Made by a program: the position numbers and the translations under genes. Shown piece by piece: positions 1 through 64,000 of a DNA stretch of 64,000 nt. Source of the DNA: Clostridia bacterium (GTDB taxonomy: Bacteria > Bacillota > Clostridia > Christensenellales > Aristaeellaceae); NCBI GenBank assembly GCA_017526525.1, contig JAFXRG010000015.1:1-64000 (forward strand), given 5' to 3'. The stretch's first letter is position 1. The number at the start of each line of letters is the position of its first letter. The notes below the pieces were generated by a model. That model was not told the DNA's origin and searched no databases. It saw only the letters and a program-made list of their open reading frames with translations.

Positions 1-210
1 CGACAGTACTTTTACCTTCTCCAATGTGCCTCACCTCGTTGATTTTATTCGCTTTGAGGCACTTCGATTCCTTTTGGCTAATTGGTAATTTTGGCTACCA
101 TCCTTTACATTTTGGCGTTGATTTTAAATGAGACCGCCCTGGAGAATCCATATTTTCAGGTAACCGAAACACATCCGCGGCCGGACAGCCGTCCGGCAGT
201 TCAATATTCA
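1..210. other. AT-rich unassigned left edge
   Basis: No gene can be supported here. The first ~120 bases are clearly richer in A+T than the GH43 gene that follows. On the minus strand one frame is open from the edge to about position 280, interrupted by a single TAG at 95-97, and its translation matches no family I recognise. It could be a decayed gene or the tail of a mobile element that lies mostly outside the window. Confidence 0.3.
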
Positions 211-1254
211 TCATGTCACAGAACAACCGGGAAATGAACCTTTTCTTGTATCGCTGCGGAAACAGGGAATCTCTTTGCACGGCGTCCTGTAGGCGTACCG
301 TTCGCCGCGACCGCCGATGGCGTGATACCAGTTCCCCGTCACCTCGTTTACGATGTGAAGCGCATCGGCGGTCTCCTCCATTTCAAACAGCAGGATGCGT
401 TTGCGGGGATGGTCGTTCGGGCAATGGCAGGCCATCATCAACTGCCCTGAAAAAGCATGGAAGAGCATTCCGTGCCCTCCGTCCAGGGAATAGAGCGGCT
501 CTTCCCTTTGTTTCCAGGGGCCTGTGATCTCTCCGCTCATGCTGACCGCATAGGAGATAGCGTAACTGCCGCCGGAGGTAAACCCGGACCAGAGCATCAG
601 CAGATTCCCGTCCGGAAGCCTGTGCAGGAACGGACCGTCCGTCACCCCGCTTGCCCCCGTCCACGGGCCGTCGGAAGCGCGGAAAAGAATGACCGGCTCT
701 CCCGTTGCCTCCCCCAGGTCTTCGGACAGCGGAACGGCGCAGATCTGTCCATCGTCCACCTGCAGCCATTCATGGCAGAACACCAGCCAGGGCTCGCCTT
801 TCCGGTCCGTATACAGCGTTCCGTCCAGGCAGTGCCAGCCCTCCGGCGTCAGCGGCTCTTCCCGTACCGGGCGGAACGGCCCTTTCGGGCTCTCCGACAC
901 CAGGCACTGGCAGCGGCGGTAGGTTCCTTCCGCCCGGAACGAGCTGATCAGATAGTACTTTCCCCGCCAGATATGGCATTCCGGAGCCCAGTAATCCAGG
1001 TCCGCCCAGAAACTGCCTTTCTCAAAGCACACCTGCGGCGCGGACCAGTGAATCAGGTCCGGGCTTTCCAGCACATAGAAGTGTCCGGGGCCGGCAGGCA
1101 CATCCGGAAAACGTTCTGAATCCACAAACTGGACATAGGTATAATACCGTCCGCTTGCTGCGTCCGGAAGAATAAACGGGTCGCTGATATGAACGTCCCG
1201 GATATGGTAGGGATAGGATTTCAGGTCCGCCAGCTCATCAGTGCACTGAAACAT
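211..1254 (-). CDS. GH43-family glycoside hydrolase (arabinosidase/xylosidase type)
   Basis: A 347-residue intracellular (no signal peptide) enzyme with the five-bladed beta-propeller pattern of GH43: an early Asp in HISDPFIL (D25, expected catalytic base), WAPECHIW (~89-96), LDGTLYTD (D144) and GASGVTDGPFLHR (~200-212). In canonical GH43 enzymes the general acid is a Glu in an E-x-P motif; here the equivalent stretch reads TDGP, so the acid may be Asp or lie elsewhere. Family members remove arabinose or xylose from plant oligosaccharides; the exact substrate cannot be read from sequence. The ATG is set by an AGGAGG box 10 bases upstream. The gene is alone, preceded by a promoter with an embedded palindrome. 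Length is typical for a single-domain GH43, and the last ~30 residues look unusual. Confidence 0.85.
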   Translation of the reverse strand: MFQCTDELADLKSYPYHIRDVHISDPFILPDAASGRYYTYVQFVDSERFPDVPAGPGHFYVLESPDLIHWSAPQVCFEKGSFWADLDYWAPECHIWRGKYYLISSFRAEGTYRRCQCLVSESPKGPFRPVREEPLTPEGWHCLDGTLYTDRKGEPWLVFCHEWLQVDDGQICAVPLSEDLGEATGEPVILFRASDGPWTGASGVTDGPFLHRLPDGNLLMLWSGFTSGGSYAISYAVSMSGEITGPWKQREEPLYSLDGGHGMLFHAFSGQLMMACHCPNDHPRKRILLFEMEETADALHIVNEVTGNWYHAIGGRGERYAYRTPCKEIPCFRSDTRKGSFPGCSVT

Positions 1255-1297
1255 CGTCCGGTCCTCCTTTTTCTGTTCAGAAAGGCCTGCTGCTGAT

Positions 1298-1377
1298 TTA
1301 TCTGTTGTCCGGCACGACCGTCCAGTCGTGCCGTTTCATGCGGTCGTATTCCTCTTGTCTTTCGGGATATCATTCAT
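1298..1377 (-). other. Two overlapping mini-ORFs in the GH43 leader
   Basis: Behind an AAGGAG site, ATG at 1377 opens a 13-codon frame ending at 1336. Its stop overlaps the ATG (1339) of a second 13-codon frame ending at 1298. The pair sits between the promoter and the GH43 start. They could be a translated leader or the frameshifted remains of a small gene. No similarity is recognised. Confidence 0.3.
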
Positions 1378-1410
1378 ACGGGTTTCTCCTTTTATGCTTT
1401 CTTTTTCTCT

Positions 1411-1441
1411 ATCATATTCATTAAAGTTTACTTTAAGTCAA
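1411..1441 (-). promoter_or_regulatory. Promoter with palindromic operator for the GH43 gene
   Basis: Read on the minus strand: TTGACT (-35, 1436-1441), a 19-base spacer, TATGAT (-10, 1411-1416). The spacer is almost filled by a perfect palindrome, TTAAAGTTTACTTTAA (1421-1436; 7-base arms around TT). A repressor bound there would block polymerase, which suits a sugar-inducible gene. The long spacer is suboptimal and may imply activator dependence. Which regulator binds is unknown. Confidence 0.5.
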
Positions 1442-1537
1442 TACCTGAATTTTTCTTTGCATTGATGCGGCCGGGATGCATCAGGCCTTGCCGGCTCGTG
1501 TGACAGAATCTCCCGGATCCCGCCCCAATGCACGCAA

Positions 1538-1580
1538 AAATCCCCTGCAGGCTCCTTAATCAAAAAGCTGCAGGGGATTT
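1538..1580. terminator. Bidirectional terminator ending the iron operon
   Basis: Perfect 13-base inverted repeat (1538-1550 and 1568-1580) with a 17-base loop. T-rich tracts follow in both directions: TTTTTGCG on the minus strand after the DtxR-family gene and GTTTTATTT on the plus strand. It sits 130 bases beyond the last gene of the iron operon. Confidence 0.8.
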
Positions 1581-1709
1581 GTTTTATTTCAGGAGCACAT
1601 CGCCCCTGCAAACGGATGACTGCCTGTTTCTTCCGCAACCGTTGCCAAAGAATGGGCTTTCTTCTCATCCATGCGTCCGGTCAGCATCTGCATCGAAACA
1701 ATCTTCGGC

Positions 1710-2078
1710 TTATGTTTCTTTTGCAAGCAGTCCGGAAATTGCAGCATAACTTTCGTCAGAAAGATCATGTTCGATTTTGCAGGCGTCTTTTTCTGCTACT
1801 TTTTTGTCGACCCCTAACTGAATCAGAATACGTGTCAGGGTTTTATGCCGCTCATAAAATTGCCTGGCAATCGCATATCCTTTATCCGTTAAACAGACAG
1901 GGCTCCGGTTGCTCATCATGATGCAGCCGTTTTCCTTCAGTTTTTTCATTGCCACACATACCGAAGGCTTTGATACTCCCATGCTGTCGGCAATATCCTT
2001 TGAGCGGGCATATCCTTTTGTTTCCAGAAGAATGAGTATTTGTTTGAGGTAGTTTTCAAGCGACTCGCATTCGCCCAT
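1710..2078 (-). CDS. DtxR/MntR-family metal-dependent repressor
   Basis: A 122-residue regulator with an N-terminal winged helix (KDIADSMGVSKPSVCVAMKKL, ~27-47) and the short dimerisation/metal domain; it has no C-terminal SH3 domain, so it is MntR-sized. Candidate metal ligands are H78, C100, E103 and H104 (motif DACKIEHDL). A Cys in that position is typical of the iron sensor DtxR/IdeR rather than MntR, which has Glu there, while the MntR N-terminal Asp/Glu ligands are replaced by N9 and K12. I infer an iron-type sensor. It is the last gene of the ten-gene iron operon, 14 bases after the ATPase gene, and probably represses the operon through the TTAG-CTAA boxes upstream of FTR1. ATG chosen from AAGGAG at -13. 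Confidence 0.88.
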   Translation of the reverse strand: MGECESLENYLKQILILLETKGYARSKDIADSMGVSKPSVCVAMKKLKENGCIMMSNRSPVCLTDKGYAIARQFYERHKTLTRILIQLGVDKKVAEKDACKIEHDLSDESYAAISGLLAKET

Positions 2079-2092
2079 CTTCTGCTCACTCC

Positions 2093-2758
2093 TTATTCGA
2101 TCGTCCCATGGCTCATATGAAGGATTTGATCCGCATATGCCTCCGCATCCGTTTCATGGCTGACTACCAGCACTGCTTTTCCCGCTTTTGCAGCCTGCTG
2201 AAATGCAGTTAAAACAGTCCTTGTGTTTTCATTGTCCAGGTCTCCTGTCGGTTCATCCGCCAGAATCACTTCGGGACTTGCTGTCAGTGTACGGGCAATC
2301 GCCATCCGTCGAAGTTCCCCTCCGGACAGTTCCGCCGGCATTGCATTCCGCAAGTCGGAGATGCCGAGCACTGTCATCCAGTTTTCTGCTTCTTCGGTGC
2401 GCAGTGTTCCTCCATACAGCATTCCCGGCAGCAGAATATTTTCATATACTGACAGTGTATCAACAGCACTTCGTCCCTGGGGAATAACGCCTATTCTTTT
2501 ACTGCGCAGCCTGGATAAATCCTTGTCCTCCAAAGCATAGAGATCGGTTTCGTCCAGAAAAACCTTTCCTTCCGATGGATTCAGCAGTCCGCCAATCATG
2601 TTCAGCAATGTCGTTTTGCCCGAACCGCTTTTTCCATTCAGCACCGTAAGCTTTCCGCTTTCCAGTGTCAGCGAAACCGAACGGACTGCCTCAAAGAAGT
2701 TGGCTTCTCCGTGTTTCCGGAAATAGCGCCGGGAAATGTTTTCTGCTCTCAGTTGCAT
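2093..2758 (-). CDS. ABC transporter ATP-binding protein (LolD/MacB type)
   Basis: A 221-residue ATPase with Walker A GKSGSGKTT (~41-49), signature LSGGELRR and Walker B VILADEPTGDLD, followed by the H-loop VVSHETD. The compact LolD-like form pairs with FtsX/MacB-type permeases, here the preceding gene (1-base gap). Such pairs usually do mechanical work on extracytoplasmic proteins rather than classical import. In Campylobacter-type P19 iron loci a comparable ATPase-permease set is required beside FTR1 and P19; I infer the same role here. Confidence 0.9.
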   Translation of the reverse strand: MQLRAENISRRYFRKHGEANFFEAVRSVSLTLESGKLTVLNGKSGSGKTTLLNMIGGLLNPSEGKVFLDETDLYALEDKDLSRLRSKRIGVIPQGRSAVDTLSVYENILLPGMLYGGTLRTEEAENWMTVLGISDLRNAMPAELSGGELRRMAIARTLTASPEVILADEPTGDLDNENTRTVLTAFQQAAKAGKAVLVVSHETDAEAYADQILHMSHGTIE

Positions 2759-2759
2759 C

Positions 2760-3965
2760 CTATGCGCCCTCCCTCAGCGTTGTTCCCGGATCCACCCGGC
2801 TCAACCGGAATGCGGTTCTGGCCGCCGCCGCGCATCCAACCAGAATGGTAACCGCAATTGCAAAGCAGGCATAGAAGACAATGCTCCCTGGGTCAGGTGT
2901 CAGATACGGCAGCTTCAGGCTGGTTTCAATCAGCGCAGTAAAGGGAAATACCAGGATTGCACCCAATGCTGTCCCGCACAACGCACCGGTAAAACTGCAC
3001 AATGCGGTTTCCTTCAGGATCATTCCGGACATCATTTTTCGGCTCATTCCCAGCAGCCGGTATACTGCCAGTTCCCGCCGCCGTTCATTGACCATCATCG
3101 AAAAAACAATAAACAGGATAATCAGTGCCAATATCCAAACCGCACAGATCAGGACGGCAATTGTCCGGGATACGCCGCTCAGGCTGTCCGCCACCTCCGT
3201 CATCATTCCGGCAGTTCGGATTGCTGTTGCTTTCCGCACATGCCCGTTCAGTCTGTTGTTTACCAGAGCGGGATCTGTTTCGGGAAGAACCTTGACATAA
3301 ACAGCGGATACAACTTCCGAATCATTTCCCGAATCGATTTTATGGGAGATTTCTTTCTCTTCCGCTGCCTGAAGCAATACATGAATCGTATTCATGTTGC
3401 AATAAACCGCCGTATCAAGGCCTGTCCCGGTGGATGCCAGTTTAGCCGCAACCCGGCAGCTTTTGTCATAAATACGGAAGGAGTTTCCCACATCTGTTTC
3501 AACCCTGCAGCCAACAACGACCTCCATATCTCCCAGAGGATGATTCAGGCTCTCGGCGATCCAGGGCTGCACCACAAAATCATTCTCCGGATCAAAGCCG
3601 ATCACCTGAACCTTCACAGAACAGCAGTCGGCCTTCATGGAGGAAAGAAAGATCTGGGCAGAAGCTTTTTCAACGCCTTCCGTTTCCCGAACCTTTTCCA
3701 GCGCAGAAGCATCCATATAAAAAGTTCCGATTGTTCCCTGCAGAAGAAGGTTTTTCATGCTGACCTTTGACTCTGCCTCGGCCGGCACCACAATGATATC
3801 GGCTCCAAGGCGGTTTTCCATGCTGCTCAGTCCCCGCCGCAATGACGAAACAACAATGGTTCCGCAGAAAACTGATATTGCCAGAAAAGCAGTCAGAAGA
3901 ATCAGGGAAGTCGTTCTTCCCGGCCTCCGGGATAAATTCCGGATCATCAGCGAAAAATGCTTCAT
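2760..3965 (-). CDS. FtsX/MacB-type ABC transporter permease (third in iron operon)
   Basis: A 401-residue permease: one N-terminal membrane helix (~16-40), a large extracytoplasmic domain (~45-265), then three C-terminal helices (~270-390), the FtsX/MacB topology. It overlaps the upstream DUF4418 gene by four bases (ATGA) and lies one base before its ATPase, so the trio DUF4418-permease-ATPase is translationally coupled. Substrate unknown; in this operon it probably supports iron delivery. Confidence 0.85.
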   Translation of the reverse strand: MKHFSLMIRNLSRRPGRTTSLILLTAFLAISVFCGTIVVSSLRRGLSSMENRLGADIIVVPAEAESKVSMKNLLLQGTIGTFYMDASALEKVRETEGVEKASAQIFLSSMKADCCSVKVQVIGFDPENDFVVQPWIAESLNHPLGDMEVVVGCRVETDVGNSFRIYDKSCRVAAKLASTGTGLDTAVYCNMNTIHVLLQAAEEKEISHKIDSGNDSEVVSAVYVKVLPETDPALVNNRLNGHVRKATAIRTAGMMTEVADSLSGVSRTIAVLICAVWILALIILFIVFSMMVNERRRELAVYRLLGMSRKMMSGMILKETALCSFTGALCGTALGAILVFPFTALIETSLKLPYLTPDPGSIVFYACFAIAVTILVGCAAAARTAFRLSRVDPGTTLREGA

Positions 3966-4369
3966 ACGCTTTCTCTCCTGATTCGGTTCCTTTCAACGAT
4001 GATTCCTCCCGCGGAAACGATCAGTGCAAAGGCAAAAAGAATGATCATCGCCGGTTGCATCACCGCGCGGCAGTGCATGGTATTCATCCTGCAAAGCGGG
4101 AAAACAATTCCGGGAAACATCATTCCGGCAGCCGCAGAACACAGTGAGAGAAAGAACAGAACGATACGGGCAGAATGCTTGCGAATGAACAGAATCAATA
4201 TTGCCAATGCCGCCAGTGCACATCCGCTCCAGAAAACAGCCCTCCCTGCACCCGTGCACAGGGCTTCGCTTCCGTCTTCATGAACGCACGGACCCAGCAC
4301 GGTAACAGAGCCAAGCGCAATCACGGCCGCCAGGATCAGCAGGATTCCACAAAAAGCATTCTTTTTCAT
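3962..4369 (-). CDS. DUF4418-like small integral membrane protein
   Basis: A 135-residue protein predicted to have four membrane helices, with conserved-looking Cys residues outside the membrane (GPCVHEDG, PLCRMNTMHCRA). This pattern and its place beside FtsX-type permeases match my memory of DUF4418. Biochemical role unknown; the Cys/Met/His-rich PLCRMNTMHC loop is suggestive of metal or redox contact, which is inference only. It lies seven bases after the ATPase gene and overlaps the following permease gene by four bases. Confidence 0.65.
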   Translation of the reverse strand: MKKNAFCGILLILAAVIALGSVTVLGPCVHEDGSEALCTGAGRAVFWSGCALAALAILILFIRKHSARIVLFFLSLCSAAAGMMFPGIVFPLCRMNTMHCRAVMQPAMIILFAFALIVSAGGIIVERNRIRRESV

Positions 4370-4375
4370 ATCCCG

Positions 4376-5095
4376 TTACCTCTTGCTCCCCGGAATCAGT
4401 CTGGCAAGCCATTTTTTCTGCTGTTCCTCAAAATTTTCATTGATCACTTCCCGGGCCACCTTGCCGTGTTCCAGCACAATCGTCCTCTGCGCAGCTTCCG
4501 CAACTTCCGGGTCATGGGTAACCACAATCAGCGTGGTGCCTTCCGCATGCAGCTGGGCAAACAGGTCCAGAACAATATTCTCATTTGCCTCGTCCAGGTT
4601 TCCTGTAGGCTCGTCAGCCAGAATCAGTTCCGGATGGTTAATCAAAGCGCGTGCAACACAGACACGTTGCTGTTCCCCACCGGACAGCTGGCTGGGCAAA
4701 TGATGTGCCCGTTCCCGCAGTCCAACCCGTCCAAGCGCTTCCAGCGCTTCCTGTTCATCCGGCATTGAATGGTAATACTGGCTGACCATGACGTTTTCAA
4801 CAGCAGTCAGATAGTTCACCATATGAAACTGCTGGAAAATCAGGCCGATTTTATCCCGGCGGATATCTGTAAGCTTTTTACTGCTTTCCTTTGCAATATC
4901 CACGCCGTCGAGCAAAACTTCGCCAAGTGTCGGTTTATCCATGCAGCCGATGATATTCATCATGGTGCTCTTGCCGGAGCCGGACGGGCCCATGATCGCA
5001 ACCCATTCGCCTTTATCCACATGAACATTCACATTGTCCAGGGCTTTCAGATCTCCATAGATCTTCGATACATTCTTCAATTCAAGCAGACTCAT
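4376..5095 (-). CDS. ABC transporter ATP-binding protein (MacB-type)
   Basis: A 239-residue ATPase with Walker A GPSGSGKST (~36-44), signature LSGGEQQR, Walker B LILADEPTGNLD and H-loop VVTHDPE. It follows the FMN-binding-domain permease gene and presumably energises the two permeases encoded just upstream (5118-6578 and 6580-7878) as a heterodimer. Start chosen at an ATG behind AAGGAG. Equivalent to the ATPase of Campylobacter P19 loci by context. Confidence 0.9.
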   Translation of the reverse strand: MSLLELKNVSKIYGDLKALDNVNVHVDKGEWVAIMGPSGSGKSTMMNIIGCMDKPTLGEVLLDGVDIAKESSKKLTDIRRDKIGLIFQQFHMVNYLTAVENVMVSQYYHSMPDEQEALEALGRVGLRERAHHLPSQLSGGEQQRVCVARALINHPELILADEPTGNLDEANENIVLDLFAQLHAEGTTLIVVTHDPEVAEAAQRTIVLEHGKVAREVINENFEEQQKKWLARLIPGSKR

Positions 5096-5117
5096 CGTTC
5101 ACTTCTCCTTATCCTTC

Positions 5118-6578
5118 TCACTCGTCTTTGAGCACGATTGCGGGGTCAATAGCGACCGCGCGTTTAATCGGCTGCAGGCAGCTGAGCGCTGCCACACCCA
5201 TGGATACAAGCACTGCCGCCGGCAGCAGCAACGGCTGGAAAGTGATCGAGGAGCCAAACACATTGACGCTGACAATCTGGGCAAATACAAAGCCCAGGAT
5301 CGCTCCCAGAACGCCGCCCAGCAGGCCCAGGAACATCCCTTCACCCAAAAATTCCGCCCGGATGCTCCCATCGGACGCGCCCAGCGCTTTTCGCAATCCG
5401 ATTTCCCGTCGGCGTTCAGAAACTACTGCCATCATGGTCGTTGAAACACAGATCATTGTCAGAATCAGTACAACAGCCGTCACCAAAAACACAAGGCTTT
5501 GCAGTTTTCCAAGAACCGCTGTTTCAGATCGGGTAACCCGTTTCACCAGGCGCGCCCGGACGCCGTCAGCATTTTCGGTAATCTGCTCTGCATAAGCTTC
5601 AAGCTCTTCGGCAGACGCGCTGACACTCAGTTCCGCCACGTCCACGGCATCACTTCCGGTCAGACCGGCCATGTCTTCCAGGCCCATAAACACGTAGGAT
5701 TCCTCTTCGCCGCCGGTTGTCAGAATCCCGGTCACTGTATATTTCATTGTTTTAGCTGCCGCAGTGCTTTGAGTATTGCGCGCGGTATTCAAAGCTTCCA
5801 CGACAGCTGTGGATGTGACGGTTGCTCCGCTCAGCGCATCCACATCTTCTCCCAGTGTCATCGGAAGAGCCTTTCCGATAAACTGACGGGTAAATGCTTC
5901 GTCTGTTTGTGCCAGCCCGCCGATCTCCGGAGTCTGGGTGCCCGCATCAATTGTCAGGGAAGCGATCTTTGCAGAATCATCCAGTTTTACAGTGACATAT
6001 ACCGCTCCGCCGCTCCATCCTTCCGCACTTCCGCTCAATACGGCTCCCGGCTGTCTGTCCTTTGAAGGATCCCCTTCCGTGTTCCCTGCTGTCGGCTGCC
6101 AGGTCAGTTCCATCCCGGAGCCTTCCCGTATACCGATTGTTTCCGCAATTTCTTTTCCGACCAGAATCTCTCTGGATTTCTCCGGATACCGGCCTTCAAC
6201 GCTGAAATAAGGGCTGGTCCTGGTAATCTGGGCAAAATCCGTCCCGGCAGCAGTAAAGGATTGCTGCCGTGTGGTCATGTCAACCCGGATATAACGATAC
6301 GGTGCAGCGCCAACCAGCTGATCCGTCGGAATACTTTCCAGTGCTTTATCCATCTGATCTTTGGTCATGCCTTCTTCGCCATCAGACAATACCAGCATAT
6401 TTGCACCAAAGGATCTGAATTGAGCTCCCATTTGCCGGGGCACATCCACATAGATCGTTACAAGCCCTGCCAGAATCGTTGCTCCGATCCCGATTGACAG
6501 CAGAGCAATCAGCATCCGGCTCCGGCGCCTGAGCAATGATGCGGTAATCATCCGCAGAAACATTCTTCTTTTTGTCAT
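5118..6578 (-). CDS. MacB/FtsX-type permease with inserted FMN-binding domain
   Basis: A 486-residue permease: N-terminal helix (~20-42), extracytoplasmic MacB-like domain, and three C-terminal helices. Between ~178 and 267 the extracytoplasmic part contains an FMN_bind-like segment: GAVYVTVKLDDSAKIASLTI, then DVDALSGATVTSTAVVEAL. SGAT is the motif in which the Thr (here T253) of NqrC/RnfG-like proteins receives covalent FMN from ApbE. I know this domain from Nqr/Rnf subunits and extracytosolic electron carriers, not as a usual part of MacB permeases. Its location outside the membrane in an iron operon suggests a redox step on iron (inference). An alternative ATG lies 15 bases upstream, overlapping the previous gene; the GGGGGT box favours the start given. 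No apbE in the window. Confidence 0.85.
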   Translation of the reverse strand: MTKRRMFLRMITASLLRRRSRMLIALLSIGIGATILAGLVTIYVDVPRQMGAQFRSFGANMLVLSDGEEGMTKDQMDKALESIPTDQLVGAAPYRYIRVDMTTRQQSFTAAGTDFAQITRTSPYFSVEGRYPEKSREILVGKEIAETIGIREGSGMELTWQPTAGNTEGDPSKDRQPGAVLSGSAEGWSGGAVYVTVKLDDSAKIASLTIDAGTQTPEIGGLAQTDEAFTRQFIGKALPMTLGEDVDALSGATVTSTAVVEALNTARNTQSTAAAKTMKYTVTGILTTGGEEESYVFMGLEDMAGLTGSDAVDVAELSVSASAEELEAYAEQITENADGVRARLVKRVTRSETAVLGKLQSLVFLVTAVVLILTMICVSTTMMAVVSERRREIGLRKALGASDGSIRAEFLGEGMFLGLLGGVLGAILGFVFAQIVSVNVFGSSITFQPLLLPAAVLVSMGVAALSCLQPIKRAVAIDPAIVLKDE

Positions 6579-6579
6579 T

Positions 6580-7878
6580 TCAATGACCCCCATGCAACAC
6601 TTCAGCCGGACGCAGCCTCAGTACTGTCCGGATTGCAGGCAGGCTGCCGGCAAGCGTCACTGCAGCGACAAGGCCTGCTACGATGGGTATAACCGCAGGT
6701 TTCATTTCAACTGCGGCGCTGAATACACTGCGGCCAATCAGCTGAGCAAAACCAAATCCCAGGAAATACCCGGCGACTCCGCCCAGCAGCGCCGTTACCA
6801 TGATTTCTGTCATAATCACTCCGGTGATCGAATAATCCCGTGCACCGATGGCCTTGAGCAGGCCGATTTCTTTCGCCCGCTCCATGACACTGGCCGTCAC
6901 CAGATTGCTGATGCCCAATGCTGAACCAATCAGGCTCAGTGCTGTGATCAGAATCATAAGGAGCTGCGTTTTTTCAAGGATCGCGCCTTCTCCTTCCGCC
7001 ACCTTCCGAACGGCAGAAGCTACAGACCCGGGGATGGCTTCCTGGATCTGATAGCAGATCGCGCTTACATATGCCGTACAATACCAGGTTTCATAATCCC
7101 GGCCAGAAAGCGCTGCAGGGTTCTTTGCCGCCCTGCGCGCCAGTTCGTTATCCGGCGTGGTAATGGCGGATACTTCCACAGAAGCCACTTTTCCTTCACG
7201 GCCTGTCAGTTCCTGTACCAGCGCCAGGGTGCCAAAGATCTGCTCATCTTCATCACCGCCTGCATCATAAATGCCGACCACCGTCACCGTCTTTGCAGCC
7301 TTTGCAGCTTTCAGCTTTATACTGTCTCCTGTTTTCCATCCCTGTTCCTGGGCGATCGCAGTCCCGATCATGATTTCCCCGTCTGCATTCTCATCCTTCT
7401 CGTCCAGCCAGCGGCCTTCTGTGATATCCCACCAGGAACGCATGCCCACCACGCCGGCATCCAGTTCTTCACCCGTGGGAAGCGAAAGATGATGATTGAA
7501 CCAGCTGCCATTCAGTTTCACAGCGCTGCCGTCCGGAAGCTCAGCCTGTGTATCCAGAAGTGGTGCAAAATCCACAATATTGAACGCCCAGAAAATGGTT
7601 TTGATCTTGCCCAGATCCGACTCATTCAGCCAGGCTGTGTTCAGTTCTTCTCCGTTTTCGCCCACATCATAGATATCTGCCAGAAGAGAAGAATCTTTGG
7701 GCTTTACCACAATGTTTGCACCATAGTTTTTCAGTTCCTGATTCACCTTGTCGCCTACATCCATCATCACGTTCAGCATGCCTGTGGCCAGACTGGCTCC
7801 AAGCGCAATCGTAAACGCAATCAGCAGCATCTTTCCCTTCTGATGGAAAAGTACGCCGCGGATCATTCTGAACAGCAT
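6580..7878 (-). CDS. MacB/FtsX-type ABC permease (first in iron operon)
   Basis: A 432-residue permease with N-terminal helix (~15-38), a large extracytoplasmic domain and three C-terminal helices in the FtsX arrangement. The start at MLFRMIRG is preferred because AAAGGAGG lies nine bases upstream; a longer 448-residue version has no such site. It lies directly before the FMN-domain permease, and the two probably form a heterodimer with the ATPase at 4376-5095. The tandem permease pair followed by an ATPase mirrors Cj1661-Cj1663 of Campylobacter. Confidence 0.87.
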   Translation of the reverse strand: MLFRMIRGVLFHQKGKMLLIAFTIALGASLATGMLNVMMDVGDKVNQELKNYGANIVVKPKDSSLLADIYDVGENGEELNTAWLNESDLGKIKTIFWAFNIVDFAPLLDTQAELPDGSAVKLNGSWFNHHLSLPTGEELDAGVVGMRSWWDITEGRWLDEKDENADGEIMIGTAIAQEQGWKTGDSIKLKAAKAAKTVTVVGIYDAGGDEDEQIFGTLALVQELTGREGKVASVEVSAITTPDNELARRAAKNPAALSGRDYETWYCTAYVSAICYQIQEAIPGSVASAVRKVAEGEGAILEKTQLLMILITALSLIGSALGISNLVTASVMERAKEIGLLKAIGARDYSITGVIMTEIMVTALLGGVAGYFLGFGFAQLIGRSVFSAAVEMKPAVIPIVAGLVAAVTLAGSLPAIRTVLRLRPAEVLHGGH

Positions 7879-7992
7879 CTGTACGCGCCTCCTTTGCAAT
7901 GGCCGTTGCCATAGTTCCGTCCGCACAGGCTCCGGATCTTTATCGGCTGCAGCATGGAACGTGCTGCCCGGACCCGGGATCTGGGCACGTCC

Positions 7993-9294
7993 TCATTTGA
8001 ATTCTTTTTCGCCTTCCAGCAAATCTTCCAGCCGGAACACCAGGTTGCCGCCGCTCACTTCATAGTTCAACGGAATCGGATTGCATCCGCCTTTAAACCC
8101 TATGGTGTTGATATTCATCACCACATCACAGCGTTTACAGACCACCTGGCTTCCACGCTCGTAGTAACCGGCATTCCCGCATACCTCACAGGCGTCAAAG
8201 CCAACACCAAAGCTGGCCGAATTCGGCTTTTTCACCACAATCCACCGGATCGTTACATTCCGCTCCGTAGCATATTCGAAACGATGCAGGTGACCGTCGT
8301 TTACTGATTCTGTCGGAATCAGGATGGTATCTCCCTCTATGGTATAAACCTCCGGAGCGGACAGCTCCACCTCTCTTGTGTCATAGGCTTTGACAACTGT
8401 CAGAATCATCACAAACAGGAGAATCATCGCCAGGGTGATAATGGCCAGCCGTCTCCGGCGCCGATTGCCGGCCCTCAGCTTGCGCAGCTGCGCAGCATGT
8501 TCATAAGGTTCAGTCACCCGCGTGTTTTCCAGCAGGAACAGGAAGGCAAGCAATGCGGCCAGGGCCGCGCAGATCCAGATAAATACCATGGCGTTTGTCG
8601 CAGTCCACATGCTGAAGGATCCAATCCAGCCATATTCTGCCTCAGTGTACTTCACCGGCCATTTCAGCCATTTCGCCCGGCTGATCCACGGCACAAAAAA
8701 GCGGCCGAGGCAATAGATCAAATAGGTCAGCAATCCGGCGCGCAGGATCCCGCGCGAGACGCCCGTTTTTCTGATATGAACAGCGCAGCCATACAGGATA
8801 CGCGAATATACGAACAATAACAGAAGCGCCAGTGCCCAGCCGCCCAAACGTTCCATATAATACCCGGAAAAGAAACCGTTCCCCATGGTATTGAAGCTGA
8901 AGGGATAAAGCAAAACCGTCGGCAGTCTGAAGAAAATCATCCCCGCGGAAACTGCCGTTCCGCAAAGGATCAGGGCAAAACCGCTTTTCCCGGGTTTCCC
9001 TGTTTTCCCCCTCCGGATCAGGGAGCACACAAAAAACGCCACAATGGATATCATCAGGAAAACATATGTCCAATGATTCCAGTGACTGGAAATGATCAGT
9101 TTTGTTGTTTGTTTTACCGCGGCCAGCGCAGCACCTGCCGCAATTCCGGCACTGATTCCCGCAATATGCCCCCTGCGTCCCGTTTGTCCGCATAAAAGGC
9201 CCAGTACCGCATGCATCAATGTCACCATTGTGACCGTGAAGAACAGATCCTGAATAACAGTCCAGAGATAATACAGCAAAACGCCTTCCCCCAA
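7993..9294 (-). CDS. DUF2318 Cys-rich membrane protein of P19 iron loci
   Basis: A ~433-residue protein with about eight membrane helices (1-300) and a C-terminal extracytoplasmic DUF2318 domain carrying CEVC, CKRC and a further Cys in KGGCNP. These Cys probably bind metal or an Fe-S centre; the family is found with P19 and FTR1 (Cj1660 in Campylobacter). Its role in moving or oxidising/reducing iron is not settled. The frame opens with a TTG (9294) and I see no convincing ATG start; a GGGGGAAGG sequence suggests initiation at a TTG only a few codons in, so the N-terminus is uncertain. A strong hairpin lies upstream. Confidence 0.8.
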   Translation of the reverse strand: MGEGVLLYYLWTVIQDLFFTVTMVTLMHAVLGLLCGQTGRRGHIAGISAGIAAGAALAAVKQTTKLIISSHWNHWTYVFLMISIVAFFVCSLIRRGKTGKPGKSGFALILCGTAVSAGMIFFRLPTVLLYPFSFNTMGNGFFSGYYMERLGGWALALLLLFVYSRILYGCAVHIRKTGVSRGILRAGLLTYLIYCLGRFFVPWISRAKWLKWPVKYTEAEYGWIGSFSMWTATNAMVFIWICAALAALLAFLFLLENTRVTEPYEHAAQLRKLRAGNRRRRRLAIITLAMILLFVMILTVVKAYDTREVELSAPEVYTIEGDTILIPTESVNDGHLHRFEYATERNVTIRWIVVKKPNSASFGVGFDACEVCGNAGYYERGSQVVCKRCDVVMNINTIGFKGGCNPIPLNYEVSGGNLVFRLEDLLEGEKEFK

Positions 9295-9314
9295 ACAGAA
9301 TGAACAGATACAGC

Positions 9315-9353
9315 CTGCCGGCGCGGCATCCCCCGCGGATACCGCGCCGGCAG
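9315..9353. promoter_or_regulatory. Intercistronic GC-rich hairpin without T-tract
   Basis: A perfect 12-base inverted repeat (9315-9326 / 9342-9353, CTGCCGGCGCGG) with a 15-base loop separates the P19 gene from the DUF2318 gene. No T-run follows on the minus strand, so it is more likely an mRNA 3'-end stabiliser or partial attenuator that raises P19/FTR1 message over the downstream ABC genes. Confidence 0.6.
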
Positions 9354-9382
9354 ATCAGAACACCTTCATGCTCAAGAATCGA

Positions 9383-9937
9383 TTACCACTGTTTAACAAA
9401 CTTCCAGCCGGTCCAGGTCGCTTCCAGGGGTTCAGTCCAGAAACCATCCTTGGCGTCAACGCCGGTTTCAGAGTCCACATGCAGCAGATATCCGTTTTCC
9501 GCGGGGCTCTTGATGTACAGCGTGATGGAGTATTCACCGTCAGCCAGCTTGATATTGTTGCCATAGTGAGGGCCGTCAGAAGCCGCCATGGGCATCATGG
9601 AACCGGAAGCCACTTCCTTGCCCTCGGTATCCTTGATCACAAAATCAATGGTCAGATAGGGCACCCACTGATCCACCGGGAAGGCATATCCGTTTTCATT
9701 GGCAGTCAGGTCCACTTCGATGTGCAGGTCCGTATTTTCCTTGGCAGTCGCCTGATCAACGGGCGCCATATCCACGGGCTGGAAATAGACCATGCTCATG
9801 GTCATGAAGCCGACTTCCTGTTCGCCTTCAACGCCCAGTTCGAATTCATCAAAACCGGCTTCGTCCTCAGCCATCGCCACAGCAGACATGCTGAACAGCA
9901 TCATCGCGGCCAGTACCAGTGAAAGCAGTTTCTTCAT
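9383..9937 (-). CDS. P19/Tp34-family periplasmic iron-binding protein
   Basis: A 184-residue exported protein: Sec signal ending AMAE (~1-24), no lipobox Cys, then a ~160-residue immunoglobulin-like beta domain. The P19 metal-site residues are recognisable: LHIEVDL (H72, E74), SMMPM (Met cluster 114-117), DGPHYG (H124) and LLHVD (H153), matching the His/Glu/Met/His/His site of Campylobacter P19, which binds Cu and Fe. The likely job is handing iron to FTR1, encoded just upstream. The start follows AAAGGAGG; a 27-codon in-frame extension lacks an RBS. Lack of a lipid anchor is notable for a Gram-positive-type genome. Confidence 0.9.
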   Translation of the reverse strand: MKKLLSLVLAAMMLFSMSAVAMAEDEAGFDEFELGVEGEQEVGFMTMSMVYFQPVDMAPVDQATAKENTDLHIEVDLTANENGYAFPVDQWVPYLTIDFVIKDTEGKEVASGSMMPMAASDGPHYGNNIKLADGEYSITLYIKSPAENGYLLHVDSETGVDAKDGFWTEPLEATWTGWKFVKQW

Positions 9938-10028
9938 GTGTAAGTTCCTCCTTTGATTTACAGTACAATAGTGATTTCCTGGATGGTATTCTTCAGCACG
10001 GCACGCGGGGGGCACCATGCGAAAAATC

Positions 10029-11777
10029 TTATGAATGCATGGCGGTCAATTCCTTTTTCTGGGCTGCCAGCTTGCCGCGATAATGGGCAATCATAAAGGT
10101 AATCAGCAGGATGATCGCCAGGATCAGCTGCGGCACCAGCGTCTCCAGGTAAGGATAGATTCCGAGAACCTGAATCACATCATTTTCCGGAATTCCCGGC
10201 ACCCGCAGCGTCAGGTCAAACAGGTTGCCTTCTGCCAGTTCCTTGATACCGCTTCCGAGGAAGCTGACGCACATCACCGCCATCAGGATCGATGTCGCCG
10301 TGAAGAATACTATGATTGGAAGCTTTACAGAAAGCTTTGTGATTGCCAGATAGACAAACACCAGAATCACAATGCCCGCTCCGAGCCCTGCCCAGACCAT
10401 ACCGGCGTTTCCTTCCTGCAGCATCGGCTGATAGAAGAGCACGACCTCCGCGCCTTCCCTGAACACGGACAGAAACGCCGTGAACGCCAGCGTGAAGGCG
10501 GAACGCTTTTCCACGCCGGAACGGACTTTGTTGTCAAGGTAACCTGTCCATGCTGCTGCTTCCGCCTTTGAGATCATCCAGTTGGAAACGTAGAACAGTA
10601 CGCATACAGCAATCAGTGCCGTGATCCCTTCAATCAGTTCCTGCGCCATACCGGCTCCGGCTACAGCCTGTTTGACCAGTCCCAGAACCGCAGCCGCTGC
10701 AAAGCTTGCCAGGATTCCGGCCAGAGCGCCAATATATACATTCTTCAGGCTCTTTCCGTTCCCGCTCTTGACAAGATAGGCAATGATTGCGGCAATGACC
10801 AGAATTGCTTCAAGTCCTTCACGGAGGATGATGCCGAAAGCTCCGAGAAATGTCAGCCACTGCGGACTGGCCTGTCCCGCTGCGGCGGTCTCTTCCGGGG
10901 CAGTCACTTCAGACCGCGCTGTATTGTCCTGCTTTGCTGCGGTCTGTTCGTCCAGTGCCCTGGCTTTTTTCAGCAAAACCTGTTTTGTCTTATCGCTTGT
11001 CGTGCGATATTTATTTTTCTGAAACTTCTCCGCTCCATTGCGAATCAGGCTGCGCAGCGTACTGAACTGGCTTTCCGCTTCCTGACGGTCTGACAACCCC
11101 AGCCCGGCATAAATCTTATGCGCCAGCCCGGACTCCTCATAAACACTGTAATATGCTGTGTTCAGATTGTCTTCCGCCGCCTCAAAATCCTTATCCAGAT
11201 AGGCCAGATACGCCGTGTCCAGCAGTTCCTTTACCAGGCTTGCAGCCTCATACCAGCTGGCATATTTTGCTGCAGCGTTCGGATCCGGTGAATAGTCGGG
11301 ATACGGATCAGATGAGACCGGTTCTCCGCCTTTGTAAAGCTTTGTTCCGCTTTGCGCTCCGCCCTGCTGCGCGGCCAGTTTGTTTCCGTCTTCGCGGATC
11401 ATGCTTTTCAGTTTAAACAGTGAACTGCGTACAGAAACGATCGTCTCCTGATCTGTATTGTCTTTCTTAACTGCCGCTTTACAGGCGGAAAACTGCATTT
11501 CCACCGCGTTTTTGCGGACGCCGGAAATATAACTCATGGTCTGGCGTTCAAATCCGGTCGTTTCATATACCCGGAAATAAGCATCATTGACATTGCGGTA
11601 AGCCGCATCAGCGTTTCCGGCAAGATATTCCTCAAAAGCCGTATCCAGATACCGGTCTATTTCGTCTGCCGCATCCGCCCATCGTGTGCTGACTGCTTCA
11701 CTGAAAACCGGAAGACACTGCAAAATCAAAAACAAGCTCAGTATCAAACTTGTTCCCAGTTGTAATACCTTTTTCAC
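10029..11777 (-). CDS. FTR1-family iron permease with duplicated N-terminal helical domain
   Basis: A 582-residue protein: signal peptide (~1-28), a soluble N-terminal region with two related helical repeats (~32-130 and ~176-250, each with D-T-A-[FY]-x-x-Y-L and N-x-x-[DT]-A-Y-[FY]-x-V-Y-E), an Ala/Thr-rich linker, and a seven-helix FTR1 domain. The iron-pathway REXXE motifs are LREGLEAIL (R319-E323) and FREGAEVVLF (~446). FTR1 proteins move Fe3+ across the membrane, usually after Fe2+ oxidation. First gene of the operon; start is GTG behind AGAGG. Expression is probably iron-repressed through two TTAG-CTAA boxes in the promoter. Confidence 0.93.
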   Translation of the reverse strand: MKKVLQLGTSLILSLFLILQCLPVFSEAVSTRWADAADEIDRYLDTAFEEYLAGNADAAYRNVNDAYFRVYETTGFERQTMSYISGVRKNAVEMQFSACKAAVKKDNTDQETIVSVRSSLFKLKSMIREDGNKLAAQQGGAQSGTKLYKGGEPVSSDPYPDYSPDPNAAAKYASWYEAASLVKELLDTAYLAYLDKDFEAAEDNLNTAYYSVYEESGLAHKIYAGLGLSDRQEAESQFSTLRSLIRNGAEKFQKNKYRTTSDKTKQVLLKKARALDEQTAAKQDNTARSEVTAPEETAAAGQASPQWLTFLGAFGIILREGLEAILVIAAIIAYLVKSGNGKSLKNVYIGALAGILASFAAAAVLGLVKQAVAGAGMAQELIEGITALIAVCVLFYVSNWMISKAEAAAWTGYLDNKVRSGVEKRSAFTLAFTAFLSVFREGAEVVLFYQPMLQEGNAGMVWAGLGAGIVILVFVYLAITKLSVKLPIIVFFTATSILMAVMCVSFLGSGIKELAEGNLFDLTLRVPGIPENDVIQVLGIYPYLETLVPQLILAIILLITFMIAHYRGKLAAQKKELTAMHS

Positions 11778-11809
11778 AACGCTTGCCTCTTTCTGCTGTT
11801 ATTCTTTCA

Positions 11810-11860
11810 TTAGCATCGACTAACAGCGGATATTATATTAGCATAAACTAATCCATTTGC
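11810..11860 (-). promoter_or_regulatory. Iron-operon promoter with two DtxR-like boxes
   Basis: On the minus strand a consensus TATAAT (11832-11837) lies under a weak -35 (GCAAAT, 11855-11860; 17-base spacer). Box 1, TTAGCATAAACTAA (11838-11851), fills the spacer next to the -10. Box 2, TTAGCATCGACTAA (11810-11823), covers the probable start point. The TTAG...CTAA half-sites resemble the DtxR consensus (TTAGG...CCTAA). The operon encodes a DtxR-family protein, so repression by metal-loaded regulator is the natural reading. Confidence 0.65.
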
Positions 11861-11935
11861 CATGCCTGATATTGACCATTTAATAAATAATATTAAAAAC
11901 GTTTGTATTGGATTTAAAAATGTATTATTTTATTA

Positions 11936-11949
11936 TTAGTTTAAGCTAA
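11936..11949. promoter_or_regulatory. Third DtxR-like box before the AraC-type gene
   Basis: TTAGTTTAAGCTAA; its reverse complement TTAGCTTAAACTAA differs from box 1 at one base. It lies 37 bases before the AraC-type start, in an AT-rich stretch with several possible -10 elements, so the divergent regulator is probably under the same control. Confidence 0.55.
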
Positions 11950-11986
11950 TATCGTTGGTAGCTAAACAGTATCGGAGGGATCTGGC

Positions 11987-12379
11987 ATGGTGAATAAAAA
12001 GCAGACTACAGCAGGGAAATCCCTTGCCGTGCAGGCTGCGCATTATATCCGGGAACACAGTGAACAAAAGTTTTCATTGTCAGCAATCGCCGGAATGCTC
12101 TATGTGAACAGCAATTATCTTGCCCGTGTATTTAAACATGAAACAGGCCATACCCTGTTGTGGTATCATAATGCAATCCGCTGTGAAAACGCCAAAAAAC
12201 TGCTGTCGGAAACAAATCTTTCCGTTGCTGAAATCGGATCCGCTGTAGGGTATATTTCTGCCGCTCATTTTTCTCATCAGTTCAAGAAAATGACCGGTAT
12301 TTCTCCAAGCGGCTGGAGGATAAATGCCCATAAACAAAAGGCAACTGAAAATCCGATTGATTTCGGGCAGTTAACATGA
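11987..12379 (+). CDS. AraC-family protein, DNA-binding domain only
   Basis: A 130-residue protein consisting almost wholly of the two helix-turn-helix motifs of AraC/XylS (FSLSAIAGMLYVNSNYLARVFK, ~28-49; LSVAEIGSAVGYISAAHFS, ~75-93, then FKKMTGISPSGWR). It lacks the N-terminal ligand domain, like MarA/SoxS-type regulators, whose activity is set by their amount. The start follows GGAGGG. It is divergent from the iron operon and preceded by a DtxR-like box, so it may activate iron genes under starvation; that link is inference. Confidence 0.85.
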   Translation: MVNKKQTTAGKSLAVQAAHYIREHSEQKFSLSAIAGMLYVNSNYLARVFKHETGHTLLWYHNAIRCENAKKLLSETNLSVAEIGSAVGYISAAHFSHQFKKMTGISPSGWRINAHKQKATENPIDFGQLT

Positions 12380-12406
12380 CCCTTTGCGGTTCCGTCAGCA
12401 ATCATA

Positions 12407-12450
12407 AAAAGAAGCGGTGCGATCGGTGTATTCGCGCCGTTTCTTTTATC
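12407..12450 (+). terminator. Terminator after the AraC-type gene
   Basis: Arms 12407-12421 and 12433-12447 pair over 15 positions with two G-U pairs around an 11-base loop; the right arm ends in TTCTTTT. It lies 28 bases after the AraC-type stop. Confidence 0.6.
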
Positions 12451-12574
12451 CTTCTGCCTTATATTTCGCTTCCCGCCTGATCCGGCTGACCGCCTGCGGC
12501 CAGCGTGTCGGCGCGTCCGTTTCTGATTTATCATCCGCATGAAATATGAACGGGAGTCGCGTTCATGATGGATG

Positions 12575-12604
12575 TTGACAGGTTTCACGGGATTCGTGTA
12601 TGCT
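12575..12604 (+). promoter_or_regulatory. Promoter and 280-base leader for the glycosidase fusion
   Basis: TTGACA (12575-12580), 18-base spacer, TATGCT (12599-12604). From there to the start at 12888 is an untranslated leader of ~280 bases in which I find no convincing gene, only short frames in all phases. The stretch 12451-12574 also shows nothing I can name. Confidence 0.6.
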
Positions 12605-12887
12605 GTTTTTATAATCAGCGTTTCCCGCCCGCAAGCCTTCCGGAGAAGCCCGTCGGAAACCGGAAGGGACAGAATCAGCATACCCGGAGATACAGGACAT
12701 CACCTGGATTATTTACGAAGCAATTTCCCGTATCGCGTGGGAATCATCACCGTTTTTCCGGGAAGCCGTTGAGATTCAGCGGATTCCTTTTTTACCGCCG
12801 GGACGGATCCCGGCTGATTGCGGGAAATCAGGCGGCTCCCGCTTTCATCCCCGGAACTGCCGTTGCCGCACCGGCAGGGTAAAGCAT

Positions 12888-15800
12888 ATGGATCTCCGAC
12901 TGACTGCCCGCGTAAAAGGCGGGCCGGAAACCTACGAACCGCTCAGCCGGCATTCCCTCCGCTGGGAAATGAGCCGGCCGGAATCCGGCAGCCCCGCGGA
13001 AGTGAAAATCCGTGTTACGGCTGATTCCGACTTTGCCGGTGTAATCCGGATCGCCATGGGCGCGGAAAGCCCGGATCCTTCCGCCCGTTTTTACCTGCCC
13101 GGATTCATGTTCGGCACCAACCGGGGCAGTGCGCCCCTGGTAACCGACAGTAAAACACCGCGCCTACGGCCGGACGGCAGCTTCCCGGCCTCCCCCTGGT
13201 GGATGGTCCGCAGCGACCGGCTTTCCCATCCCTGCGCTCTGCTGTTCCTGGGCGGAAGGGTCCGCGGGTTTTCCGCATCGCCGTATTATATCCGCCGGAA
13301 CGGAAACCGCACCGCATGGCAGCCCGGGTTCCGCGGGGAATTCGACCAGTACGCGGGATTCGGCTGTTCCCTTGCGGACGGCGAGGTATGGTACACCCTG
13401 GGCTATGAAAACGCGCCGTGGCTGTTTGTGGATTCCCACCGAATCCTGCCGCGCAGGCAGCCGGATGAAAACTGTTTCATTCTCCGCCGGGGTGAATCCT
13501 TTGACGTCACCCTGTACTGTTTCGACCGCCCGGCAGAGGACGAGCGTGAAATCCACAGCATCCTGAAGCAGGTTTACGCACTCTGGCATGAATCGCCGCG
13601 CAGGGCCGCCTCCGTTTATGAAACCGTTCGTGACATCGCCTCCGCCATCTCCCGGGATGCCTGGATTCCCGATGCACACTGCTATTCCGGGTTTGTGTTT
13701 GACCGGGGCACCCATTATGAAAACCGCCTTCTCCCCTCCGTTGCCTGGACAAACGGCCTCTCGGCCGCGGTGCCGATGCTGATGTCTGCCCGCCGCCTCG
13801 GCGATGAAACGATGCGCGTCCAGGCGCTGGATTGCATCTGCCATATTGTGCGCAGCTGCCTGAACAGCCGGAACGGCCTGCCCTTCACGGCGGAACAGGA
13901 TGGCCGGTGGAGCAACCGCGGCTGGTGGTATGACAAGCAGCCGGTTCCCGGGCATGCAGCGTACCTGGTGGGCCAGAGCGTTTACCTGGTGCTGAAGGCA
14001 TATGAGCTGGAAAAATCATGCGGCTCGGAGCATCCCGGCTGGCTTGCGTTCGCCCGGGATGTGATCCGCCATACAGAGCAAAGCCGCAGCGCCGGAGAAT
14101 ACCCCTATATCTTTTCGGAGGAAACCGGTGCCGGCCTGGAATATGACTCCTTTTCCGGCGCGTGGTGCCTGGCCGCGGCTGCCATGTATTGCCGCCTGAC
14201 CGGGGAACGGGCTTACCTTACCGGACTGCTGGAAAGCGAAAAATGGTACCATGATACCTATGTCCGGCATGAGGAATGCTATGGCGGCCCGCTGGATATC
14301 GATAAAAACATGGATTCCGAAGGAATCCTGGCCTATATCCGCGCAGTCCGGAACCTGCACGAAATCCTGTGCGAAGACCAGCCCGGCAGCTGTACCGGAC
14401 AGGAGGAACTGCTGGATCACCTGCAGGATGCGCTGTACTATGAATTCCTTTTCAAATTCTGTTACAATTCGCCGGTCCGGGTACCGCCCCTCAGCACCGT
14501 CGGCTGGTCCAGCTGCGGCGGCAGCATCACTTCCGTCACCAATCCGCATATCCACCCCATGTCCTCCTCCGTAATGGATGAAATGCGGTATTACCTGCGC
14601 TTCAGGGAGGACGCGTATGTCCGCAGCCGCCTGGAAGACACCGTCCTGTGGAGCTGCCAGTGCCACAATACCCGGGACGGGGAATTCGGCTACGGGAAAA
14701 CCGGATGGATGTCTGAGCGTTTCTGCCACAGCGAAGGCCTGCTGACCGAAACCATGCCGGACGGTTCCCCGGCCTCCACCTGGTTCGCGCTGATGCCCTG
14801 GGCATGCGGTTCCATTCTGGAGGGCCTGGCCGGGGAGACGTGGCAGGACGACCGGGCCGTTATTCGCGTGTACACCCGGCCCGTCAGTGCCGAAAATTAC
14901 CCGGAAGGCCTGGCCCGCAGCATCCACCTGGCCTTTGAGGCGGAAGACGCCGGGATCATTCCCTTCAACAAAAACTACGGGATCCTCTTTGCGGAAGGGC
15001 GGATTTCCGACCGCAATACGATCATCCCGCTGGGCGTCCGCAATCCCGGGATCTTCCGCCTGGAGGACGGAACCATCGGGATCTGCGGTGAACGGGTTTA
15101 TGAAAACGGCGAGGCGGATGAAACCGCCGCCGGAAAACTGCTCCTGTGGAAAACCCGGGACCTGGTTCATTTTGAACCGGCCGTCCTGGTGAACGCGGAA
15201 GAGCTCCCTTCCGGCCATGCCTCCGGCTCCCTGGCCGTCAGCCGTGCCCTGGCGGAAACCGCGCTGCGCCACTGGTTGCCCGTTGTCCATACCGGAACCA
15301 GCATTCCGGAGGAGATCCGCGCGAATCGCATGCAGGACCTGGCCCGCATCCCCGCCCTCATCCGGTACAGCGACGGCTCCGTCCGGAAAAAGGAGATCAC
15401 CTGGGATCCGGATTCCGCCTGCTTTGACCGGCCGGGTACCTGCATCGCGCAGGGAACCGTTTCCCAGCAGTCCTTCCGCTTTCCGCTGGCCAAAGGGTAC
15501 GGGGATCCTGTGATTTTCCGCTGGGAAGGCCTCTGGTACTACATCTCCACCAATGACAACCTGGATGATATCGGCCTTTATGTCCGGGAAGCTGAAACCG
15601 TCGAAGGGCTCTTTGCGGAGGGAATCACGGAACACCTGATCCTTCCGTTCAGTCCGGAGCGCGGCTTTGAGCAGACCTTCTGGGCGCCGGAGTTCCATGT
15701 GATCGGCGATGAACTGTATATCCTGTTTGCCGTCAGCGGCCATCAATGGGGGCCGCAGTGCCATATGATGAAAAAGAAAAAAGCCGGGCGGATCACCGAT

Positions 15801-16466
15801 CCGGACGGCTGGGAAAACCCGGTTCGCGTCGTGAGAAAGGACGGGAGCCCGCTGGCGGAAACCGCAATCACCCTGGATATGACGTATATCGGCGCCCGAA
15901 GCGGTTCCTATGTGGTCTGGTCCTATCGGGAGCACATCGGAACGCCGCTGGATTCCGGGTCCATGCTGTATATCGCCTCCATCGATGAGCGGGAACCCTG
16001 GCGGCTGACCAGCGATCCGGTGCTGCTGACCCGCCCGCTGCTGGGCTGGGAAAATGTCGCCGGAACCATCAACAACGAAGGGCCATATGCCTTCCAGCGG
16101 GACGGAAAGGTCTTCCTGACCTACTCCGGCGGTTCCGCAAACCGCTACACCTATGCGCTGGGCCTGCTCACCGCGGATTCCGCCGGCGACCTGCTGGACG
16201 TCCGCTCCTGGAGCAAGAGCATAACGCCCGTTCTTACATTCTATTCCGTGGACGGAGAGTACGGTCCCGGCCACAACTCCTTCTTTACCGGCAGCGACGG
16301 TGAGCTGATGATCGCCTACCACGCGGAAACCGGCCTGGCCGAAACGCTTCGGTGCGACGGAATCAGGCGGGTGCACTTCCGGCCGGACGGGACGCCTTAT
16401 TTTGGCCTTTCCGCGTCCGAAGACCTGGTCCGCACCCCTGTTTCCGCCCGGATCATTGTCGGATAA
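12888..16466 (+). CDS. Large bidomain glycosidase: (alpha/alpha)6-like N-terminus fused to GH43-like propeller
   Basis: A 1192-residue protein without signal peptide. Residues ~1-665 look like a beta-sandwich followed by an (alpha/alpha)6-barrel (helical stretches with paired aromatic and acidic residues, e.g. GWSSCGGSITSV, GYGKTGWMSERFCHSEG), unlike any single GH family I can name with certainty. Residues ~690-1190 form a GH43-type propeller: GDPVIFRWEGLWYYIS (~872, candidate base Asp), WAPEFHVIGDELYILFAV (~930) and NNEGPYAFQRDGK (~1065, candidate general acid Glu). The two parts probably attack one branched plant glycan successively. The RBS is weak; the same frame is open for ~265 bases upstream with no ATG, so ATG 12888 is the best choice. 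An SGNH esterase gene follows after 27 bases. Confidence 0.75.
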   Translation: MDLRLTARVKGGPETYEPLSRHSLRWEMSRPESGSPAEVKIRVTADSDFAGVIRIAMGAESPDPSARFYLPGFMFGTNRGSAPLVTDSKTPRLRPDGSFPASPWWMVRSDRLSHPCALLFLGGRVRGFSASPYYIRRNGNRTAWQPGFRGEFDQYAGFGCSLADGEVWYTLGYENAPWLFVDSHRILPRRQPDENCFILRRGESFDVTLYCFDRPAEDEREIHSILKQVYALWHESPRRAASVYETVRDIASAISRDAWIPDAHCYSGFVFDRGTHYENRLLPSVAWTNGLSAAVPMLMSARRLGDETMRVQALDCICHIVRSCLNSRNGLPFTAEQDGRWSNRGWWYDKQPVPGHAAYLVGQSVYLVLKAYELEKSCGSEHPGWLAFARDVIRHTEQSRSAGEYPYIFSEETGAGLEYDSFSGAWCLAAAAMYCRLTGERAYLTGLLESEKWYHDTYVRHEECYGGPLDIDKNMDSEGILAYIRAVRNLHEILCEDQPGSCTGQEELLDHLQDALYYEFLFKFCYNSPVRVPPLSTVGWSSCGGSITSVTNPHIHPMSSSVMDEMRYYLRFREDAYVRSRLEDTVLWSCQCHNTRDGEFGYGKTGWMSERFCHSEGLLTETMPDGSPASTWFALMPWACGSILEGLAGETWQDDRAVIRVYTRPVSAENYPEGLARSIHLAFEAEDAGIIPFNKNYGILFAEGRISDRNTIIPLGVRNPGIFRLEDGTIGICGERVYENGEADETAAGKLLLWKTRDLVHFEPAVLVNAEELPSGHASGSLAVSRALAETALRHWLPVVHTGTSIPEEIRANRMQDLARIPALIRYSDGSVRKKEITWDPDSACFDRPGTCIAQGTVSQQSFRFPLAKGYGDPVIFRWEGLWYYISTNDNLDDIGLYVREAETVEGLFAEGITEHLILPFSPERGFEQTFWAPEFHVIGDELYILFAVSGHQWGPQCHMMKKKKAGRITDPDGWENPVRVVRKDGSPLAETAITLDMTYIGARSGSYVVWSYREHIGTPLDSGSMLYIASIDEREPWRLTSDPVLLTRPLLGWENVAGTINNEGPYAFQRDGKVFLTYSGGSANRYTYALGLLTADSAGDLLDVRSWSKSITPVLTFYSVDGEYGPGHNSFFTGSDGELMIAYHAETGLAETLRCDGIRRVHFRPDGTPYFGLSASEDLVRTPVSARIIVG

Positions 16467-16493
16467 CGCACAGCCGGCAAAGGAGGAAAAAGT

Positions 16494-17045
16494 TTGAAAC
16501 AGATTATTTTGCTGGGAGATTCCATCCGGATGCAGGTCCAGCCGATGGTCGGGGAAAAGCTGGCGGATGTCGCGCAGGTCTCCGGCCCGGACGAGAACGG
16601 CCGCTGGAGTGGCTATACGCTGAATTCCCTCCGGTTCTGGCTGCCTCAGCTGCCGTCCCCGGACCTGGTGCAGTGGAACTGCGGCCTTTGGGATATGGGA
16701 GACGATTACCAGGAAGGGCGGCATTTCTATCCGCCGGACCTGTATGAGGAAACCTGTCACCGCATCTGCCGGATCCTCCGCAAGGTTACGGGGAAACCGG
16801 ACCTGCCAATCGTCATCGCCACCACCACCCCAACGCTGCACGGAGATCACGGGGACATCCTGCAGTACAATGATATCCTGCGCAGGGTGGCCGCGGCGGA
16901 AAACGCAGTGCTCAACGACCTGTACGCAGTTGTTTCACCGAATAAAGCCGAAATGATCGGCGAAGACCATATTCACCTGACCCCCGCGGGGATTGAAGCC
17001 GTGGCGGAACACACCGCCGCGGTGCTCCGTGCTGCGCTCAGGTGA
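16494..17045 (+). CDS. SGNH/GDSL hydrolase (probable carbohydrate esterase)
   Basis: A 183-residue SGNH hydrolase: LLGDSIR (block I, nucleophile S10), a Gly at WSGYTLNS-like block II, NCGLWD (block III Asn) and EDHIHLTPAG (block V Asp-x-x-His). Such small enzymes remove acetyl or other acyl groups from sugars. It starts at TTG behind AAAGGAGG and sits 27 bases after the glycosidase fusion, so the two are probably co-transcribed and cooperate on an acetylated glycan. No signal peptide, so it would act on imported oligosaccharides. Confidence 0.82.
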   Translation: MKQIILLGDSIRMQVQPMVGEKLADVAQVSGPDENGRWSGYTLNSLRFWLPQLPSPDLVQWNCGLWDMGDDYQEGRHFYPPDLYEETCHRICRILRKVTGKPDLPIVIATTTPTLHGDHGDILQYNDILRRVAAAENAVLNDLYAVVSPNKAEMIGEDHIHLTPAGIEAVAEHTAAVLRAALR

Positions 17046-17091
17046 TTTTTCTTTCAGGACGGCACGCCTTCCCTTGCCGTCGGCCGGCAGT

Positions 17092-18198
17092 TTACTCGCT
17101 GCACAGAAGCGCGGTGAAGCCGAGGTCGTAGACGAAGATCGTCTGCCCGTGGAAGTCGGTTTCCTTTCCCGGGATTTCCCTGTTCAGTACTTTTTCCGCG
17201 CCTTCCCGCAGCCGCCGGATACAGTCCGGGTAAATCGGCAGGTTTGCATGGGATGGCCAGATTTCATCAAAATCTGCCGTCATTCCTTCCAGCTTTTTCA
17301 GGCTGGCAATGTAGTCTTTCATATTCCGGTATTCACCGAACATGAAGATGTGTCCGTGTTCCTGGATGGGGTCTCCGCTGATCAGCACGCGGCGGCTGAT
17401 GTCCAGCACCGCAATGCTGCCGGGGGTATGGCCGGGCAGGTGGATCATCCGCAGTTTCCGGTTCCCCAGGTCAATCTCATCCCCATCCCGCACGGGAATC
17501 ACCCGGCCGGGCTTTCCGGTTTTCCGGTAGTGTTCTTCATCCGCGGGATGCATATAGAAGGATTCAAACTGCCCGTTGCCGCCGACATGGTCCATGTCCG
17601 CATGGGTGTTCAGGAGTTCCACCGGCAGGCCGGTCAGCGTTTCCGCCATCTGCTTCGCGTGGTGCACCGTCATGCCGTTATCGATCAGCAGGGCTTTTTC
17701 CGTGCCTTTCAGCAGGAAAAAGCGCACCATGCCGTTTTCAATCCGCCAGGTATCCTCATCCACCCGGACGGGAACCGCTCCGTACTGCCTGCCGCAGCCG
17801 CTGCACCGGCCGGTATGGACGGAGACGATGTGGCCGCAGTCCGGGCAGGTCCATTCCTTCCGCTCGTTTTCCAGGAACACTTCGATACCGCCTTCCCGGA
17901 TGTCCCGCAGGTTTTTCCCGGGGGATTCATAGAGCGGATACTGGGAAGTGTACCGTGTTTCTTTTTCCAGGACGTCCTCACAGGGATAATCCGGGCATTC
18001 GTCACAGTAAGTATAACCGTTTTCCTTCCGTTTCCGGCACAGGATGATGCCGCATTTCCGGGCACAGAATTCCGGCTTGTTTTCATCCGGGCCAAGGCAG
18101 CCGGGGCAGGGATTCTCCGCCGCCAGGGCGCGCTTGCACAGGCTGCAGTCCAGGCCGCAGGGTGCGATCATATTCGCGGTGATTCGGTTTGCTTCCAT
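17092..18198 (-). CDS. DUF3795 zinc-ribbon / metallo-beta-lactamase fold fusion
   Basis: A 368-residue cytosolic protein. The N-terminal ~85 residues are a Cys-rich DUF3795-like unit (APCGLDCSLC, CPGCLG, CARKCGIILC, YCDECPDYPC). A short zinc ribbon (CPDCGHI...CSGCGRQ) follows at ~120-140. The rest is a metallo-beta-lactamase hydrolase with HADMDHVGG (HxxxDH), LPGHTPGS, SGDPI and a late PSHANL His. The start is set by GGAGGG eight bases before ATG 18198. The gene converges with the SGNH gene. Substrate unknown; the domain combination suggests a Cys-rich sensor or scaffold attached to a dinuclear metal hydrolase. Confidence 0.8.
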   Translation of the reverse strand: MEANRITANMIAPCGLDCSLCKRALAAENPCPGCLGPDENKPEFCARKCGIILCRKRKENGYTYCDECPDYPCEDVLEKETRYTSQYPLYESPGKNLRDIREGGIEVFLENERKEWTCPDCGHIVSVHTGRCSGCGRQYGAVPVRVDEDTWRIENGMVRFFLLKGTEKALLIDNGMTVHHAKQMAETLTGLPVELLNTHADMDHVGGNGQFESFYMHPADEEHYRKTGKPGRVIPVRDGDEIDLGNRKLRMIHLPGHTPGSIAVLDISRRVLISGDPIQEHGHIFMFGEYRNMKDYIASLKKLEGMTADFDEIWPSHANLPIYPDCIRRLREGAEKVLNREIPGKETDFHGQTIFVYDLGFTALLCSE

Positions 18199-18277
18199 CC
18201 GGTTTTCCCTCCGTGTCACAGGAATAATGCATACGCTTTTTCTTCTTTGTAGTTCTTTTCCGCAGGGCCGTACCCCT

Positions 18278-18313
18278 GTTTTTTTATTCTGTTTTTTTAT
18301 TCTGTTTTTTTAT
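18278..18313. repeat. Short T-tract tandem repeat
   Basis: The 13-mer GTTTTTTTATTCT occurs twice in tandem (18278-18290, 18291-18303) followed by ten bases of a third copy. It lies just upstream of a possible -10 (TATGAT, 18323-18328) for the methyltransferase gene and could act as an UP-like element; homopolymer runs also make it a candidate for slippage. Confidence 0.6.
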
Positions 18314-18363
18314 ATTCCATGGTATGATGGATGAAAAGAACAGCAGATCTGAGGGGGTTGTCC

Positions 18364-19158
18364 ATGGCACCGGAAATGGAAGGCACGCTGAATGACCGCG
18401 CGGCGGTCCGGAAACAGTACAGCACATCGGCGAACCTGAGCACCCGGATTTCGATCCACAGCAAGTATTCCACCAACAAACAGGGGTTCGGAAACTGGAT
18501 TGTTTCCCACTATGATCTCCGTCCGGGCATGTCGGTGCTGGAGCTGGGCTGCGGAACAGGGGAAATATGGCTTGGAAAGCAGGAAATGATCCGCGGCTGC
18601 GCGCGCTTCGTGCTGTCCGATTTTTCCGAAGGCATGCTGGCAAAAGCCCGGGAAAACCTGGGCGAAGCAGACAGAATTGAATACCGCGTCATCGATATCC
18701 AGGAAATTCCGTTCCCGGACCGGAGCTTTGACGCGGTCATCGCCAATATGATGCTTTACCATGTGCCGGATCTTTCCAAAGGCCTGCGGGAAGTCCGGCG
18801 CGTGCTGAAGCCGGGCGGTGCCTTCTACTGTGCAACCTTCGGCGAGAACGGCATGATGGATTATATCTGCGGCCTGTTCAGCGCCTATGGCGTGAAAAAC
18901 GATGTAAACCGCAGCTTCACCCTGCAGAACGGGGAAAGCAAACTGCTCAGTGTATTCCAGGCTGCGGAATGCCTGCGGTATGAGGATGCGCTGGAAGTCA
19001 CGGATGTGGCGGACATGGTGGATTACATCTGTTCCCTGACCGCCATGTCCGCCTTGCGGCAGCTGCCGCGGGATGAAATCCGCGCCGTGCTGGCAAAAAA
19101 TATGTCCGGCGGAATCCTGCGCATTCCCAAGGAATACGGCATGTTCATCGCAAAATAA
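18364..19158 (+). CDS. Class I SAM-dependent methyltransferase
   Basis: A 264-residue enzyme with the UbiE/Methyltransf_11 pattern: motif I VLELGCGTGEIW (~57-68), a second-strand acidic VLSDFSEGM (~81-89), IPFPDRSFDAVIANMMLYH (motif IV region) and LREVRRVLKPGGAF (motif V/VI). Substrate cannot be deduced. The start is placed at MAPEMEG because GAGGGGG lies six bases upstream; an in-frame ATG 33 bases earlier has no RBS. Single-gene unit, divergent from the DUF3795-MBL gene. Confidence 0.85.
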   Translation: MAPEMEGTLNDRAAVRKQYSTSANLSTRISIHSKYSTNKQGFGNWIVSHYDLRPGMSVLELGCGTGEIWLGKQEMIRGCARFVLSDFSEGMLAKARENLGEADRIEYRVIDIQEIPFPDRSFDAVIANMMLYHVPDLSKGLREVRRVLKPGGAFYCATFGENGMMDYICGLFSAYGVKNDVNRSFTLQNGESKLLSVFQAAECLRYEDALEVTDVADMVDYICSLTAMSALRQLPRDEIRAVLAKNMSGGILRIPKEYGMFIAK

Positions 19159-19235
19159 CCGGAAAATCGTCCTGAAACTCCCGCGTCAGCCGTTCATCTG
19201 CCGGTTCCGAAGTCAAAGACAATAATGTACAACTG

Positions 19236-19370
19236 TCAGTCCTCTTTCACATAGCTTTCCCAGCCTGTGTCAATTTTCTTCCTGATCTTCTCCCCCTGTT
19301 CACATCAGGCCTGCGAAAAGCGGATCATATTCCGGTTGTAGCCGGTGGTCAACATTTTCCGGATTCTCAT
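19236..19370 (-). pseudogene. Possible short gene remnant
   Basis: Between the methyltransferase and dus genes a 45-codon minus-strand frame reads MRIRKMLTTGYNRNMIRFS..., with one internal TGA at codon 22, ending WESYVKED. There is no RBS. It may be a decayed small gene or chance; nothing else is visible in 19159-19390. Confidence 0.15.
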
Positions 19371-19390
19371 AAAATAACCGCTTCGGAAAA

Positions 19391-20326
19391 TCATGCATCC
19401 AGCATTGCGTCAATGCATGCTTCAATGGTGTCCGCCCTCCGCAGCAGCCGTTTCCGCCGGATATCCTCCCCGGCCGGCCATTCCATCAGCTTTTTGATCC
19501 TGCCCAGCGCGATGGTTGGATGGAACTTGTCCGCCCAGCCTTCATACAGGGCCATATACCATGCCTGCAGTTCATCCCTGCCGGCCGACGCCCCGCCCCG
19601 GACCCGGCGTGCAAGGGCGGGATCGGCCAGCAGGCCCCGCCCGATCATCACCGCCTCCGTTTCCGGGCATGACTCCTGCAGTCGGCGGATGTCCTCCACC
19701 GTTCTCAGGTCGCCGTTGTAAACGGGATGCTGCACATGCTTCCGGACAGCGAGGGTGAAGGCCTCCGGATGGATTCCGCCGGTGTACTGCTCCCGGGTGG
19801 TCCGGACATGGATTGTCATATGGGAAAAAGGGTATGCCGAAAGCAGGTCCAGGAGTTCCGGCCATTCCCCGGGATCCTCGTACCCGATGCGCGTCTTCAC
19901 GGAAAGCGATACCGGAAGCGTATTCGCAAACACACGGTCCAGGAACTGCCGCAGGGCATCCGGTTCGCGAAGCATGCCGCTGCCCCGCCCGCGTTTGGTT
20001 ACCGTAGGCGACGGACAGCCGAGATTCAGGTCTGCGCAGGCATAGCCGCATTCACTCACATAGTACAGCCAGGCGGATAACTGTTCCGGATCCCGCGTCA
20101 GCGCCTGGGGCAGCACGCACAGCCCTTCATTCTCCTCCGGCGCCAGGTCTCTCTCCTCGCGCGTAAGCAGGGAAAGGGTCTGTGTCAGCTTATGGAACGG
20201 CAGGCCATATACGTCAATACCGCCGAAAATCCTGTGATGGGTCTGCCGCAGGATCCCGTCGGTAATGCCTTCCATCGGCGCAAAATAGATTTTCAGCCGG
20301 TTCTCCCGGGATATGCCGGATTCCAT
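19391..20326 (-). CDS. dus: tRNA-dihydrouridine synthase
   Basis: A 311-residue flavoenzyme that reduces uridines in tRNA. It opens with the Dus signature LKIYFAPMEGITD and contains ADLNLGCPSPTVTKRGRGSGML, in which the usual catalytic Cys lies in LGCPSP, followed by VSLSVKTRIGY, a late IHVRT and the FMN phosphate-binding YNGDL...IGRGLLADP. ATG 20326 is chosen from AAAGGAG seven bases before; the frame is open further upstream but without support. It has its own promoter and is divergent from the DAHP synthase gene. Subfamily (DusA/B/C) not assigned. Confidence 0.9.
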   Translation of the reverse strand: MESGISRENRLKIYFAPMEGITDGILRQTHHRIFGGIDVYGLPFHKLTQTLSLLTREERDLAPEENEGLCVLPQALTRDPEQLSAWLYYVSECGYACADLNLGCPSPTVTKRGRGSGMLREPDALRQFLDRVFANTLPVSLSVKTRIGYEDPGEWPELLDLLSAYPFSHMTIHVRTTREQYTGGIHPEAFTLAVRKHVQHPVYNGDLRTVEDIRRLQESCPETEAVMIGRGLLADPALARRVRGGASAGRDELQAWYMALYEGWADKFHPTIALGRIKKLMEWPAGEDIRRKRLLRRADTIEACIDAMLDA

Positions 20327-20366
20327 AGGCAGGCTCCTTTCCGCGGACCGTATTGAAGATACCGAT

Positions 20367-20395
20367 ACTGTATCGGATTTCCGCCCCGGAATCAA
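20367..20395 (-). promoter_or_regulatory. Promoter of dus
   Basis: Minus strand TTGATT (20390-20395), 17-base spacer, TACAGT (20367-20372), about 40 bases before the start codon. Confidence 0.5.
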
Positions 20396-20468
20396 ATGCT
20401 TTTTCTGCATTTCACCCGCACATTTCCGCTGGACAGAATTCACCGTGACCTGACGGAGCGCACAGTCA

Positions 20469-20497
20469 TTGAAAACCGCAACGATAAATGGTATAAC
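20469..20497 (+). promoter_or_regulatory. Promoter of the DAHP synthase gene
   Basis: TTGAAA (20469-20474), 17-base spacer, TATAAC (20492-20497). The start codon follows 35 bases later, leaving no room for a riboswitch or attenuator. Confidence 0.65.
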
Positions 20498-20531
20498 ATA
20501 GACCGAAATTTCGTATTGCGGGGACAGGAAT

Positions 20532-21566
20532 ATGAACACATCGATGGAATTTGTCCGGAAAATGCCCCTCCCCCAGGAGATTAAGCGGGATTATCCCGGG
20601 GACAGCAGAACCAAGGCCGCAAAAGAAACGCGGGACCGGGAAATCTCCGCCGTGCTGACAGGAACGGACCACCGGCTCCTGCTGATCATCGGCCCGTGTT
20701 CCGCTGACCGTGAGGACGCGGTGCTGGACTACATGGGCCGGCTGGCAGAAATCAACGAGCAGGTCAGGGAAAAACTGCTGATTGTTCCCCGGGTCTATAC
20801 CAACAAACCCCGCACCAAAGGCGTGGGGTATAAAGGCATGCTGCATCAGCCTGATCCGGAGAAGCAGGAAGACTTGCTGGCCGGCATTATTGCCATCCGC
20901 CAGCTTCATATGCGCGTGATCCGGGAAACCGGCTTCACCTGTGCGGAGGAAATGCTCTATCCTGCCAACTTCAGCTATCTGTCCGACCTGCTTGGGTACG
21001 TGGCCGTGGGCGCCCGCTCCGTGGAAAACCAGGAACACCGGCTGGTTGCCAGCGGCCTGGGCATCGCAACCGGCATGAAGAATCCCACCGCCGGCGATAT
21101 CTCCGTCATGATGAACTCCATTGCCGCGGCCCAGAGCCCGCAGGAGTTTATCTACCGGAACTGGGAAGTCCGCACTTCCGGCAATCCCCTCGCCCACGCG
21201 ATCCTGCGGGGCTATGTGGACAGCTTTGGCCGTTCCCACCCCAACTATCACTATGAGAACCTGCAAAACCTGCTGAAGCTGTATCGGGACAGCGGCCTGT
21301 CCAATCCCGCCGTGATTGTGGATACCAATCACAACAACTCCGGCAAGGAATACCTGGAGCAGGTCCGCATCTGCAAGGATGTTATGCACAGCCGGAGCCT
21401 GAACCCGGAAGTGGCTTCGCTGGTCAAAGGCCTGATGGTGGAAAGCTATCTTGTGGATGGATCCCAGAAAGTTGGCGGCGGCGTCTACGGTCAGTCCATC
21501 ACAGATCCCTGCCTCGGCTGGGAAAAAAGCCGGGAACTGATCCTCCGCCTTGCCGATTCTGTCTGA
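20532..21566 (+). CDS. aroF: 3-deoxy-7-phosphoheptulonate (DAHP) synthase, class I
   Basis: A 344-residue enzyme joining phosphoenolpyruvate and erythrose-4-phosphate, the first step to chorismate. Class I (AroFGH) motifs are clear: LLLIIGPCSADRED, PRVYTNKPRTKGVGYKG, GARSVENQEHR, GMKNPTAGD, DTNHNNSGK and a C-terminal DPCLGWEKS. Length matches the E. coli enzymes (~350). Feedback specificity cannot be read reliably. The symbol is given for the family; aroG/aroH are equally possible names. It converges on the trp operon, consistent with supplying chorismate for tryptophan, but has its own promoter. Start behind GGACAGGAA. Confidence 0.93.
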   Translation: MNTSMEFVRKMPLPQEIKRDYPGDSRTKAAKETRDREISAVLTGTDHRLLLIIGPCSADREDAVLDYMGRLAEINEQVREKLLIVPRVYTNKPRTKGVGYKGMLHQPDPEKQEDLLAGIIAIRQLHMRVIRETGFTCAEEMLYPANFSYLSDLLGYVAVGARSVENQEHRLVASGLGIATGMKNPTAGDISVMMNSIAAAQSPQEFIYRNWEVRTSGNPLAHAILRGYVDSFGRSHPNYHYENLQNLLKLYRDSGLSNPAVIVDTNHNNSGKEYLEQVRICKDVMHSRSLNPEVASLVKGLMVESYLVDGSQKVGGGVYGQSITDPCLGWEKSRELILRLADSV

Positions 21567-21573
21567 CGCTGTC

Positions 21574-21617
21574 AAAAAATGCGCCCTTCCGCAGCTTTAT
21601 TGCGCGGAAGGTTTTTT
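21574..21617. terminator. Bidirectional terminator between aroF and the trp/ACT operon
   Basis: CCTTCCGC (21585-21592) pairs with GCGGAAGG (21604-21611). TTTTTT follows on the plus strand (21612-21617) and AAAAAA precedes on the other side (21574-21579), so it can end both convergent transcripts. It lies 8 bases after the aroF stop and 11 bases beyond the ACT gene stop. Confidence 0.85.
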
Positions 21618-21627
21618 GGTGCGGTTT

Positions 21628-22044
21628 TCAGTCAATCCGTTCCAGGGTCTTATAACCCCTGGCCTGCAGGAACTCCTCCACCTCCATCAGGTCGGTGGCC
21701 TTCAGGATCGCAACCGGCAGGCGGCTGAGCGTATTGTATGTCACGTAAATATAATCCATGTTGATGTTCCCGTCGCTGATGACGCTCAGCAGCCCGTTCA
21801 GGCTGCCGCATTCGTCCCCGATCTCCGCTGCGGCCACATAGTCGCTGTGGCACATATAGCCGGCGGCCAGCAGGGCTTCTGACGCCGCATCCGTATCGGA
21901 AACCAGCATGCGGATGATGCCGAACTCGGCGCTGTCGTTGGTAATCAGGGTGTTCATATTGATGCCGGCATCAAACAGGATCTGCGTAATCCGGTTCATG
22001 GCGCCCTTTTTGTTCTCCGCAAAAATCGATAGCTGACGAATCAT
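21628..22044 (-). CDS. Tandem ACT-domain protein
   Basis: A 138-residue protein made of two ACT repeats (~3-66 and ~70-138), beginning MIRQLSIFAENKKGAMNRI, the usual ACT start with Lys/Gly before the first helix. ACT domains bind amino acids and act as allosteric sensors. It follows trpA by 57 bases on the same strand and is probably the last cistron of the trp transcript, so an aromatic amino-acid sensing role is likely, but its partner enzyme is not known. No catalytic domain is present. Confidence 0.85.
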   Translation of the reverse strand: MIRQLSIFAENKKGAMNRITQILFDAGINMNTLITNDSAEFGIIRMLVSDTDAASEALLAAGYMCHSDYVAAAEIGDECGSLNGLLSVISDGNINMDYIYVTYNTLSRLPVAILKATDLMEVEEFLQARGYKTLERID

Positions 22045-22101
22045 TGTGCTTTCTCCTCCGGAATATGATTCGGCCGGTATGCACGCCGGGCCGTCCCGAA
22101 A

Positions 22102-22864
22102 TTATTCAAGCGCGTTTTTCATCTCCCGGACATACCGGCCGATGTGCTCCGGTGCGTCCTTCCCGTACTGCGCAAGGATTTTCTCAATGGCAGAACCGAC
22201 AATGGCGCCGTCGGACAGTCCGGCCATGGCCTTCGCCTGCTCCGGCCGGGAAATGCCGAACCCGATGGCCACGGGGATCCTTGCGTTTTCCCGGATCGTC
22301 CGGATGATCGGCTGCAGATCCGTGGTAATCTCGCTCCGCGTCCCGGTCACGCCGAGGCTTGATACCAGGTAGATGAAGCCTTCCGCTTCCCGCGCAATCA
22401 TCGCCACCCGGTTTTCGGAGGTCGGGGCAATCAGGGAGATCAGGTCCACCCCATATTGCCGGCAGAGCGGCAGGAATTCTTCTTTTTCCTCAAAGGGCAG
22501 GTCCGGCAGGATCAGTCCGTCCATGCCGGTTTCCCGGCAGGTGGAAATAAACTTCTCCGCGCCGTAGGAGAAAACAACGTTTGCGTAGGTCATGAAAACC
22601 AGCGGCACGCTGACCTCCTTCCGCAGTTCCCGCACAAAGGCGAAAATCTTATCCGTGGTGACGCCCCCGGTCAGTGCGCGCAGGTTCGCCTCCTGGATCA
22701 CGGGACCTTCCGCCGTCGGGTCGGAAAAGGGAATCCCCAGCTCGATCAGGTCCGCCCCGTTCGAAACGGCAGCCTTAACGGCCTCCGCCGTGGTCTCCAG
22801 GTTCGGGTCCCCGCAGGTGATAAAGGCAATAAAGGCTTTTCCGTGGTCAAAAGCAGCTGCAATC

Positions 22865-22872
<8 letters not shown>
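22102..22872 (-). CDS. trpA: Tryptophan synthase alpha subunit
   Basis: A 256-residue TIM barrel that cleaves indole-3-glycerol phosphate to indole. Motifs: [28 protein letters not shown] (catalytic Glu in ELG), [22 protein letters not shown] (catalytic Asp), [16 protein letters not shown] and [10 protein letters not shown]. The start at MSKIAAAF is chosen from GGGGAGG six bases upstream and overlaps the trpB end by eight bases. Seventh gene of the trp operon; it pairs with TrpB in the alpha2beta2 complex. Confidence 0.97.
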
Positions 22873-24051
<1,179 letters not shown>

Positions 24052-24055
<4 letters not shown>

Positions 24056-24660
24056 TTCCCATCCTCCGTTCTCACCGCCTGAATAAAGGCGCGCATTTTT
24101 TGAATGTCCTTGAATCCGTCCGTTTCAATCCCGGAGGATACATCCACCGCATAGGGCTTCAGCTTCCGTACCGCCCCGGCAGCGTTTTCCGGATTCAGTC
24201 CTCCGGCCAGGAAGTAAGGCCGCTTCACCGCCCGAAGCCAGTTCCAGTCAAAAGTCTTCCCGTCGCCGGCGCCTGCATCCAGCAGAATCCGTTCCGCCGA
24301 AGAAGCCTGCGCCAGCAGTGCATCCTCCGCATTGCGGATCCGGAAAGCCCGGATCAGCGGCCGGTTCGTCAGTTTCCGCAGGTGTGCCAGATAAGCTTCA
24401 TCCTCCCGGCCGTGCAGTTGGGCAGCATCGATCGTTCGGTCCGCAAGCAGTTCCGCCACGGTTTCCGGGTTTTCATCCACAAACACGCCTACTGCCTCAA
24501 TGCCCGGATCCAGGTTCTCCTTCAGGGCCTTTGCCGCCTCCGGCGCAATAAACCTCCTGCTGCCCGGGAAAAACACAAAGCCGATATATTCCGGTTTCAG
24601 TTCGTTGACAGCCCGGATATCCTCCGGCCGCCGCAGGCCGCACATCTTAATCTTCGTCAT
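24052..24660 (-). CDS. trpF: Phosphoribosylanthranilate isomerase
   Basis: A 202-residue TIM barrel performing the Amadori rearrangement of phosphoribosylanthranilate. It opens [13 protein letters not shown], containing the catalytic Cys, and has [30 protein letters not shown], the catalytic Asp in [26 protein letters not shown] and [11 protein letters not shown]. It overlaps trpC by 14 bases. It is separate from trpC, unlike the fused E. coli enzyme. Confidence 0.95.
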
Positions 24661-25468
24661 TCTGTGATCTTTCTCCGGTTCTTTCCTTGTCCTGCTTCAG
24701 TTCCCGCAGTTTCGCCGCGGGATCCTCCGCCCGCATCAGCGTTTCGCCGATCAGGGCGGCATCTGCGCCGATTTTCTCCAGCCGCTGTACATCTTCCGGG
24801 GTCTTCACGCCGCTTTCCGCCACATAGATGCAACCTGCCGGGATCCGGTCCCGCAGCCGCGCCGCGTTCTCAAAATCCACGGTGAAATCCTTCAGGTTCC
24901 GGTTGTTCACCCCGATCACCTTCGCACCGGCCGCAACTGCCGTGCGGATTTCCTCTTCGTTATGTGTCTCCGTGAGCGCCGCGATTCCACGCAATTCGCA
25001 GCGTTCCAGGTAGCTTTCCAGCGTTTGCCGGTCCAGCAGGGACACAATCAGCAGCGCCGCGTCCGCCCCCATCACCCGCGCCTGGTCCAGCTGATAAGGA
25101 CTGACGGTGAAGTCTTTGCGCAGCATCGGCAGGCGTACCTTTTCCCGGATCTCCCGGAAAATCCGATCCGATCCAAGGAAATATTCCGGCTCCGTCAGGC
25201 AGGAGATGCAGTCTGCCCCGGCCTGTTCATAAGCCTCGGCGATGCGCAGATAGGGAAATTCCGGGCAAATCAGCCCCTTGGAAGGCGACGCCTTCTTGAT
25301 TTCACAGATGAATGAGATCCCCGGCTTTTTCAGCGCCGCAAGAAAGCCGTCGCCGTTTCCTTTTCCCAGGGCGTCCGCCCGCGCCCGCATCTCCGCCTCC
25401 GGAACTCTCGTCCGGTCCTCCAGAACCCGTCGCCGGGAAAGATCCGCAAGTTTTTCAAGTATATTCAT
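24647..25468 (-). CDS. trpC: Indole-3-glycerol-phosphate synthase
   Basis: A 273-residue enzyme closing the indole ring. Motifs: MNILEKLADLSRRRV, FICEIKKASPSKGLI (catalytic Glu/Lys), CLTEPEYFLGS, LRKDFTVSPYQ, ALLIVSLL, ALTETHNEEE, IGVNNRNLKDF and YVAESGVKTPED. An upstream ATG overlapping the trpD stop would add 16 residues; MNILEKL is the conserved family start and is preferred, though its RBS is weak. A C-terminal lysine-rich tail (LKQDKERTGERSQ) overlaps trpF. Confidence 0.95.
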   Translation of the reverse strand: MNILEKLADLSRRRVLEDRTRVPEAEMRARADALGKGNGDGFLAALKKPGISFICEIKKASPSKGLICPEFPYLRIAEAYEQAGADCISCLTEPEYFLGSDRIFREIREKVRLPMLRKDFTVSPYQLDQARVMGADAALLIVSLLDRQTLESYLERCELRGIAALTETHNEEEIRTAVAAGAKVIGVNNRNLKDFTVDFENAARLRDRIPAGCIYVAESGVKTPEDVQRLEKIGADAALIGETLMRAEDPAAKLRELKQDKERTGERSQNDED

Positions 25469-25508
25469 ATGCCACCGCGTTCCATTCCGTATTGATGATG
25501 TATCCCCG

Positions 25509-26525
25509 TCATGCATTGGAAATGCTGATCAGCTTTTCCAGCGTTTCCGCGGCCTTGCCGCTGTCAATCAGTTCCGCCGCCAGCTTTATGCCGTCTGCCA
25601 TGCTTTCCGTCTTTCCGCCGATATACAGGGCCGCACCGGCATTCATCAGCACAGCGTCCCGCTTGGGGCCCTTTTCCCCCGCAAGAATCGCCCGGGTGAT
25701 CCCGGCGTTTTCCTCGGGGGTTCCGCCCGCCAGGTCCGTTTTCACACAGCGTTTCAGGCCGAACTTTTCCGGTGTAATAACATAATTCTTCATCCAGCCG
25801 TCCCGGAACTCGCACACCGTGGTAGGCGCGCTCAGGGAAATCTCATCCAGCTTGTCCTGTCCGTAGACCACCATGCCTTTTTTTACGCCCAGGTTCATCA
25901 GCACCTGTGCCAGCGGCTGCACCAGGTATTCGTCATACACGCCCAGAAGCTGCATCGCCGGATGGCCGGGATTCGTCAGCGGTCCGAGAATGTTGAACAC
26001 GGTGCGGAAGCCCAGTTCCTTCCGGATCGCGCCCACATACCTCATGGACGTGTGATACTTCTGCGCAAAGAAGAAGCACATGCCGGCCTTGTCCAGCAGC
26101 TCTTTGCACTTTTCCGGGCTCTGGTCAATATTCACGCCCAGCGCTTCCAGGCAGTCCGCCGTTCCGCTCCGGCTGGAGGCCGCCCGGTTTCCGTGCTTGG
26201 CCACCCGCATTCCGCCCGCCGCCGCAACCAGCGCCGACGTCGTGGAGATGTTGAAGCTGTGCGCGTTATCCCCGCCGGTACCGACAATCTCGAAGAGATC
26301 GTTTCCCGCATCCACGCCTGTAGCCTTTTCCCGCATGGCGGCGGCGCAGCCTGCAATCTCGTCCGTGGTTTCCGCCCGTGCGCTTTTGGTGCTCAGGGCG
26401 GACAGAAACGCGGCGTTCTGGGTTGGCGTGGTTTCACCGCTCATAATCTCGTTCATTACGGTATAGGCTTCCTCATAGGTCAGGTCTTCCTTGTTTACGA
26501 TTTTGACGATCGCTTCCTTGATCAT
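25509..26525 (-). CDS. trpD: Anthranilate phosphoribosyltransferase
   Basis: A 338-residue enzyme transferring phosphoribose to anthranilate. Motifs: [14 protein letters not shown] (PRPP loop), [49 protein letters not shown] (anthranilate tunnel) and GPLTNP. The start is MIKEAIVKI with GGAGGG seven bases upstream; six further residues upstream lack an RBS. It is a stand-alone TrpD, not fused to TrpG. Confidence 0.96.
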
Positions 26526-26539
26526 TGTCTTTCCCTCCT

Positions 26540-27136
26540 TCACTTTTCTTCGGATGATGCGTGATCATTGAGCTTCATGAAATTTTTCAGCATCTGCTTT
26601 CCGTCCGGCGTCAGGATGCTTTCCGGATGAAACTGCACGCCGTAAACCGGATACTCCCTGTGCTGCACCGCCATCACCTCGCCGTCCGCCGTCCGGGCTG
26701 TCACCTGCAGGCAGTCCGGAAGGGTCTCAGGGTCGGCTGCCAGGGAATGATACCGCGCCACCGGAAATCGTTCCGGCAGCCCGTCAAAAAGAATACTGTA
26801 TCCTTCCTGTTTCACCTCGGACTGTTTTCCGTGCATCAGGGCTTTGGCGTAGGTCACCGTCGCGCCGAAAGCGGCGCAGATCGCCTGATGCCCCAGGCAT
26901 ACCCCCAGCAGCGGGATCTCCCTTCCAAGCTCCCCGGCTGCCCGGATGATGATGCCCGCGTCCTCCGGCCGTCCCGGGCCGGGCGACAGGATGATCCGGC
27001 CGGGCTTCAGGGCCCGGATTTCATCCACTGTCATTTCGTCATTCCGGATCACACGGATATCCGGATTCAGTTCCCCGATGAGCTGATACAGGTTATAGGA
27101 AAAGCTGTCATAGTTGTCAATCAGCAGCGTCATCAT
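26540..27136 (-). CDS. trpG: Anthranilate synthase glutamine amidotransferase subunit
   Basis: A 198-residue class I glutamine amidotransferase supplying ammonia to TrpE. It has [28 protein letters not shown], the nucleophile in [16 protein letters not shown] and the catalytic His/Glu in VQFHPESIL. Two adjacent ATG codons (27136, 27133) follow a GGAGG box; the first is used here. It overlaps the end of trpE by four bases. It could also serve folate synthesis as PabA, as in Bacillus. Confidence 0.95.
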
Positions 27137-28596
27137 CCGATCTCCTCCCCGTCCTGTTCCAGTGAATGGAGCACCGCACGGGCCTTGTTCAGGCATTCCT
27201 CATGTTCCTTCTCCGGCACTGAATCATAAACGATACCGGCTCCGGAACGGATGAATACTTTTCCGTTCTTTTTCCATGCGATCCGGATCGCGATGCAGGT
27301 GTCCATGTTCCCCGAAAAGTCGATATAGCCGATCGCGCCCCCGTAAATCCCCCGCTTATTGTTCTCCATCTCACCGATCAGCTGGCAGGCCCGGATTTTC
27401 GGTGCTCCGGACAGCGTGCCTGCCGGAAGCACCGCTTCCACAGCGTCCAGCGCGTCCTTGTCTTCCCGGATTTCCCCGCGCACTGTGGATCCGATATGCA
27501 TCACATGGGAAAACCGAAGAACTTCGTGGAACTTTTCAACCTGTACGGTTCCGAACGCGGAGATGCGTCCAAGATCGTTCCTGCCCAGGTCCACAAGCAT
27601 GTTGTGCTCCGCCAGCTCCTTTTCATCCCCCAGGAGTTCCTCCTCCAGCTGCCGGTCCTCCTCCGGGGTTTTCCCCCGGGGACGTGTTCCTGCCAGCGGG
27701 AATGTGTGCAGAATACCGTTTTCCAGTTTTACCAGCGTTTCAGGGCTTGCCCCGGCAACCTCCACGTCCGTGCCTGAAAAATAGAACATATAGGGGGAAG
27801 GGTTCACCGTCCGCAGTCTCCGATACATATTCAGCAAACTGCCTTCATACGGTGCGCTGAGCCGGTTGGACAGGACAATCTGAAAGATATCTCCCTCCCG
27901 GATATAGGAACGTGCCTTCTCCACCATGGCGCAGTATTCCGCCTTGCTGAACAGCGGCGTAACCTCGCCGGTGAGCCGCCCGGGCTCGTCCCTGGCCTCC
28001 GCCCCGTCCAGGATAAGCTGTTTCAGCTCCGCCAGCTGCATCTCTGCCCTGTGGTAGCCGGCCTCTCCTTCCGCCAGCTTCACATTGACAATCAGGATCA
28101 TCTTCTGGCGAAAATTGTCAAAGGCAATCACCTTGTCAAAGAGCATCAGATCCACATCCTGGAAGTGTTCCGTATCCTCCGTTTCCCTTCTGACGGACGG
28201 TTCGGAATAATTCAGGTAATCGTAAGAGAAGTATCCGGTCAGGCCACCGGTGAAAGGCGGCAACCCTGGGATCCGCGGGCTTCTGTATTCCGCCAGGATC
28301 TGCCGGAGCACCGCGGACGGATTGTCCGTTTTCAGTTTCAGTTCCCCGACCTGCATCTCCCCGTCCGAACAGGTAATGCTCAGCTTCGGGTCAAATCCCA
28401 GGAACGTGTAACGTCCCCAGTTCTCCTGTGCCTCCGCGGATTCCAGCAGGAAGCAATGTGAAGAGACGTTCTTCAGCTTTCGGATGACCTGGATCGGGGT
28501 ACACAGATCCGCCAGCAGCTCGCTGGTGACCGGCGCCACCTTATACCCCGCTTCCCTGTATCGGGTCAGTTCCTCTGCACTCGGCGTAATTTTCAT
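27133..28596 (-). CDS. trpE: Anthranilate synthase component I
   Basis: A 487-residue chorismate-utilising enzyme making anthranilate. The N-terminal LLES motif (CFLLESAEAQENWGRYTF) is the tryptophan feedback pocket. The catalytic half has YREGDIFQIVLSNR-like, SPETLVKLENG, PLAGTRPRGKTPEED, LVDLGRNDLGR, HVMHIGSTVRGE, LPAGTLSGAPKIRA and YGGAIGYIDFSGNMDTCIAIR. It is the first cistron after the T-box, with GGAGGGGG upstream of the ATG. The operon order trpEGDCFBA is complete for tryptophan from chorismate. Confidence 0.97.
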   Translation of the reverse strand: MKITPSAEELTRYREAGYKVAPVTSELLADLCTPIQVIRKLKNVSSHCFLLESAEAQENWGRYTFLGFDPKLSITCSDGEMQVGELKLKTDNPSAVLRQILAEYRSPRIPGLPPFTGGLTGYFSYDYLNYSEPSVRRETEDTEHFQDVDLMLFDKVIAFDNFRQKMILIVNVKLAEGEAGYHRAEMQLAELKQLILDGAEARDEPGRLTGEVTPLFSKAEYCAMVEKARSYIREGDIFQIVLSNRLSAPYEGSLLNMYRRLRTVNPSPYMFYFSGTDVEVAGASPETLVKLENGILHTFPLAGTRPRGKTPEEDRQLEEELLGDEKELAEHNMLVDLGRNDLGRISAFGTVQVEKFHEVLRFSHVMHIGSTVRGEIREDKDALDAVEAVLPAGTLSGAPKIRACQLIGEMENNKRGIYGGAIGYIDFSGNMDTCIAIRIAWKKNGKVFIRSGAGIVYDSVPEKEHEECLNKARAVLHSLEQDGEEIG

Positions 28597-28661
28597 GCTT
28601 TTTCCCCCTCCGCCAAACGGATATCCCGGCTGCCTCCCCGGGTATGCAATCCTCAGCCAAT

Positions 28662-28938
28662 AAAAAATCCCTGACAGATTTTTGCTCTGTCAGGGACGAA
28701 TCTTCTTCGCGGTGCCACCCTGTTTCACGGTTTCCCGTGCGCTCTGCGGAATACGTTCACATATTCCCGGCAACTGACGTATGCCCCACGTCGCAGAATA
28801 CTCGGCCGAAGCCTTTGACTGCGCCCTCCGCGGTCCATTTGGCGGTTTGTTTCCTGCCCGGCTTTCACCTTCCCGGACTCTCTGTAAGGGCATGGCCGCT
28901 TTGATCTCCGCTTCAACGGTTTCCTATGAAATTGAGTG
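28662..28938 (-). promoter_or_regulatory. T-box leader sensing tRNA-Trp
   Basis: On the minus strand the leader contains the T-box sequence AGGGTGGCACCGCG (28708-28721) immediately before a terminator: TCTGTCAGGGA (28686-28696) pairing with TCCCTGACAGA (28668-28678), followed by TTTTTT (28662-28667). In the Stem I region the bases AAATGGACC place a TGG codon at 28835-28837, followed by the usual A: a specifier for tryptophan. Uncharged tRNA-Trp would bind both sites and stabilise the antiterminator, switching on trpEGDCFBA. The specifier was assigned by eye, not by folding. Confidence 0.9.
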
Positions 28939-28939
28939 A

Positions 28940-28968
28940 ATTTTAACAACACCGCCCGCAGGTGTCAA
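28940..28968 (-). promoter_or_regulatory. Promoter of the trp operon
   Basis: TTGACA (28963-28968), 17-base spacer, TAAAAT (28940-28945) on the minus strand, directly before the T-box leader. The 140 bases between this promoter and the protease gene hold nothing else I can name. Confidence 0.8.
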
Positions 28969-29107
28969 GTGAATCTTCCTTCTGATACATCAGAAAAACA
29001 ATTCACCGGAATGCCGCGTGGATGAATTCACCATCCTGCAGCCGGGACGCTTGATTTGCCCATTCCTTTTCTGTCGTCCTCCTGCGGATCCGGACAAAAC
29101 CGGAGAA

Positions 29108-31654
29108 TTACGGAGCGGTGAAGGCCACCGGTTCGCTGTATTCGCCGTAGTATGTCATCGGAACCGCGATGATTGCGTTGAGGCCTTCCACCGTTGCCCG
29201 GGCCCGTACTTCACAGGCGGCGCCGGCCTCCAGCCCGGACAGCACGGCTTCCGTCTTTCCGTCCGCCAGGATCACGGTCTGCCACTTTCCTTCGCCCGCT
29301 TTCCGGTATTCGATTTCATATCCGCTGATCCCGGTGGCCCACTGGTCCGCCACCGTAACCCGGACCATGCCGTCTCCCTCATTCACCCCGCTGATTTCCG
29401 CTTTCCCGGGAACGATCATGAAGTGCCCGGAGATTGCCCCGTCCTCCCTGCCGGCGGGGCGTACCACGATGTCCGCGTCACCGCAGCGAATGTTATTGCC
29501 GTATTCCACGGCATAATCCGTACCCTCTGTCAGGATTACCCCCTGGCTGGATCGCACAATGCACCGGGGCGTAATCGGTTCTCCCGTATATACATTCTCA
29601 TAGGTTTCCGCAAACACAGAGGAGGGAACCGCCTTTTCCACCGCCAGGCGCAGGATGGTCGTTCCCATCGATTCCTGGCCCCGGATTCGGATCGCCAGGT
29701 AAATCTTCCCTTCCTTCCGGGCGGTCAGCAGGATCTGGGATCCTTCTTTCTGTGTCACAAAATCAGCGATCTCCTCTGATCCGTTCAGCAACGTCCACTC
29801 GATATCCGGGTTGCCCATTTCCATCCAGGAGGATCCCCGGAAAAACAGCTTGATCTTGGTGGTGTTATAGCCTTCCATCGCCACCAGCGCTTTTTCGGCC
29901 AGAACGGAAGGAACCATCGCGATATCCCCGGCAATATAATTGCAGTAGCCTTTGATGGCAAAATTGTCGCATACCGCCTGTCCCCCGGGAATCGCCTTGA
30001 TTTCCATGTTGTTCTCCGCATTTCTCAGGGCTGTTTCCCGGTAGTCCTCCCAGGCGCCGTCCCGGAAAAGAAAGCTTTCATTTTTGTTGATCACCGCCAC
30101 AGGATTTGTCGGAAGAACACCCGGAATACTGCAGAGAACGGCTTCATTGGTCAGATAGCATCCCTCCGGATCCGTCATCTCCAGCACGATGGCATACGCC
30201 TGTCCGTTCTGGATAAACACCTCGTTCTCCAGCCGGATCCGGTGATAACCGGCGTACTCAAACCGGGCACTTCCGCTGCACACGCACAGGCCCTCTTCCG
30301 GCGAAGTAAAATCGTTGCACAGCAGGTAAATCGAGTAATTTGCCTCCGTGTTCGCGCTCCCCGTCATGCAGGAGATCTCCGTCAGGACCCGGGAATGCCC
30401 CCCGATAAAGACATTGGCCATTTTTACGGGTTTCTCATATTTTTCGCACACCACTTCCCCCACCGGCAGGTAGTCATGCTGGTCAATATATTCCGGGGCG
30501 AATGAATCCTCGAACACAAAGGATTCAGGATTTGTCAGGGTCTGATCGAAGTAGGACAGCCAGAAATAGCCGGATCCCACCATGACCGGTTCACCGTTTT
30601 CATCAAAGACCGGGTTGCCGTCTGCGTCCTTTTTCTGCACGGGGATGCCCCAGTTCATTTCGCCGCAGTTCGGGAATTCCTCCTCCCCGGAACCCCAGCT
30701 GTTGCGCACGAGCCACGCGCCGTTCTCCGGCGGCTGATGCTCCGGCAGGAAGTTCTCCTTCGGGTAATTGTCATCCCATCCGATGATGGTGACCCCATGG
30801 TTGGCCTGCAGGTTTTCCCAGGTATAGTGCGCCCACGTCACATTGTTCAGGTAGACGCCGTTTTCTGCAAGATCCTGGTCGGGGCGAGAAACATCCGCCA
30901 GGAATCCGATGCTGACGCCGCGTTTCAGCAGCAGCTGCTCCTTGATCATCCGGTTCGCGTCGGGGTTATATTCATATGGGACTGTCAAGGAATGCTGAGC
31001 GGGACTCGGCAGCAGGACGGATTCCGTCAGGTAATAATCCCTGGCAAAGCGGTATTCCTCGGGAATCGACCAGTCGTCCATGTCGCTGTAGCTGAAGTTG
31101 CGGTATGCGCCGCCGATATATCGCTGCAGGGTATTCTTTTCCCTGCCGTAGTATCTGAAAAGATCGCCGTATTCCCCGTTGTCCTCCTTCGAGGGCCCGA
31201 TTCCCTGCGCATAGGCGGAGGCGGCAAGGAACAGGCTTCCGCCGGTATTGTAAACGGAAAGCGCGTCTTTTCTACTGACGGAGATGCCTTCGCCGTTCTG
31301 CGGGTTGTTTGCATCTTCCAGCGGCATATGGGCAAAATAGGCCAGCTGTTTTTCCGAAAGATCGATGGTCTTCCACGCATCCGGATCATAATCCAGGATG
31401 GAGCCCAGGATGCTGATCTCCGATGCCGCGGTCGCTGCAAAACCCCAGCAGGTCATGAAGGGATTCTGCTGCCGCACCGGGGGAACATAGCACCGGTCTC
31501 CCACCCCGTCGCCGTCCGTATCGACTTGTCTCAGGTCGAAGGTTTCGGGCAGGGTTCCGGCATCTTCCGTCCCTTCCGCGAAGGAAATGGTACAGGTGCC
31601 GGTCAGCACGATACAAAGAAGCAGGATCAGAAACTGTCTGGCAGGATTGCGCAT
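29108..31654 (-). CDS. Secreted papain-like (C1A) cysteine protease with lectin-like and fibronectin-type domains
   Basis: An 848-residue exported protein: signal peptide (~1-26, SFAEG), then a C1A catalytic domain with RQQNPFMTCWGFA (oxyanion Gln and nucleophile C69), NHGVTIIGWDDNY (H286) and WLVRNSWGS (N318). An insert-rich beta domain follows (~390-560), as in clostridial C1A proteases with a lectin-like domain. The C-terminus (~740-848) resembles a fibronectin type III module (GISGYEIEYRKAGEGKW). There is no sorting motif, so it is released or loosely attached. It probably digests extracellular or surface protein. It has its own promoter. A twin-cystatin-like secreted protein is encoded ~10 kb away. 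Confidence 0.88.
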   Translation of the reverse strand: MRNPARQFLILLLCIVLTGTCTISFAEGTEDAGTLPETFDLRQVDTDGDGVGDRCYVPPVRQQNPFMTCWGFAATAASEISILGSILDYDPDAWKTIDLSEKQLAYFAHMPLEDANNPQNGEGISVSRKDALSVYNTGGSLFLAASAYAQGIGPSKEDNGEYGDLFRYYGREKNTLQRYIGGAYRNFSYSDMDDWSIPEEYRFARDYYLTESVLLPSPAQHSLTVPYEYNPDANRMIKEQLLLKRGVSIGFLADVSRPDQDLAENGVYLNNVTWAHYTWENLQANHGVTIIGWDDNYPKENFLPEHQPPENGAWLVRNSWGSGEEEFPNCGEMNWGIPVQKKDADGNPVFDENGEPVMVGSGYFWLSYFDQTLTNPESFVFEDSFAPEYIDQHDYLPVGEVVCEKYEKPVKMANVFIGGHSRVLTEISCMTGSANTEANYSIYLLCNDFTSPEEGLCVCSGSARFEYAGYHRIRLENEVFIQNGQAYAIVLEMTDPEGCYLTNEAVLCSIPGVLPTNPVAVINKNESFLFRDGAWEDYRETALRNAENNMEIKAIPGGQAVCDNFAIKGYCNYIAGDIAMVPSVLAEKALVAMEGYNTTKIKLFFRGSSWMEMGNPDIEWTLLNGSEEIADFVTQKEGSQILLTARKEGKIYLAIRIRGQESMGTTILRLAVEKAVPSSVFAETYENVYTGEPITPRCIVRSSQGVILTEGTDYAVEYGNNIRCGDADIVVRPAGREDGAISGHFMIVPGKAEISGVNEGDGMVRVTVADQWATGISGYEIEYRKAGEGKWQTVILADGKTEAVLSGLEAGAACEVRARATVEGLNAIIAVPMTYYGEYSEPVAFTAP

Positions 31655-31722
31655 GAATGAACCTCCGTCAGTCCGGTCCCGGTAAACAGGCGCCGGTTAA
31701 TTGCGTTTTCTGAATGAGCACC

Positions 31723-31751
31723 ATTATATATGCGCCGCGTAAAATAATCAA
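31723..31751 (-). promoter_or_regulatory. Promoter of the C1A protease gene
   Basis: Minus strand TTGATT (31746-31751), 17-base spacer, TATAAT (31723-31728). The 5' leader is about 60 bases. Confidence 0.7.
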
Positions 31752-31796
31752 ATGGCGCGGCGAACGGGAAGCGTTTGCTGCGCCGGATCATTTATG

Positions 31797-31817
31797 CCTT
31801 CAGGCCCGGCCTGAAGG
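31797..31817. repeat. Small palindrome between operons
   Basis: CCTTCAGG (31797-31804) and CCTGAAGG (31810-31817) form a short hairpin upstream of the protease promoter. A further hairpin (AACCC / GGGTT) follows within 30 bases. Function unknown. Confidence 0.45.
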
Positions 31818-31862
31818 AAGGCGAACCCACCCGGAAGGGTTGAATCAAAAGCCGGATACAAA

Positions 31863-31894
31863 ATGCGGACTGACGTTTTGCCGTCAGCCCGCAT
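31863..31894 (-). terminator. Terminator of the sugar ABC operon
   Basis: ATGCGG-a-CTGACG (31863-31875) pairs with CGTCAG-c-CCGCAT (31882-31894) around a six-base loop. On the minus strand the stem is followed by TTTTG. It lies 17 bases after the ATPase stop. Confidence 0.7.
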
Positions 31895-31910
31895 GGATGA
31901 ATCCGTCCGC

Positions 31911-33038
31911 TCAGCCGTCGATCAGGCTTCTCTCCGTCTCCGGATCGAACAGGTGCATGACCTTCGCCGGGAAGGTAATGTACATTTTTCCGCCGTAAGC
32001 CAGGGAATTCCGCTGCTCCTTTGTCAGGTCCACCGTAGGCAGCCGGACAATGATCTTGTCGTCGTTTGCGCTCGACAGGTGCAGGTGCAGCTCGCTGCCC
32101 ATCATTTCGTTCACATCGATGGCGCATTCGATGGCATTTTCCGTCTTGTCAAACAGCACGGTGGTATGCTCCGGCCGCACGCCCAGGATGATCTCCATGC
32201 TCTTCACTTTTTTCTTTGCCAGCACAGCGTTCTGGTCCTCGTTCAGCGGAATCCTCGCTCCCAGGATTTCCACGGTGTAGCCGCTGCCCTCCTGCACCAG
32301 CTTCGCCTTCAGGAAGTTCATCTGGGGGCTGCCGATGAATCCGGCCACAAACAGGTTCACCGGGGTGTCAAAGACTTCCTGCGGCGTGCCCACCTGTTCG
32401 ATGAAGCCGTCCTTCATGATGACGATCCGGTCGCCCAGCGTCATGGCTTCCGTCTGGTCGTGGGTCACGTAGATAAACGTCGTATCCAGCTTCTGCCGCA
32501 GCAGGATGATTTCCGCCCGCATCTGGTTGCGCAGCTTCGCGTCCAGGTTGCTCAGCGGCTCGTCCATCAGGAATACCTTCGCGTTCCGCACCATGGCGCG
32601 GCCGATGGCCACCCGCTGGCGCTGGCCGCCGGACAGCGCCCGGGGCTTCCGGGTCAGGTATTCCGTGATGCCGAGGATCTGGGCGGCATTGGTTACCCTC
32701 TCATAAACCTCATCTTCCGGCACCTTCTTCAGCCGCAGGCTGAAAGCAATGTTGTCATAAACCGTCATGTGGGGATACAGCGCGTAGTTCTGGAAAACCA
32801 TGGCGATGTCCCGGTCCTTGGGCTGCAGGTCGTTCACCACCTCGCCGTCGATTTCCAGCGTGCCTCCGGAGATATCCTCCAGTCCCGCGATCATCCGCAG
32901 CGTTGTGGATTTGCCGCAGCCGGAAGGCCCGACGAATACTACGAATTCCTTGTCCTTGATTTCGAGATTGAAATCATGAACCGCTGTTACTTTATTGTCA
33001 TATATTTTTTTGACATCCGTCAGTTTTACGCTTGCCAT
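31911..33038 (-). CDS. MsmX/UgpC/MalK-type sugar ABC transporter ATPase
   Basis: A 375-residue ATPase of the CUT1 family with Walker A GPSGCGKST (~38-46), signature LSGGQRQRVAIGRAM, Walker B VFLMDEPLSNLD, H-loop YVTHDQTEAM and the C-terminal regulatory OB-fold region (GVRPEHTTVLF). These ATPases power oligosaccharide importers and often serve several transporters in Bacillota. Here it is the last cistron after the two permeases, so it is dedicated at least to this galactan locus. MASVKL start is behind a GGGAGG site. Confidence 0.93.
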   Translation of the reverse strand: MASVKLTDVKKIYDNKVTAVHDFNLEIKDKEFVVFVGPSGCGKSTTLRMIAGLEDISGGTLEIDGEVVNDLQPKDRDIAMVFQNYALYPHMTVYDNIAFSLRLKKVPEDEVYERVTNAAQILGITEYLTRKPRALSGGQRQRVAIGRAMVRNAKVFLMDEPLSNLDAKLRNQMRAEIILLRQKLDTTFIYVTHDQTEAMTLGDRIVIMKDGFIEQVGTPQEVFDTPVNLFVAGFIGSPQMNFLKAKLVQEGSGYTVEILGARIPLNEDQNAVLAKKKVKSMEIILGVRPEHTTVLFDKTENAIECAIDVNEMMGSELHLHLSSANDDKIIVRLPTVDLTKEQRNSLAYGGKMYITFPAKVMHLFDPETERSLIDG

Positions 33039-33059
33039 CTGATTCGTCCTCCCTTATCC

Positions 33060-33929
33060 TCAGCCTTTTACCGCGCCGCCGGTAACGCCTTCCACGTAAT
33101 ACTTCTGCAGGAACATAAACAGAACGGTTACGGGAAGCGCCACCAGTACGCCGCCGGCGCAGAACATGGTGTAGTTGTTGGAAATCTGGTCCTTGCTCAG
33201 CCAATCGTACAGGCCGACAGCTACGTTCTTGCCGGCGGATGCACCGAAGGCAATATAGCGGGCAAAAACATAGTCTCCCCATGGACCCATGAAAGCGGTC
33301 AGGATCGTATAAATCACGATCGGTTTGGACAAGGGAAGAATGATCTTGTACAGGATCTGCGCGCGGGTCGCTCCGTCAATCCTGGCCGCTTCGTCCAGGG
33401 ATGTGGGGATCGTATCGAAGAACCCTTTGGAGACGTAATATCCCATGCCTGAAGACGCAATATAAACCAGGATCAGGCCCGGCGTTGCATTGGCCTGCGT
33501 CATGCCAAGGTCTTTCAGCACCCGGTACAGAATAATCATGGTCAGCATTCCCGGGAACATGCCGAGAATCAGCATAAACCGCATCAATGGCTGCCGCATT
33601 TTAAAGCGGAAACGGGACAGGGTATAGCTCATGCACAGCACAATAACGGTCTGCAGGACCGCCGTAATCAGCGCGGCGACAAAAGTATTGGTATACCACC
33701 GCGGAAAATCCGTCTGGAACAGGTTGCTGTAATTATCGGTACCCCACACCTTGGGAAGCACATATCCGACCTGGCCGCTGTTTTCCACCCGGAAGGACTG
33801 GAGCACGATGCAGACAAAGGGAATCAGCCAGATAATGCTGATAACGATCAGCAGGATATGAATGGCTGTGTTCGTCACTGCACGGGAGGCTTTCAGTCCC
33901 ATGTGACGTTTTGCTGTTGCTTCACTCAT
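33060..33929 (-). CDS. Sugar ABC transporter permease, MalG/GanQ type
   Basis: A 289-residue membrane protein with six helices and the EAA loop DEAARIDGATRAQILYKIILP (~188-208) that docks the ATPase. The start at the ATG overlapping the previous stop (TGATG) follows AGGAGG; a GTG one codon earlier is possible. It ends VTGGAVKG, typical of MalG homologues. It pairs with the MalF-type permease encoded immediately upstream. Association with a GH53 galactanase makes galacto-oligosaccharide the probable cargo. Confidence 0.93.
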   Translation of the reverse strand: MSEATAKRHMGLKASRAVTNTAIHILLIVISIIWLIPFVCIVLQSFRVENSGQVGYVLPKVWGTDNYSNLFQTDFPRWYTNTFVAALITAVLQTVIVLCMSYTLSRFRFKMRQPLMRFMLILGMFPGMLTMIILYRVLKDLGMTQANATPGLILVYIASSGMGYYVSKGFFDTIPTSLDEAARIDGATRAQILYKIILPLSKPIVIYTILTAFMGPWGDYVFARYIAFGASAGKNVAVGLYDWLSKDQISNNYTMFCAGGVLVALPVTVLFMFLQKYYVEGVTGGAVKG

Positions 33930-35476
33930 CACCGGAAATCCTCCTCATTTCTCGTACTCGGCATCACGTTGTACACAATCAGGGAAACCAGCGCCACAAC
34001 GACGAACACCAGGATACCGATGACGGACGCCATGTAATACTGGGATTCTGCGCCGGTTGTGATCTTGAACAACCAGGTAATCAGCAGGTCCGTATAGCCC
34101 ACGGATCCGGATGCTGAAGAGGCTGCGGCATTTGTGGGCGCACCGCCTGTCAGCAGGTAAATGACGTTGAAGTTGTTCATATTGCCCGTAAAGCTTGTCA
34201 GAAGGTACGGTCCCGTAACAAACAGCATATAAGGCAGGGTGATTTTTGTGTATTGCTTCCAGCCGCTGGCTCCGTCGATCTTTGCAGATTCATACAGATC
34301 CGCGGGAATATTCATCAGAATACCGGTGGTAATCAGCATCAGGTACGGAATTCCGATCCAGATGTTGATCACAATCACCGTAATCCGGGCCAGCCAGGGC
34401 CGGCTGGCATCTCCGAAAAAGTCAATGGCCTGCGTAATCCAGCCCATATCCATCAGGAACCCGTTGATGATTCCGTTCTTGGCGAACATTTTGGAAACAT
34501 ACAACAGGGAGATAAACTGGGGAATCGCGATCGTCAGCACCAGGATGGTCCGCCAGCCCTTTTTGAAGCGGATTCCCTTCTTGTTGATGGCCATTGCCAC
34601 AAACATCCCCAGGAAATAGTTCGTAAAGGTGGCGAAGAAAGCCCAGATCAGCGTCCACAGCAGCACCTCTCCAAAGGTGGCGGCATAGCTTTGCGTTCCG
34701 CCTGCCCCGCCGCTCCAGGAGAGCATGGTGTTGAAGTTATCCAGTCCGACCCATGTAAACAGGCTGTTTGTATAGCCGTTATGGGTTCCGTCATAATTGG
34801 TGAAAGCCACCAGCACCATAAAGAGAATCGGCAGCAGCGTAAAGACGATAATGCCGGTCATGGGCAGCGCCAGCAGCGTCTTATGGAACTGGTCATCCAC
34901 AATACTGCGGAGGTCTTCCTTGCCGCTTTTCAGTTTCTTTCCGGAAGCAAGGATTTTTTCTGCAATCTTGTTTTGCCTGATGTTCAGCCGCCAGGTATAA
35001 ATGAACGCAATGATAAAGAAAATCGTGAGCACGCCGTAGAGCAGAATCTGGAAGGAGTTATCATTGTACTTGGTAACATACACATCCAGCAGCTCGTTAT
35101 ATTCCTTGCTCGGACCGGTCTTTCCTAGGGAGGGCAGCATGCTCAGCCAGTATCCGCCGGACAGGATCATATATCCGATGAATACCACTTCAAACAGCAG
35201 GAACAGGATCCCGCGCAGGATCTGCCCCCTGGCCAGGCATCCGAATCCCATCACCAGATAGCTGAGCTTTGTTTTCCAGTCCCCGTGAACAAAGGTATTC
35301 ACAATATCGGCAGCTTCCCTGCCCACCGCTGCTCCGCACTTCTTCAGCCCTTCCCAGATTTTCAGGAAGAACCGGCCGATTCCTTTGGGAATCCCGGTGA
35401 AGAAATGTCCCAGCCTGTATCCGAACTTTTTCCCTTTGGACAGTTTCAGATACTCCAGATCACTGAGCTGTGCCAT
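33929..35476 (-). CDS. Sugar ABC transporter permease, MalF/GanP type
   Basis: A 515-residue permease. An N-terminal extension (~1-160) contains amphipathic and membrane helices before the six-helix core, which carries the EAA loop ESAKIDGASGWKQYTKITLP (~390-410). It is longer than most CUT1 permeases (~300) and similar in size to E. coli MalF. The start is ATG 35476 with GAGAGGAGAGG upstream; an in-frame extension of 24 residues is unsupported. It lies downstream of the binding-protein gene, separated by a terminator-like hairpin. Confidence 0.92.
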   Translation of the reverse strand: MAQLSDLEYLKLSKGKKFGYRLGHFFTGIPKGIGRFFLKIWEGLKKCGAAVGREAADIVNTFVHGDWKTKLSYLVMGFGCLARGQILRGILFLLFEVVFIGYMILSGGYWLSMLPSLGKTGPSKEYNELLDVYVTKYNDNSFQILLYGVLTIFFIIAFIYTWRLNIRQNKIAEKILASGKKLKSGKEDLRSIVDDQFHKTLLALPMTGIIVFTLLPILFMVLVAFTNYDGTHNGYTNSLFTWVGLDNFNTMLSWSGGAGGTQSYAATFGEVLLWTLIWAFFATFTNYFLGMFVAMAINKKGIRFKKGWRTILVLTIAIPQFISLLYVSKMFAKNGIINGFLMDMGWITQAIDFFGDASRPWLARITVIVINIWIGIPYLMLITTGILMNIPADLYESAKIDGASGWKQYTKITLPYMLFVTGPYLLTSFTGNMNNFNVIYLLTGGAPTNAAASSASGSVGYTDLLITWLFKITTGAESQYYMASVIGILVFVVVALVSLIVYNVMPSTRNEEDFR

Positions 35477-35582
35477 AATCCGTGATCCTCTCCTCTCCCG
35501 TATGCAGGCGGCACATCCGCCTGACCTGGCTTTTTCCCGGGAACGCAACGACCTGAAGGGGTTTTCCGTCCGTGTTTTCCCG

Positions 35583-35619
35583 AAAAAGGCCGGAGCCGAA
35601 AGGGTCTTCAGCTCCGGCC
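35583..35619 (-). terminator. Internal terminator/attenuator after the binding-protein gene
   Basis: GGCCGGAGC (35588-35596) and GCTCCGGCC (35611-35619) form a perfect nine-base stem with a 14-base loop; on the minus strand TTTTT follows (35583-35587). It lies between the binding-protein and permease genes and would let most transcripts stop after the binding protein, giving it the usual excess over the permeases. Confidence 0.7.
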
Positions 35620-35652
35620 GTAAGGTACTGTTTCAGTCTTTGTTGCCAAACT

Positions 35653-37170
35653 TTAGTTCTTCTTGATGGTGATCGCGGTGCCGTCCCAGGTTACGGTGTA
35701 GTTGCCGGCTTCCGCAAACACGATGTTGTTGTCGGGATTCTCTTCGCCGAGATCCTTCACCAGTTCCTTGCCCTCCGTGACCTGGGCAAAGCCTTTGTCG
35801 GTTCCCCAGTCGCCGGGCTTCACGATCCGGCCGCCCATGTAGTCGCTTTCCGGAACTTCCAGGGTCACAACGCCGTCCTTCAGGTAGTAGGTATCCGCTT
35901 CGTCCGCGTTGTTCCAGCCGTTCCAGGCGCCCACGAACAGCAGCGCATTGTTGTCCAGCTTGAACAGGCTGGCAATCTTGTCGTAGTAGTTATCCAGGGC
36001 CGCCTGCAGGCCGGCATCATCCTTGGCCGCCTTCACGTCGTCACCGATAACCTTCGCGATATCCCACCAGGAACCGTGAATCTGGCCCTGCGGCACAGAG
36101 TAGGGAGCCTGGGCAATCAGGGCCGCCAGGCCGGCGTTGGCCTGAACCTTTTCAGAAGCCTGGTCTTCCTTGTTGGAGGGACCCCAGGCCAGGGCTTCGA
36201 ACCGTTCCATCTGGCACTTTGCACCAGTCAGGTACTGGGCCAGCTTATGGATGGCGGCGCCCTTTACCTCGTCCACCTGGGGCTTCACGCCCATCAGCTT
36301 GCAGCCGTTGAAGGAACCGAGGTGATATTCTTTTCCGTCCACTTCGAAGGAGGGCAGGTCAGTTACGCCCATGTTGTCGCCCAGGTATTCCTGAACCTTG
36401 GCGAAATCCCAGGTACCGCTGACCAGGATCGCAGCATTCTGCTGGAACTGGTCGGCGCCGCCGGCGCTCAGGTGATAGGGAGAATCAACCAGCTTCTTCA
36501 TGCCCTTGACAGCGATCAGGCCTTCGGGGCTGTTGAATGTATCGTGCACGGAAATGAAGTTGCCTTCATCATCGGTGGTCCACTCAGACACACAACCGGT
36601 GGCGAAGAAGAAGGAAGCCAGATACCAGGCGGAAGACTGCTGCTCGAAAGCAAAGTACTTCTGGGCCTTTTCGCAGTCCGCGATCAGTTTTTCCAGGGAG
36701 TCCACATCCTCTTCCGGGATGACGCTCTTGTCGTAGTACATGAAGTAGCCGTTGTCCGCAGTCAGCGGATAGGCATACAGCGCGTCACCGGAGGTGGCAG
36801 CTGCAACGGTACCGGCGTCGTTGTTGGCGATCACGGTCTCGGTGGCTTTCGTGCCAAGGCGGGACAGGGCGCCGGCCTGCACCAGACGGGCGAACTGGTC
36901 CTGCGCGAAGCAGAAGATGTCGCCGCCGGCTTCAACGTCGGTGATCATCTGGGTGGCAGCGTCCGATTCGGAAACAGCCTCGATGGTGGCGTTGAAGGTG
37001 ATCACACCGTTATTTTCGGCATTGAAGGCTTCAACCTGTTTCTGCGTCAGCTCTTTCGCCGCTTCCGCAACCCAGATCTTCACATCATAGGTCATGCTCT
37101 CCGCCGTCGCGAAGGACATCATGGACAGCGCCATCATTACAGCCAGAACGATAGCAAGGAACTTTTTCAT
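35653..37170 (-). CDS. Sugar ABC transporter substrate-binding protein with C-terminal beta-module
   Basis: A 505-residue exported binding protein. The signal peptide (~1-24) ends FATAES and has no lipobox Cys. The CUT1/MalE-like core spans ~25-405 (VKIWVAEAAKELTQKQ, GNDIFCFAQDQF-like, LVSGTWDFAKVQEYLG). The last ~95 residues (from LLFVGAWNGWNNADEADTYY to the end NYTVTWDGTAITIKKN) look like an added beta-sandwich with the W-N-x-W and Y-T-V-T-x-D patterns of SusE/SusF-type starch/glycan modules. That extra module could hold longer glycans near the cell. The start follows AAGGAG; a 39-codon extension upstream is not supported. It has its own promoter. Confidence 0.9.
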   Translation of the reverse strand: MKKFLAIVLAVMMALSMMSFATAESMTYDVKIWVAEAAKELTQKQVEAFNAENNGVITFNATIEAVSESDAATQMITDVEAGGDIFCFAQDQFARLVQAGALSRLGTKATETVIANNDAGTVAAATSGDALYAYPLTADNGYFMYYDKSVIPEEDVDSLEKLIADCEKAQKYFAFEQQSSAWYLASFFFATGCVSEWTTDDEGNFISVHDTFNSPEGLIAVKGMKKLVDSPYHLSAGGADQFQQNAAILVSGTWDFAKVQEYLGDNMGVTDLPSFEVDGKEYHLGSFNGCKLMGVKPQVDEVKGAAIHKLAQYLTGAKCQMERFEALAWGPSNKEDQASEKVQANAGLAALIAQAPYSVPQGQIHGSWWDIAKVIGDDVKAAKDDAGLQAALDNYYDKIASLFKLDNNALLFVGAWNGWNNADEADTYYLKDGVVTLEVPESDYMGGRIVKPGDWGTDKGFAQVTEGKELVKDLGEENPDNNIVFAEAGNYTVTWDGTAITIKKN

Positions 37171-37258
37171 ACTCTTTTCTCCTTTTTTATATTTTGTTTT
37201 GCCGGAATCAGGACCGGACAGTTTTTTTGTCCGATTCATTCCGTTCAAATTCGGATAT

Positions 37259-37287
37259 ATTGTATTTCGGTTTCCTGGTTTTGTCAA
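37259..37287 (-). promoter_or_regulatory. Promoter of the binding-protein gene
   Basis: Minus strand TTGACA (37282-37287), 17-base spacer, TACAAT (37259-37264): near-consensus. It gives the transporter genes transcription independent of the upstream GH53 gene. Confidence 0.8.
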
Positions 37288-37322
37288 CAGAGAATTTTCC
37301 GGAAACCCTTTATTTTACGTAA

Positions 37323-37338
37323 TTGGTATCGTTTTCAA
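37323..37338 (-). promoter_or_regulatory. cre-like / LacI-family operator
   Basis: Minus strand TTGAAAACGATACCAA, one mismatch from the Bacillus cre consensus WTGNAARCGNWWWCAW. It is centred about 45 bases upstream of the -35 element, a position compatible with CcpA- or LacI-type control. Whether this genome encodes CcpA is not visible here. Confidence 0.45.
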
Positions 37339-37360
37339 CATCTTGTGGTCCGGAAGCCTT

Positions 37361-39319
37361 TTACTGCACGGAATTCAGCAGAATATCGTCAATTTTTCCC
37401 CAGGCTCCGTTCCCCTCTCCCTGGCATTTTACGTAAAGGCCGACCGTCACTTCGCTGCCGGCGGGATGGGTAAATTCCGGAATCACGCCCGCATGCCAGT
37501 CATTGTATACGGTAATGGGAATCTGCTCCGACCGGGCAACTTCCTGGCCATCGATTTTGACATAGGCATAAATATCCGTTTCGCCGCAGTCGCCGCCCAT
37601 CATGGAAGCCTGGAATTTGAATTTCCCCTCCGGCAGGTCGCGGATCGTCTGCTCCAGGGTAAATTCCACGCTGTCCTGCTTCGCACTCCAGAAGTGCATA
37701 TGCTTGTTTCCCGTCAGCGAGTCCGTCTTCTTGTCCTCGATGTACAGCTCGTCCGCCTTTTTCAGGTCCGTGATGATCCAGGCCGGGCTTCCTTCCTCAA
37801 AGCTGTAGTCCTCCATGTAGTTGTATTCCACCATGGAAACATAGCACTTTGCTTCCTTGCCCTCCGCTTCCCCGGTGATCACGTACTGTTTCGGCCCGCC
37901 GGCGTGCATCCGGCAGTCTTCCTCCTCCGTCAGGCGCCAGGTCACCGGCACCGCCTGCCGGCTGTCGTCCGTCATGATGGCGTTCACGGTTTCCGGCAGT
38001 TCCAGGGGCATGTTCAGGTCGCAGATCAGGGAAGGTTCCTCCAGCGCATCCGCCTTCGGCGTGATTTCGTTTCCCTCCCGCATCAGCCGGAAAACCTTCA
38101 GGGATTCCAGCGGTTTCCCCGCAGCGTCAAAAAACGCCTGGTTGTCCACCGCACTGCCGCCGTACCATTTTCCGGCGTCCTCCGGATCATAGGTTCCGGC
38201 ATAGCTGCTCGCCCATCCGGAACCGTATTTCTCCCACTTTTCGTGGTTTTCTTCCCAGCTGTTTGTTCCGACGGTGATCCACGCGCCTTCCCAGTAGCAG
38301 ACGCCGATGCCCGCCGGCGTCCGGTTCACGACCGTGTCCGTAATGTTCCGGATGCAGTTGGCCTGTCCCTGGGGGGTGAAGGGATAATCCTTGACGATCC
38401 CGCCGCCGTCCCCGATGGTGTTGGCGGAAAAGTCCGTATCCTCCGCCGTGAAGGCGTAGGAGGTTTCCATCACCATGACCTTCTTGCCGTAAGTATCGGC
38501 AATCTCCGTCAGGATCGCGGAAAGGTTGTCCAGCGTTCCGTGCCAGTAGGGATAGTAGGAGGTGGCAAATACGTCATAATGGATCAGGCCGTTCTTTTCG
38601 TAGTAATCCATCTTCTGGGCGTAGGTACGGTAGCTGTCCGTCTTCTCCGGATTGGCGAAATGCAGGGCCACCAGCGCTTCCGGGTATACTTCCCGGGTTG
38701 CCCGGGCGCCCGCGTCCATGATATAGGCGATGTTCATCCAGGTTTTCTCGCCGCAGAGCCGGTTGTTGGTTTCATTGCCCACCTGTACCATGCCCACGTC
38801 CACGCCGGCGTCCTTCAGCTGCTGCAGGCAGTCCAGTGTGAATTCATAGGCGGCCTGGGTCTTTTCCCGGATCTCCATGCCTTTCCAGGCCCGGGGAACC
38901 ATCTGCTTTCCGGGATCCGCCCAGAAATCGGAATAGTGGAAATCCGCCAGCAGCTTCATGCCGCAGGACGCGGCGCGCTTCCCGATCTCCACCGCGGTCC
39001 GGATGTCACAGTTGCCGCCGCCGAACCCGTTGCCGTTGTCGTCGTAGGGATTGTTCCAGATCCGTACCCGGATCATGTTGATTCCGTTGTCCGCCAGCAG
39101 CCGGAACAGGTCCGTTTCCTTGCCGTCGAAGTCATAGTATTTTACGCCGCTCTCTTCCTCCGCCAGCACGCTGGAGATATCCATGCCGAAGATGAAATCC
39201 TCCGGCAGGTTCTCCACCTTTTTCACATACAGCCCCTCAGAAGCGCCTTCCGCCCCTGCGAAAACCGGCAGGCACAGGCACAGCGCCAGGACCGCAAGAA
39301 CCAGAATCCGTCCGTTCAT
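37361..39319 (-). CDS. Secreted GH53 endo-beta-1,4-galactanase
   Basis: A 652-residue exported enzyme. After the signal peptide (~1-23), the GH53 barrel (~40-390) shows FIFGMDISSV, MIRVRIWNNPYD, KLLADFHYSDFWADPGKQ, the acid/base in VQVGNETNN (E183) and the nucleophile in VMVMETSYAFT (E285). A Big_4-like module (~410-500, PLELPETVNAIMTDDS...VTW) and a C-terminal CBM61-like beta-sandwich (~510-652) follow; CBM61 modules bind beta-1,4-galactan. It cuts pectic galactan outside the cell, and the downstream ABC system would import the products. Start behind AAAGGAGG; 15 bases after the preceding membrane-protein gene. Confidence 0.94.
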   Translation of the reverse strand: MNGRILVLAVLALCLCLPVFAGAEGASEGLYVKKVENLPEDFIFGMDISSVLAEEESGVKYYDFDGKETDLFRLLADNGINMIRVRIWNNPYDDNGNGFGGGNCDIRTAVEIGKRAASCGMKLLADFHYSDFWADPGKQMVPRAWKGMEIREKTQAAYEFTLDCLQQLKDAGVDVGMVQVGNETNNRLCGEKTWMNIAYIMDAGARATREVYPEALVALHFANPEKTDSYRTYAQKMDYYEKNGLIHYDVFATSYYPYWHGTLDNLSAILTEIADTYGKKVMVMETSYAFTAEDTDFSANTIGDGGGIVKDYPFTPQGQANCIRNITDTVVNRTPAGIGVCYWEGAWITVGTNSWEENHEKWEKYGSGWASSYAGTYDPEDAGKWYGGSAVDNQAFFDAAGKPLESLKVFRLMREGNEITPKADALEEPSLICDLNMPLELPETVNAIMTDDSRQAVPVTWRLTEEEDCRMHAGGPKQYVITGEAEGKEAKCYVSMVEYNYMEDYSFEEGSPAWIITDLKKADELYIEDKKTDSLTGNKHMHFWSAKQDSVEFTLEQTIRDLPEGKFKFQASMMGGDCGETDIYAYVKIDGQEVARSEQIPITVYNDWHAGVIPEFTHPAGSEVTVGLYVKCQGEGNGAWGKIDDILLNSVQ

Positions 39320-39334
39320 GGTGTTTCCTCCTTT

Positions 39335-40345
39335 TTACTCCATTGAAATCAGCAGTTCCGCCGCCTTCCGGGCCAGTCCGTCCTTCAGGTGGGGAGAGGC
39401 CGCCCCGATATACAGGCGATAGATGGATGCTCCCTCTTCATACAGGAAATACTCTCCGCAGACCGCGTCTGCATTCCCAGGATCCGCAACAACCGCGTAT
39501 TCTTCCCGGAACCATTCCGCAAACTCTTCTTTTTTGGAGTCCGGAACAATATATAAATCTGCATTTTTGATCTGTGCGGAGTCCAGCATGGCGTAGGAAA
39601 AAGGATGTACTTTTACCATCCTCACGGAACCCTCCATCCCTTTCTCCAGTTTCTCTGCCAGGTCTGCCGCATCCCTGATTTTGCAGTCCGCGAAAACGGT
39701 AATCTTGCGGGATGGATCCGTGTCCGTGATCCTTGCAAAAACAAAACCCGTCAGGAGGATCGCCAGCATGGTCCAGATCACCGCCCCCGGGAAGAACTTC
39801 CCAGCATTTCGCCTGGTTTTCTTCCATACGGAGGGAACCGCCCGGGGGGTATCCCCCGCCGCTTTTTCGAGAATCTCCATTCCGACAATGAATTTCCGCG
39901 CGGTTTTTACCCGTACCCGGGATCCGTCCGGAGGCACTTTTGCGCGCAGTTTCTCGTTCAGGTTCAGGGATAACGTCTCTTTGTCCGTTTCCAGGTAAAC
40001 TTTCAGCACCCGTATGCTTTTCGGAATCCGGAAGCCTTCCGGATCCAGCTTCAGAACGCCTTCGCGGATTTCCCCTTCAGCTTCCCGGAGACTGGCCAGA
40101 TGGGAGGCTTCTGCTTTGGCCGGTTCCGCCGCAAATAACCAGAAGGCCAGAATCCCCCACCCAGTCAGCGTCATGCTCCCCATCGCAATCAGCAGCATCG
40201 TCCTGGCATTACCGGTCCGCGTCAGCAGGCACAATAAAACAAAAAGGCCCAGCATTCCTGTTCCCATGATCCACAGCAGGCGTTTGTTCCTTCGCACCCT
40301 GTCCCTGCTTTTCTCAATCATCTGCGGGCTGATATACAAGTCCAT
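39335..40345 (-). CDS. Membrane protein of unknown function upstream of the galactanase
   Basis: A 336-residue protein not recognised as a known family. It has an N-terminal basic segment, two membrane helices (~22-41, ~49-71), a cytosolic domain (~75-180), a third helix (~186-205) and a ~130-residue C-terminal domain on the opposite side (KITVFADCKIRDAADLAEKL...ADLYIVPDSKKEEFAEWF), whose beta-alpha pattern ends in a Leu/Met helix. The ATG at 40345 follows GAGGAG. It is the first cistron before the galactanase gene and is transcribed from a divergent promoter, so it may serve secretion or surface sensing of galactan; that is speculation. Confidence 0.7.
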   Translation of the reverse strand: MDLYISPQMIEKSRDRVRRNKRLLWIMGTGMLGLFVLLCLLTRTGNARTMLLIAMGSMTLTGWGILAFWLFAAEPAKAEASHLASLREAEGEIREGVLKLDPEGFRIPKSIRVLKVYLETDKETLSLNLNEKLRAKVPPDGSRVRVKTARKFIVGMEILEKAAGDTPRAVPSVWKKTRRNAGKFFPGAVIWTMLAILLTGFVFARITDTDPSRKITVFADCKIRDAADLAEKLEKGMEGSVRMVKVHPFSYAMLDSAQIKNADLYIVPDSKKEEFAEWFREEYAVVADPGNADAVCGEYFLYEEGASIYRLYIGAASPHLKDGLARKAAELLISME

Positions 40346-40391
40346 CGGAACCTTACTCCTCTGTGTATGATTGATTCCCCGCTTTTTCTGT

Positions 40392-40442
40392 AATATAACA
40401 TTTTTTCTGTCCCTTGACAACCTGAGCCATTTCGTTCATGAT
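40392..40442. promoter_or_regulatory. Divergent promoters sharing one -35 element
   Basis: Plus strand: TTGACA (40414-40419), 17-base spacer, CATGAT (40437-40442), driving the GH13 gene. Minus strand: TTGTCA (40415-40420), 17-base spacer, TATATT (40392-40397), driving the membrane protein/galactanase genes. The two -35 hexamers overlap by five bases, so polymerase cannot occupy both at once. Confidence 0.7.
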
Positions 40443-40475
40443 ACAGGGGAAGGTCACGGAAAGAAGGGAATATGC

Positions 40476-42029
40476 ATGAAACGGTTTGCGTCGTTTTTGC
40501 TGGCACTGATGCTGCTGTGTGGAATGTCTTCCGCAGAGGAAGAGGGGCTGAATATGGAAAACAACAGCCGGGTTTTTTATGAAATTTTTGTCGGTTCCTT
40601 CTCTGATTCGGACGGGGACGGCATCGGTGATCTTCGTGGTATCATCAACCGCATGGATTACCTGAATGACGGGGATCCCGCCTCCGGCAAAAGCCTCGGG
40701 GTGGAAGGTCTCTGGCTGACGCCCATCTTTCCCTCCCCCTCCTATCATAAATATGACGCCACGGATTATTATCAGATCGATCCGGCCTTCGGCACCCTGG
40801 AGGACCTGAAAGAGCTGGTTTCCCTCTGTCATGCCCGGGATGTAAAGCTGATTATGGATCTTCCCCTGAACCATACTTCATCAAACCATAACTGGTTTAT
40901 TCAGTTTTCCAACGCCCACCTGATGCATAACCCGGCAAACATTTATTATGACTTTTTTACCTGGATTGAACCGGATGCGGTCATTCCCTCCGGCCGGCAG
41001 TTTGCAAAACTGCCTTCCGGACTGGCTTTATATGAATGCAACTTTTCCAGCAGCATGCCCGAACTGAATTTCGATAATGAAAAAGTCCGGCAGGCGGTGC
41101 TGGATGTGGCCGCCTACTGGCTGAACCTGGGTGTGGACGGCTTCCGCTTCGACGCCGCCAAGTATATCTATTACGGCGAACATGACAGAAACGTGGAATT
41201 CTGGACCTGGTACATGGATGAGCTGAAAAAGATCAACCCCCATGTTTACACGGTGGCTGAGGTCTGGGACGGGGACGGCATCACCAGCCGATACCTGAAA
41301 GCCTTCAACTGCTTCCATTTTTCCACGGCCATGGCGGAAGGCATCATCGCGGACACGGCCAAAGCCGGAAACGTCAATAATTTCACCCGGGCTCTCCAGG
41401 CCTACCAGGAAGCCATCCATTCCATCAATCCGGATGCCATGGATATCCTGTTCCTGGCCAACCATGACACGGACCGCGCCGCCGGTTATCTGCCCATGTC
41501 CAACGGCAGGGCCCAGGTGGCGGCAAACCTGTATCTTCTCTCCCCGGGTTCCCCGTTCATTTACTACGGAGAGGAAATCGGGCTGCGCGGTTCCCGGGGC
41601 GGCGCCAATACGGACGCCAACCGGCGGCTGGCCATGCTTTGGGGGGATGGGGATACGGTGCGGAATCCGGCCGGCAGCACCTATGACAGCCAGACCCCTT
41701 ATTCGGTAAAGGATCTTGAGAGCATGGGTGGTTCCCTCCTGAAGCATTACCGGAAGCTGATCGCCCTGCGCAAAGCAAATCCGGAGATCGCCCACGGCAG
41801 CTATACCGCCTTATCCTTCCCGGATACAAAAGCAGGCGGATTCCTGTCTGAATGGAACGGCTCCGTGGTCGGCGTATTTCACAATACCACCAACAGAACG
41901 GTTGAACTGGATCTTTCCAAATCCACGAATGTTACTTTTTCCCAGGTCACCTTTGTGGGCAAGGGAGAAGCTTTCCTGGAGGGAAACATCCTTACGCTGG
42001 AAGCACAAACTTCCGCCGTGCTGCGGTGA
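40476..42029 (+). CDS. Secreted GH13 alpha-amylase-family enzyme
   Basis: A 517-residue exported enzyme: signal peptide (~1-20, CGMSSAEEE, Cys not in a clear lipobox), then a full GH13 barrel. Conserved regions: DLPLNHTS (I), GFRFDAAKY (II, nucleophile D226), VAEVWD (III, E262) and FLANHDTDR (IV, D331), with YEIFVGSFSDSDGDGIGDLRGI at the N-terminus as in GH13 alpha-glucosidases and amylases, and a C-terminal beta domain. It is likely to act on starch or alpha-glucan oligomers outside the cell. ATG 40476 follows AAGGGAA; the upstream frame lacks an RBS. Divergent from the galactan genes. Confidence 0.92.
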   Translation: MKRFASFLLALMLLCGMSSAEEEGLNMENNSRVFYEIFVGSFSDSDGDGIGDLRGIINRMDYLNDGDPASGKSLGVEGLWLTPIFPSPSYHKYDATDYYQIDPAFGTLEDLKELVSLCHARDVKLIMDLPLNHTSSNHNWFIQFSNAHLMHNPANIYYDFFTWIEPDAVIPSGRQFAKLPSGLALYECNFSSSMPELNFDNEKVRQAVLDVAAYWLNLGVDGFRFDAAKYIYYGEHDRNVEFWTWYMDELKKINPHVYTVAEVWDGDGITSRYLKAFNCFHFSTAMAEGIIADTAKAGNVNNFTRALQAYQEAIHSINPDAMDILFLANHDTDRAAGYLPMSNGRAQVAANLYLLSPGSPFIYYGEEIGLRGSRGGANTDANRRLAMLWGDGDTVRNPAGSTYDSQTPYSVKDLESMGGSLLKHYRKLIALRKANPEIAHGSYTALSFPDTKAGGFLSEWNGSVVGVFHNTTNRTVELDLSKSTNVTFSQVTFVGKGEAFLEGNILTLEAQTSAVLR

Positions 42030-42073
42030 AACGTATATATCCAGTGAATCCGGAAAACGAGGAGGTTTGATTG

Positions 42074-42775
42074 ATGCGAACACCGAAAAAATTTCTTTCT
42101 ATCCTTCTGGCATTGGCATGCCTGCTGGCCGTTTCCGCCGGCTTTGCGGAAGAGGAAGCCGCGCCTTCCGTGGGCGGCTGGACTCCCAATGAGGTCCTCC
42201 TGACACAAATCCTGACAAAAGACGCCAAAGACGCTTTCGAGCTGGCCATGAAGTCCTATAACGGACTGCCCATGGATCCCGCGGTCCTGCTGGGAACACA
42301 GCTTGTTTCCGGGACAAATTTCGCGTATCTGGCAAAGGTAAAACTGCTCCCGAAGAACGCAGCATCCGGCTGGTATATCGTCACCGTTTACCAGGACTTG
42401 AAAGGCAACGCCGCAGTTACATCTGCCGCTGAAATCAATCCAGCGGACCTGAAGACCCGGGAGGATTTCCCGGATCCGGGCCTTGTGGGCGCATGGAAAC
42501 CTGCCGGCACAGCCAACGCGATCACCCTGCCCGAAGAAGCCTGGGGCCCTTTCTGGAAAGCCAGCGGGAATTACGACGGCGTAAGCTTTAATCCGCTGGC
42601 GCTGATCGCGACCCAGCCGGTGGCAGGAATCAATTACCTGATTGTCTGCCAGGGAACCGTGATGGCCGAAAGCCCGGCAGACGCGCTGTATTTTGTCACC
42701 CTGTATGTGGATCCGGAGGGCAACGGGGAAATTACAAACGCGCAGCTCATCGATATCCCCGCCTACCGTCAGTAA
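42074..42775 (+). CDS. Secreted twin cystatin-like protein
   Basis: A 233-residue exported protein (signal ~1-25, SAGFAEE) built from two homologous ~95-residue halves (~33-125 and ~135-228). Each starts VG[GA]W.P, has an alanine/aromatic helix, the Q-x-V-x-G loop (TQLVSGTNFAYL; TQPVAGINYLIV) and an alternating Tyr-Val strand (WYIVTVYQDLKGN; LYFVTLYVDPEGN). The N-terminal Gly, QxVxG loop and four-strand pattern are those of cystatins, inhibitors of papain-type proteases. I infer a double cystatin fold; inhibitory function is unproven. It begins with ATG after AGGAGG, 44 bases after the GH13 gene, probably co-transcribed. Confidence 0.7.
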   Translation: MRTPKKFLSILLALACLLAVSAGFAEEEAAPSVGGWTPNEVLLTQILTKDAKDAFELAMKSYNGLPMDPAVLLGTQLVSGTNFAYLAKVKLLPKNAASGWYIVTVYQDLKGNAAVTSAAEINPADLKTREDFPDPGLVGAWKPAGTANAITLPEEAWGPFWKASGNYDGVSFNPLALIATQPVAGINYLIVCQGTVMAESPADALYFVTLYVDPEGNGEITNAQLIDIPAYRQ

Positions 42776-42811
42776 ACCGGAAGCCCGATTCTTTGTTTAC
42801 GGAGCAGACGA

Positions 42812-43411
42812 ATGAAGATTTATGTTGATTTTGACGACTGCCTGTGCGAAACCGGGCGGTATTTTGCCGGCCTCGCAGCGGATCTTTTCGGGAGCAGCGT
42901 CTCCTATGAGGACATGTTCTCCTTTGATATGGACGTCAGCTTCTCCCTGTCCCCGGAACAGTTCAGCCATATGATGACCGAAGGCCACCGGCCGGAGGCG
43001 CTGCTCTCCCTCGCGGAAACGCCCGGCGCCTCCGAAACCCTGAACGGCTGGCTGGACTGCGGCCATCAGGTATCCGTGATCACCGGGCGGCCCGGCGACG
43101 CGTACGAAGCCTCCCGGGAATGGCTGGACCGGCACCACCTGGAGCGCGTTCCCCTGTATATCCTGAACAAATACCGGGACCGGTGGTACGCCGCGCAGCA
43201 AAACCCCTGCTGCCTGGAGCTGGAAGATTACTATAAAATGCCTTTCGATTTCGCCGTGGAGGATTCCCCGAGAGCCTTCCGCTTCTTTTCCCACCTTCCC
43301 GACCTGAAGGTCCTGGTCTTCGACCGGCCCTGGAACAGGGGCTGCACCTTCCCCGAAGGCCATTACACCCGCTGTCCCAACTGGCAGGCCATCCGGAAAA
43401 TCGTCGGATAA
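42812..43411 (+). CDS. HAD-superfamily phosphatase (5'-nucleotidase-like)
   Basis: A 199-residue cytosolic HAD hydrolase: motif I VDFDDCLCET (nucleophile Asp and the +2 Asp), motif II SVITGRP, a Lys in DYYKMPFDF and the acidic VEDSPRAF (motif IV). Small HAD proteins with the DFDD start resemble deoxyribonucleotidases; substrate uncertain. It is 36 bases after the cystatin-like gene and followed by a terminator, so it closes the GH13 transcript. No link to glycan breakdown is evident. Confidence 0.75.
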   Translation: MKIYVDFDDCLCETGRYFAGLAADLFGSSVSYEDMFSFDMDVSFSLSPEQFSHMMTEGHRPEALLSLAETPGASETLNGWLDCGHQVSVITGRPGDAYEASREWLDRHHLERVPLYILNKYRDRWYAAQQNPCCLELEDYYKMPFDFAVEDSPRAFRFFSHLPDLKVLVFDRPWNRGCTFPEGHYTRCPNWQAIRKIVG

Positions 43412-43462
43412 ATGTCGGATCCTGCTGCAAAAGACGGCGGATGGTAAAAAAGTCCGTGAAAG

Positions 43463-43492
43463 ATTCCGTTCCCTCCGGAACGGGATTTTTTT
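43463..43492 (+). terminator. Terminator of the GH13-cystatin-HAD transcript
   Basis: ATTCCGTTCC (43463-43472) pairs with GGAACGGGAT (43477-43486, one G-T) over a four-base loop, followed by a run of seven T. It lies about 50 bases after the HAD gene stop. The rest of 43412-43706 holds a possible -10 (TATACT, ~43574) for the next gene and nothing else I can name. Confidence 0.85.
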
Positions 43493-43706
43493 CTGTCCAA
43501 AATCCTTTCCTCCAGGAAAAATAAGCCTTTCTATTCCGCATACTCTTCCCTGTATCCCCCATTTCTTTTCCGTATACTGATAATGCAGGCGGAATCAGAT
43601 GGAAATAACTTCTGCCATCCGGGCTGCAGGAACGTATAAACATACGGAAGCCAAACAAGGCTTCCGCGGAAAAGAAAGCCGAATGAACAAAAAGGAGGGA
43701 ACGGAA

Positions 43707-44459
43707 ATGCGTAAGGAAAAGAAAATAAGCATGCTGCTGGCAGCACTGCTGGCGCTGGTCATGCTGCTGTGTTCGTTCCCTGTATATGCAGAAGATGCGA
43801 ACACAGAAATTCCTGCGGAAGAAATAACGCAGGAAACCATAGCCGGAGAAGAATCCGAAGCCGTTGAAACCGCCGAAGTGCTCCCGGAGAAGAAACCTGC
43901 GGCTGAAACCCCGGAGGCCGTTCCGGCGGAAGAGCCCGCGATGCCCGAAACCCCGGTGGCCGCTTCGGCGGAAGAACCCGCGGCGCCCGAAACCCCGGAA
44001 GTCACCCAGGCGGAAGAGCCCGCGATGCCTGAAAACCCGGAGGCCGCTCCGGCGGAAGAACCCACAGTTCCTGAAAACCCGGAGATGGATCCTGAGGAAA
44101 AGCCTGAAAATTCGGGAGCGCAAGATGATTACGTCTGGATCGATGATAATGATCCCGGTTCTGTCACTCCCGAGCTGCTGGATCTTTTCAACAACCCCGA
44201 TGCATACCGGAAGGTGGAATTCACCGGAACCGTGGAGATCGAAATCAAGGACGGCATCACTCTTGCCTACGATCAGGAGGTAACGCTGGTGGCCAGGGTG
44301 TCCGGTACGGAATCGCTGGATTACCTCATGGTCTGGGAAGCCAGTGACGATGAAGGTATCACCTGGCACACCGTTGGCTCGGGCGAAGAATACACCTTTG
44401 TCCTGACCCGTGAAAATGTGAACCGTGCATACCGCGTAGTGCTCTACGCAGCAAACTGA
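43707..44459 (+). CDS. Secreted Pro/Glu-repeat protein with C-terminal Ig-like domain
   Basis: A 250-residue exported protein of unknown function. After the signal peptide (~1-29, VYAED) comes an acidic region with about five 14-residue repeats of the form ETPEAVPAEEPAMP (~66-135; DNA ~43904-44113, 42-base period). The last ~105 residues look like an immunoglobulin-like beta domain (VTLVARVSGTE...VWEASDDEGITWHTVGSGEEY...AYRVVLYA), similar in style to modules of large surface proteins. The Pro/Glu stalk suggests a wall-spanning spacer, but no anchor motif is present. ATG 43707 is set by AGGAGG. Converges with the PfkB gene with only 9 bases between stops. Confidence 0.75.
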   Translation: MRKEKKISMLLAALLALVMLLCSFPVYAEDANTEIPAEEITQETIAGEESEAVETAEVLPEKKPAAETPEAVPAEEPAMPETPVAASAEEPAAPETPEVTQAEEPAMPENPEAAPAEEPTVPENPEMDPEEKPENSGAQDDYVWIDDNDPGSVTPELLDLFNNPDAYRKVEFTGTVEIEIKDGITLAYDQEVTLVARVSGTESLDYLMVWEASDDEGITWHTVGSGEEYTFVLTRENVNRAYRVVLYAAN

Positions 44460-44468
44460 TTCCCCGAT

Positions 44469-45401
44469 TCAGTCCGGGAACTGCCGCATCAGCTGCAGCA
44501 CCTGTTCCTGGTTTTTCAGGGCCGTCCCGGCGCCTACCGCCGTTGTACAGAGGGCTCCGCAGGCATTTGCAAAACGCAGCGCCTCTTTTGGGGAAGCACC
44601 CCGGAGGATCTCCGCAGTGAATCCTGCAACCAGGTGGTCTCCCGCACCGGTCGCGTCCACCGCGCAAACCGGCAGTGCCGGCAGCCGGAACGTTTCTGTG
44701 CGGTTCTTCAGCAGGCAGCCCCTGCTGCCCAATTTGATAATTACATTCTGAACCCCGTACCGGAGGAACATGTCCGCCATGGCCTCCGGTTTTTCCTGTC
44801 CCGTAAACCAGCGGGCCTCGTCCTCATTGGGCGTGATCCAGTCGATCAGCGAAAGGGAATCCCGGAGATCCTCCAGGGTCAGGGGCCGGAAGTTCGGAAG
44901 CTTGGTATCCGCAATCACCAGCTGCCCGGCGCCCCTGGCGGCGCTCACCACGGCATGGATAATCCCGGGATCGTCAAAGGGCGCGCGGAACAGGGATCCG
45001 AGGATCACCGCCCTGGCGTCCGTGAACCGGGCCGGATCCTCTTCCGGGTGAAAATTGGCCCGGTGTGCATGGTTCGTGATGGATTTCCGGGTTCCGTCCG
45101 TCCGGACAAACAGGGTCGTCACCGGAGTCGCCCCGGATCTCAGCACCGACCCTGTATCCACGCCGTGCTGTTTCAGTTCATTCAGCACGATCTCCCCTGC
45201 CGCGTCCTGTCCCAGCGCGCAGAGAATCGCCGTCTTCAGTCCCAGTTTCGATGCTGCAACGGCTTCGTTCACCGCTTCGCCGCCCGCGTTCAGGGAGCCG
45301 GATTCCGCCACATAGCCGGAAGCCGAAACCGGGGTCGGGTCAAAACCACGGATGATCGAATCCACCAGCGCCATGCCAATACAGATTACGTCGTACTTCA
45401 T
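44469..45401 (-). CDS. PfkB/ribokinase-family sugar kinase
   Basis: A 310-residue kinase with the N-terminal ribokinase motif (GGEAVNEAVAASKLG) and the C-terminal DATGAGDHLVAGF (catalytic Asp and anion hole). It also contains ITPNEDEARWFTG. PfkB enzymes phosphorylate sugars or nucleosides; ribose, fructose-1-P, 2-keto-3-deoxygluconate and pseudouridine kinases are all possible, and I cannot choose. It is the last gene of a minus-strand run with sir2 (17-base gap). Confidence 0.88.
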   Translation of the reverse strand: MKYDVICIGMALVDSIIRGFDPTPVSASGYVAESGSLNAGGEAVNEAVAASKLGLKTAILCALGQDAAGEIVLNELKQHGVDTGSVLRSGATPVTTLFVRTDGTRKSITNHAHRANFHPEEDPARFTDARAVILGSLFRAPFDDPGIIHAVVSAARGAGQLVIADTKLPNFRPLTLEDLRDSLSLIDWITPNEDEARWFTGQEKPEAMADMFLRYGVQNVIIKLGSRGCLLKNRTETFRLPALPVCAVDATGAGDHLVAGFTAEILRGASPKEALRFANACGALCTTAVGAGTALKNQEQVLQLMRQFPD

Positions 45402-45418
45402 GCTTCTCCCCTGTTTCG

Positions 45419-46156
45419 TCAGACTTCCCGGACCCGGATACGGTCCATGACTTCCGCCGCATCCCCATGGATCACAAGCGTTGCCTGCTCCTCCGCCGGA
45501 ATCGGATCCCGGTTCAGCACCACAAAGTGCCGGCCCCGGAAATGGCTGATGAAAGAGGCTGCGGGCTCCACCGCCAGGGAGGTCCCGGCCACAATCAGCG
45601 TATCCGCGTTGGTGATCTCCCGGATCGCTCCGATACAGACATACTTTTCCAGCGGTTCCCCGTACAGCGTCACATTGGGTTTGATCACGCCGCCGCAGTC
45701 CCTGCAGCGGGGAATTCCCTCTGCATGCAGGACCGCTTCCATCGGATAAGCCGCGTTGCAGTCCATGCAGTAATTTTCATGAACATTTCCGTGCAGCTCA
45801 TACACCCGGATGTTCCCGGCCGTTTTATGCAGGCCGTCCACATTCTGCGTCACAATTCCCCGCAGCTTATCCGCCTGCTCCAGCTCAAACAGCTTCCGGT
45901 GCGCCGCGTTGGGTTTTGCATCCGGGTACAGCAGGTGTTTCCGGTAATAGTCAAAAAAGCGTTCCGGCTGCAGGTAGAAAAAAGTTTTGCTCAGAATCAT
46001 TTCCGGGGAAAGGTCACTTTCCCCTGCATACAGGCCGTCCGCGGAACGGAAATCCGGGATGCCGCTGGCCGTGGATACGCCTGCCCCGCCGAAAAAGACA
46101 ATCCGGCGCGAACGGTCAATGATCTCCTGCAGGGCGTTTATTTCTCCGGTGTTCAT
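45419..46156 (-). CDS. cobB: Sir2-family NAD-dependent protein deacylase
   Basis: A 245-residue sirtuin: VFFGGAGVSTASGIPDFRS (NAD pocket), TQNVDGLHKTAG, the catalytic His in ELHGNVHENYC, the zinc site CMDC...CRDC, GGVIKPNVTLYGE and GTSLAVEPAA. It removes acetyl or acyl groups from lysines using NAD. Located between a GNAT-HD fusion gene and a kinase gene on the same strand; whether the neighbouring GNAT acetylates a shared target is unknown. Confidence 0.93.
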   Translation of the reverse strand: MNTGEINALQEIIDRSRRIVFFGGAGVSTASGIPDFRSADGLYAGESDLSPEMILSKTFFYLQPERFFDYYRKHLLYPDAKPNAAHRKLFELEQADKLRGIVTQNVDGLHKTAGNIRVYELHGNVHENYCMDCNAAYPMEAVLHAEGIPRCRDCGGVIKPNVTLYGEPLEKYVCIGAIREITNADTLIVAGTSLAVEPAASFISHFRGRHFVVLNRDPIPAEEQATLVIHGDAAEVMDRIRVREV

Positions 46157-46204
46157 CTCTCCGTATCCTTTTCGCTGTTGATCTTGCCGGGACCGGTCCG
46201 CCCC

Positions 46205-47302
46205 TCATGGACGGAAAGTATCCTTCTCCACGGCTTCATACAGATCCATGTGCATCCGGTTTTCGAAATACGCCCTGAGCTCCAGGTTCCGGTCCCATTT
46301 GCCCGGGTCATAGTTTCCGTAGCGCCGCTTCACGTCGGACATCCGTTCAATCATGTCCATCACGCCTTCAGCGCCGGAAATCGAATCGCAAAGCTGGATC
46401 AGCCGGTCGTAATCATCCGGAACCGTTTCACCCAGTTTGGTCCGGATCAGCGCGGTTTCTTCCTCCGTCGTATCGAAATTCCCCACATAGGTTTCGATTC
46501 TCATGTCGTTAAAGGAATGCGTCAGGCAGATCCTGGCCGCGTCCGGATAACCCAGCTTCATCATATAGGTATAACCGTCGGACACGTGACCGAGATGCCG
46601 CTTTCCGAATTTCCTTCCGATATCGTGCAGCAGGCCCAGCACATACGCCTTTTCCGGGCACAGGCCCGCGCGGGCGGCAATTTTCTCTGCGCAGTGGGCA
46701 GCCGTCCGGCTGTGATTCCCCCAGGGGCCCGGGTTGCACGGCTCCGCTTCTGCCAGGATCCGCCTTGCCTCCGATGCGGAGGGATACCTGCCTTTTCCTG
46801 GGTTCGGAATCCGCACAAAATAGTGCCCTTCATCCCGGCCTGCCACCCTGCCGCCGTTTTTCAGCATAACATGCAGGGACGCCGGATTGTCCAGGTTCAC
46901 CCGCAGGTAAATCTCCTCTTCCGGAACAATGCGGTGCGCTTCCTCCAGCGTCAGCCGCAGGCCTTCTGTCCCGAAGCCCTGTCCCCTGAAAGGCTTTGCG
47001 ATGAAATACCCGATATGCCCGGCGCCGGTTCGCAGCGACTCGCAAAGATAATGGCGGATGCGGAACTGGCCGATGATCGTATCGTCTTTCCACAGGAAGA
47101 AAAAGGTCTCCGGGACATATCCCTCCGGAAGGTCCTCTCCGGCCGCATACTTCAGCATGGCGGGAAGCGCCTTGCTTTCAAAATCCTCCCTGGATACCCC
47201 GGACCAGGAATTCGTCAGTCCGTTCTCATCCTCCGGCATTTCCCGGACAAACAGCCACTCCTTTTCAAGGTCTTCAGGGTTCGCTTTTTTCAGTTTAATC
47301 AT
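46205..47302 (-). CDS. GNAT acetyltransferase / HD hydrolase fusion
   Basis: A 365-residue two-domain protein. Residues ~1-170 are a GNAT fold (GHIGYFIAKPFRGQGFGTEGLRLTL, the acetyl-CoA loop R/Q-x-x-G-x-G/A, and NxASLHVMLKNGGRV). Residues ~185-350 are an HD domain: NHSRTAAHCAEKIA, then LLHDIGRKFG (HD pair), and LTHSFND and QLCDSISG (late His and Asp). HD proteins of this YqeK-like kind hydrolyse phosphate esters of nucleotides. The ATG at 47302 follows AGGAG; a longer frame overlaps the ATPase gene. Substrates unknown; the fusion is unusual. Confidence 0.82.
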   Translation of the reverse strand: MIKLKKANPEDLEKEWLFVREMPEDENGLTNSWSGVSREDFESKALPAMLKYAAGEDLPEGYVPETFFFLWKDDTIIGQFRIRHYLCESLRTGAGHIGYFIAKPFRGQGFGTEGLRLTLEEAHRIVPEEEIYLRVNLDNPASLHVMLKNGGRVAGRDEGHYFVRIPNPGKGRYPSASEARRILAEAEPCNPGPWGNHSRTAAHCAEKIAARAGLCPEKAYVLGLLHDIGRKFGKRHLGHVSDGYTYMMKLGYPDAARICLTHSFNDMRIETYVGNFDTTEEETALIRTKLGETVPDDYDRLIQLCDSISGAEGVMDMIERMSDVKRRYGNYDPGKWDRNLELRAYFENRMHMDLYEAVEKDTFRP

Positions 47303-47345
47303 CCTGATGCTCCTGTATCCGGTGTGCCCGGTATTTTTTGCCCCG

Positions 47346-48437
47346 TCAGCAGTGCCAGCTGAGCAAAACCCGATTGGAGTATTCCGCGTTCGGGTCAAAG
47401 GTATAGGTGATCTCCGGCATCGTGCTCTTCAGCACTTTCATGGAAAGCTCCTCCCCTCCGCGGGTCACATCGAAGGACGGGCCGGTGTAGCGAATGCTCA
47501 TTTCCACGGTTTCCGCGGATTCCGAATACTCAATCGCCGTCTGGATATCCGGCGGCGGCAGTTCGGGAGAGGTCAGCTGCCGGACCATCTCCTCGAAAGC
47601 CATATGGAGGTACTGCGTGATTTTCCAGGGAATCCGGTTTTTCACGCAGTATTTGTCGATTTCCGTGTACATGGCAAGAAAATCATAATCCCGGCTTTTG
47701 ATTCCCAGCTCCAGCACCTTCAGCTTCCGGACAAAGCGGCGGGTTTTTTCATTCAGGGGATGGTCAAAGATCTGCTCCGGCGTTCCGTCCTCGCAGATTC
47801 TGCCTTCATCCATAAAAAACACACGGTTGCTGATGCTCCGGGCAAAGCTCATTTCATGGGTGACAATCAGAATCGTCTTGCCCGTCCCCGCCAGTTCCCG
47901 GATCACGGCCTGCACTTCCTCAACCATGGTGGGATCCAACGCGCTGGTGGGCTCGTCAAACAGGATGATTTCCGGGTCCATCGCCAGGGTCCGGGCAATG
48001 GCAACGCGCTGCTTCTGGCCGCCGGACAGCTCTTCCGGGTAGTTCAGGGCTTTTTCCGCCAGGCCGACCATGCGCAGCAGCCGCATCCCCTCATTGTATG
48101 CTTCCTGCCGGTTCCTGTGCAGCAGAAGCTGCGGCGCCAGCATGATATTCTCGATCACGGTCATGTGGCCGAAGAGGTTGAAGGACTGAAACACCATGCC
48201 CATCTTCCGCCGGGCCAGGTCCGAATTGCAGTTCGGATCCGTCACATCCGTGCCGTCGATCAGGACGCGGCCCTCCGTGGGTTTTTCCAGGAGGCAGATG
48301 CAGCGCAGGAGCGTGCTTTTCCCCGTCCCTGAAGGCCCGATGACAGCAATCACATCCCCGTCATTGATTTCAACGGACACATCCCGCAGGGGAACCGAGT
48401 TCGGGTAGGTTTTCTTCAGATGCTCAATTTTTATCAT
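47346..48437 (-). CDS. Polar amino-acid ABC ATPase with extra C-terminal domain
   Basis: A 363-residue protein. Residues 1-~242 are a GlnQ-type ATPase: GPSGTGKST (34-42), [14 protein letters not shown] (~137-150), [12 protein letters not shown] (~157-168) and VTHEM. Typical members stop near 245. Here ~120 residues follow ([18 protein letters not shown], ...[29 protein letters not shown]...[14 protein letters not shown]), a pattern like the N-box/ATP-lid core of an RsbW-type GHKL ATPase, though degenerate. Such a domain might regulate transport; this assignment is tentative. It overlaps the permease gene by 14 bases. Confidence 0.88.
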
Positions 48438-49992
48438 CCGGATTCACCCCCTTCAGAATGTCTTCCGCTTTCCGGCGCTTCGGGTTTACACGGATCTGGA
48501 TCCGGCTGACCAGGAAGGCCAGCAGGCCCTCCAGCAGGAAGTAAATCACCGTTACGGCAATCAGCGGGAAAAAGGCCTCATAGGTGCGGCTGCGCACAAT
48601 ATCGCCCATTTTGGTCAGGTCCTGAACAGCGATATAGCCAACGACTGCCGTGGCTTTGATCAGCGTAACAATTTCACTTTTGTAGGCAGGCAGGATATGG
48701 GGAAGCGCCTGGGGCAGGATGATCCGGTAGAAGGTGGTGCGGTCGGAAAATCCCAGGGTGAAGGACGCTTCATACTGGCCCCGGTCAATGGTCCCCACGC
48801 CCATTTTCAGCAGGCTGAAAACCGTCGATCCGAAGGTGAGCGTAAAACCGGCCACCGCCACAATCACGCCGCTTACAGAAACGCTGCCGAAAACAATGTA
48901 ATAAAGGATCATGAGCAGCACGACAACAGGCATTCCCTGCACAATCCACATACAGAAGCGTGTCACACCGTTGGCCAGGGGATTGCCTTTTCTGCACATC
49001 ATATAGACGCCGAAGCCGAGAAGCGTGCCCAGCAGGATAGACAGCACCGCGATGATCAGGGAGGTCAGCGTTCCGTCCGCGAACAGTCTCCAGCGGTCTT
49101 CCCGGAGGAAGGTTTTCTCAAAGCTGGACGCGATTCCGCTCCAGAAGGTAGTTTTTTCAGGCGCAGCAGCGGAAGCCTCCTTCAGAACAGCCATCACAAC
49201 GCCGCCCCGATAGTCCGGCGTGCTGAAAAGAACGCTTTCCTTCCGTTCATCGGTGATGGTGATGCTGCTGGCGGCAAAATCGCATTTGCCGGTCTGAACG
49301 GCCGCGAGAATACTGTCAAAGCTCATCTGCACCACCTGAAGGCGGTATCCGTTTGCCTGGCAGAACCTGGCGGCCACGTCGATATCATAGCCCATCGGCC
49401 GGCCGTCCTTCACGAAGGAGAAGGGCGGAATGGTGGTATCCGTCGTCATGATCAGGGTGCCGTTTGTATCGGGAAGTGCAGAATAATCAAGGACCGTTCG
49501 CTTCTCCTCATCCGTGCTGAACCAGACGGCGTCAATCGCGGCCATTGTTCCGTCCGCCCACAGCCCATCCACAAATGCGCTGTACTGATCCCGCAGCTTC
49601 TGCCCCTTTTCGGTTTTCGGGAACACCGCTGCCAGATCGCTTTCTGCAAGTTCCTCTTCCAGGACCACCACATCGGGATGCGTAAGCCCCATGTATCGCG
49701 CAACAGGTTCGTCGCAGCACCAGCCCCTGGCCTTGCCTGTTTCCAGTGCGATCAGTGCATCGGTCTGGGCATTGTAGTACTGGATTTTGACATTTTCGAT
49801 GCGCTGCTGCGCAAGAACGTCGCAGATCATACCGGTCTGCACGGCAATGTCGGCACCGGCCAGTTCATCCAGCGAGGCAATCCCCTTTCCCCCGTTTGTC
49901 CGGGCTTCTGCACTGGCTGCCGGCGCGGCCGTCAGAACCATGCCAAAGAGAAAAAGACAGATCAGCAGGCATCGAAACCTTTTACCCGCCAT
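48424..49992 (-). CDS. Amino-acid ABC binding protein-permease fusion
   Basis: A 522-residue protein: signal peptide/anchor (~1-28), two SBP_bac_3-like lobes (~35-175 and ~178-295, with [28 protein letters not shown] and [19 protein letters not shown]) and a permease domain with about five helices (~305-505) carrying an EAA-type motif ([24 protein letters not shown]). Fusion of receptor and permease allows transport with no free binding protein. The first lobe retains only part of the usual motifs and may be a partial duplication. A near-perfect Shine-Dalgarno (AGGAGGTGATC) precedes ATG 49992, predicting strong translation. Cargo is a polar amino acid, not specified. Confidence 0.9.
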
Positions 49993-50088
49993 ACGGATCA
50001 CCTCCTGCAAGCTGATTTCCGATATCATATCAGATCTTCCCTGTGCCTTTCAAGCTCCCGCAGCGCGTCCTTCCTGCCGCGGCCGCCG

Positions 50089-50772
50089 TTATGTTTTGAT
50101 GGTCAGTTCCCTCAGGTATGCTTTCTGTTCCGGTGTGATCCGAAAGCTCTCTATCGCTTTCCGGATTGTTTTGTTGTGCGTCCATGGATCCAGCCGGTGT
50201 TCCGCAATATAAGGAATCACCGCGTCATACTGTTTGGCCAGTGCCGTGGCAAAATACCAGGCGATCATCATGTTTACATAATATTCCCCGGAACGAAGGC
50301 GGGAAACCATTTCGGGGTAAGCGGGATCAAAATCCCCGTCCAGGAAATGCTGCATCAGCATTCCGGTTCCGAACCGGACGGTATAGGTTTGATCTGAAGC
50401 CAGCCATTCCCGGATGCGGTCAGGCAGCTCCTTCCGGTGCTTCCTGAACACCCCCGGCGACATCTGGTCACAGGTGGCCCAGTTGTCCACATAAGGAAGG
50501 AACCTGTTCAGTTCCTGCAGGCACTGTCCATAATCCTTCCTTCCGGAAATGATAAATGCGTGCAGCTGGTTCTCCTCAAAATACGCATGGGGCAGTTCCT
50601 TCAGGAAAGCATCTGTTTCCTGTGCCCACTGTTTTGCCAGGCTGCGCAGCTCCGGCGTCCGTACTCCGATAATGCTTTCCGGCTTTACGGTCGGAAGAAT
50701 GCGGATCTGCATTTCCCGGTATTTGATATCCTGCAGGCTTTTCAGCTTTGCCCGGATCTCATCTGTTTTCAT
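50089..50772 (-). CDS. AlkD-like DNA alkylation repair protein
   Basis: A 227-residue all-helical HEAT-repeat protein of the AlkD family, glycosylases that remove N3/N7-alkylated purines. Characteristic stretches are IIGVRTPELRSLAKQW, YFEENQLHAFII, VDNWATCDQMSP (the catalytic-cleft W and D of AlkD align here) and YYVNMMIAWYFATALAKQY. Length is typical (~230). It overlaps tcdA by 14 bases. A related non-glycosylase HEAT protein cannot be excluded. Confidence 0.85.
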   Translation of the reverse strand: MKTDEIRAKLKSLQDIKYREMQIRILPTVKPESIIGVRTPELRSLAKQWAQETDAFLKELPHAYFEENQLHAFIISGRKDYGQCLQELNRFLPYVDNWATCDQMSPGVFRKHRKELPDRIREWLASDQTYTVRFGTGMLMQHFLDGDFDPAYPEMVSRLRSGEYYVNMMIAWYFATALAKQYDAVIPYIAEHRLDPWTHNKTIRKAIESFRITPEQKAYLRELTIKT

Positions 50773-51535
50773 CTTCTCCGCTCCGTTTCATCGACAGATC
50801 CTTAATAACCTCCCCGGCAAGAATCAGCCCCGCCACAGAAGGCACAAAGGCGGTTGACCCGGGAATATCCCTGCGGACCGTACTTTTCCGCGTGCCGGGC
50901 GAACAGATGCATTCATCCCTGCAGCTGACCGCCGGATCCTCCAGCGGACGCCTGGGTTCTTCGGTTGAATAAACCACCTTCAGTTTTTTGATTCCCCGCT
51001 TTTTGCACTCCCTGCGCATTACCCGGGCCAGGGGGCAAATGGAAGTCCGGGAAATATCCGCCACGCGGAATGCCGTCGGATCCGTTTTGTTTCCGGCGCC
51101 CATGGCGCTGATGATCGGGGTGCCCGTTCTCTGTGCCTGTTCCGCCAGTGCCAGTTTTCCGGTCACGGTATCGATGGCGTCAATCACATAGTCATACAGG
51201 GAAAAATCAAACTGATCCTGCGTATCCGGCATATAAAAGGTTTTGTAGGTTGTAACCCTGCAGTCCGGGTTGATCTCCAGGATTCTCTCCTCCGCCACAT
51301 CCACCTTGTATTTCCCGACTGTTTTCAGGGTGGCATGCAGCTGCCGGTTCAGATTGGTCAGGCATACCCGGTCGTCATCAATCAGGTCAAGGGCCCCGAT
51401 GCCCGAGCGGGCCAGCGCCTCCACCGCATATCCGCCGACGCCGCCGATTCCAAAGACGGCAACCCTGCACCTGGAAAGATATTCCATGGTCTCCGGCCCG
51501 AACAGAAGCTGTGTTCTGGAAAACTGGTTCAGCAT
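50759..51535 (-). CDS. tcdA: tRNA threonylcarbamoyladenosine dehydratase
   Basis: A 258-residue E1-like enzyme that cyclises t6A to ct6A in tRNA. It has the ATP-binding VAVFGIGGVGGYAVEALARSG, LIDDDRVCLTNLNRQLHA, VIDAIDTVTGK and the TcdA-specific SAMGAGNKTDPTAFRVADISRT, plus ICPLARVMRRECKKRGI. Length matches E. coli CsdL/TcdA. GGGGAGGA precedes the ATG; 21 bases after copA. Confidence 0.93.
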   Translation of the reverse strand: MLNQFSRTQLLFGPETMEYLSRCRVAVFGIGGVGGYAVEALARSGIGALDLIDDDRVCLTNLNRQLHATLKTVGKYKVDVAEERILEINPDCRVTTYKTFYMPDTQDQFDFSLYDYVIDAIDTVTGKLALAEQAQRTGTPIISAMGAGNKTDPTAFRVADISRTSICPLARVMRRECKKRGIKKLKVVYSTEEPRRPLEDPAVSCRDECICSPGTRKSTVRRDIPGSTAFVPSVAGLILAGEVIKDLSMKRSGEDENR

Positions 51536-51556
51536 GCTTCCTCCCCGTCCTTGTTG

Positions 51557-54115
51557 TCACTCCACGGAACGTACTGTATAATCCTCTGCCTCCACTGCCT
51601 GCCGCATCCGGTCTTCCGGCACCCGGCCCGTGCCCTTTACCACCGCGATGCCGCTCCGGTGGTCTGCTTCCGCGCTGATAATTCCCTCGATGGATTCCAG
51701 CGCCTTTTTGACCGTGGCTTCGCAGTGCTCGCACATCATGCCTTCAATCTGCAGCCTGCGGGTCCATTCTGTCTTCCGGTCCGCGGTTTTTTCCTCTTCC
51801 GGTGCAAACATGCTGAGATCCGGGAGCGGTGCCTGCGTTTTCCCGCCTTTGCCTTTTGTCCCGTCGCGCAGCTTGAACCAGTTCAGCCGCAGCGCATTGG
51901 AAACGACACAAAAGCTGGACAGGCTCATGGCTGCCGCGCCGAACATGGGGTTCAGTGTCCACCCGAACAGGGAAATAAACGCCCCGGCGGCCAGCGGTAT
52001 ACCGATCACGTTGTAGATAAACGCCCAGAACAGGTTTTCGTGGATATTCCTCAGAACCGCCCGGCTGAGCCGGATCGCCGCAGGAACGTCGCTGAGGCTG
52101 CTCTTCATCAGCACCACATCTGCCGCGTCAATAGCAATATCCGTTCCGGCGCCGATGGCAATCCCAACATCCGCGCCGGTGAGGGCCGGCGCGTCATTGA
52201 TGCCGTCGCCCACCATCACGACCTTGCCGCTGCCGCGCAGTTCCCGGATCACCCGTTCCTTACCATCCGGAAGCACGCCGGCCACCACGGTATCCACGCC
52301 TGCCTGGGCGCCGATGGCTTCTGCCGTTCGCCGGTTGTCACCGGTCAGCATGACCACGCGGAGGCCCATATCCCGCAGTTCCCGGATCGCCCGGGGGCTG
52401 TCCTCCTTGATCACATCCGCCACAGCAATCATTCCCGTCAGTTTTCCGTCCCGGGCAAACAGCAGCGGAGTCTTGCCCTGTCCGGCCAGTTCGGACGCCC
52501 GGGCGGAAAAGCCTTCAGGCAGGCTGCAGTCTTCGCTGATAAACGCGAGACTGCCGCCGGTCAGCCGGACGTCTCCCAGTCTTCCGGTTACGCCGTTTCC
52601 GGGCAGTGCCGTAAAATCTTCAATCTCTTCCGGAACAATCTGCCGGCGGGAGGCTTCCTCCGTCACGGCCTTTGCCAGCGGATGCTCGCTGTGCTGTTCC
52701 AGCGCCGCGGCCATAGCCAGCAGTTCCTCCGGGCCGGTTCCGTCCGCGGGAACAAGATCCGTAACCTTCGGTTCCCCGGCGGTGATGGTACCGGTTTTAT
52801 CCAGCACCACGTAGTCCGCCTTTCCGGTTTCCTCCAGGGAAACCGCCGTCTTGAACAGAATGCCGTTCCGGGCCCCGACTCCGTTGCCCACCATAATGGC
52901 CACCGGCGTAGCCAGGCCCAGTGCACAGGGGCAGCTGATTACCAGCACGGAAACGCCCCGGGCCAGGGAATAGCCGATATCCCTGCCCAGCAGCAGCCAG
53001 ATCACGACGGTCAGCGCCGCGATGCCAATGACAGAAGGAACAAAAATACCGGAAACCCGGTCGGCAATCTTGGCGATCGGTGCCTTGGTAGCAGCAGCGT
53101 CGCTGACCATCCGGATAATCCGGGACAGGGTCGTATCCTCCCCCACCCGTGTCGCTTCGCACTTCAGGTAGCCGGACTGGTTGATGGTCGCGGCGGATAC
53201 CGGATCTCCCGCCCCCTTGTCCACGGGAATACTCTCACCGGTCAGAGCGGATTCATTGACCGCGCTGGCGCCCTCCAGGACCACCCCGTCCACAGGAATA
53301 CGATCCCCCGGCCGAACCGTGAAAACGTCCCCCTTCACCACCTGCTCAACCGGTATTTCCGTTTCCATGCCGTTCCGGAGAACCACCGCCGTTCCCGGGG
53401 CCAGCTTCATCAGCCCTTTGATGGCGTCCGTCGTTTTGCCCTTTGCCCGGGCCTCCAGCATTTTTCCCACCGTGATCAGCGTCAGGATCATGGCAGCGGA
53501 TTCAAACCAGAAGTCCATCATATAGTTCATGACTGCCCCATTGTCCCCGTCCGCCGCAGCCCGGGTCATGGCAAACAGCACATACACGCTCCACAGGAAG
53601 GAAGCTGTCGCTCCCAGCGACACCAGCGTATCCATGTTCGGCGCCCGGCGGAGCAGGCTCCTGAACCCGCTGACAAAAAAATGCTGGTTGATCACCATAA
53701 TCATACCCGTCAGCAGCAGCTGAACCAGCCCCATCGCAACGTGGTTTCCCTCAAACCAGCGGGGAAGCGGCCAGTTCCACATCATATGGCCCATGGTCAT
53801 GTACATCAGCGGAATCAGCAGGCACACGGAAGCAATCAGCCGCTTTTTCATCCGCGGGGTTTCCCGGTCCTTCAGCAGGTCTCCGTCCTCCGGCGCGGAT
53901 GTGCCGGTTTGTGTTTTTCCTTTCAGGGAGGCTCCGTATCCGGCCTCCTCCACTGCCGCGATGACCTCTGCCGGGGACGCCGTTCCCTCCACGCCCATGG
54001 AATTGGTCAGCAGGCTGACCGCGCACCCGGTCACTCCGGGCACTTTGGAAACCGCTTTTTCCACCCGGGCGCTGCATGCCGCACAGCTCATGCCCGTTAC
54101 CTGATATTGATCCAT
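51557..54115 (-). CDS. copA: Copper-exporting P-type ATPase with metal-binding domains at both ends
   Basis: An 852-residue P1B-ATPase that pumps Cu+ out of the cytosol. N-terminal HMA domain with GMSCAACSARV (C11, C14); membrane helices; TGES (~292); the transport motif SCPCALGLATP (~394); phosphorylation site DKTGTI (D439); the SEHPLAKAV His-Pro; and GDGINDAPAL. After the last helices, a second HMA domain occupies the C-terminus (~780-852, EGMMCEHCEATVKKAL). A C-terminal HMA is uncommon in bacterial CopA, where extra copies are normally N-terminal. The start follows AAGGAG. No copper-sensing operator was identified in the 176-base gap upstream. Confidence 0.95.
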   Translation of the reverse strand: MDQYQVTGMSCAACSARVEKAVSKVPGVTGCAVSLLTNSMGVEGTASPAEVIAAVEEAGYGASLKGKTQTGTSAPEDGDLLKDRETPRMKKRLIASVCLLIPLMYMTMGHMMWNWPLPRWFEGNHVAMGLVQLLLTGMIMVINQHFFVSGFRSLLRRAPNMDTLVSLGATASFLWSVYVLFAMTRAAADGDNGAVMNYMMDFWFESAAMILTLITVGKMLEARAKGKTTDAIKGLMKLAPGTAVVLRNGMETEIPVEQVVKGDVFTVRPGDRIPVDGVVLEGASAVNESALTGESIPVDKGAGDPVSAATINQSGYLKCEATRVGEDTTLSRIIRMVSDAAATKAPIAKIADRVSGIFVPSVIGIAALTVVIWLLLGRDIGYSLARGVSVLVISCPCALGLATPVAIMVGNGVGARNGILFKTAVSLEETGKADYVVLDKTGTITAGEPKVTDLVPADGTGPEELLAMAAALEQHSEHPLAKAVTEEASRRQIVPEEIEDFTALPGNGVTGRLGDVRLTGGSLAFISEDCSLPEGFSARASELAGQGKTPLLFARDGKLTGMIAVADVIKEDSPRAIRELRDMGLRVVMLTGDNRRTAEAIGAQAGVDTVVAGVLPDGKERVIRELRGSGKVVMVGDGINDAPALTGADVGIAIGAGTDIAIDAADVVLMKSSLSDVPAAIRLSRAVLRNIHENLFWAFIYNVIGIPLAAGAFISLFGWTLNPMFGAAAMSLSSFCVVSNALRLNWFKLRDGTKGKGGKTQAPLPDLSMFAPEEEKTADRKTEWTRRLQIEGMMCEHCEATVKKALESIEGIISAEADHRSGIAVVKGTGRVPEDRMRQAVEAEDYTVRSVE

Positions 54116-54291
54116 TTATACTGTATTTCTCCTTTTTTCCGGCCTGTCGGTCTCCTGCGGCCGGTTGTAAAGCGGCTGCAGGGGCTGTGCCCTCCCGCTG
54201 TTCCGTTAAAAAGGCAGGCACGGCGCCGCTGCAGTATTATTTTGACATTCTCCGAAAGAATCCTGCAGGCGGATCCTCCGCCTGTACCGCT

Positions 54292-55146
54292 TCAGTCCGC
54301 CTGCTTTCTGCTCATGCGGATATTGTAAAGCAGGACTGCCGCGAAAACGATCACCGCCCCCGCCAGGGCAAGGCCGGAGATGGTTTCCCCGTAAAAAATT
54401 GCTGTCCAGGCCGGATTCATAATCGGTTCCAGGCCGGTAATCAGGCTGGCGGTTACGGCAGGGGTAACCTGAATCCCTTCCGAAAAAAGGATATATGCAC
54501 CGCCTACCTGAATGACGCCCAGTGCCAGAACTGCCGCCAGCACCGGGAAAGAAAAGTCTGTTTCGCCGGCGCACAGCGGTGTAAACAGGATTCCCGCAGC
54601 CAGCTGCCCCAGGAAGCAGGAAGACAGCGCGTCCGCGTTCCGGCCCGTGTTCATCATAAAAACCCCGGCGTAACAAATGCCGGACAGCAAAGCCAGCAGG
54701 TTGCCCAGCCAGTTTCCGGCGCTGATTCCGTCCGCAAAAAAAAGACCGACCCCTGCCAGCACGGCTCCGCAGGTGATCAGATCGGTTCGGGTGGGTCTGG
54801 AATGGTAAATCACCGCCATCAGGAGAATCACAAACACGGGTGCTGTGAACTGAAGGACGATGGTGTTTGCAGCGGTTGTCAGCTTGTTGGCCAGGGCAAA
54901 CAGGGTCGTCACCCCGATCATGGACAGCGCCCCGGTCACCACCGGAAGACTGATGACAATCCGGTGACGCCGGATCAGCAGATAAATGCCGATCACCGCG
55001 GCGCCGATCAGGTTGCGGGCTCCGTTGATCGCCAGGGCTGCCCAGGGAATCAGCTTGATCAGCAGTCCGCCGGTGCTGAACGCCACCGAAGCCAGGAATA
55101 CGCAGATAATTCCTGCCGGCCGAATCGCTTTCTTTTTTTCCTCCAC
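54292..55146 (-). CDS. EamA/DMT-family transporter
   Basis: A 284-residue membrane protein with ten predicted helices in two EamA repeats (~12-140 and ~150-280), including the typical end-of-repeat pattern LEPIMNPAWTAIFYGETIS. DMT proteins export metabolites such as amino acids; cargo unknown. It starts at GTG behind GGGGGAA. It lies upstream of copA on the same strand with a 176-base gap that contains a short palindrome (CAGGCGGA...TCCGCCTG) but no clear terminator. Confidence 0.88.
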   Translation of the reverse strand: MEEKKKAIRPAGIICVFLASVAFSTGGLLIKLIPWAALAINGARNLIGAAVIGIYLLIRRHRIVISLPVVTGALSMIGVTTLFALANKLTTAANTIVLQFTAPVFVILLMAVIYHSRPTRTDLITCGAVLAGVGLFFADGISAGNWLGNLLALLSGICYAGVFMMNTGRNADALSSCFLGQLAAGILFTPLCAGETDFSFPVLAAVLALGVIQVGGAYILFSEGIQVTPAVTASLITGLEPIMNPAWTAIFYGETISGLALAGAVIVFAAVLLYNIRMSRKQAD

Positions 55147-55416
55147 CTGCTGTTCCCCCGTCTGTCTGTTTTGGCTCTTTTCCGCGCAGTTTTCCTGCGC
55201 ATCCCTCCAAAGGGCGGGATGACTATACTACGTCCTCCCGGCAATGTCAATTGCTCCCGGCGGCCGGAAGGGTACGCCGAAAAGGACTGCCGTTTTTTCT
55301 TGCAAAACCAGCTTCATCCGTTTAGTATAAATTGGAAGAAAAAAGAAAATAAAAAGATGTTGGCCTCTTTGATCCCCGGGTTCGTCTAATAAGTGTTGAA
55401 AGGAGGGAGCGCATTG

Positions 55417-55920
55417 ATGCAGGATCCGCGCCGGGCCTGGCTGGATGAAGCCATCACCCGCTGGGAAAAGCCGATGCTTCGTCTGTGCTATGCTTATCTC
55501 TGTGATACCGCGATGGCGGAAGACGCAGTACAGGAAACCTTTTTTAAAGCCTGGAAAAACTACGAACGCTTTCGCGGCGAATCAGAAGAAAGAACCTGGC
55601 TGACGCGTATTGCCATCAACACCTGCAAGGACCTTCTGAAAAGCGCCTGGGTACGGAATACGGACCGATCCGTAGCCCCGGAATCCCTTCCGGAGGGCAC
55701 AGCTTCCTTTGATGAGCAGGATGACACCGTTACGCGTGCGGTGCTGGCGCTGCCCAGAGAGCTCAAGGAAGTCACGCTGCTGCACTGGTATCAGGGAATG
55801 ACGCTGCAGGAAATGGTCAAGGTGCTCCGGCTCCCCCGATCAACCATCAATTACCGGCTGAAAAAAGCAAAAGCGATACTGAAAAAGGAACTGGAGGACT
55901 GGTACTTTGAAAACGAATAA
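55417..55920 (+). CDS. ECF-family RNA polymerase sigma factor
   Basis: A 167-residue sigma-70-type factor with region 2 (ITRWEKPMLRLCYAYLCDTAMAEDAVQETFFKAWKNYERF) and region 4 (LPRELKEVTLLHWYQGMTLQEMVKVLRLPRSTINYRLKKAKAILKK), the SigW/RpoE layout without an N-terminal region 1. ATG 55417 is chosen from AAAGGAGGG nine bases before. The next gene overlaps and encodes a one-pass membrane protein, the usual arrangement for a sigma/anti-sigma pair. A possible -10 (TATAAA, 55326-55331) lies upstream; the -35 is unclear. Its regulon is unknown. Confidence 0.92.
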   Translation: MQDPRRAWLDEAITRWEKPMLRLCYAYLCDTAMAEDAVQETFFKAWKNYERFRGESEERTWLTRIAINTCKDLLKSAWVRNTDRSVAPESLPEGTASFDEQDDTVTRAVLALPRELKEVTLLHWYQGMTLQEMVKVLRLPRSTINYRLKKAKAILKKELEDWYFENE

Positions 55921-56902
55921 AAAAACCATTCAGTCCGCAATGGACAACCGCCTCTCCTTTCTGGATGAACAGCCGTCCTGCCGCACTGCCGTGCAGATCC
56001 GTATCGCTCAGGAGGAGGAACCTGTTATGAAGAAAAAAATCTCTTTTTCCCTTGTATTTGCAATGGTACTGACCCTGCTGGCCGCTGCCGGACTGGCTGC
56101 CGGACTGCTGCTCTCTCCCCGGGCTGAAGCGATGCAGATCGCGGAACGGGCCCTGGAGGAAAAATACGGGGTCACAGCGGAAATGCAGACCTTCTTTGTC
56201 CGGGAACAGAAAGAAGCGGAAGACGGCGCCGTGCAGATCACCTTTTCCGGTGCGGGCTGCCTGGACTGGGCCCTGGGGACCTATACCGCTGTTGTGAAAG
56301 ACGGAAAAGCCGAGGTTACCTGGAGTCATGACGGAGAGGACACCTCCCGCGGATACGAAGCGGAAGCCTGGGGCGCGGAACAGCTGAAGGCCATGGTTTC
56401 GGACAGCCGCGACACCGGACTCAAGAAGGCGTACATGGCCCGCGCTGAGGAACTCTCTGCTGCGCATACCGTCCCGGCGGAGGTTCCCGATCTGACGGAA
56501 TCGGAAATCGAAGCCTTCCACGCCCGGCGGGAAGCGGACAAAACCGCAGCCCTGAATGCGTGCAAAATCTCCGAAGAGGAAATGATTGCGACAGCCCGGG
56601 AGTTCATTTGCAGCAACTGGCCCCTGACCGATGAACAGATCAGCTGGCTGGACCTGCTGAACGGACAGACAGGTCCGGACAATACCGCGGAAGCCAACGA
56701 ATGGTATGAGATGGTGGACGGAAAACCCTGCTACATGGTGGAATACCTGCTGTACAGGCCGCTGACCGCGGAGCAGATCACGGACAGAAACTTCGTCCGG
56801 ATTGGCGGGGCCGGCGAAGGCTACTATCAGGTCTATATCAACGTGGAGAACGGTGAAATCGAGAAATACGAATACAACTCCGCGCTGGGCGGAATCGGCT
56901 GA
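55907..56902 (+). CDS. One-pass membrane protein coupled to the ECF sigma factor (putative anti-sigma)
   Basis: A 331-residue protein: a ~42-residue cytosolic N-terminus (SAMDNRLSFLDEQPSCRTAVQIRIAQEEEP), one membrane helix (~46-68) and a large extracytoplasmic domain (~70-331) with a PepSY-like pattern (MQIAERALEEKYGV; GYYQVYINVENGEIEKYEYN). The TTG start overlaps the sigma gene by 14 bases and is preceded by GGAGG, so translation is coupled. By position it is the probable anti-sigma or sensor, but the N-terminus does not match a zinc anti-sigma motif (no HxxxCxxC), so the mechanism is uncertain. Confidence 0.75.
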   Translation: MKTNKKTIQSAMDNRLSFLDEQPSCRTAVQIRIAQEEEPVMKKKISFSLVFAMVLTLLAAAGLAAGLLLSPRAEAMQIAERALEEKYGVTAEMQTFFVREQKEAEDGAVQITFSGAGCLDWALGTYTAVVKDGKAEVTWSHDGEDTSRGYEAEAWGAEQLKAMVSDSRDTGLKKAYMARAEELSAAHTVPAEVPDLTESEIEAFHARREADKTAALNACKISEEEMIATAREFICSNWPLTDEQISWLDLLNGQTGPDNTAEANEWYEMVDGKPCYMVEYLLYRPLTAEQITDRNFVRIGGAGEGYYQVYINVENGEIEKYEYNSALGGIG

Positions 56903-56914
56903 TTCCTCCGGCAG

Positions 56915-56950
56915 AAAGGGGCTGTCTCACTTGAGACAGCCCCTTTTTGA
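56915..56950. terminator. Strong terminator between convergent genes
   Basis: A 15-base inverted repeat AAAGGGGCTGTCTCA (56915-56929) / TGAGACAGCCCCTTT (56932-56946) followed by TT. It ends the sigma operon and may also end the giant gene arriving from the right (stop at 56982), as the stem ends in TTT on that strand too. Confidence 0.85.
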
Positions 56951-56981
56951 TTCAGTTGCGATTCCGGTCCCGGCCCGGTTA

Positions 56982-59900
56982 TCAGGGTTCTTCCGGCAGG
57001 ATGGAAATCCCAAGCTGATCCAGATCCTGCACCAGCCTCATGGCTCCCGTTTCGGACACGGATTCCAGCAGGTTCCGCACTCCTTCGGTCACCTCCGGCG
57101 TCATAAAGCTCAGCACTTCGCGGAGAGTCTGTCCCTCTGGGTTCAGCAGGGCGGAAACTTTTTTCTTTGCCGGGCCGTTGAAATCCGGAATACCGTCCGG
57201 CTCCCCGTCCGCCCGGACGGCAGTCACGGAGCCGAAAGCCCGGAACAGAGGCGCCGGGTTTCCCTCTTCATCGGGTACGAAAACAATCAGTTCCGTCGTT
57301 CCCTGGGCATCCATCGTCAGCCGCATCGATCCTTCCGTCCGGGGCAGAATGCCTCCGTCGCTGCGAAGAACCGCTTCCATTTGGGTTTGGCTCGGGAACC
57401 TGGCGGGAATCCCGCTGAGCTCCAGTTCCAGATCCAGCAGCGTTACGCTGTCCCGGATCCATTGGGCAAGAATCCTTCCCTCGCCGTCCTTTCCTTCATA
57501 CAGGAAGTACGGAAGGCCTTTTTCAAGCTTTTCCGGAGAAGACAGCTCCTGCATGCTGCCCAGCTCGTAGAGATGGGGTTCCGTCAGAAGGCTTTCGATG
57601 AAAAGCCGCTCCGGGGTTCCGAAGATCCGGAATGGAACCGCCTCTTCCGGTTTGTCGGCCGGCAGAAGGGCGGCGGCAATATCCAGCCCTTTGTCCGGAT
57701 CGCTCCAAAGGATGTCCGCCTGCAGTTCCAGGCCGCCGATCAGATCCCTGTATTCTTCCGCACGTTCCCGCTCTGTTTCCGGAGCTGCCTCCGGGAACAG
57801 CTCAAAGCGAAAGTCCGCATACCAGCGATGCAGTTTTTCCGTCTGGGTTTCTGCGGAGCTGTTTCCGTCGGGAGTGCTTGCTCCGGAATTGCTTCCTCCG
57901 GGGTCGCTTCCGCCGGGATTGCTTCCGCCGGGGTCGCTTTCACCGGGGTCGCTCCCGCCGGGATTGCTTCCGCCGGGGTCGTTTCCGCCGGGATCGCTTC
58001 CGCCGGGATTGCTTCCGCCGGGATTACTTCCGCCGGGGTCGCTTCCGCCGGGGTCGCTTCCGCCGGGGTCGCTTCCGCCGGGGTCGCTTTCGCCGGGGTC
58101 GCTTTCGCCGGGGTCGCTTTCGCCGCCTTCCGGCTTCTGCGGCCGGTAAACAATATCATGGCATCCCAGCGCATAGCGGGAAAGCAGCGCGTCCGTCTCA
58201 AACCTCAGCACCACGTACTTTTCCTTTGCCAGGATCTCCGCTGTACCGCCGCGCAGCCCGGCGATGTAGAAGGTTCTGCTGATATTTCCTGAAACGTAAT
58301 GCTTCCGGGGCACCGTCAGCATCACCTGAATCCGGTCTCCGGGCAGGTTTGTCACCTGAATCGGATCGTCTTCCCCGGTCTTCAGTTCGGCAGTCAGCTC
58401 AAAATACTGCAGAACCGCTGCATCCAAGGCCTCTTTTTTCAGCGTCCGGATCATCTGATTCTGCTCTTCGGCAGAGATCCTGCCGCTGAGATCGTTCACC
58501 GTAACGGTCAGGAGAAGATCTTCCCCATTCATCCGCCTGGTTTTCGCCTCTTCGCCCGCTGCCGCCAGAATCATTTCTTCTGTGATTCCGGTCAGCTTGA
58601 TATCTGGCACCGGCTCTTCGCCGGGGCTGCTGACCCGGAAGCTTACCGTTCCCGGTTCGGGAACAGGTTCCGTTACGGCACTCACTTCAACAGGTTCTTC
58701 CAGTTCCGGAAGCCGGGATTGCTGTAAAGCCACAACCCACAGCCTCTTTCCCGTGTCCTCTTCCGTAACGGTATAGGTGGATTCAGTGGCATTTTCAATG
58801 GGAATCTTTTCTCCCGGGGTGTCTCCCTCCCTGAACCACTGCCAGGTGACCCTTTCAGCGTTCAGCGGAACAACGGAGGCCGTCAGGACTTCCCCGATCC
58901 GGGGTATGCCGGTGATGGTCGTTTCGGTAATGGCCGTGTCCGTCATAACCTCTGTTTCCGCAGATTCCGGATACTGCTCCTGGTCCGGGAGATCTTTCCA
59001 CCGGGCTGTCAGCATGTAAACGGCGCACGCCTGCAGGTTTGCAATCACCTGCCCGCCCAGCCAGGTTTCTCCTTTGTCGATGCTGTATTCAACAATGTGT
59101 TCATAGGCTTCCTCGAAAGGAATGATCAGGATGGTGTGGAATCCCGCGATGACCAAGGGCGGCATCGGGAAAAGACGTTTGGTTGTTGCCTGTGCCGCTT
59201 CGGAGGGACCGGAAGCCTCAAAGCCCGCCGTTTGCGAATACCGGGCGTAAACGAGATATGACGTGTCGGCTTTGCAGGGATAGAAAACCATGGTTCCGTC
59301 CTCTGCCGGCAGTTTCCAGTCTTTCTCCTCCGGCAGGTTACCCTCCTCAGCATAAACCAGGGCGTATTCTTCACCGGGGCGGGCTTGCACCTCCACGGTC
59401 AGCGCCGTCACATAGGAAACCTCCGGTGCTTCCGGTGCAGAGCGCAGCGCATTCCATCCGGCCGTCCAGTTCCGGTCTTCGTCCATGTACTCCGGTACCC
59501 CGGCATATTTCCCTTCGCTCTTCCAGCCGATAAATACATAGCCTTCCCGAACCGGATCTGCAGGACGCTGCACCGGTTCCCCGTAGCAGGCGGTAATGGT
59601 CCGGATTTCCGATCCGTCTGCCGGATCAAAGGTCCAGGTATGGTTCACAGGTTCCCACACCGCACTGACGTAAAGAATCTTTGCCTGCATGAAGGCCGGC
59701 AGTTCAGGTTTCCAGCCGGCAAATGTGTAGTGTGTGCGGACCGGAACCGGCGTTTCGTCTTTTTTGATCTGTTCGCCGTAGGTATACTGCCGCCGCAGAA
59801 TGGCCTTTCCGTCCACGGTTCCGCCGTTTCCGCTGAAGTAGATGGAATAATCCTTGTTTTTCCAAAGAGCATAGACCCATTTTACGGCGGATCCGTCTTC

Positions 59901-62900
59901 AAAGGAAACCTCCGTGACAGTTTCAGTTTCATCAGCATCAGGGGACAGCGCCCAGCCCAGGAAGGTTCCGCCTTTTCGTTCCGGGGTCTTTCCTTCCAGG
60001 CTGACGGTTCTCTTCCCAGCTTCAAAATCCTCTTCGCTCAGGAGAATGGGCTCGGTAAAGCTGCCTCCCCGGCTGTCAAAGGCAACCATATGCTGATGTT
60101 CAAAGAACACAGCCTCCAGGGTAATAACGTTGGGATTTTTCCCGGTACCGATAGTACTGACCAGTTCCAGGTCTTCATAGCGGATGGAGGAGCCAGCCGA
60201 ATGGAAATTCCCTTTCTGATCCTTCCATCCAAGGAAAACTTTTCCTTCCGGGGACATTACCGTTTCATCGGAAATCTTCATCTCTGTGCCGGGCTGAATG
60301 TCTTTCAGGTCTTCCCCCTTCCAGCTTTGCCCCTGCACGTCGTAATGCAGCATTGCATTCCGGAGCTTCCAGCGTGCTTTCAGCGTCAGCGTATAATAAA
60401 GATTGGAAGTCCCTTCCCTCTTTTCCGGCTTCGTCGTATCACAGAAGATCGGAAGTACGTTCAGTTTGTCTTTCCACTGGATGCCGCTGGCGGAATACCA
60501 TCCGGCCGGTTCATAACCGTCCCGCGTCACTTCAGCCATCCGTTTCAAGGCGTCTGCCGGCAGGGGATCCCCGCTGACGATTGTGAAGCAGCGGGCCTGG
60601 CCGCCGTCCAGATAGGCTTTCGTTGTCTGATCCGTATAAACAACCGGATTCTGCCAGCCGTTCATATTCTGCCGGGTTCCGTTGGCATCCGCCGCGCCGG
60701 GATCCAGCCGCACCTCCACCCGGGGTTTGATCAGTACGGGATACAGATTCATTCCGGAGGCAGGCATGGTGGCGCTGTTCAGATCAAACAGCACGAAGTT
60801 CGGCTTTTCCCCGCCGCCCGAAGGAGACGTCATATAGCCGTATTCCGTGCCTTCCGGTTTGGGGTTCCTGCTCCACCCTGCAAAGGTGCTTCCGAATTGC
60901 TGGACCGTTTTCCCGCTGAATTCATTCAGCGGCGCCCCATACCGGACGCTGAAGGCAGCCGGGGTTCCCTTCCCCTCCATGCTGTTGTAGAAGTTCAGCG
61001 CATACATATTCCGTTCAAAGTATACATACAGCTGGGCATCGCTTTCGGAAATCAGGATTTCCTTGTTTTTCGGAATGGCTGTTCTTTCGCTTTCCTTCTC
61101 CTGGTATCCGAAGCTGTAGGCCACCGGCCGGAAGCCCTCTCCCGTGGTGCCTTCCGGCACATAGTTCCTCAGCCCCGCCTCGTCAAGGGTATATTTGCCT
61201 TGCGTCTTCTGTTCCGCCGGAATCGTATCCGCTTTTTCCCAGCTGCCGTCTGCCCTCTGGTATACCAGCCAGACGGAACCTTCCGGGCTGAACTTCACGG
61301 TCTGTTCCGCGGTTTTCACGTTTCCTTTTTTGTCGATGATCTGTGTCACCTGAATCTTCAGGGTATGATTGATGTCCGCCTTTGTCAGCACATAGGATCC
61401 GCTGGTATATTTGCTGAGCGCTTCCTCGTCCCGGTACCACTGGAAGGCCAGCTTTCCGGCCGGGAAGGGGATCGGAAGAGCCGTAATCGCTTGACCGACG
61501 CTCAGATCGTCCCTTCGGAACAACTGCAGGCTGTCCAGTTCCAGGTCGGTGGTGGCCCGGAGAGGCTTGGATTTCGGTCCCGCAGTAACCTCCCCGACGG
61601 CCTTGTCCCGGGCGTAAATCAAATAGATTTTTCCGGGTTCAAGGCCTTCAAAGTCAAGAACTTTTTCATCGGAAGAAACCCAGTTTCCGGGTTCTTTTTC
61701 TTTTTGTGCAGCTTCCTCTTCCGTCTGCGCAATCAGATATTCCTCTCCCGCGGCGGTTTTTACCGACAAATAGGTAACCCCATATTCCGCCAGATCCGGA
61801 ATCGGGGCGCTTTCACCGCCCTGGGTTTCCATCGTCAGCTTCAGTTCCGGTCGGTCGTCATCCGGGTCCGGCATCGCAAACTGGTAGTTTTTTCCGGTGT
61901 CCGCCGGAAGTGCCGAGAATTCGTTAAATGCCCGGGGTTCCGTATCCCCTTCTGCGCAGTAACTTCCGCTGATCCCGACAATCCGGGTTCCTGCCGAAGG
62001 TTCCAGATGAACGTATACCGTTTCTCCGGGGATGGTTTCCAGTTTTTGTTCCTTTATGCTGTCAGGGGAAAGGCCTGCCGTAACACTGCCGAACCCTTCC
62101 CGGTCCGCGGTTCCCGTCACCAGCCGTTTGCGGCTGTATCCACAGGAGCACCGATAAAAGCTTTCCTGGCTCCGGTCGTTCCCATAGGAATGTTCTTCCG
62201 GCTCATTGTTAAACCCGCACCACTGGCAGGTAATCACGTGATTGACATGATCCACCGGGACGATCGTTCCGCCCGGGTGCGTGCAGGGTTCAATTTTCAG
62301 GTAGTGAACATCCCCGCTCCAGCATGTTCCTGTCCGGTCCCCTGCAGATACATAGTTTCCGTCGGATCCGGCAGATACCAGCGTATGGGGATTCAGATCC
62401 AGGGTGCCGTTGCCTTCTCCCTTGGATCCGCCGAGACTGCCGCCTTTTCCGTCGGTATAAATCTGAATAACTCCGCCCTGAATGCTGATGGCTCCGCAGT
62501 CGTCCTTTTCACCGCTGCCGATACCCGCACCGTTTCCCTCTGTCACCCGAACGGTGATATTTCCGCTTTCAATGGTAATGGTTCCTTTTTCAGTGCTCCC
62601 TTTGTAACCGCTGCCGATTCCGGCTGCACCGTCGTGGGCGACCGCCTCCACCGTTGCTTCCCGGATCGTGATGGTACCCTCCATGTTGCCTCTTTCACCG
62701 GTACCGATGCCGGCGCCGTCTTCCGATCCGCCTTCCGCATACACATAGGTATTCTTTCCGCTGATCTCAATTGTGTTGCGCATGTTACCGCCGTGATCTG
62801 CGTACCGGGGCCCCAATCCGATTCCGGCAGCGTTCTTTCCGCCGTAGGCATGGATATTACCGCCGGTAATCACAATCGGCCTGAACAGATCGTTATCCTG

Positions 62901-64000
62901 GCCCGCACCGATACCGGCACCGTCCTCTCCGCCCCAGGCATTGATGGTTCCGCCGGTAATGGTTACGCCTCCGCCGTCATGGCCGTTGCCTTCGCCGATG
63001 CCGGAGCCGTTCTCTCCGCCCCAGGCATTCACGGTTGTAAAAGTATCCGGAAAACCCGCCGGAACGCCGATCGTAATGCCGTCGCCTTTCACATAGCTCT
63101 GATAGGCTCCGCCGATTCCCGCAGAATCCGTTTGTCCCCATGCGGAGATTTGTCCCCCGAAGATCCGAATCGGCCCGCTTTCAATTTTCTTTGTGGCGCC
63201 GATCCCTGCCGCACGATCATTGCCGGTGGCTTCCAGGCATCCGGTTCCCTTTTCCTGTGCCCAGACGTACAAGGCTCCGCCCATGCCCGCGTCCACAACA
63301 ATTCCTGTCGGCGCAATCATCTTTGCGCCGTCACTCAGCACAAGATTCACTTCCCGGCAGATGTGAAGCGTGCCGTTCATGGTCACCTCGCCCCGGACCA
63401 CATACCAGCCGTCTTCCGCTCCGCTGTCATTCCATTCCGTCATGTCCCCGGTCACTTCAAAGCATTGTCTCCGGGGCGTGCGCACGCCGCTGCGATCAAT
63501 ATAATACGTGCCTCTTCCAAAGGTGATTCCCGTAAGAATCACATCTTCGTCCGGCATCTCAAACTGCCAGTCATGTCCGTTGCCGTCCGTGTTTGTGATA
63601 TGCTCGGGCATGCCGGTTTCCTTGATTTCCGCATAAACCGTCTGGCTGGAGGCTCCTGTCACCTTCAGCGTTTTCAGCCAGTACTCGCTATAGCCTTCGT
63701 TGGCGGTAAAGGTAAGAATCGGCCGTTCCCCCGGCGCTGTCTTTTCCGGGGTCACGGTGACGGTTCCGACGGTTTGGTCATAGTTGTCAATGGTAATACT
63801 TTTCTGGTTCCGGGTCAGCGTGGCAGTAATCGTCAGCTCCGCTTCCGGCATGGTGCCCGTGTATGTCAGGGTCCGGATTCCGTCCTTTTCCGTTTCTTCC
63901 GGTCCGGAAAGAGTCAGGTTCTTCTCCTTATCCTTTTCCGTATAAACAGCAGTCACCTGGCAGGAGATTTCCGGCGTCTGCTTTCTGCAGGTAACCTGAA
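56982..64000 (-). CDS. Giant secreted repeat protein, 5' end outside the window
   Basis: At least 2339 codons, open to the right edge, so the N-terminus and any signal peptide are missing. From the edge inward: a beta-rich part; a right-handed beta-helix-like region (~63480-62340) with many Gly-rich turns of the GAGIG[ST]G type; a Cys-pair segment (CQWCGFNN, CSCGYSRK); Ig-like modules; Listeria-Bacteroides/InlB-type repeats (~60270-59500; TFLGWALS, TFAGWKPE, VFIGWKSE); further Ig-like modules (TVTEEDTGKRLWVVAL); a 16-copy Gly-Ser-Asp-Pro linker; and a C-terminal ~370-residue domain ending ILPEEP. There is no LPxTG, SLH or membrane anchor at the C-terminus. Probably a surface or matrix adhesin; partner unknown. 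Confidence 0.85.
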   Translation of the reverse strand, partial: QVTCRKQTPEISCQVTAVYTEKDKEKNLTLSGPEETEKDGIRTLTYTGTMPEAELTITATLTRNQKSITIDNYDQTVGTVTVTPEKTAPGERPILTFTANEGYSEYWLKTLKVTGASSQTVYAEIKETGMPEHITNTDGNGHDWQFEMPDEDVILTGITFGRGTYYIDRSGVRTPRRQCFEVTGDMTEWNDSGAEDGWYVVRGEVTMNGTLHICREVNLVLSDGAKMIAPTGIVVDAGMGGALYVWAQEKGTGCLEATGNDRAAGIGATKKIESGPIRIFGGQISAWGQTDSAGIGGAYQSYVKGDGITIGVPAGFPDTFTTVNAWGGENGSGIGEGNGHDGGGVTITGGTINAWGGEDGAGIGAGQDNDLFRPIVITGGNIHAYGGKNAAGIGLGPRYADHGGNMRNTIEISGKNTYVYAEGGSEDGAGIGTGERGNMEGTITIREATVEAVAHDGAAGIGSGYKGSTEKGTITIESGNITVRVTEGNGAGIGSGEKDDCGAISIQGGVIQIYTDGKGGSLGGSKGEGNGTLDLNPHTLVSAGSDGNYVSAGDRTGTCWSGDVHYLKIEPCTHPGGTIVPVDHVNHVITCQWCGFNNEPEEHSYGNDRSQESFYRCSCGYSRKRLVTGTADREGFGSVTAGLSPDSIKEQKLETIPGETVYVHLEPSAGTRIVGISGSYCAEGDTEPRAFNEFSALPADTGKNYQFAMPDPDDDRPELKLTMETQGGESAPIPDLAEYGVTYLSVKTAAGEEYLIAQTEEEAAQKEKEPGNWVSSDEKVLDFEGLEPGKIYLIYARDKAVGEVTAGPKSKPLRATTDLELDSLQLFRRDDLSVGQAITALPIPFPAGKLAFQWYRDEEALSKYTSGSYVLTKADINHTLKIQVTQIIDKKGNVKTAEQTVKFSPEGSVWLVYQRADGSWEKADTIPAEQKTQGKYTLDEAGLRNYVPEGTTGEGFRPVAYSFGYQEKESERTAIPKNKEILISESDAQLYVYFERNMYALNFYNSMEGKGTPAAFSVRYGAPLNEFSGKTVQQFGSTFAGWSRNPKPEGTEYGYMTSPSGGGEKPNFVLFDLNSATMPASGMNLYPVLIKPRVEVRLDPGAADANGTRQNMNGWQNPVVYTDQTTKAYLDGGQARCFTIVSGDPLPADALKRMAEVTRDGYEPAGWYSASGIQWKDKLNVLPIFCDTTKPEKREGTSNLYYTLTLKARWKLRNAMLHYDVQGQSWKGEDLKDIQPGTEMKISDETVMSPEGKVFLGWKDQKGNFHSAGSSIRYEDLELVSTIGTGKNPNVITLEAVFFEHQHMVAFDSRGGSFTEPILLSEEDFEAGKRTVSLEGKTPERKGGTFLGWALSPDADETETVTEVSFEDGSAVKWVYALWKNKDYSIYFSGNGGTVDGKAILRRQYTYGEQIKKDETPVPVRTHYTFAGWKPELPAFMQAKILYVSAVWEPVNHTWTFDPADGSEIRTITACYGEPVQRPADPVREGYVFIGWKSEGKYAGVPEYMDEDRNWTAGWNALRSAPEAPEVSYVTALTVEVQARPGEEYALVYAEEGNLPEEKDWKLPAEDGTMVFYPCKADTSYLVYARYSQTAGFEASGPSEAAQATTKRLFPMPPLVIAGFHTILIIPFEEAYEHIVEYSIDKGETWLGGQVIANLQACAVYMLTARWKDLPDQEQYPESAETEVMTDTAITETTITGIPRIGEVLTASVVPLNAERVTWQWFREGDTPGEKIPIENATESTYTVTEEDTGKRLWVVALQQSRLPELEEPVEVSAVTEPVPEPGTVSFRVSSPGEEPVPDIKLTGITEEMILAAAGEEAKTRRMNGEDLLLTVTVNDLSGRISAEEQNQMIRTLKKEALDAAVLQYFELTAELKTGEDDPIQVTNLPGDRIQVMLTVPRKHYVSGNISRTFYIAGLRGGTAEILAKEKYVVLRFETDALLSRYALGCHDIVYRPQKPEGGESDPGESDPGESDPGGSDPGGSDPGGSDPGGSNPGGSNPGGSDPGGNDPGGSNPGGSDPGESDPGGSNPGGSDPGGSNSGASTPDGNSSAETQTEKLHRWYADFRFELFPEAAPETERERAEEYRDLIGGLELQADILWSDPDKGLDIAAALLPADKPEEAVPFRIFGTPERLFIESLLTEPHLYELGSMQELSSPEKLEKGLPYFLYEGKDGEGRILAQWIRDSVTLLDLELELSGIPARFPSQTQMEAVLRSDGGILPRTEGSMRLTMDAQGTTELIVFVPDEEGNPAPLFRAFGSVTAVRADGEPDGIPDFNGPAKKKVSALLNPEGQTLREVLSFMTPEVTEGVRNLLESVSETGAMRLVQDLDQLGISILPEEP
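57882..58121 (-). repeat. 15-base tandem repeat coding a Gly-Ser-Asp-Pro-Gly linker
   Basis: Sixteen in-frame 15-base units (minus strand consensus GGAAGCGACCCCGGC) encode [GE]-[SN]-[DN]-P-G. Units differ by a few substitutions (Asp/Asn, Gly/Glu), so copies are related but not identical. It forms a flexible linker before the C-terminal domain of the giant protein. Because the period is a multiple of three, copy-number change would alter linker length without frameshift. Confidence 0.92.

What the first reader, a model, noticed from the sequence alone, without database searches (positions are those of the whole stretch)
5778..6047. FMN-binding (flavinylation) domain inserted into an ABC permease
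Residues ~178-267 of the permease read as an FMN_bind domain ending DALSGATVTS, the motif whose Thr is flavinylated by ApbE in NqrC/RnfG proteins. The domain lies in the extracytoplasmic part of a MacB/FtsX permease inside an iron operon. FTR1 transports Fe3+ while free iron in anaerobes is Fe2+, so a covalent flavin next to FTR1, P19 and the Cys-rich DUF2318 domain could supply the redox chemistry these systems are thought to need. To my knowledge this fusion is not a described standard architecture.
Basis: partly seen in the sequence, partly recalled or inferred. Interest (0 to 1): 0.8.

Follow-up and report, generated by a model that had tools for sequence, protein, structure and literature searches.

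The report
Flavin domain built into iron permease
A gut bacterium has a probable electron-carrying flavin domain spliced into one subunit of an ABC transporter that belongs to an iron-uptake gene cluster, which suggests that iron uptake and electron delivery have been wired together in one protein.

Summary
Confirmed. The FetC-type permease at 5118-6593(-) holds a Pfam FMN_bind domain (42.4 bits, cut-off 22) inserted into its extracytoplasmic MacB-like core. The cluster is the known FTR1-P19-FtrD(DUF2318)-FetBCD iron system.

The insertion is conserved. All 80 best loci (of 287 relatives; the rest not seen) in GTDB genomes carry it. The motif D-x-x-[S/T/A]-G-A-T is present in 80 of 81 distinct fused loci; Thr253 is invariant in the 81 aligned rows. 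The genome encodes one ApbE and an Rnf operon followed by a three-FMN-domain protein.

In 14 other clusters of the phylum FetC is unfused; three have a separate FMN_bind gene after FetD, two a small CxxCH protein. Separate FMN-binding or thioredoxin partners are published; a fusion inside the permease was not found in my text searches. The fused form is one clade on the FetC tree; the inserted domain resembles Rnf-linked multi-FMN domains.

Most likely the domain is a flavinylated electron carrier tethered to a mechanotransmitting ABC complex, reducing iron (or FtrD) during uptake. Flavinylation, fold, redox direction and the role of ATP are untested.

The parts
5118..6593 (-). FetC-type FtsX/MacB permease with inserted FMN_bind domain (likely start Met at 6578, 486 aa)
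   Evidence: Pfam FtsX + FMN_bind; orthologues start at the same Met
5766..6053 (-). inserted FMN_bind domain with flanking variable linkers (residues 176-271); Pfam core 5781-6011
   Evidence: absent as a clean block from 14 unfused FetC
5820..5840 (-). flavinylation motif D-A-L-S-G-A-T; Thr253 codon 5820-5822
   Evidence: D247, G251, A252, T253, S256 invariant in 81 distinct rows; aligns with the GAT of RnfG and FMN4 chains
10029..11777 (-). FTR1 iron permease with REGLE and REGAE motifs
   Evidence: Pfam PF03239; motifs
9383..10018 (-). P19 (FetP) iron-binding protein
   Evidence: Pfam PF10634
7993..9294 (-). FtrD-like/DUF2318 membrane protein (FetA) with CxxC-x13-CxxC-x14-C
   Evidence: Pfam PF10080; motif
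6580..7926 (-). FetB-type MacB/FtsX permease, no FMN domain
   Evidence: Pfam MacB_PCD + FtsX
4376..5095 (-). FetD-type ABC ATPase
   Evidence: Pfam ABC_tran
3962..4369 (-). DUF4418 protein, conserved after FetD in fused clusters
   Evidence: Pfam PF14387; 49 of 53 distinct fused loci with at least 4.5 kb downstream
2760..3965 (-). third FtsX permease
   Evidence: 50 of 53
2093..2758 (-). second ABC ATPase
   Evidence: 50 of 53
1710..2078 (-). DtxR/IdeR-type iron-dependent repressor
   Evidence: Pfam PF01325 and PF02742
11810..11949 (.). three TTAG-N6-CTAA boxes (11810-11823, 11838-11851, 11936-11949) upstream of FTR1, candidate repressor operators
   Evidence: the only 3 matches in the window, 0.23 expected; at least one box in 48 of 53 distinct fused loci

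Best explanation
FetC here is a type VII (MacB/LolC-like) ABC permease whose extracytoplasmic core carries an RnfG-like FMN_bind domain. ApbE probably attaches FMN to Thr253 by a phosphoester bond. The tethered flavin most likely serves as the extracytoplasmic electron carrier of the FTR1-P19-FtrD-FetBCD iron-uptake system. It would take electrons from the cell's flavinylated envelope chain (most plausibly Rnf and its three-FMN protein) and pass them to ferric iron, or to the Cys-rich FtrD domain, so that iron can be released from ligands and moved by P19/FTR1. It does in cis what a separate FMN-binding protein, thioredoxin or cytochrome does in related clusters. Shown by sequence: the domain, its place, conservation, one clade, gene context, ApbE and Rnf. 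Inferred: flavinylation, electron route, reducing direction, and any coupling to ATP hydrolysis.
For: FMN_bind above cut-off inside an FtsX permease; RnfG-model hits (below those models' cut-offs) and RnfG/FMN4 structure-chain hits to the insert. Topology: one TM at 22-40, the insert within the 45-350 extracytoplasmic part, TMs from 362 on. D247/G251/A252/T253/S256 invariant in 81 distinct rows while the linkers vary (0.47 and 0.49 against 0.73, 82 rows with one duplicate); dN/dS of the insert 0.056-0.176 in 8 pairs. ApbE in the genome, in 18 of 19 fused same-genus genomes and 46 of 50 contig genomes. FTR1, P19, FtrD, FetB upstream in that order in 51 of 51 distinct fused loci with at least 6 kb upstream. 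Rnf operon plus three-FMN protein; RnfC in 8 of 8 genomes checked. Repressor-like boxes upstream of FTR1 in 48 of 53. Separate FMN_bind after FetD in 3 of 14 unfused clusters. Literature: FMN-binding protein as seventh gene in Firmicutes and others, thioredoxin in most Proteobacteria (PMC6083913); 260 P19 clusters with an FMN-binding gene (PMC8238504). In B. breve, which has the separate FMN-binding SifE, an apbE mutant was sensitive to dipyridyl and phenanthroline but not ciclopirox, like the sifA-D mutants (PMC5449479 table; its authors explain this by Fe-S repair). A three-FMN protein has -184 mV (PMC10339131), low enough to reduce many ferric complexes (inference).
Against: No flavin, structure or transport data. 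ApbE is also present in 14 of 18 same-genus genomes in which the fusion was not found, so it is permissive and not diagnostic. In C. jejuni the partner thioredoxins FetE/FetF look more like oxidases (PMC10783030). Nine of 14 unfused clusters show no FMN or CxxCH motif gene after FetD, so the module may be dispensable or lie elsewhere. One of 81 distinct fused loci (L096) lacks the GAT motif. ApbE was not found in 4 of 50 fused MAGs.
Confidence: 0.6

Rival explanations
1. The flavin works as an electron acceptor: it helps oxidise Fe2+ to Fe3+ next to FTR1, as the ferroxidase partner does for yeast Ftr1 (recalled), and hands electrons back to the envelope chain.
For: FTR1 REGLE/REGAE motifs are present; in C. 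jejuni FetE/FetF look like oxidases (PMC10783030).
Against: A three-FMN protein sits at -184 mV, unfavourable for oxidising Fe2+ unless Fe3+ is very tightly bound (inference). PMC6083913 and PMC8238504 both propose reduction.
Confidence: 0.15
2. The flavin is a redox switch or sensor that gates the ABC complex and does not itself handle iron electrons.
For: The domain sits inside the extracytoplasmic core of a type VII permease; MacB-type proteins do work in that domain (PMC5985334).
Against: In some related clusters the partner is a separate redox protein, which fits electron transfer more simply than gating.
Confidence: 0.1
3. The flavin keeps the Cys-rich FtrD domain (or a putative Fe-S centre in it) reduced, in place of FetE/F thioredoxins, and iron is touched only indirectly.
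For: FtrD has CxxC-x13-CxxC-x14-C, the pattern described in PMC6083913. Thioredoxin and FMN-binding partners replace each other across phyla.
Against: No direct evidence; covalent FMN domains usually pass electrons to redox centres, not to disulfides (recalled).
Confidence: 0.1
4. The domain is not flavinylated and serves only as a binding or structural module.
For: L096 keeps the cluster without the GAT motif.
Against: 80 of 81 distinct loci keep the motif and Thr253 is invariant in the 81 aligned rows; ApbE is present.
Confidence: 0.04
5. Assembly or annotation artefact joining two genes.
For: The window's genome and most named carriers are MAGs.
Against: 81 distinct fused loci with the same architecture; the same-genus genomes G022 and G035, each one contig, carry it; no stops within the ORF from its Met in the ten sequences checked.
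Confidence: 0.01

Closest known systems
C. jejuni FetMP-FetABCDEF (1649-1656) and homologues
   Same: Gene order FTR1, P19, DUF2318 membrane protein, two FtsX permeases, ATPase; iron-linked regulation
   Different: C. jejuni has two separate thioredoxins after FetD; here no separate partner is recognised and FMN_bind lies inside FetC, followed by DUF4418-FtsX-ATPase
Bifidobacterium breve BfeUO-SifABCDE
   Same: FTR1, a BfeO that looks P19-like (my inference), membrane protein, two FtsX permeases, ATPase and an FMN-binding protein (SifE); mutants grow poorly with iron chelators (PMC5449479)
   Different: SifE is a separate protein
P19-associated FMN-binding clusters of Meheust et al. 2021 (PMC8238504)
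   Same: FMN_bind domain in a P19/FTR1 cluster, proposed iron redox role
   Different: The passages I saw mention no permease fusion ('permease', 'FtsX' and 'ABC' have 0 occurrences in the main text); their supplementary table, which may contain such proteins, was not available
RnfG/NqrC and multi-flavinylated proteins
   Same: The insert is an RnfG-like FMN_bind domain with the same GAT site
   Different: Those are anchored or free carriers, not ABC permease domains
MacB/LolCDE type VII ABC transporters
   Same: FtsX C-terminal domain, one TM then a large extracytoplasmic core then further TMs
   Different: The best-matching stretches of the MacB/FtsX chains lie in the C-terminal permease part (three LolF chains from residue 242 on); an FMN_bind domain in an ABC permease is not known to me

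Membership tests
FMN_bind (PF04205) | profile match above gathering cut-off | tested here: met
   42.4 bits against 22
FMN_bind (PF04205) | conserved acceptor Thr in D-x-x-[S/T]-G-A-T (motif recalled; aligned with RnfG) | tested here: met
ApbE flavinylation substrate | covalent FMN on Thr | not testable with these tools
   needs mass spectrometry or in-gel fluorescence
ApbE flavinylation substrate | extracytoplasmic site and ApbE in the genome | tested here: met
   hydropathy and charge; ApbE 285.5 bits, with a signal-like N-terminus by eye
FetMP-FetABCD (P19/FTR1) system | conserved first six genes in order | tested here: met
   window; first four upstream in order in 51 of 51 distinct fused loci, FetD after FetC in 52 of 53
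FetMP-FetABCD (P19/FTR1) system | separate redox gene after fetD | tested here: not met
   none recognised in the window; no small FMN_bind protein after FetD in fused loci; thioredoxins were not searched for in the fetched loci
Type VII ABC permease (MacB/FtsX) | FtsX domain, MacB_PCD core, 4 TMs | tested here: met
   FtsX 51 of 51, MacB_PCD 40 of 51; the window protein itself has no MacB_PCD hit at 0.001, its second permease does; four TM stretches
Type VII ABC permease (MacB/FtsX) | mechanotransmission without substrate channel | not testable with these tools
   -
FMN_bind fold | predicted fold like RnfG/FMN4 | not testable with these tools
   structure prediction switched off; sequence profile hits 3dcz, 8p2b, 7zc6 at 1.2e-6 to 4.5e-5

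The most novel reading that the evidence does not exclude
A redox-active ABC mechanotransmitter: ATP hydrolysis by FetBCD moves a covalently bound flavin between an electron donor (the Rnf-linked multi-FMN chain) and an iron or FtrD acceptor, so that ATP gates or powers electron delivery for iron uptake. To my knowledge (recall, not a search of all print) no ABC permease with a covalent redox cofactor has been described.
Probability: 0.2. Interest if true: 0.88.

Novelty: new variant of a known kind. Interest (0 to 1): 0.6.

Why it matters
How the FTR1-P19-FetABCD iron systems use their ABC transporter and redox partner is not settled in the papers I saw. A natural fusion puts the redox cofactor on one named subunit (FetC), at one place, with one acceptor residue. 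That turns an open question (where do electrons enter, and is ATP coupled to iron redox chemistry?) into a single-residue test. It also predicts that separate SifE-type FMN proteins, thioredoxins and small cytochromes dock on FetC.

Tried and rejected
The first orthologue alignment was wrong because minus-strand loci were not reverse-complemented; it was discarded and redone. Gene maps by longest ORF were confused by antisense ORFs in GC-rich loci; counts were taken instead from homology-first scripts and recounted. The recount found that L086 and L159 are the same contig, so the 82 fused rows are 81 distinct loci; the figures in this report are the recounted ones unless said otherwise. Rfam found nothing at gathering threshold in 1-13000.

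Considered and rejected: gene fusion of FetC with its neighbour SifE-type protein. The insert is nearest to Rnf-linked multi-FMN domains and far from the three separate partners, though the six R rows in that tree had been picked by similarity to the query; the seven own-genome rows had not. Also rejected: mis-binned contigs as the sole cause of the wide distribution. In G470 rpoB (C3:301124-303244) and fused fetC (C3:331906-333366) lie on one 355,847-base contig, and its RpoB falls outside the sampled members of the window's order; only that one genome was checked this way.

Rows dropped: L096 was left out of the conservation alignment because its motif is deleted; L028 (G011, match in two pieces) was left out of A1; L138 and L153 gave no intact FetC and were left out of the 14 unfused; of 30 genomes asked for rpoB (29 matched) 25 entered the RpoB tree. 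The best 80 of 287 genome contigs relatives were returned, and 50 of those 80 were searched for ApbE. The two sets of carriers (same-genus genomes, genome-contig loci) overlap: several contigs have equal lengths in both.

Paper searches for the fusion or its context. In their listings I recognised no paper describing the fusion; subscription papers and supplementary tables were not available. I saw passages only (not whole texts) of PMC8238504, PMC5449479, PMC10979944, PMC10783030, PMC6083913, PMC5985334, PMC10339131. The genus name used was a guess from memory and is unverified.

Full report
What is there. The window's minus strand holds a cluster FTR1 (10029-11777), P19 (9383-10018), FtrD-like/DUF2318 (7993-9294), FetB-type permease (6580-7926), FetC-type permease (5118-6593), FetD-type ATPase (4376-5095), DUF4418 (3962-4369), FtsX permease (2760-3965), ATPase (2093-2758) and a DtxR-type repressor (1710-2078). 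FetC gives Pfam FtsX (76.5 bits) and FMN_bind (42.4 bits, cut-off 22), the latter at 5781-6011. The insert also matches NCBIfam RnfG models below their cut-offs, and its profile matches PDB chains of RnfG (3dcz, 7zc6) and an FMN4 domain (8p2b) at 1.2e-6 to 4.5e-5.

Where it sits. Hydropathy gives a first TM at 22-40, positively charged before it, and later TMs from 362 on, so residues of about 45-350 with the insert are extracytoplasmic. Aligned with 14 unfused FetC proteins of the same phylum (372-393 aa), the domain is a clean block of roughly 100 residues between two strands of the MacB-like core (strands by eye). In five unfused FetC the MacB_PCD profile runs on to positions 185-205 of 207; of three fused proteins in that call two have a hit and it breaks off at 143. 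Pfam finds FMN_bind in 37 of 51 FetC proteins scanned, the number of fused rows given; FtsX in 51, MacB_PCD in 40.

Is it kept? Among 61 relatives, 19 of 37 same-genus genomes (own included) hold the fused permease (in G011 matched in two pieces); the best match in the 24 same-order genomes of other families is far weaker (E 1.2e-17 or worse, or none) and is not the whole protein. The genome-contig scan found 287 relatives; the best 80, all that were returned, match over the whole query (one, L114, to residue 464) and are fused by length. With L161 (same genus) this makes 81 distinct fused loci; 80 keep D-x-x-[S/T/A]-G-A-T. L159, fetched as another genus of the family, proved to be the same contig as L086. 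In the alignment of 81 distinct rows (window plus 80, L096 left out) D247, G251, A252, T253 and S256 are invariant; mean conservation is 0.73 in the insert and 0.47 and 0.49 in the linkers (one duplicate row). dN/dS of the insert is 0.056 to 0.176 in eight pairs, like the rest of the extracytoplasmic part. A domain kept under purifying selection with variable linkers and an invariant acceptor site is what a tethered flavin carrier should look like (inference).

Partners in the genome. One ApbE (285.5 bits), whose N-terminus looks like a signal peptide by eye. An Rnf operon on contig C49: RnfC, an RnfD-RnfG fusion, RnfE, RnfA, RnfB, then a protein with three FMN_bind domains. RnfC is present in 8 of 8 fused-permease genomes of the genus checked. 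ApbE occurs in 18 of 19 same-genus genomes with the fusion and 14 of 18 without, and in 46 of 50 contig genomes; it is permissive and not diagnostic, since the own genome has other FMN_bind proteins.

Context across the phylum. P19 is rare: 17 of 398 phylum genomes, 6 of 297 order genomes, own included in both. Sixteen other P19 regions were fetched; 14 have an intact FetC, each unfused. After FetD, 3 of 14 have a separate FMN_bind gene, 2 of 14 a 78-91 aa protein with two CxxCH motifs (Cytochrome_C7 below its Pfam cut-off), and 9 show neither by motif. In fused clusters with at least 4.5 kb downstream, FetD follows in 52 of 53 and DUF4418, FtsX and the second ATPase in 49, 50 and 50; FTR1, P19, FtrD and FetB lie upstream in that order in 51 of 51 with at least 6 kb upstream; FMN_bind was seen elsewhere in 9 of 81 loci, in proteins of 414-1015 aa and not directly after FetD (loci with short flanks could hide more). 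That thioredoxin, FMN-binding protein and cytochrome alternate in this part of the cluster is published (PMC6083913, passages; PMC8238504, passages). The new point is that one lineage has put the flavin domain into FetC.

A hint from genetics. In B. breve, whose cluster has the separate FMN-binding SifE, transposon mutants of sifA-D are sensitive to dipyridyl and phenanthroline but not ciclopirox; the apbE mutant shows a similar, partly weaker pattern (PMC5449479, Table 3). The authors explain apbE by Fe-S repair; failed flavinylation of SifE would explain it too (inference).

Origin. On a tree of FetC without the insert columns the 28 fused rows form one side of a branch (100/99) with L150 the nearest unfused row; some unfused branches are long. 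The inserted domain groups with itself (SH-aLRT 99) and scores highest against multi-FMN domains of the genus, among them two from the own three-FMN protein (60.5 and 54.4 bits), against 3.8-13.5 bits for the separate partners. So it is more likely a recruited Rnf-linked shuttle domain than a fusion with the neighbour. Spread: RpoB of carriers whose record titles say Lachnospiraceae, Blautia, Oscillospiraceae or Ruminococcaceae falls outside the sampled members of the window's order in 8 of 9 cases, and in those 8 FetC identity to the window (66-73%) exceeds RpoB identity (63-66%), whereas three same-genus genomes have RpoB 91-95% and FetC 65-84%. This points to horizontal transfer among ruminant-gut Clostridia. 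In G470 rpoB and fused fetC are on one contig.

Regulation. The pattern TTAG-N6-CTAA occurs three times in the window, each within 175 bases of FTR1's start (0.23 expected in the window), and at least once upstream of FTR1 in 48 of 53 distinct fused loci (103 boxes; background 0.013 per 410 nt). It resembles DtxR/IdeR boxes (recalled), and the cluster carries such a repressor, so iron control is likely.

Mechanism. MacB-type transporters turn ATP hydrolysis into movement of the extracytoplasmic domain and need not move a substrate across the membrane (PMC5985334, passages). A covalent flavin there, near -184 mV if like SaFMN3 (PMC10339131, passages), would reduce many ferric complexes. I therefore favour a tethered reductase role: Rnf or another donor to the three-FMN protein, to FetC-FMN, to iron on P19/FTR1 or to FtrD. 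Each arrow is inferred. The rival direction (Fe2+ oxidation for FTR1) has some support from C. jejuni FetE/F (PMC10783030, passages) but is thermodynamically harder. Whether ATP gates the electron step is the boldest open question.

Limits. No structure could be predicted. Most named genomes are MAGs. 207 of 287 relatives were not seen. The genus name is not given by any search. Text searches cover open papers only, and Meheust's supplementary table, which may already list such proteins, was not available.

Noticed in passing
11810-11949: Three TTAG-N6-CTAA boxes upstream of FTR1, the only ones in the window, found upstream of FTR1 in 48 of 53 distinct fused loci; candidate DtxR-type operators.
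   Followed up: partly
2093-4369: DUF4418, a third FtsX permease and a second ATPase follow FetD in 49-50 of 53 fused clusters; not recognised after FetD in the unfused clusters listed. Role unknown.
   Followed up: partly
L162 4754-11085 (own genome, contig C49): Rnf operon with RnfD and RnfG fused in one protein, followed by a three-FMN-domain protein with EEKPA repeats.
   Followed up: partly
L145 14728-15000; L147 4986-5219: Small lipoprotein-like proteins with two CxxCH motifs directly after FetD in two unfused clusters: a possible cytochrome partner.
   Followed up: partly
L144 13056-14447: 464-aa ORF with seven CxxCH motifs about 1.3 kb upstream of FTR1 in an unfused cluster.
   Followed up: no
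L116, L105, L056 and other fused loci: FetC is more similar to the window than RpoB is in 8 genomes placed outside the window's sampled order: horizontal transfer of the fused iron cluster in ruminant guts.
   Followed up: partly
L096 7072-8532: Fused FetC with an in-frame loss that removes the GAT flavinylation motif; real loss or assembly error.
   Followed up: no
L143 9294-10566: Two tandem P19 genes in one cluster.
   Followed up: no
11987-12379: Divergent 130-aa ORF next to FTR1 that looks AraC-type by eye (recalled); a 130-aa ORF lies in the same place in L161 7340-7729.
   Followed up: no
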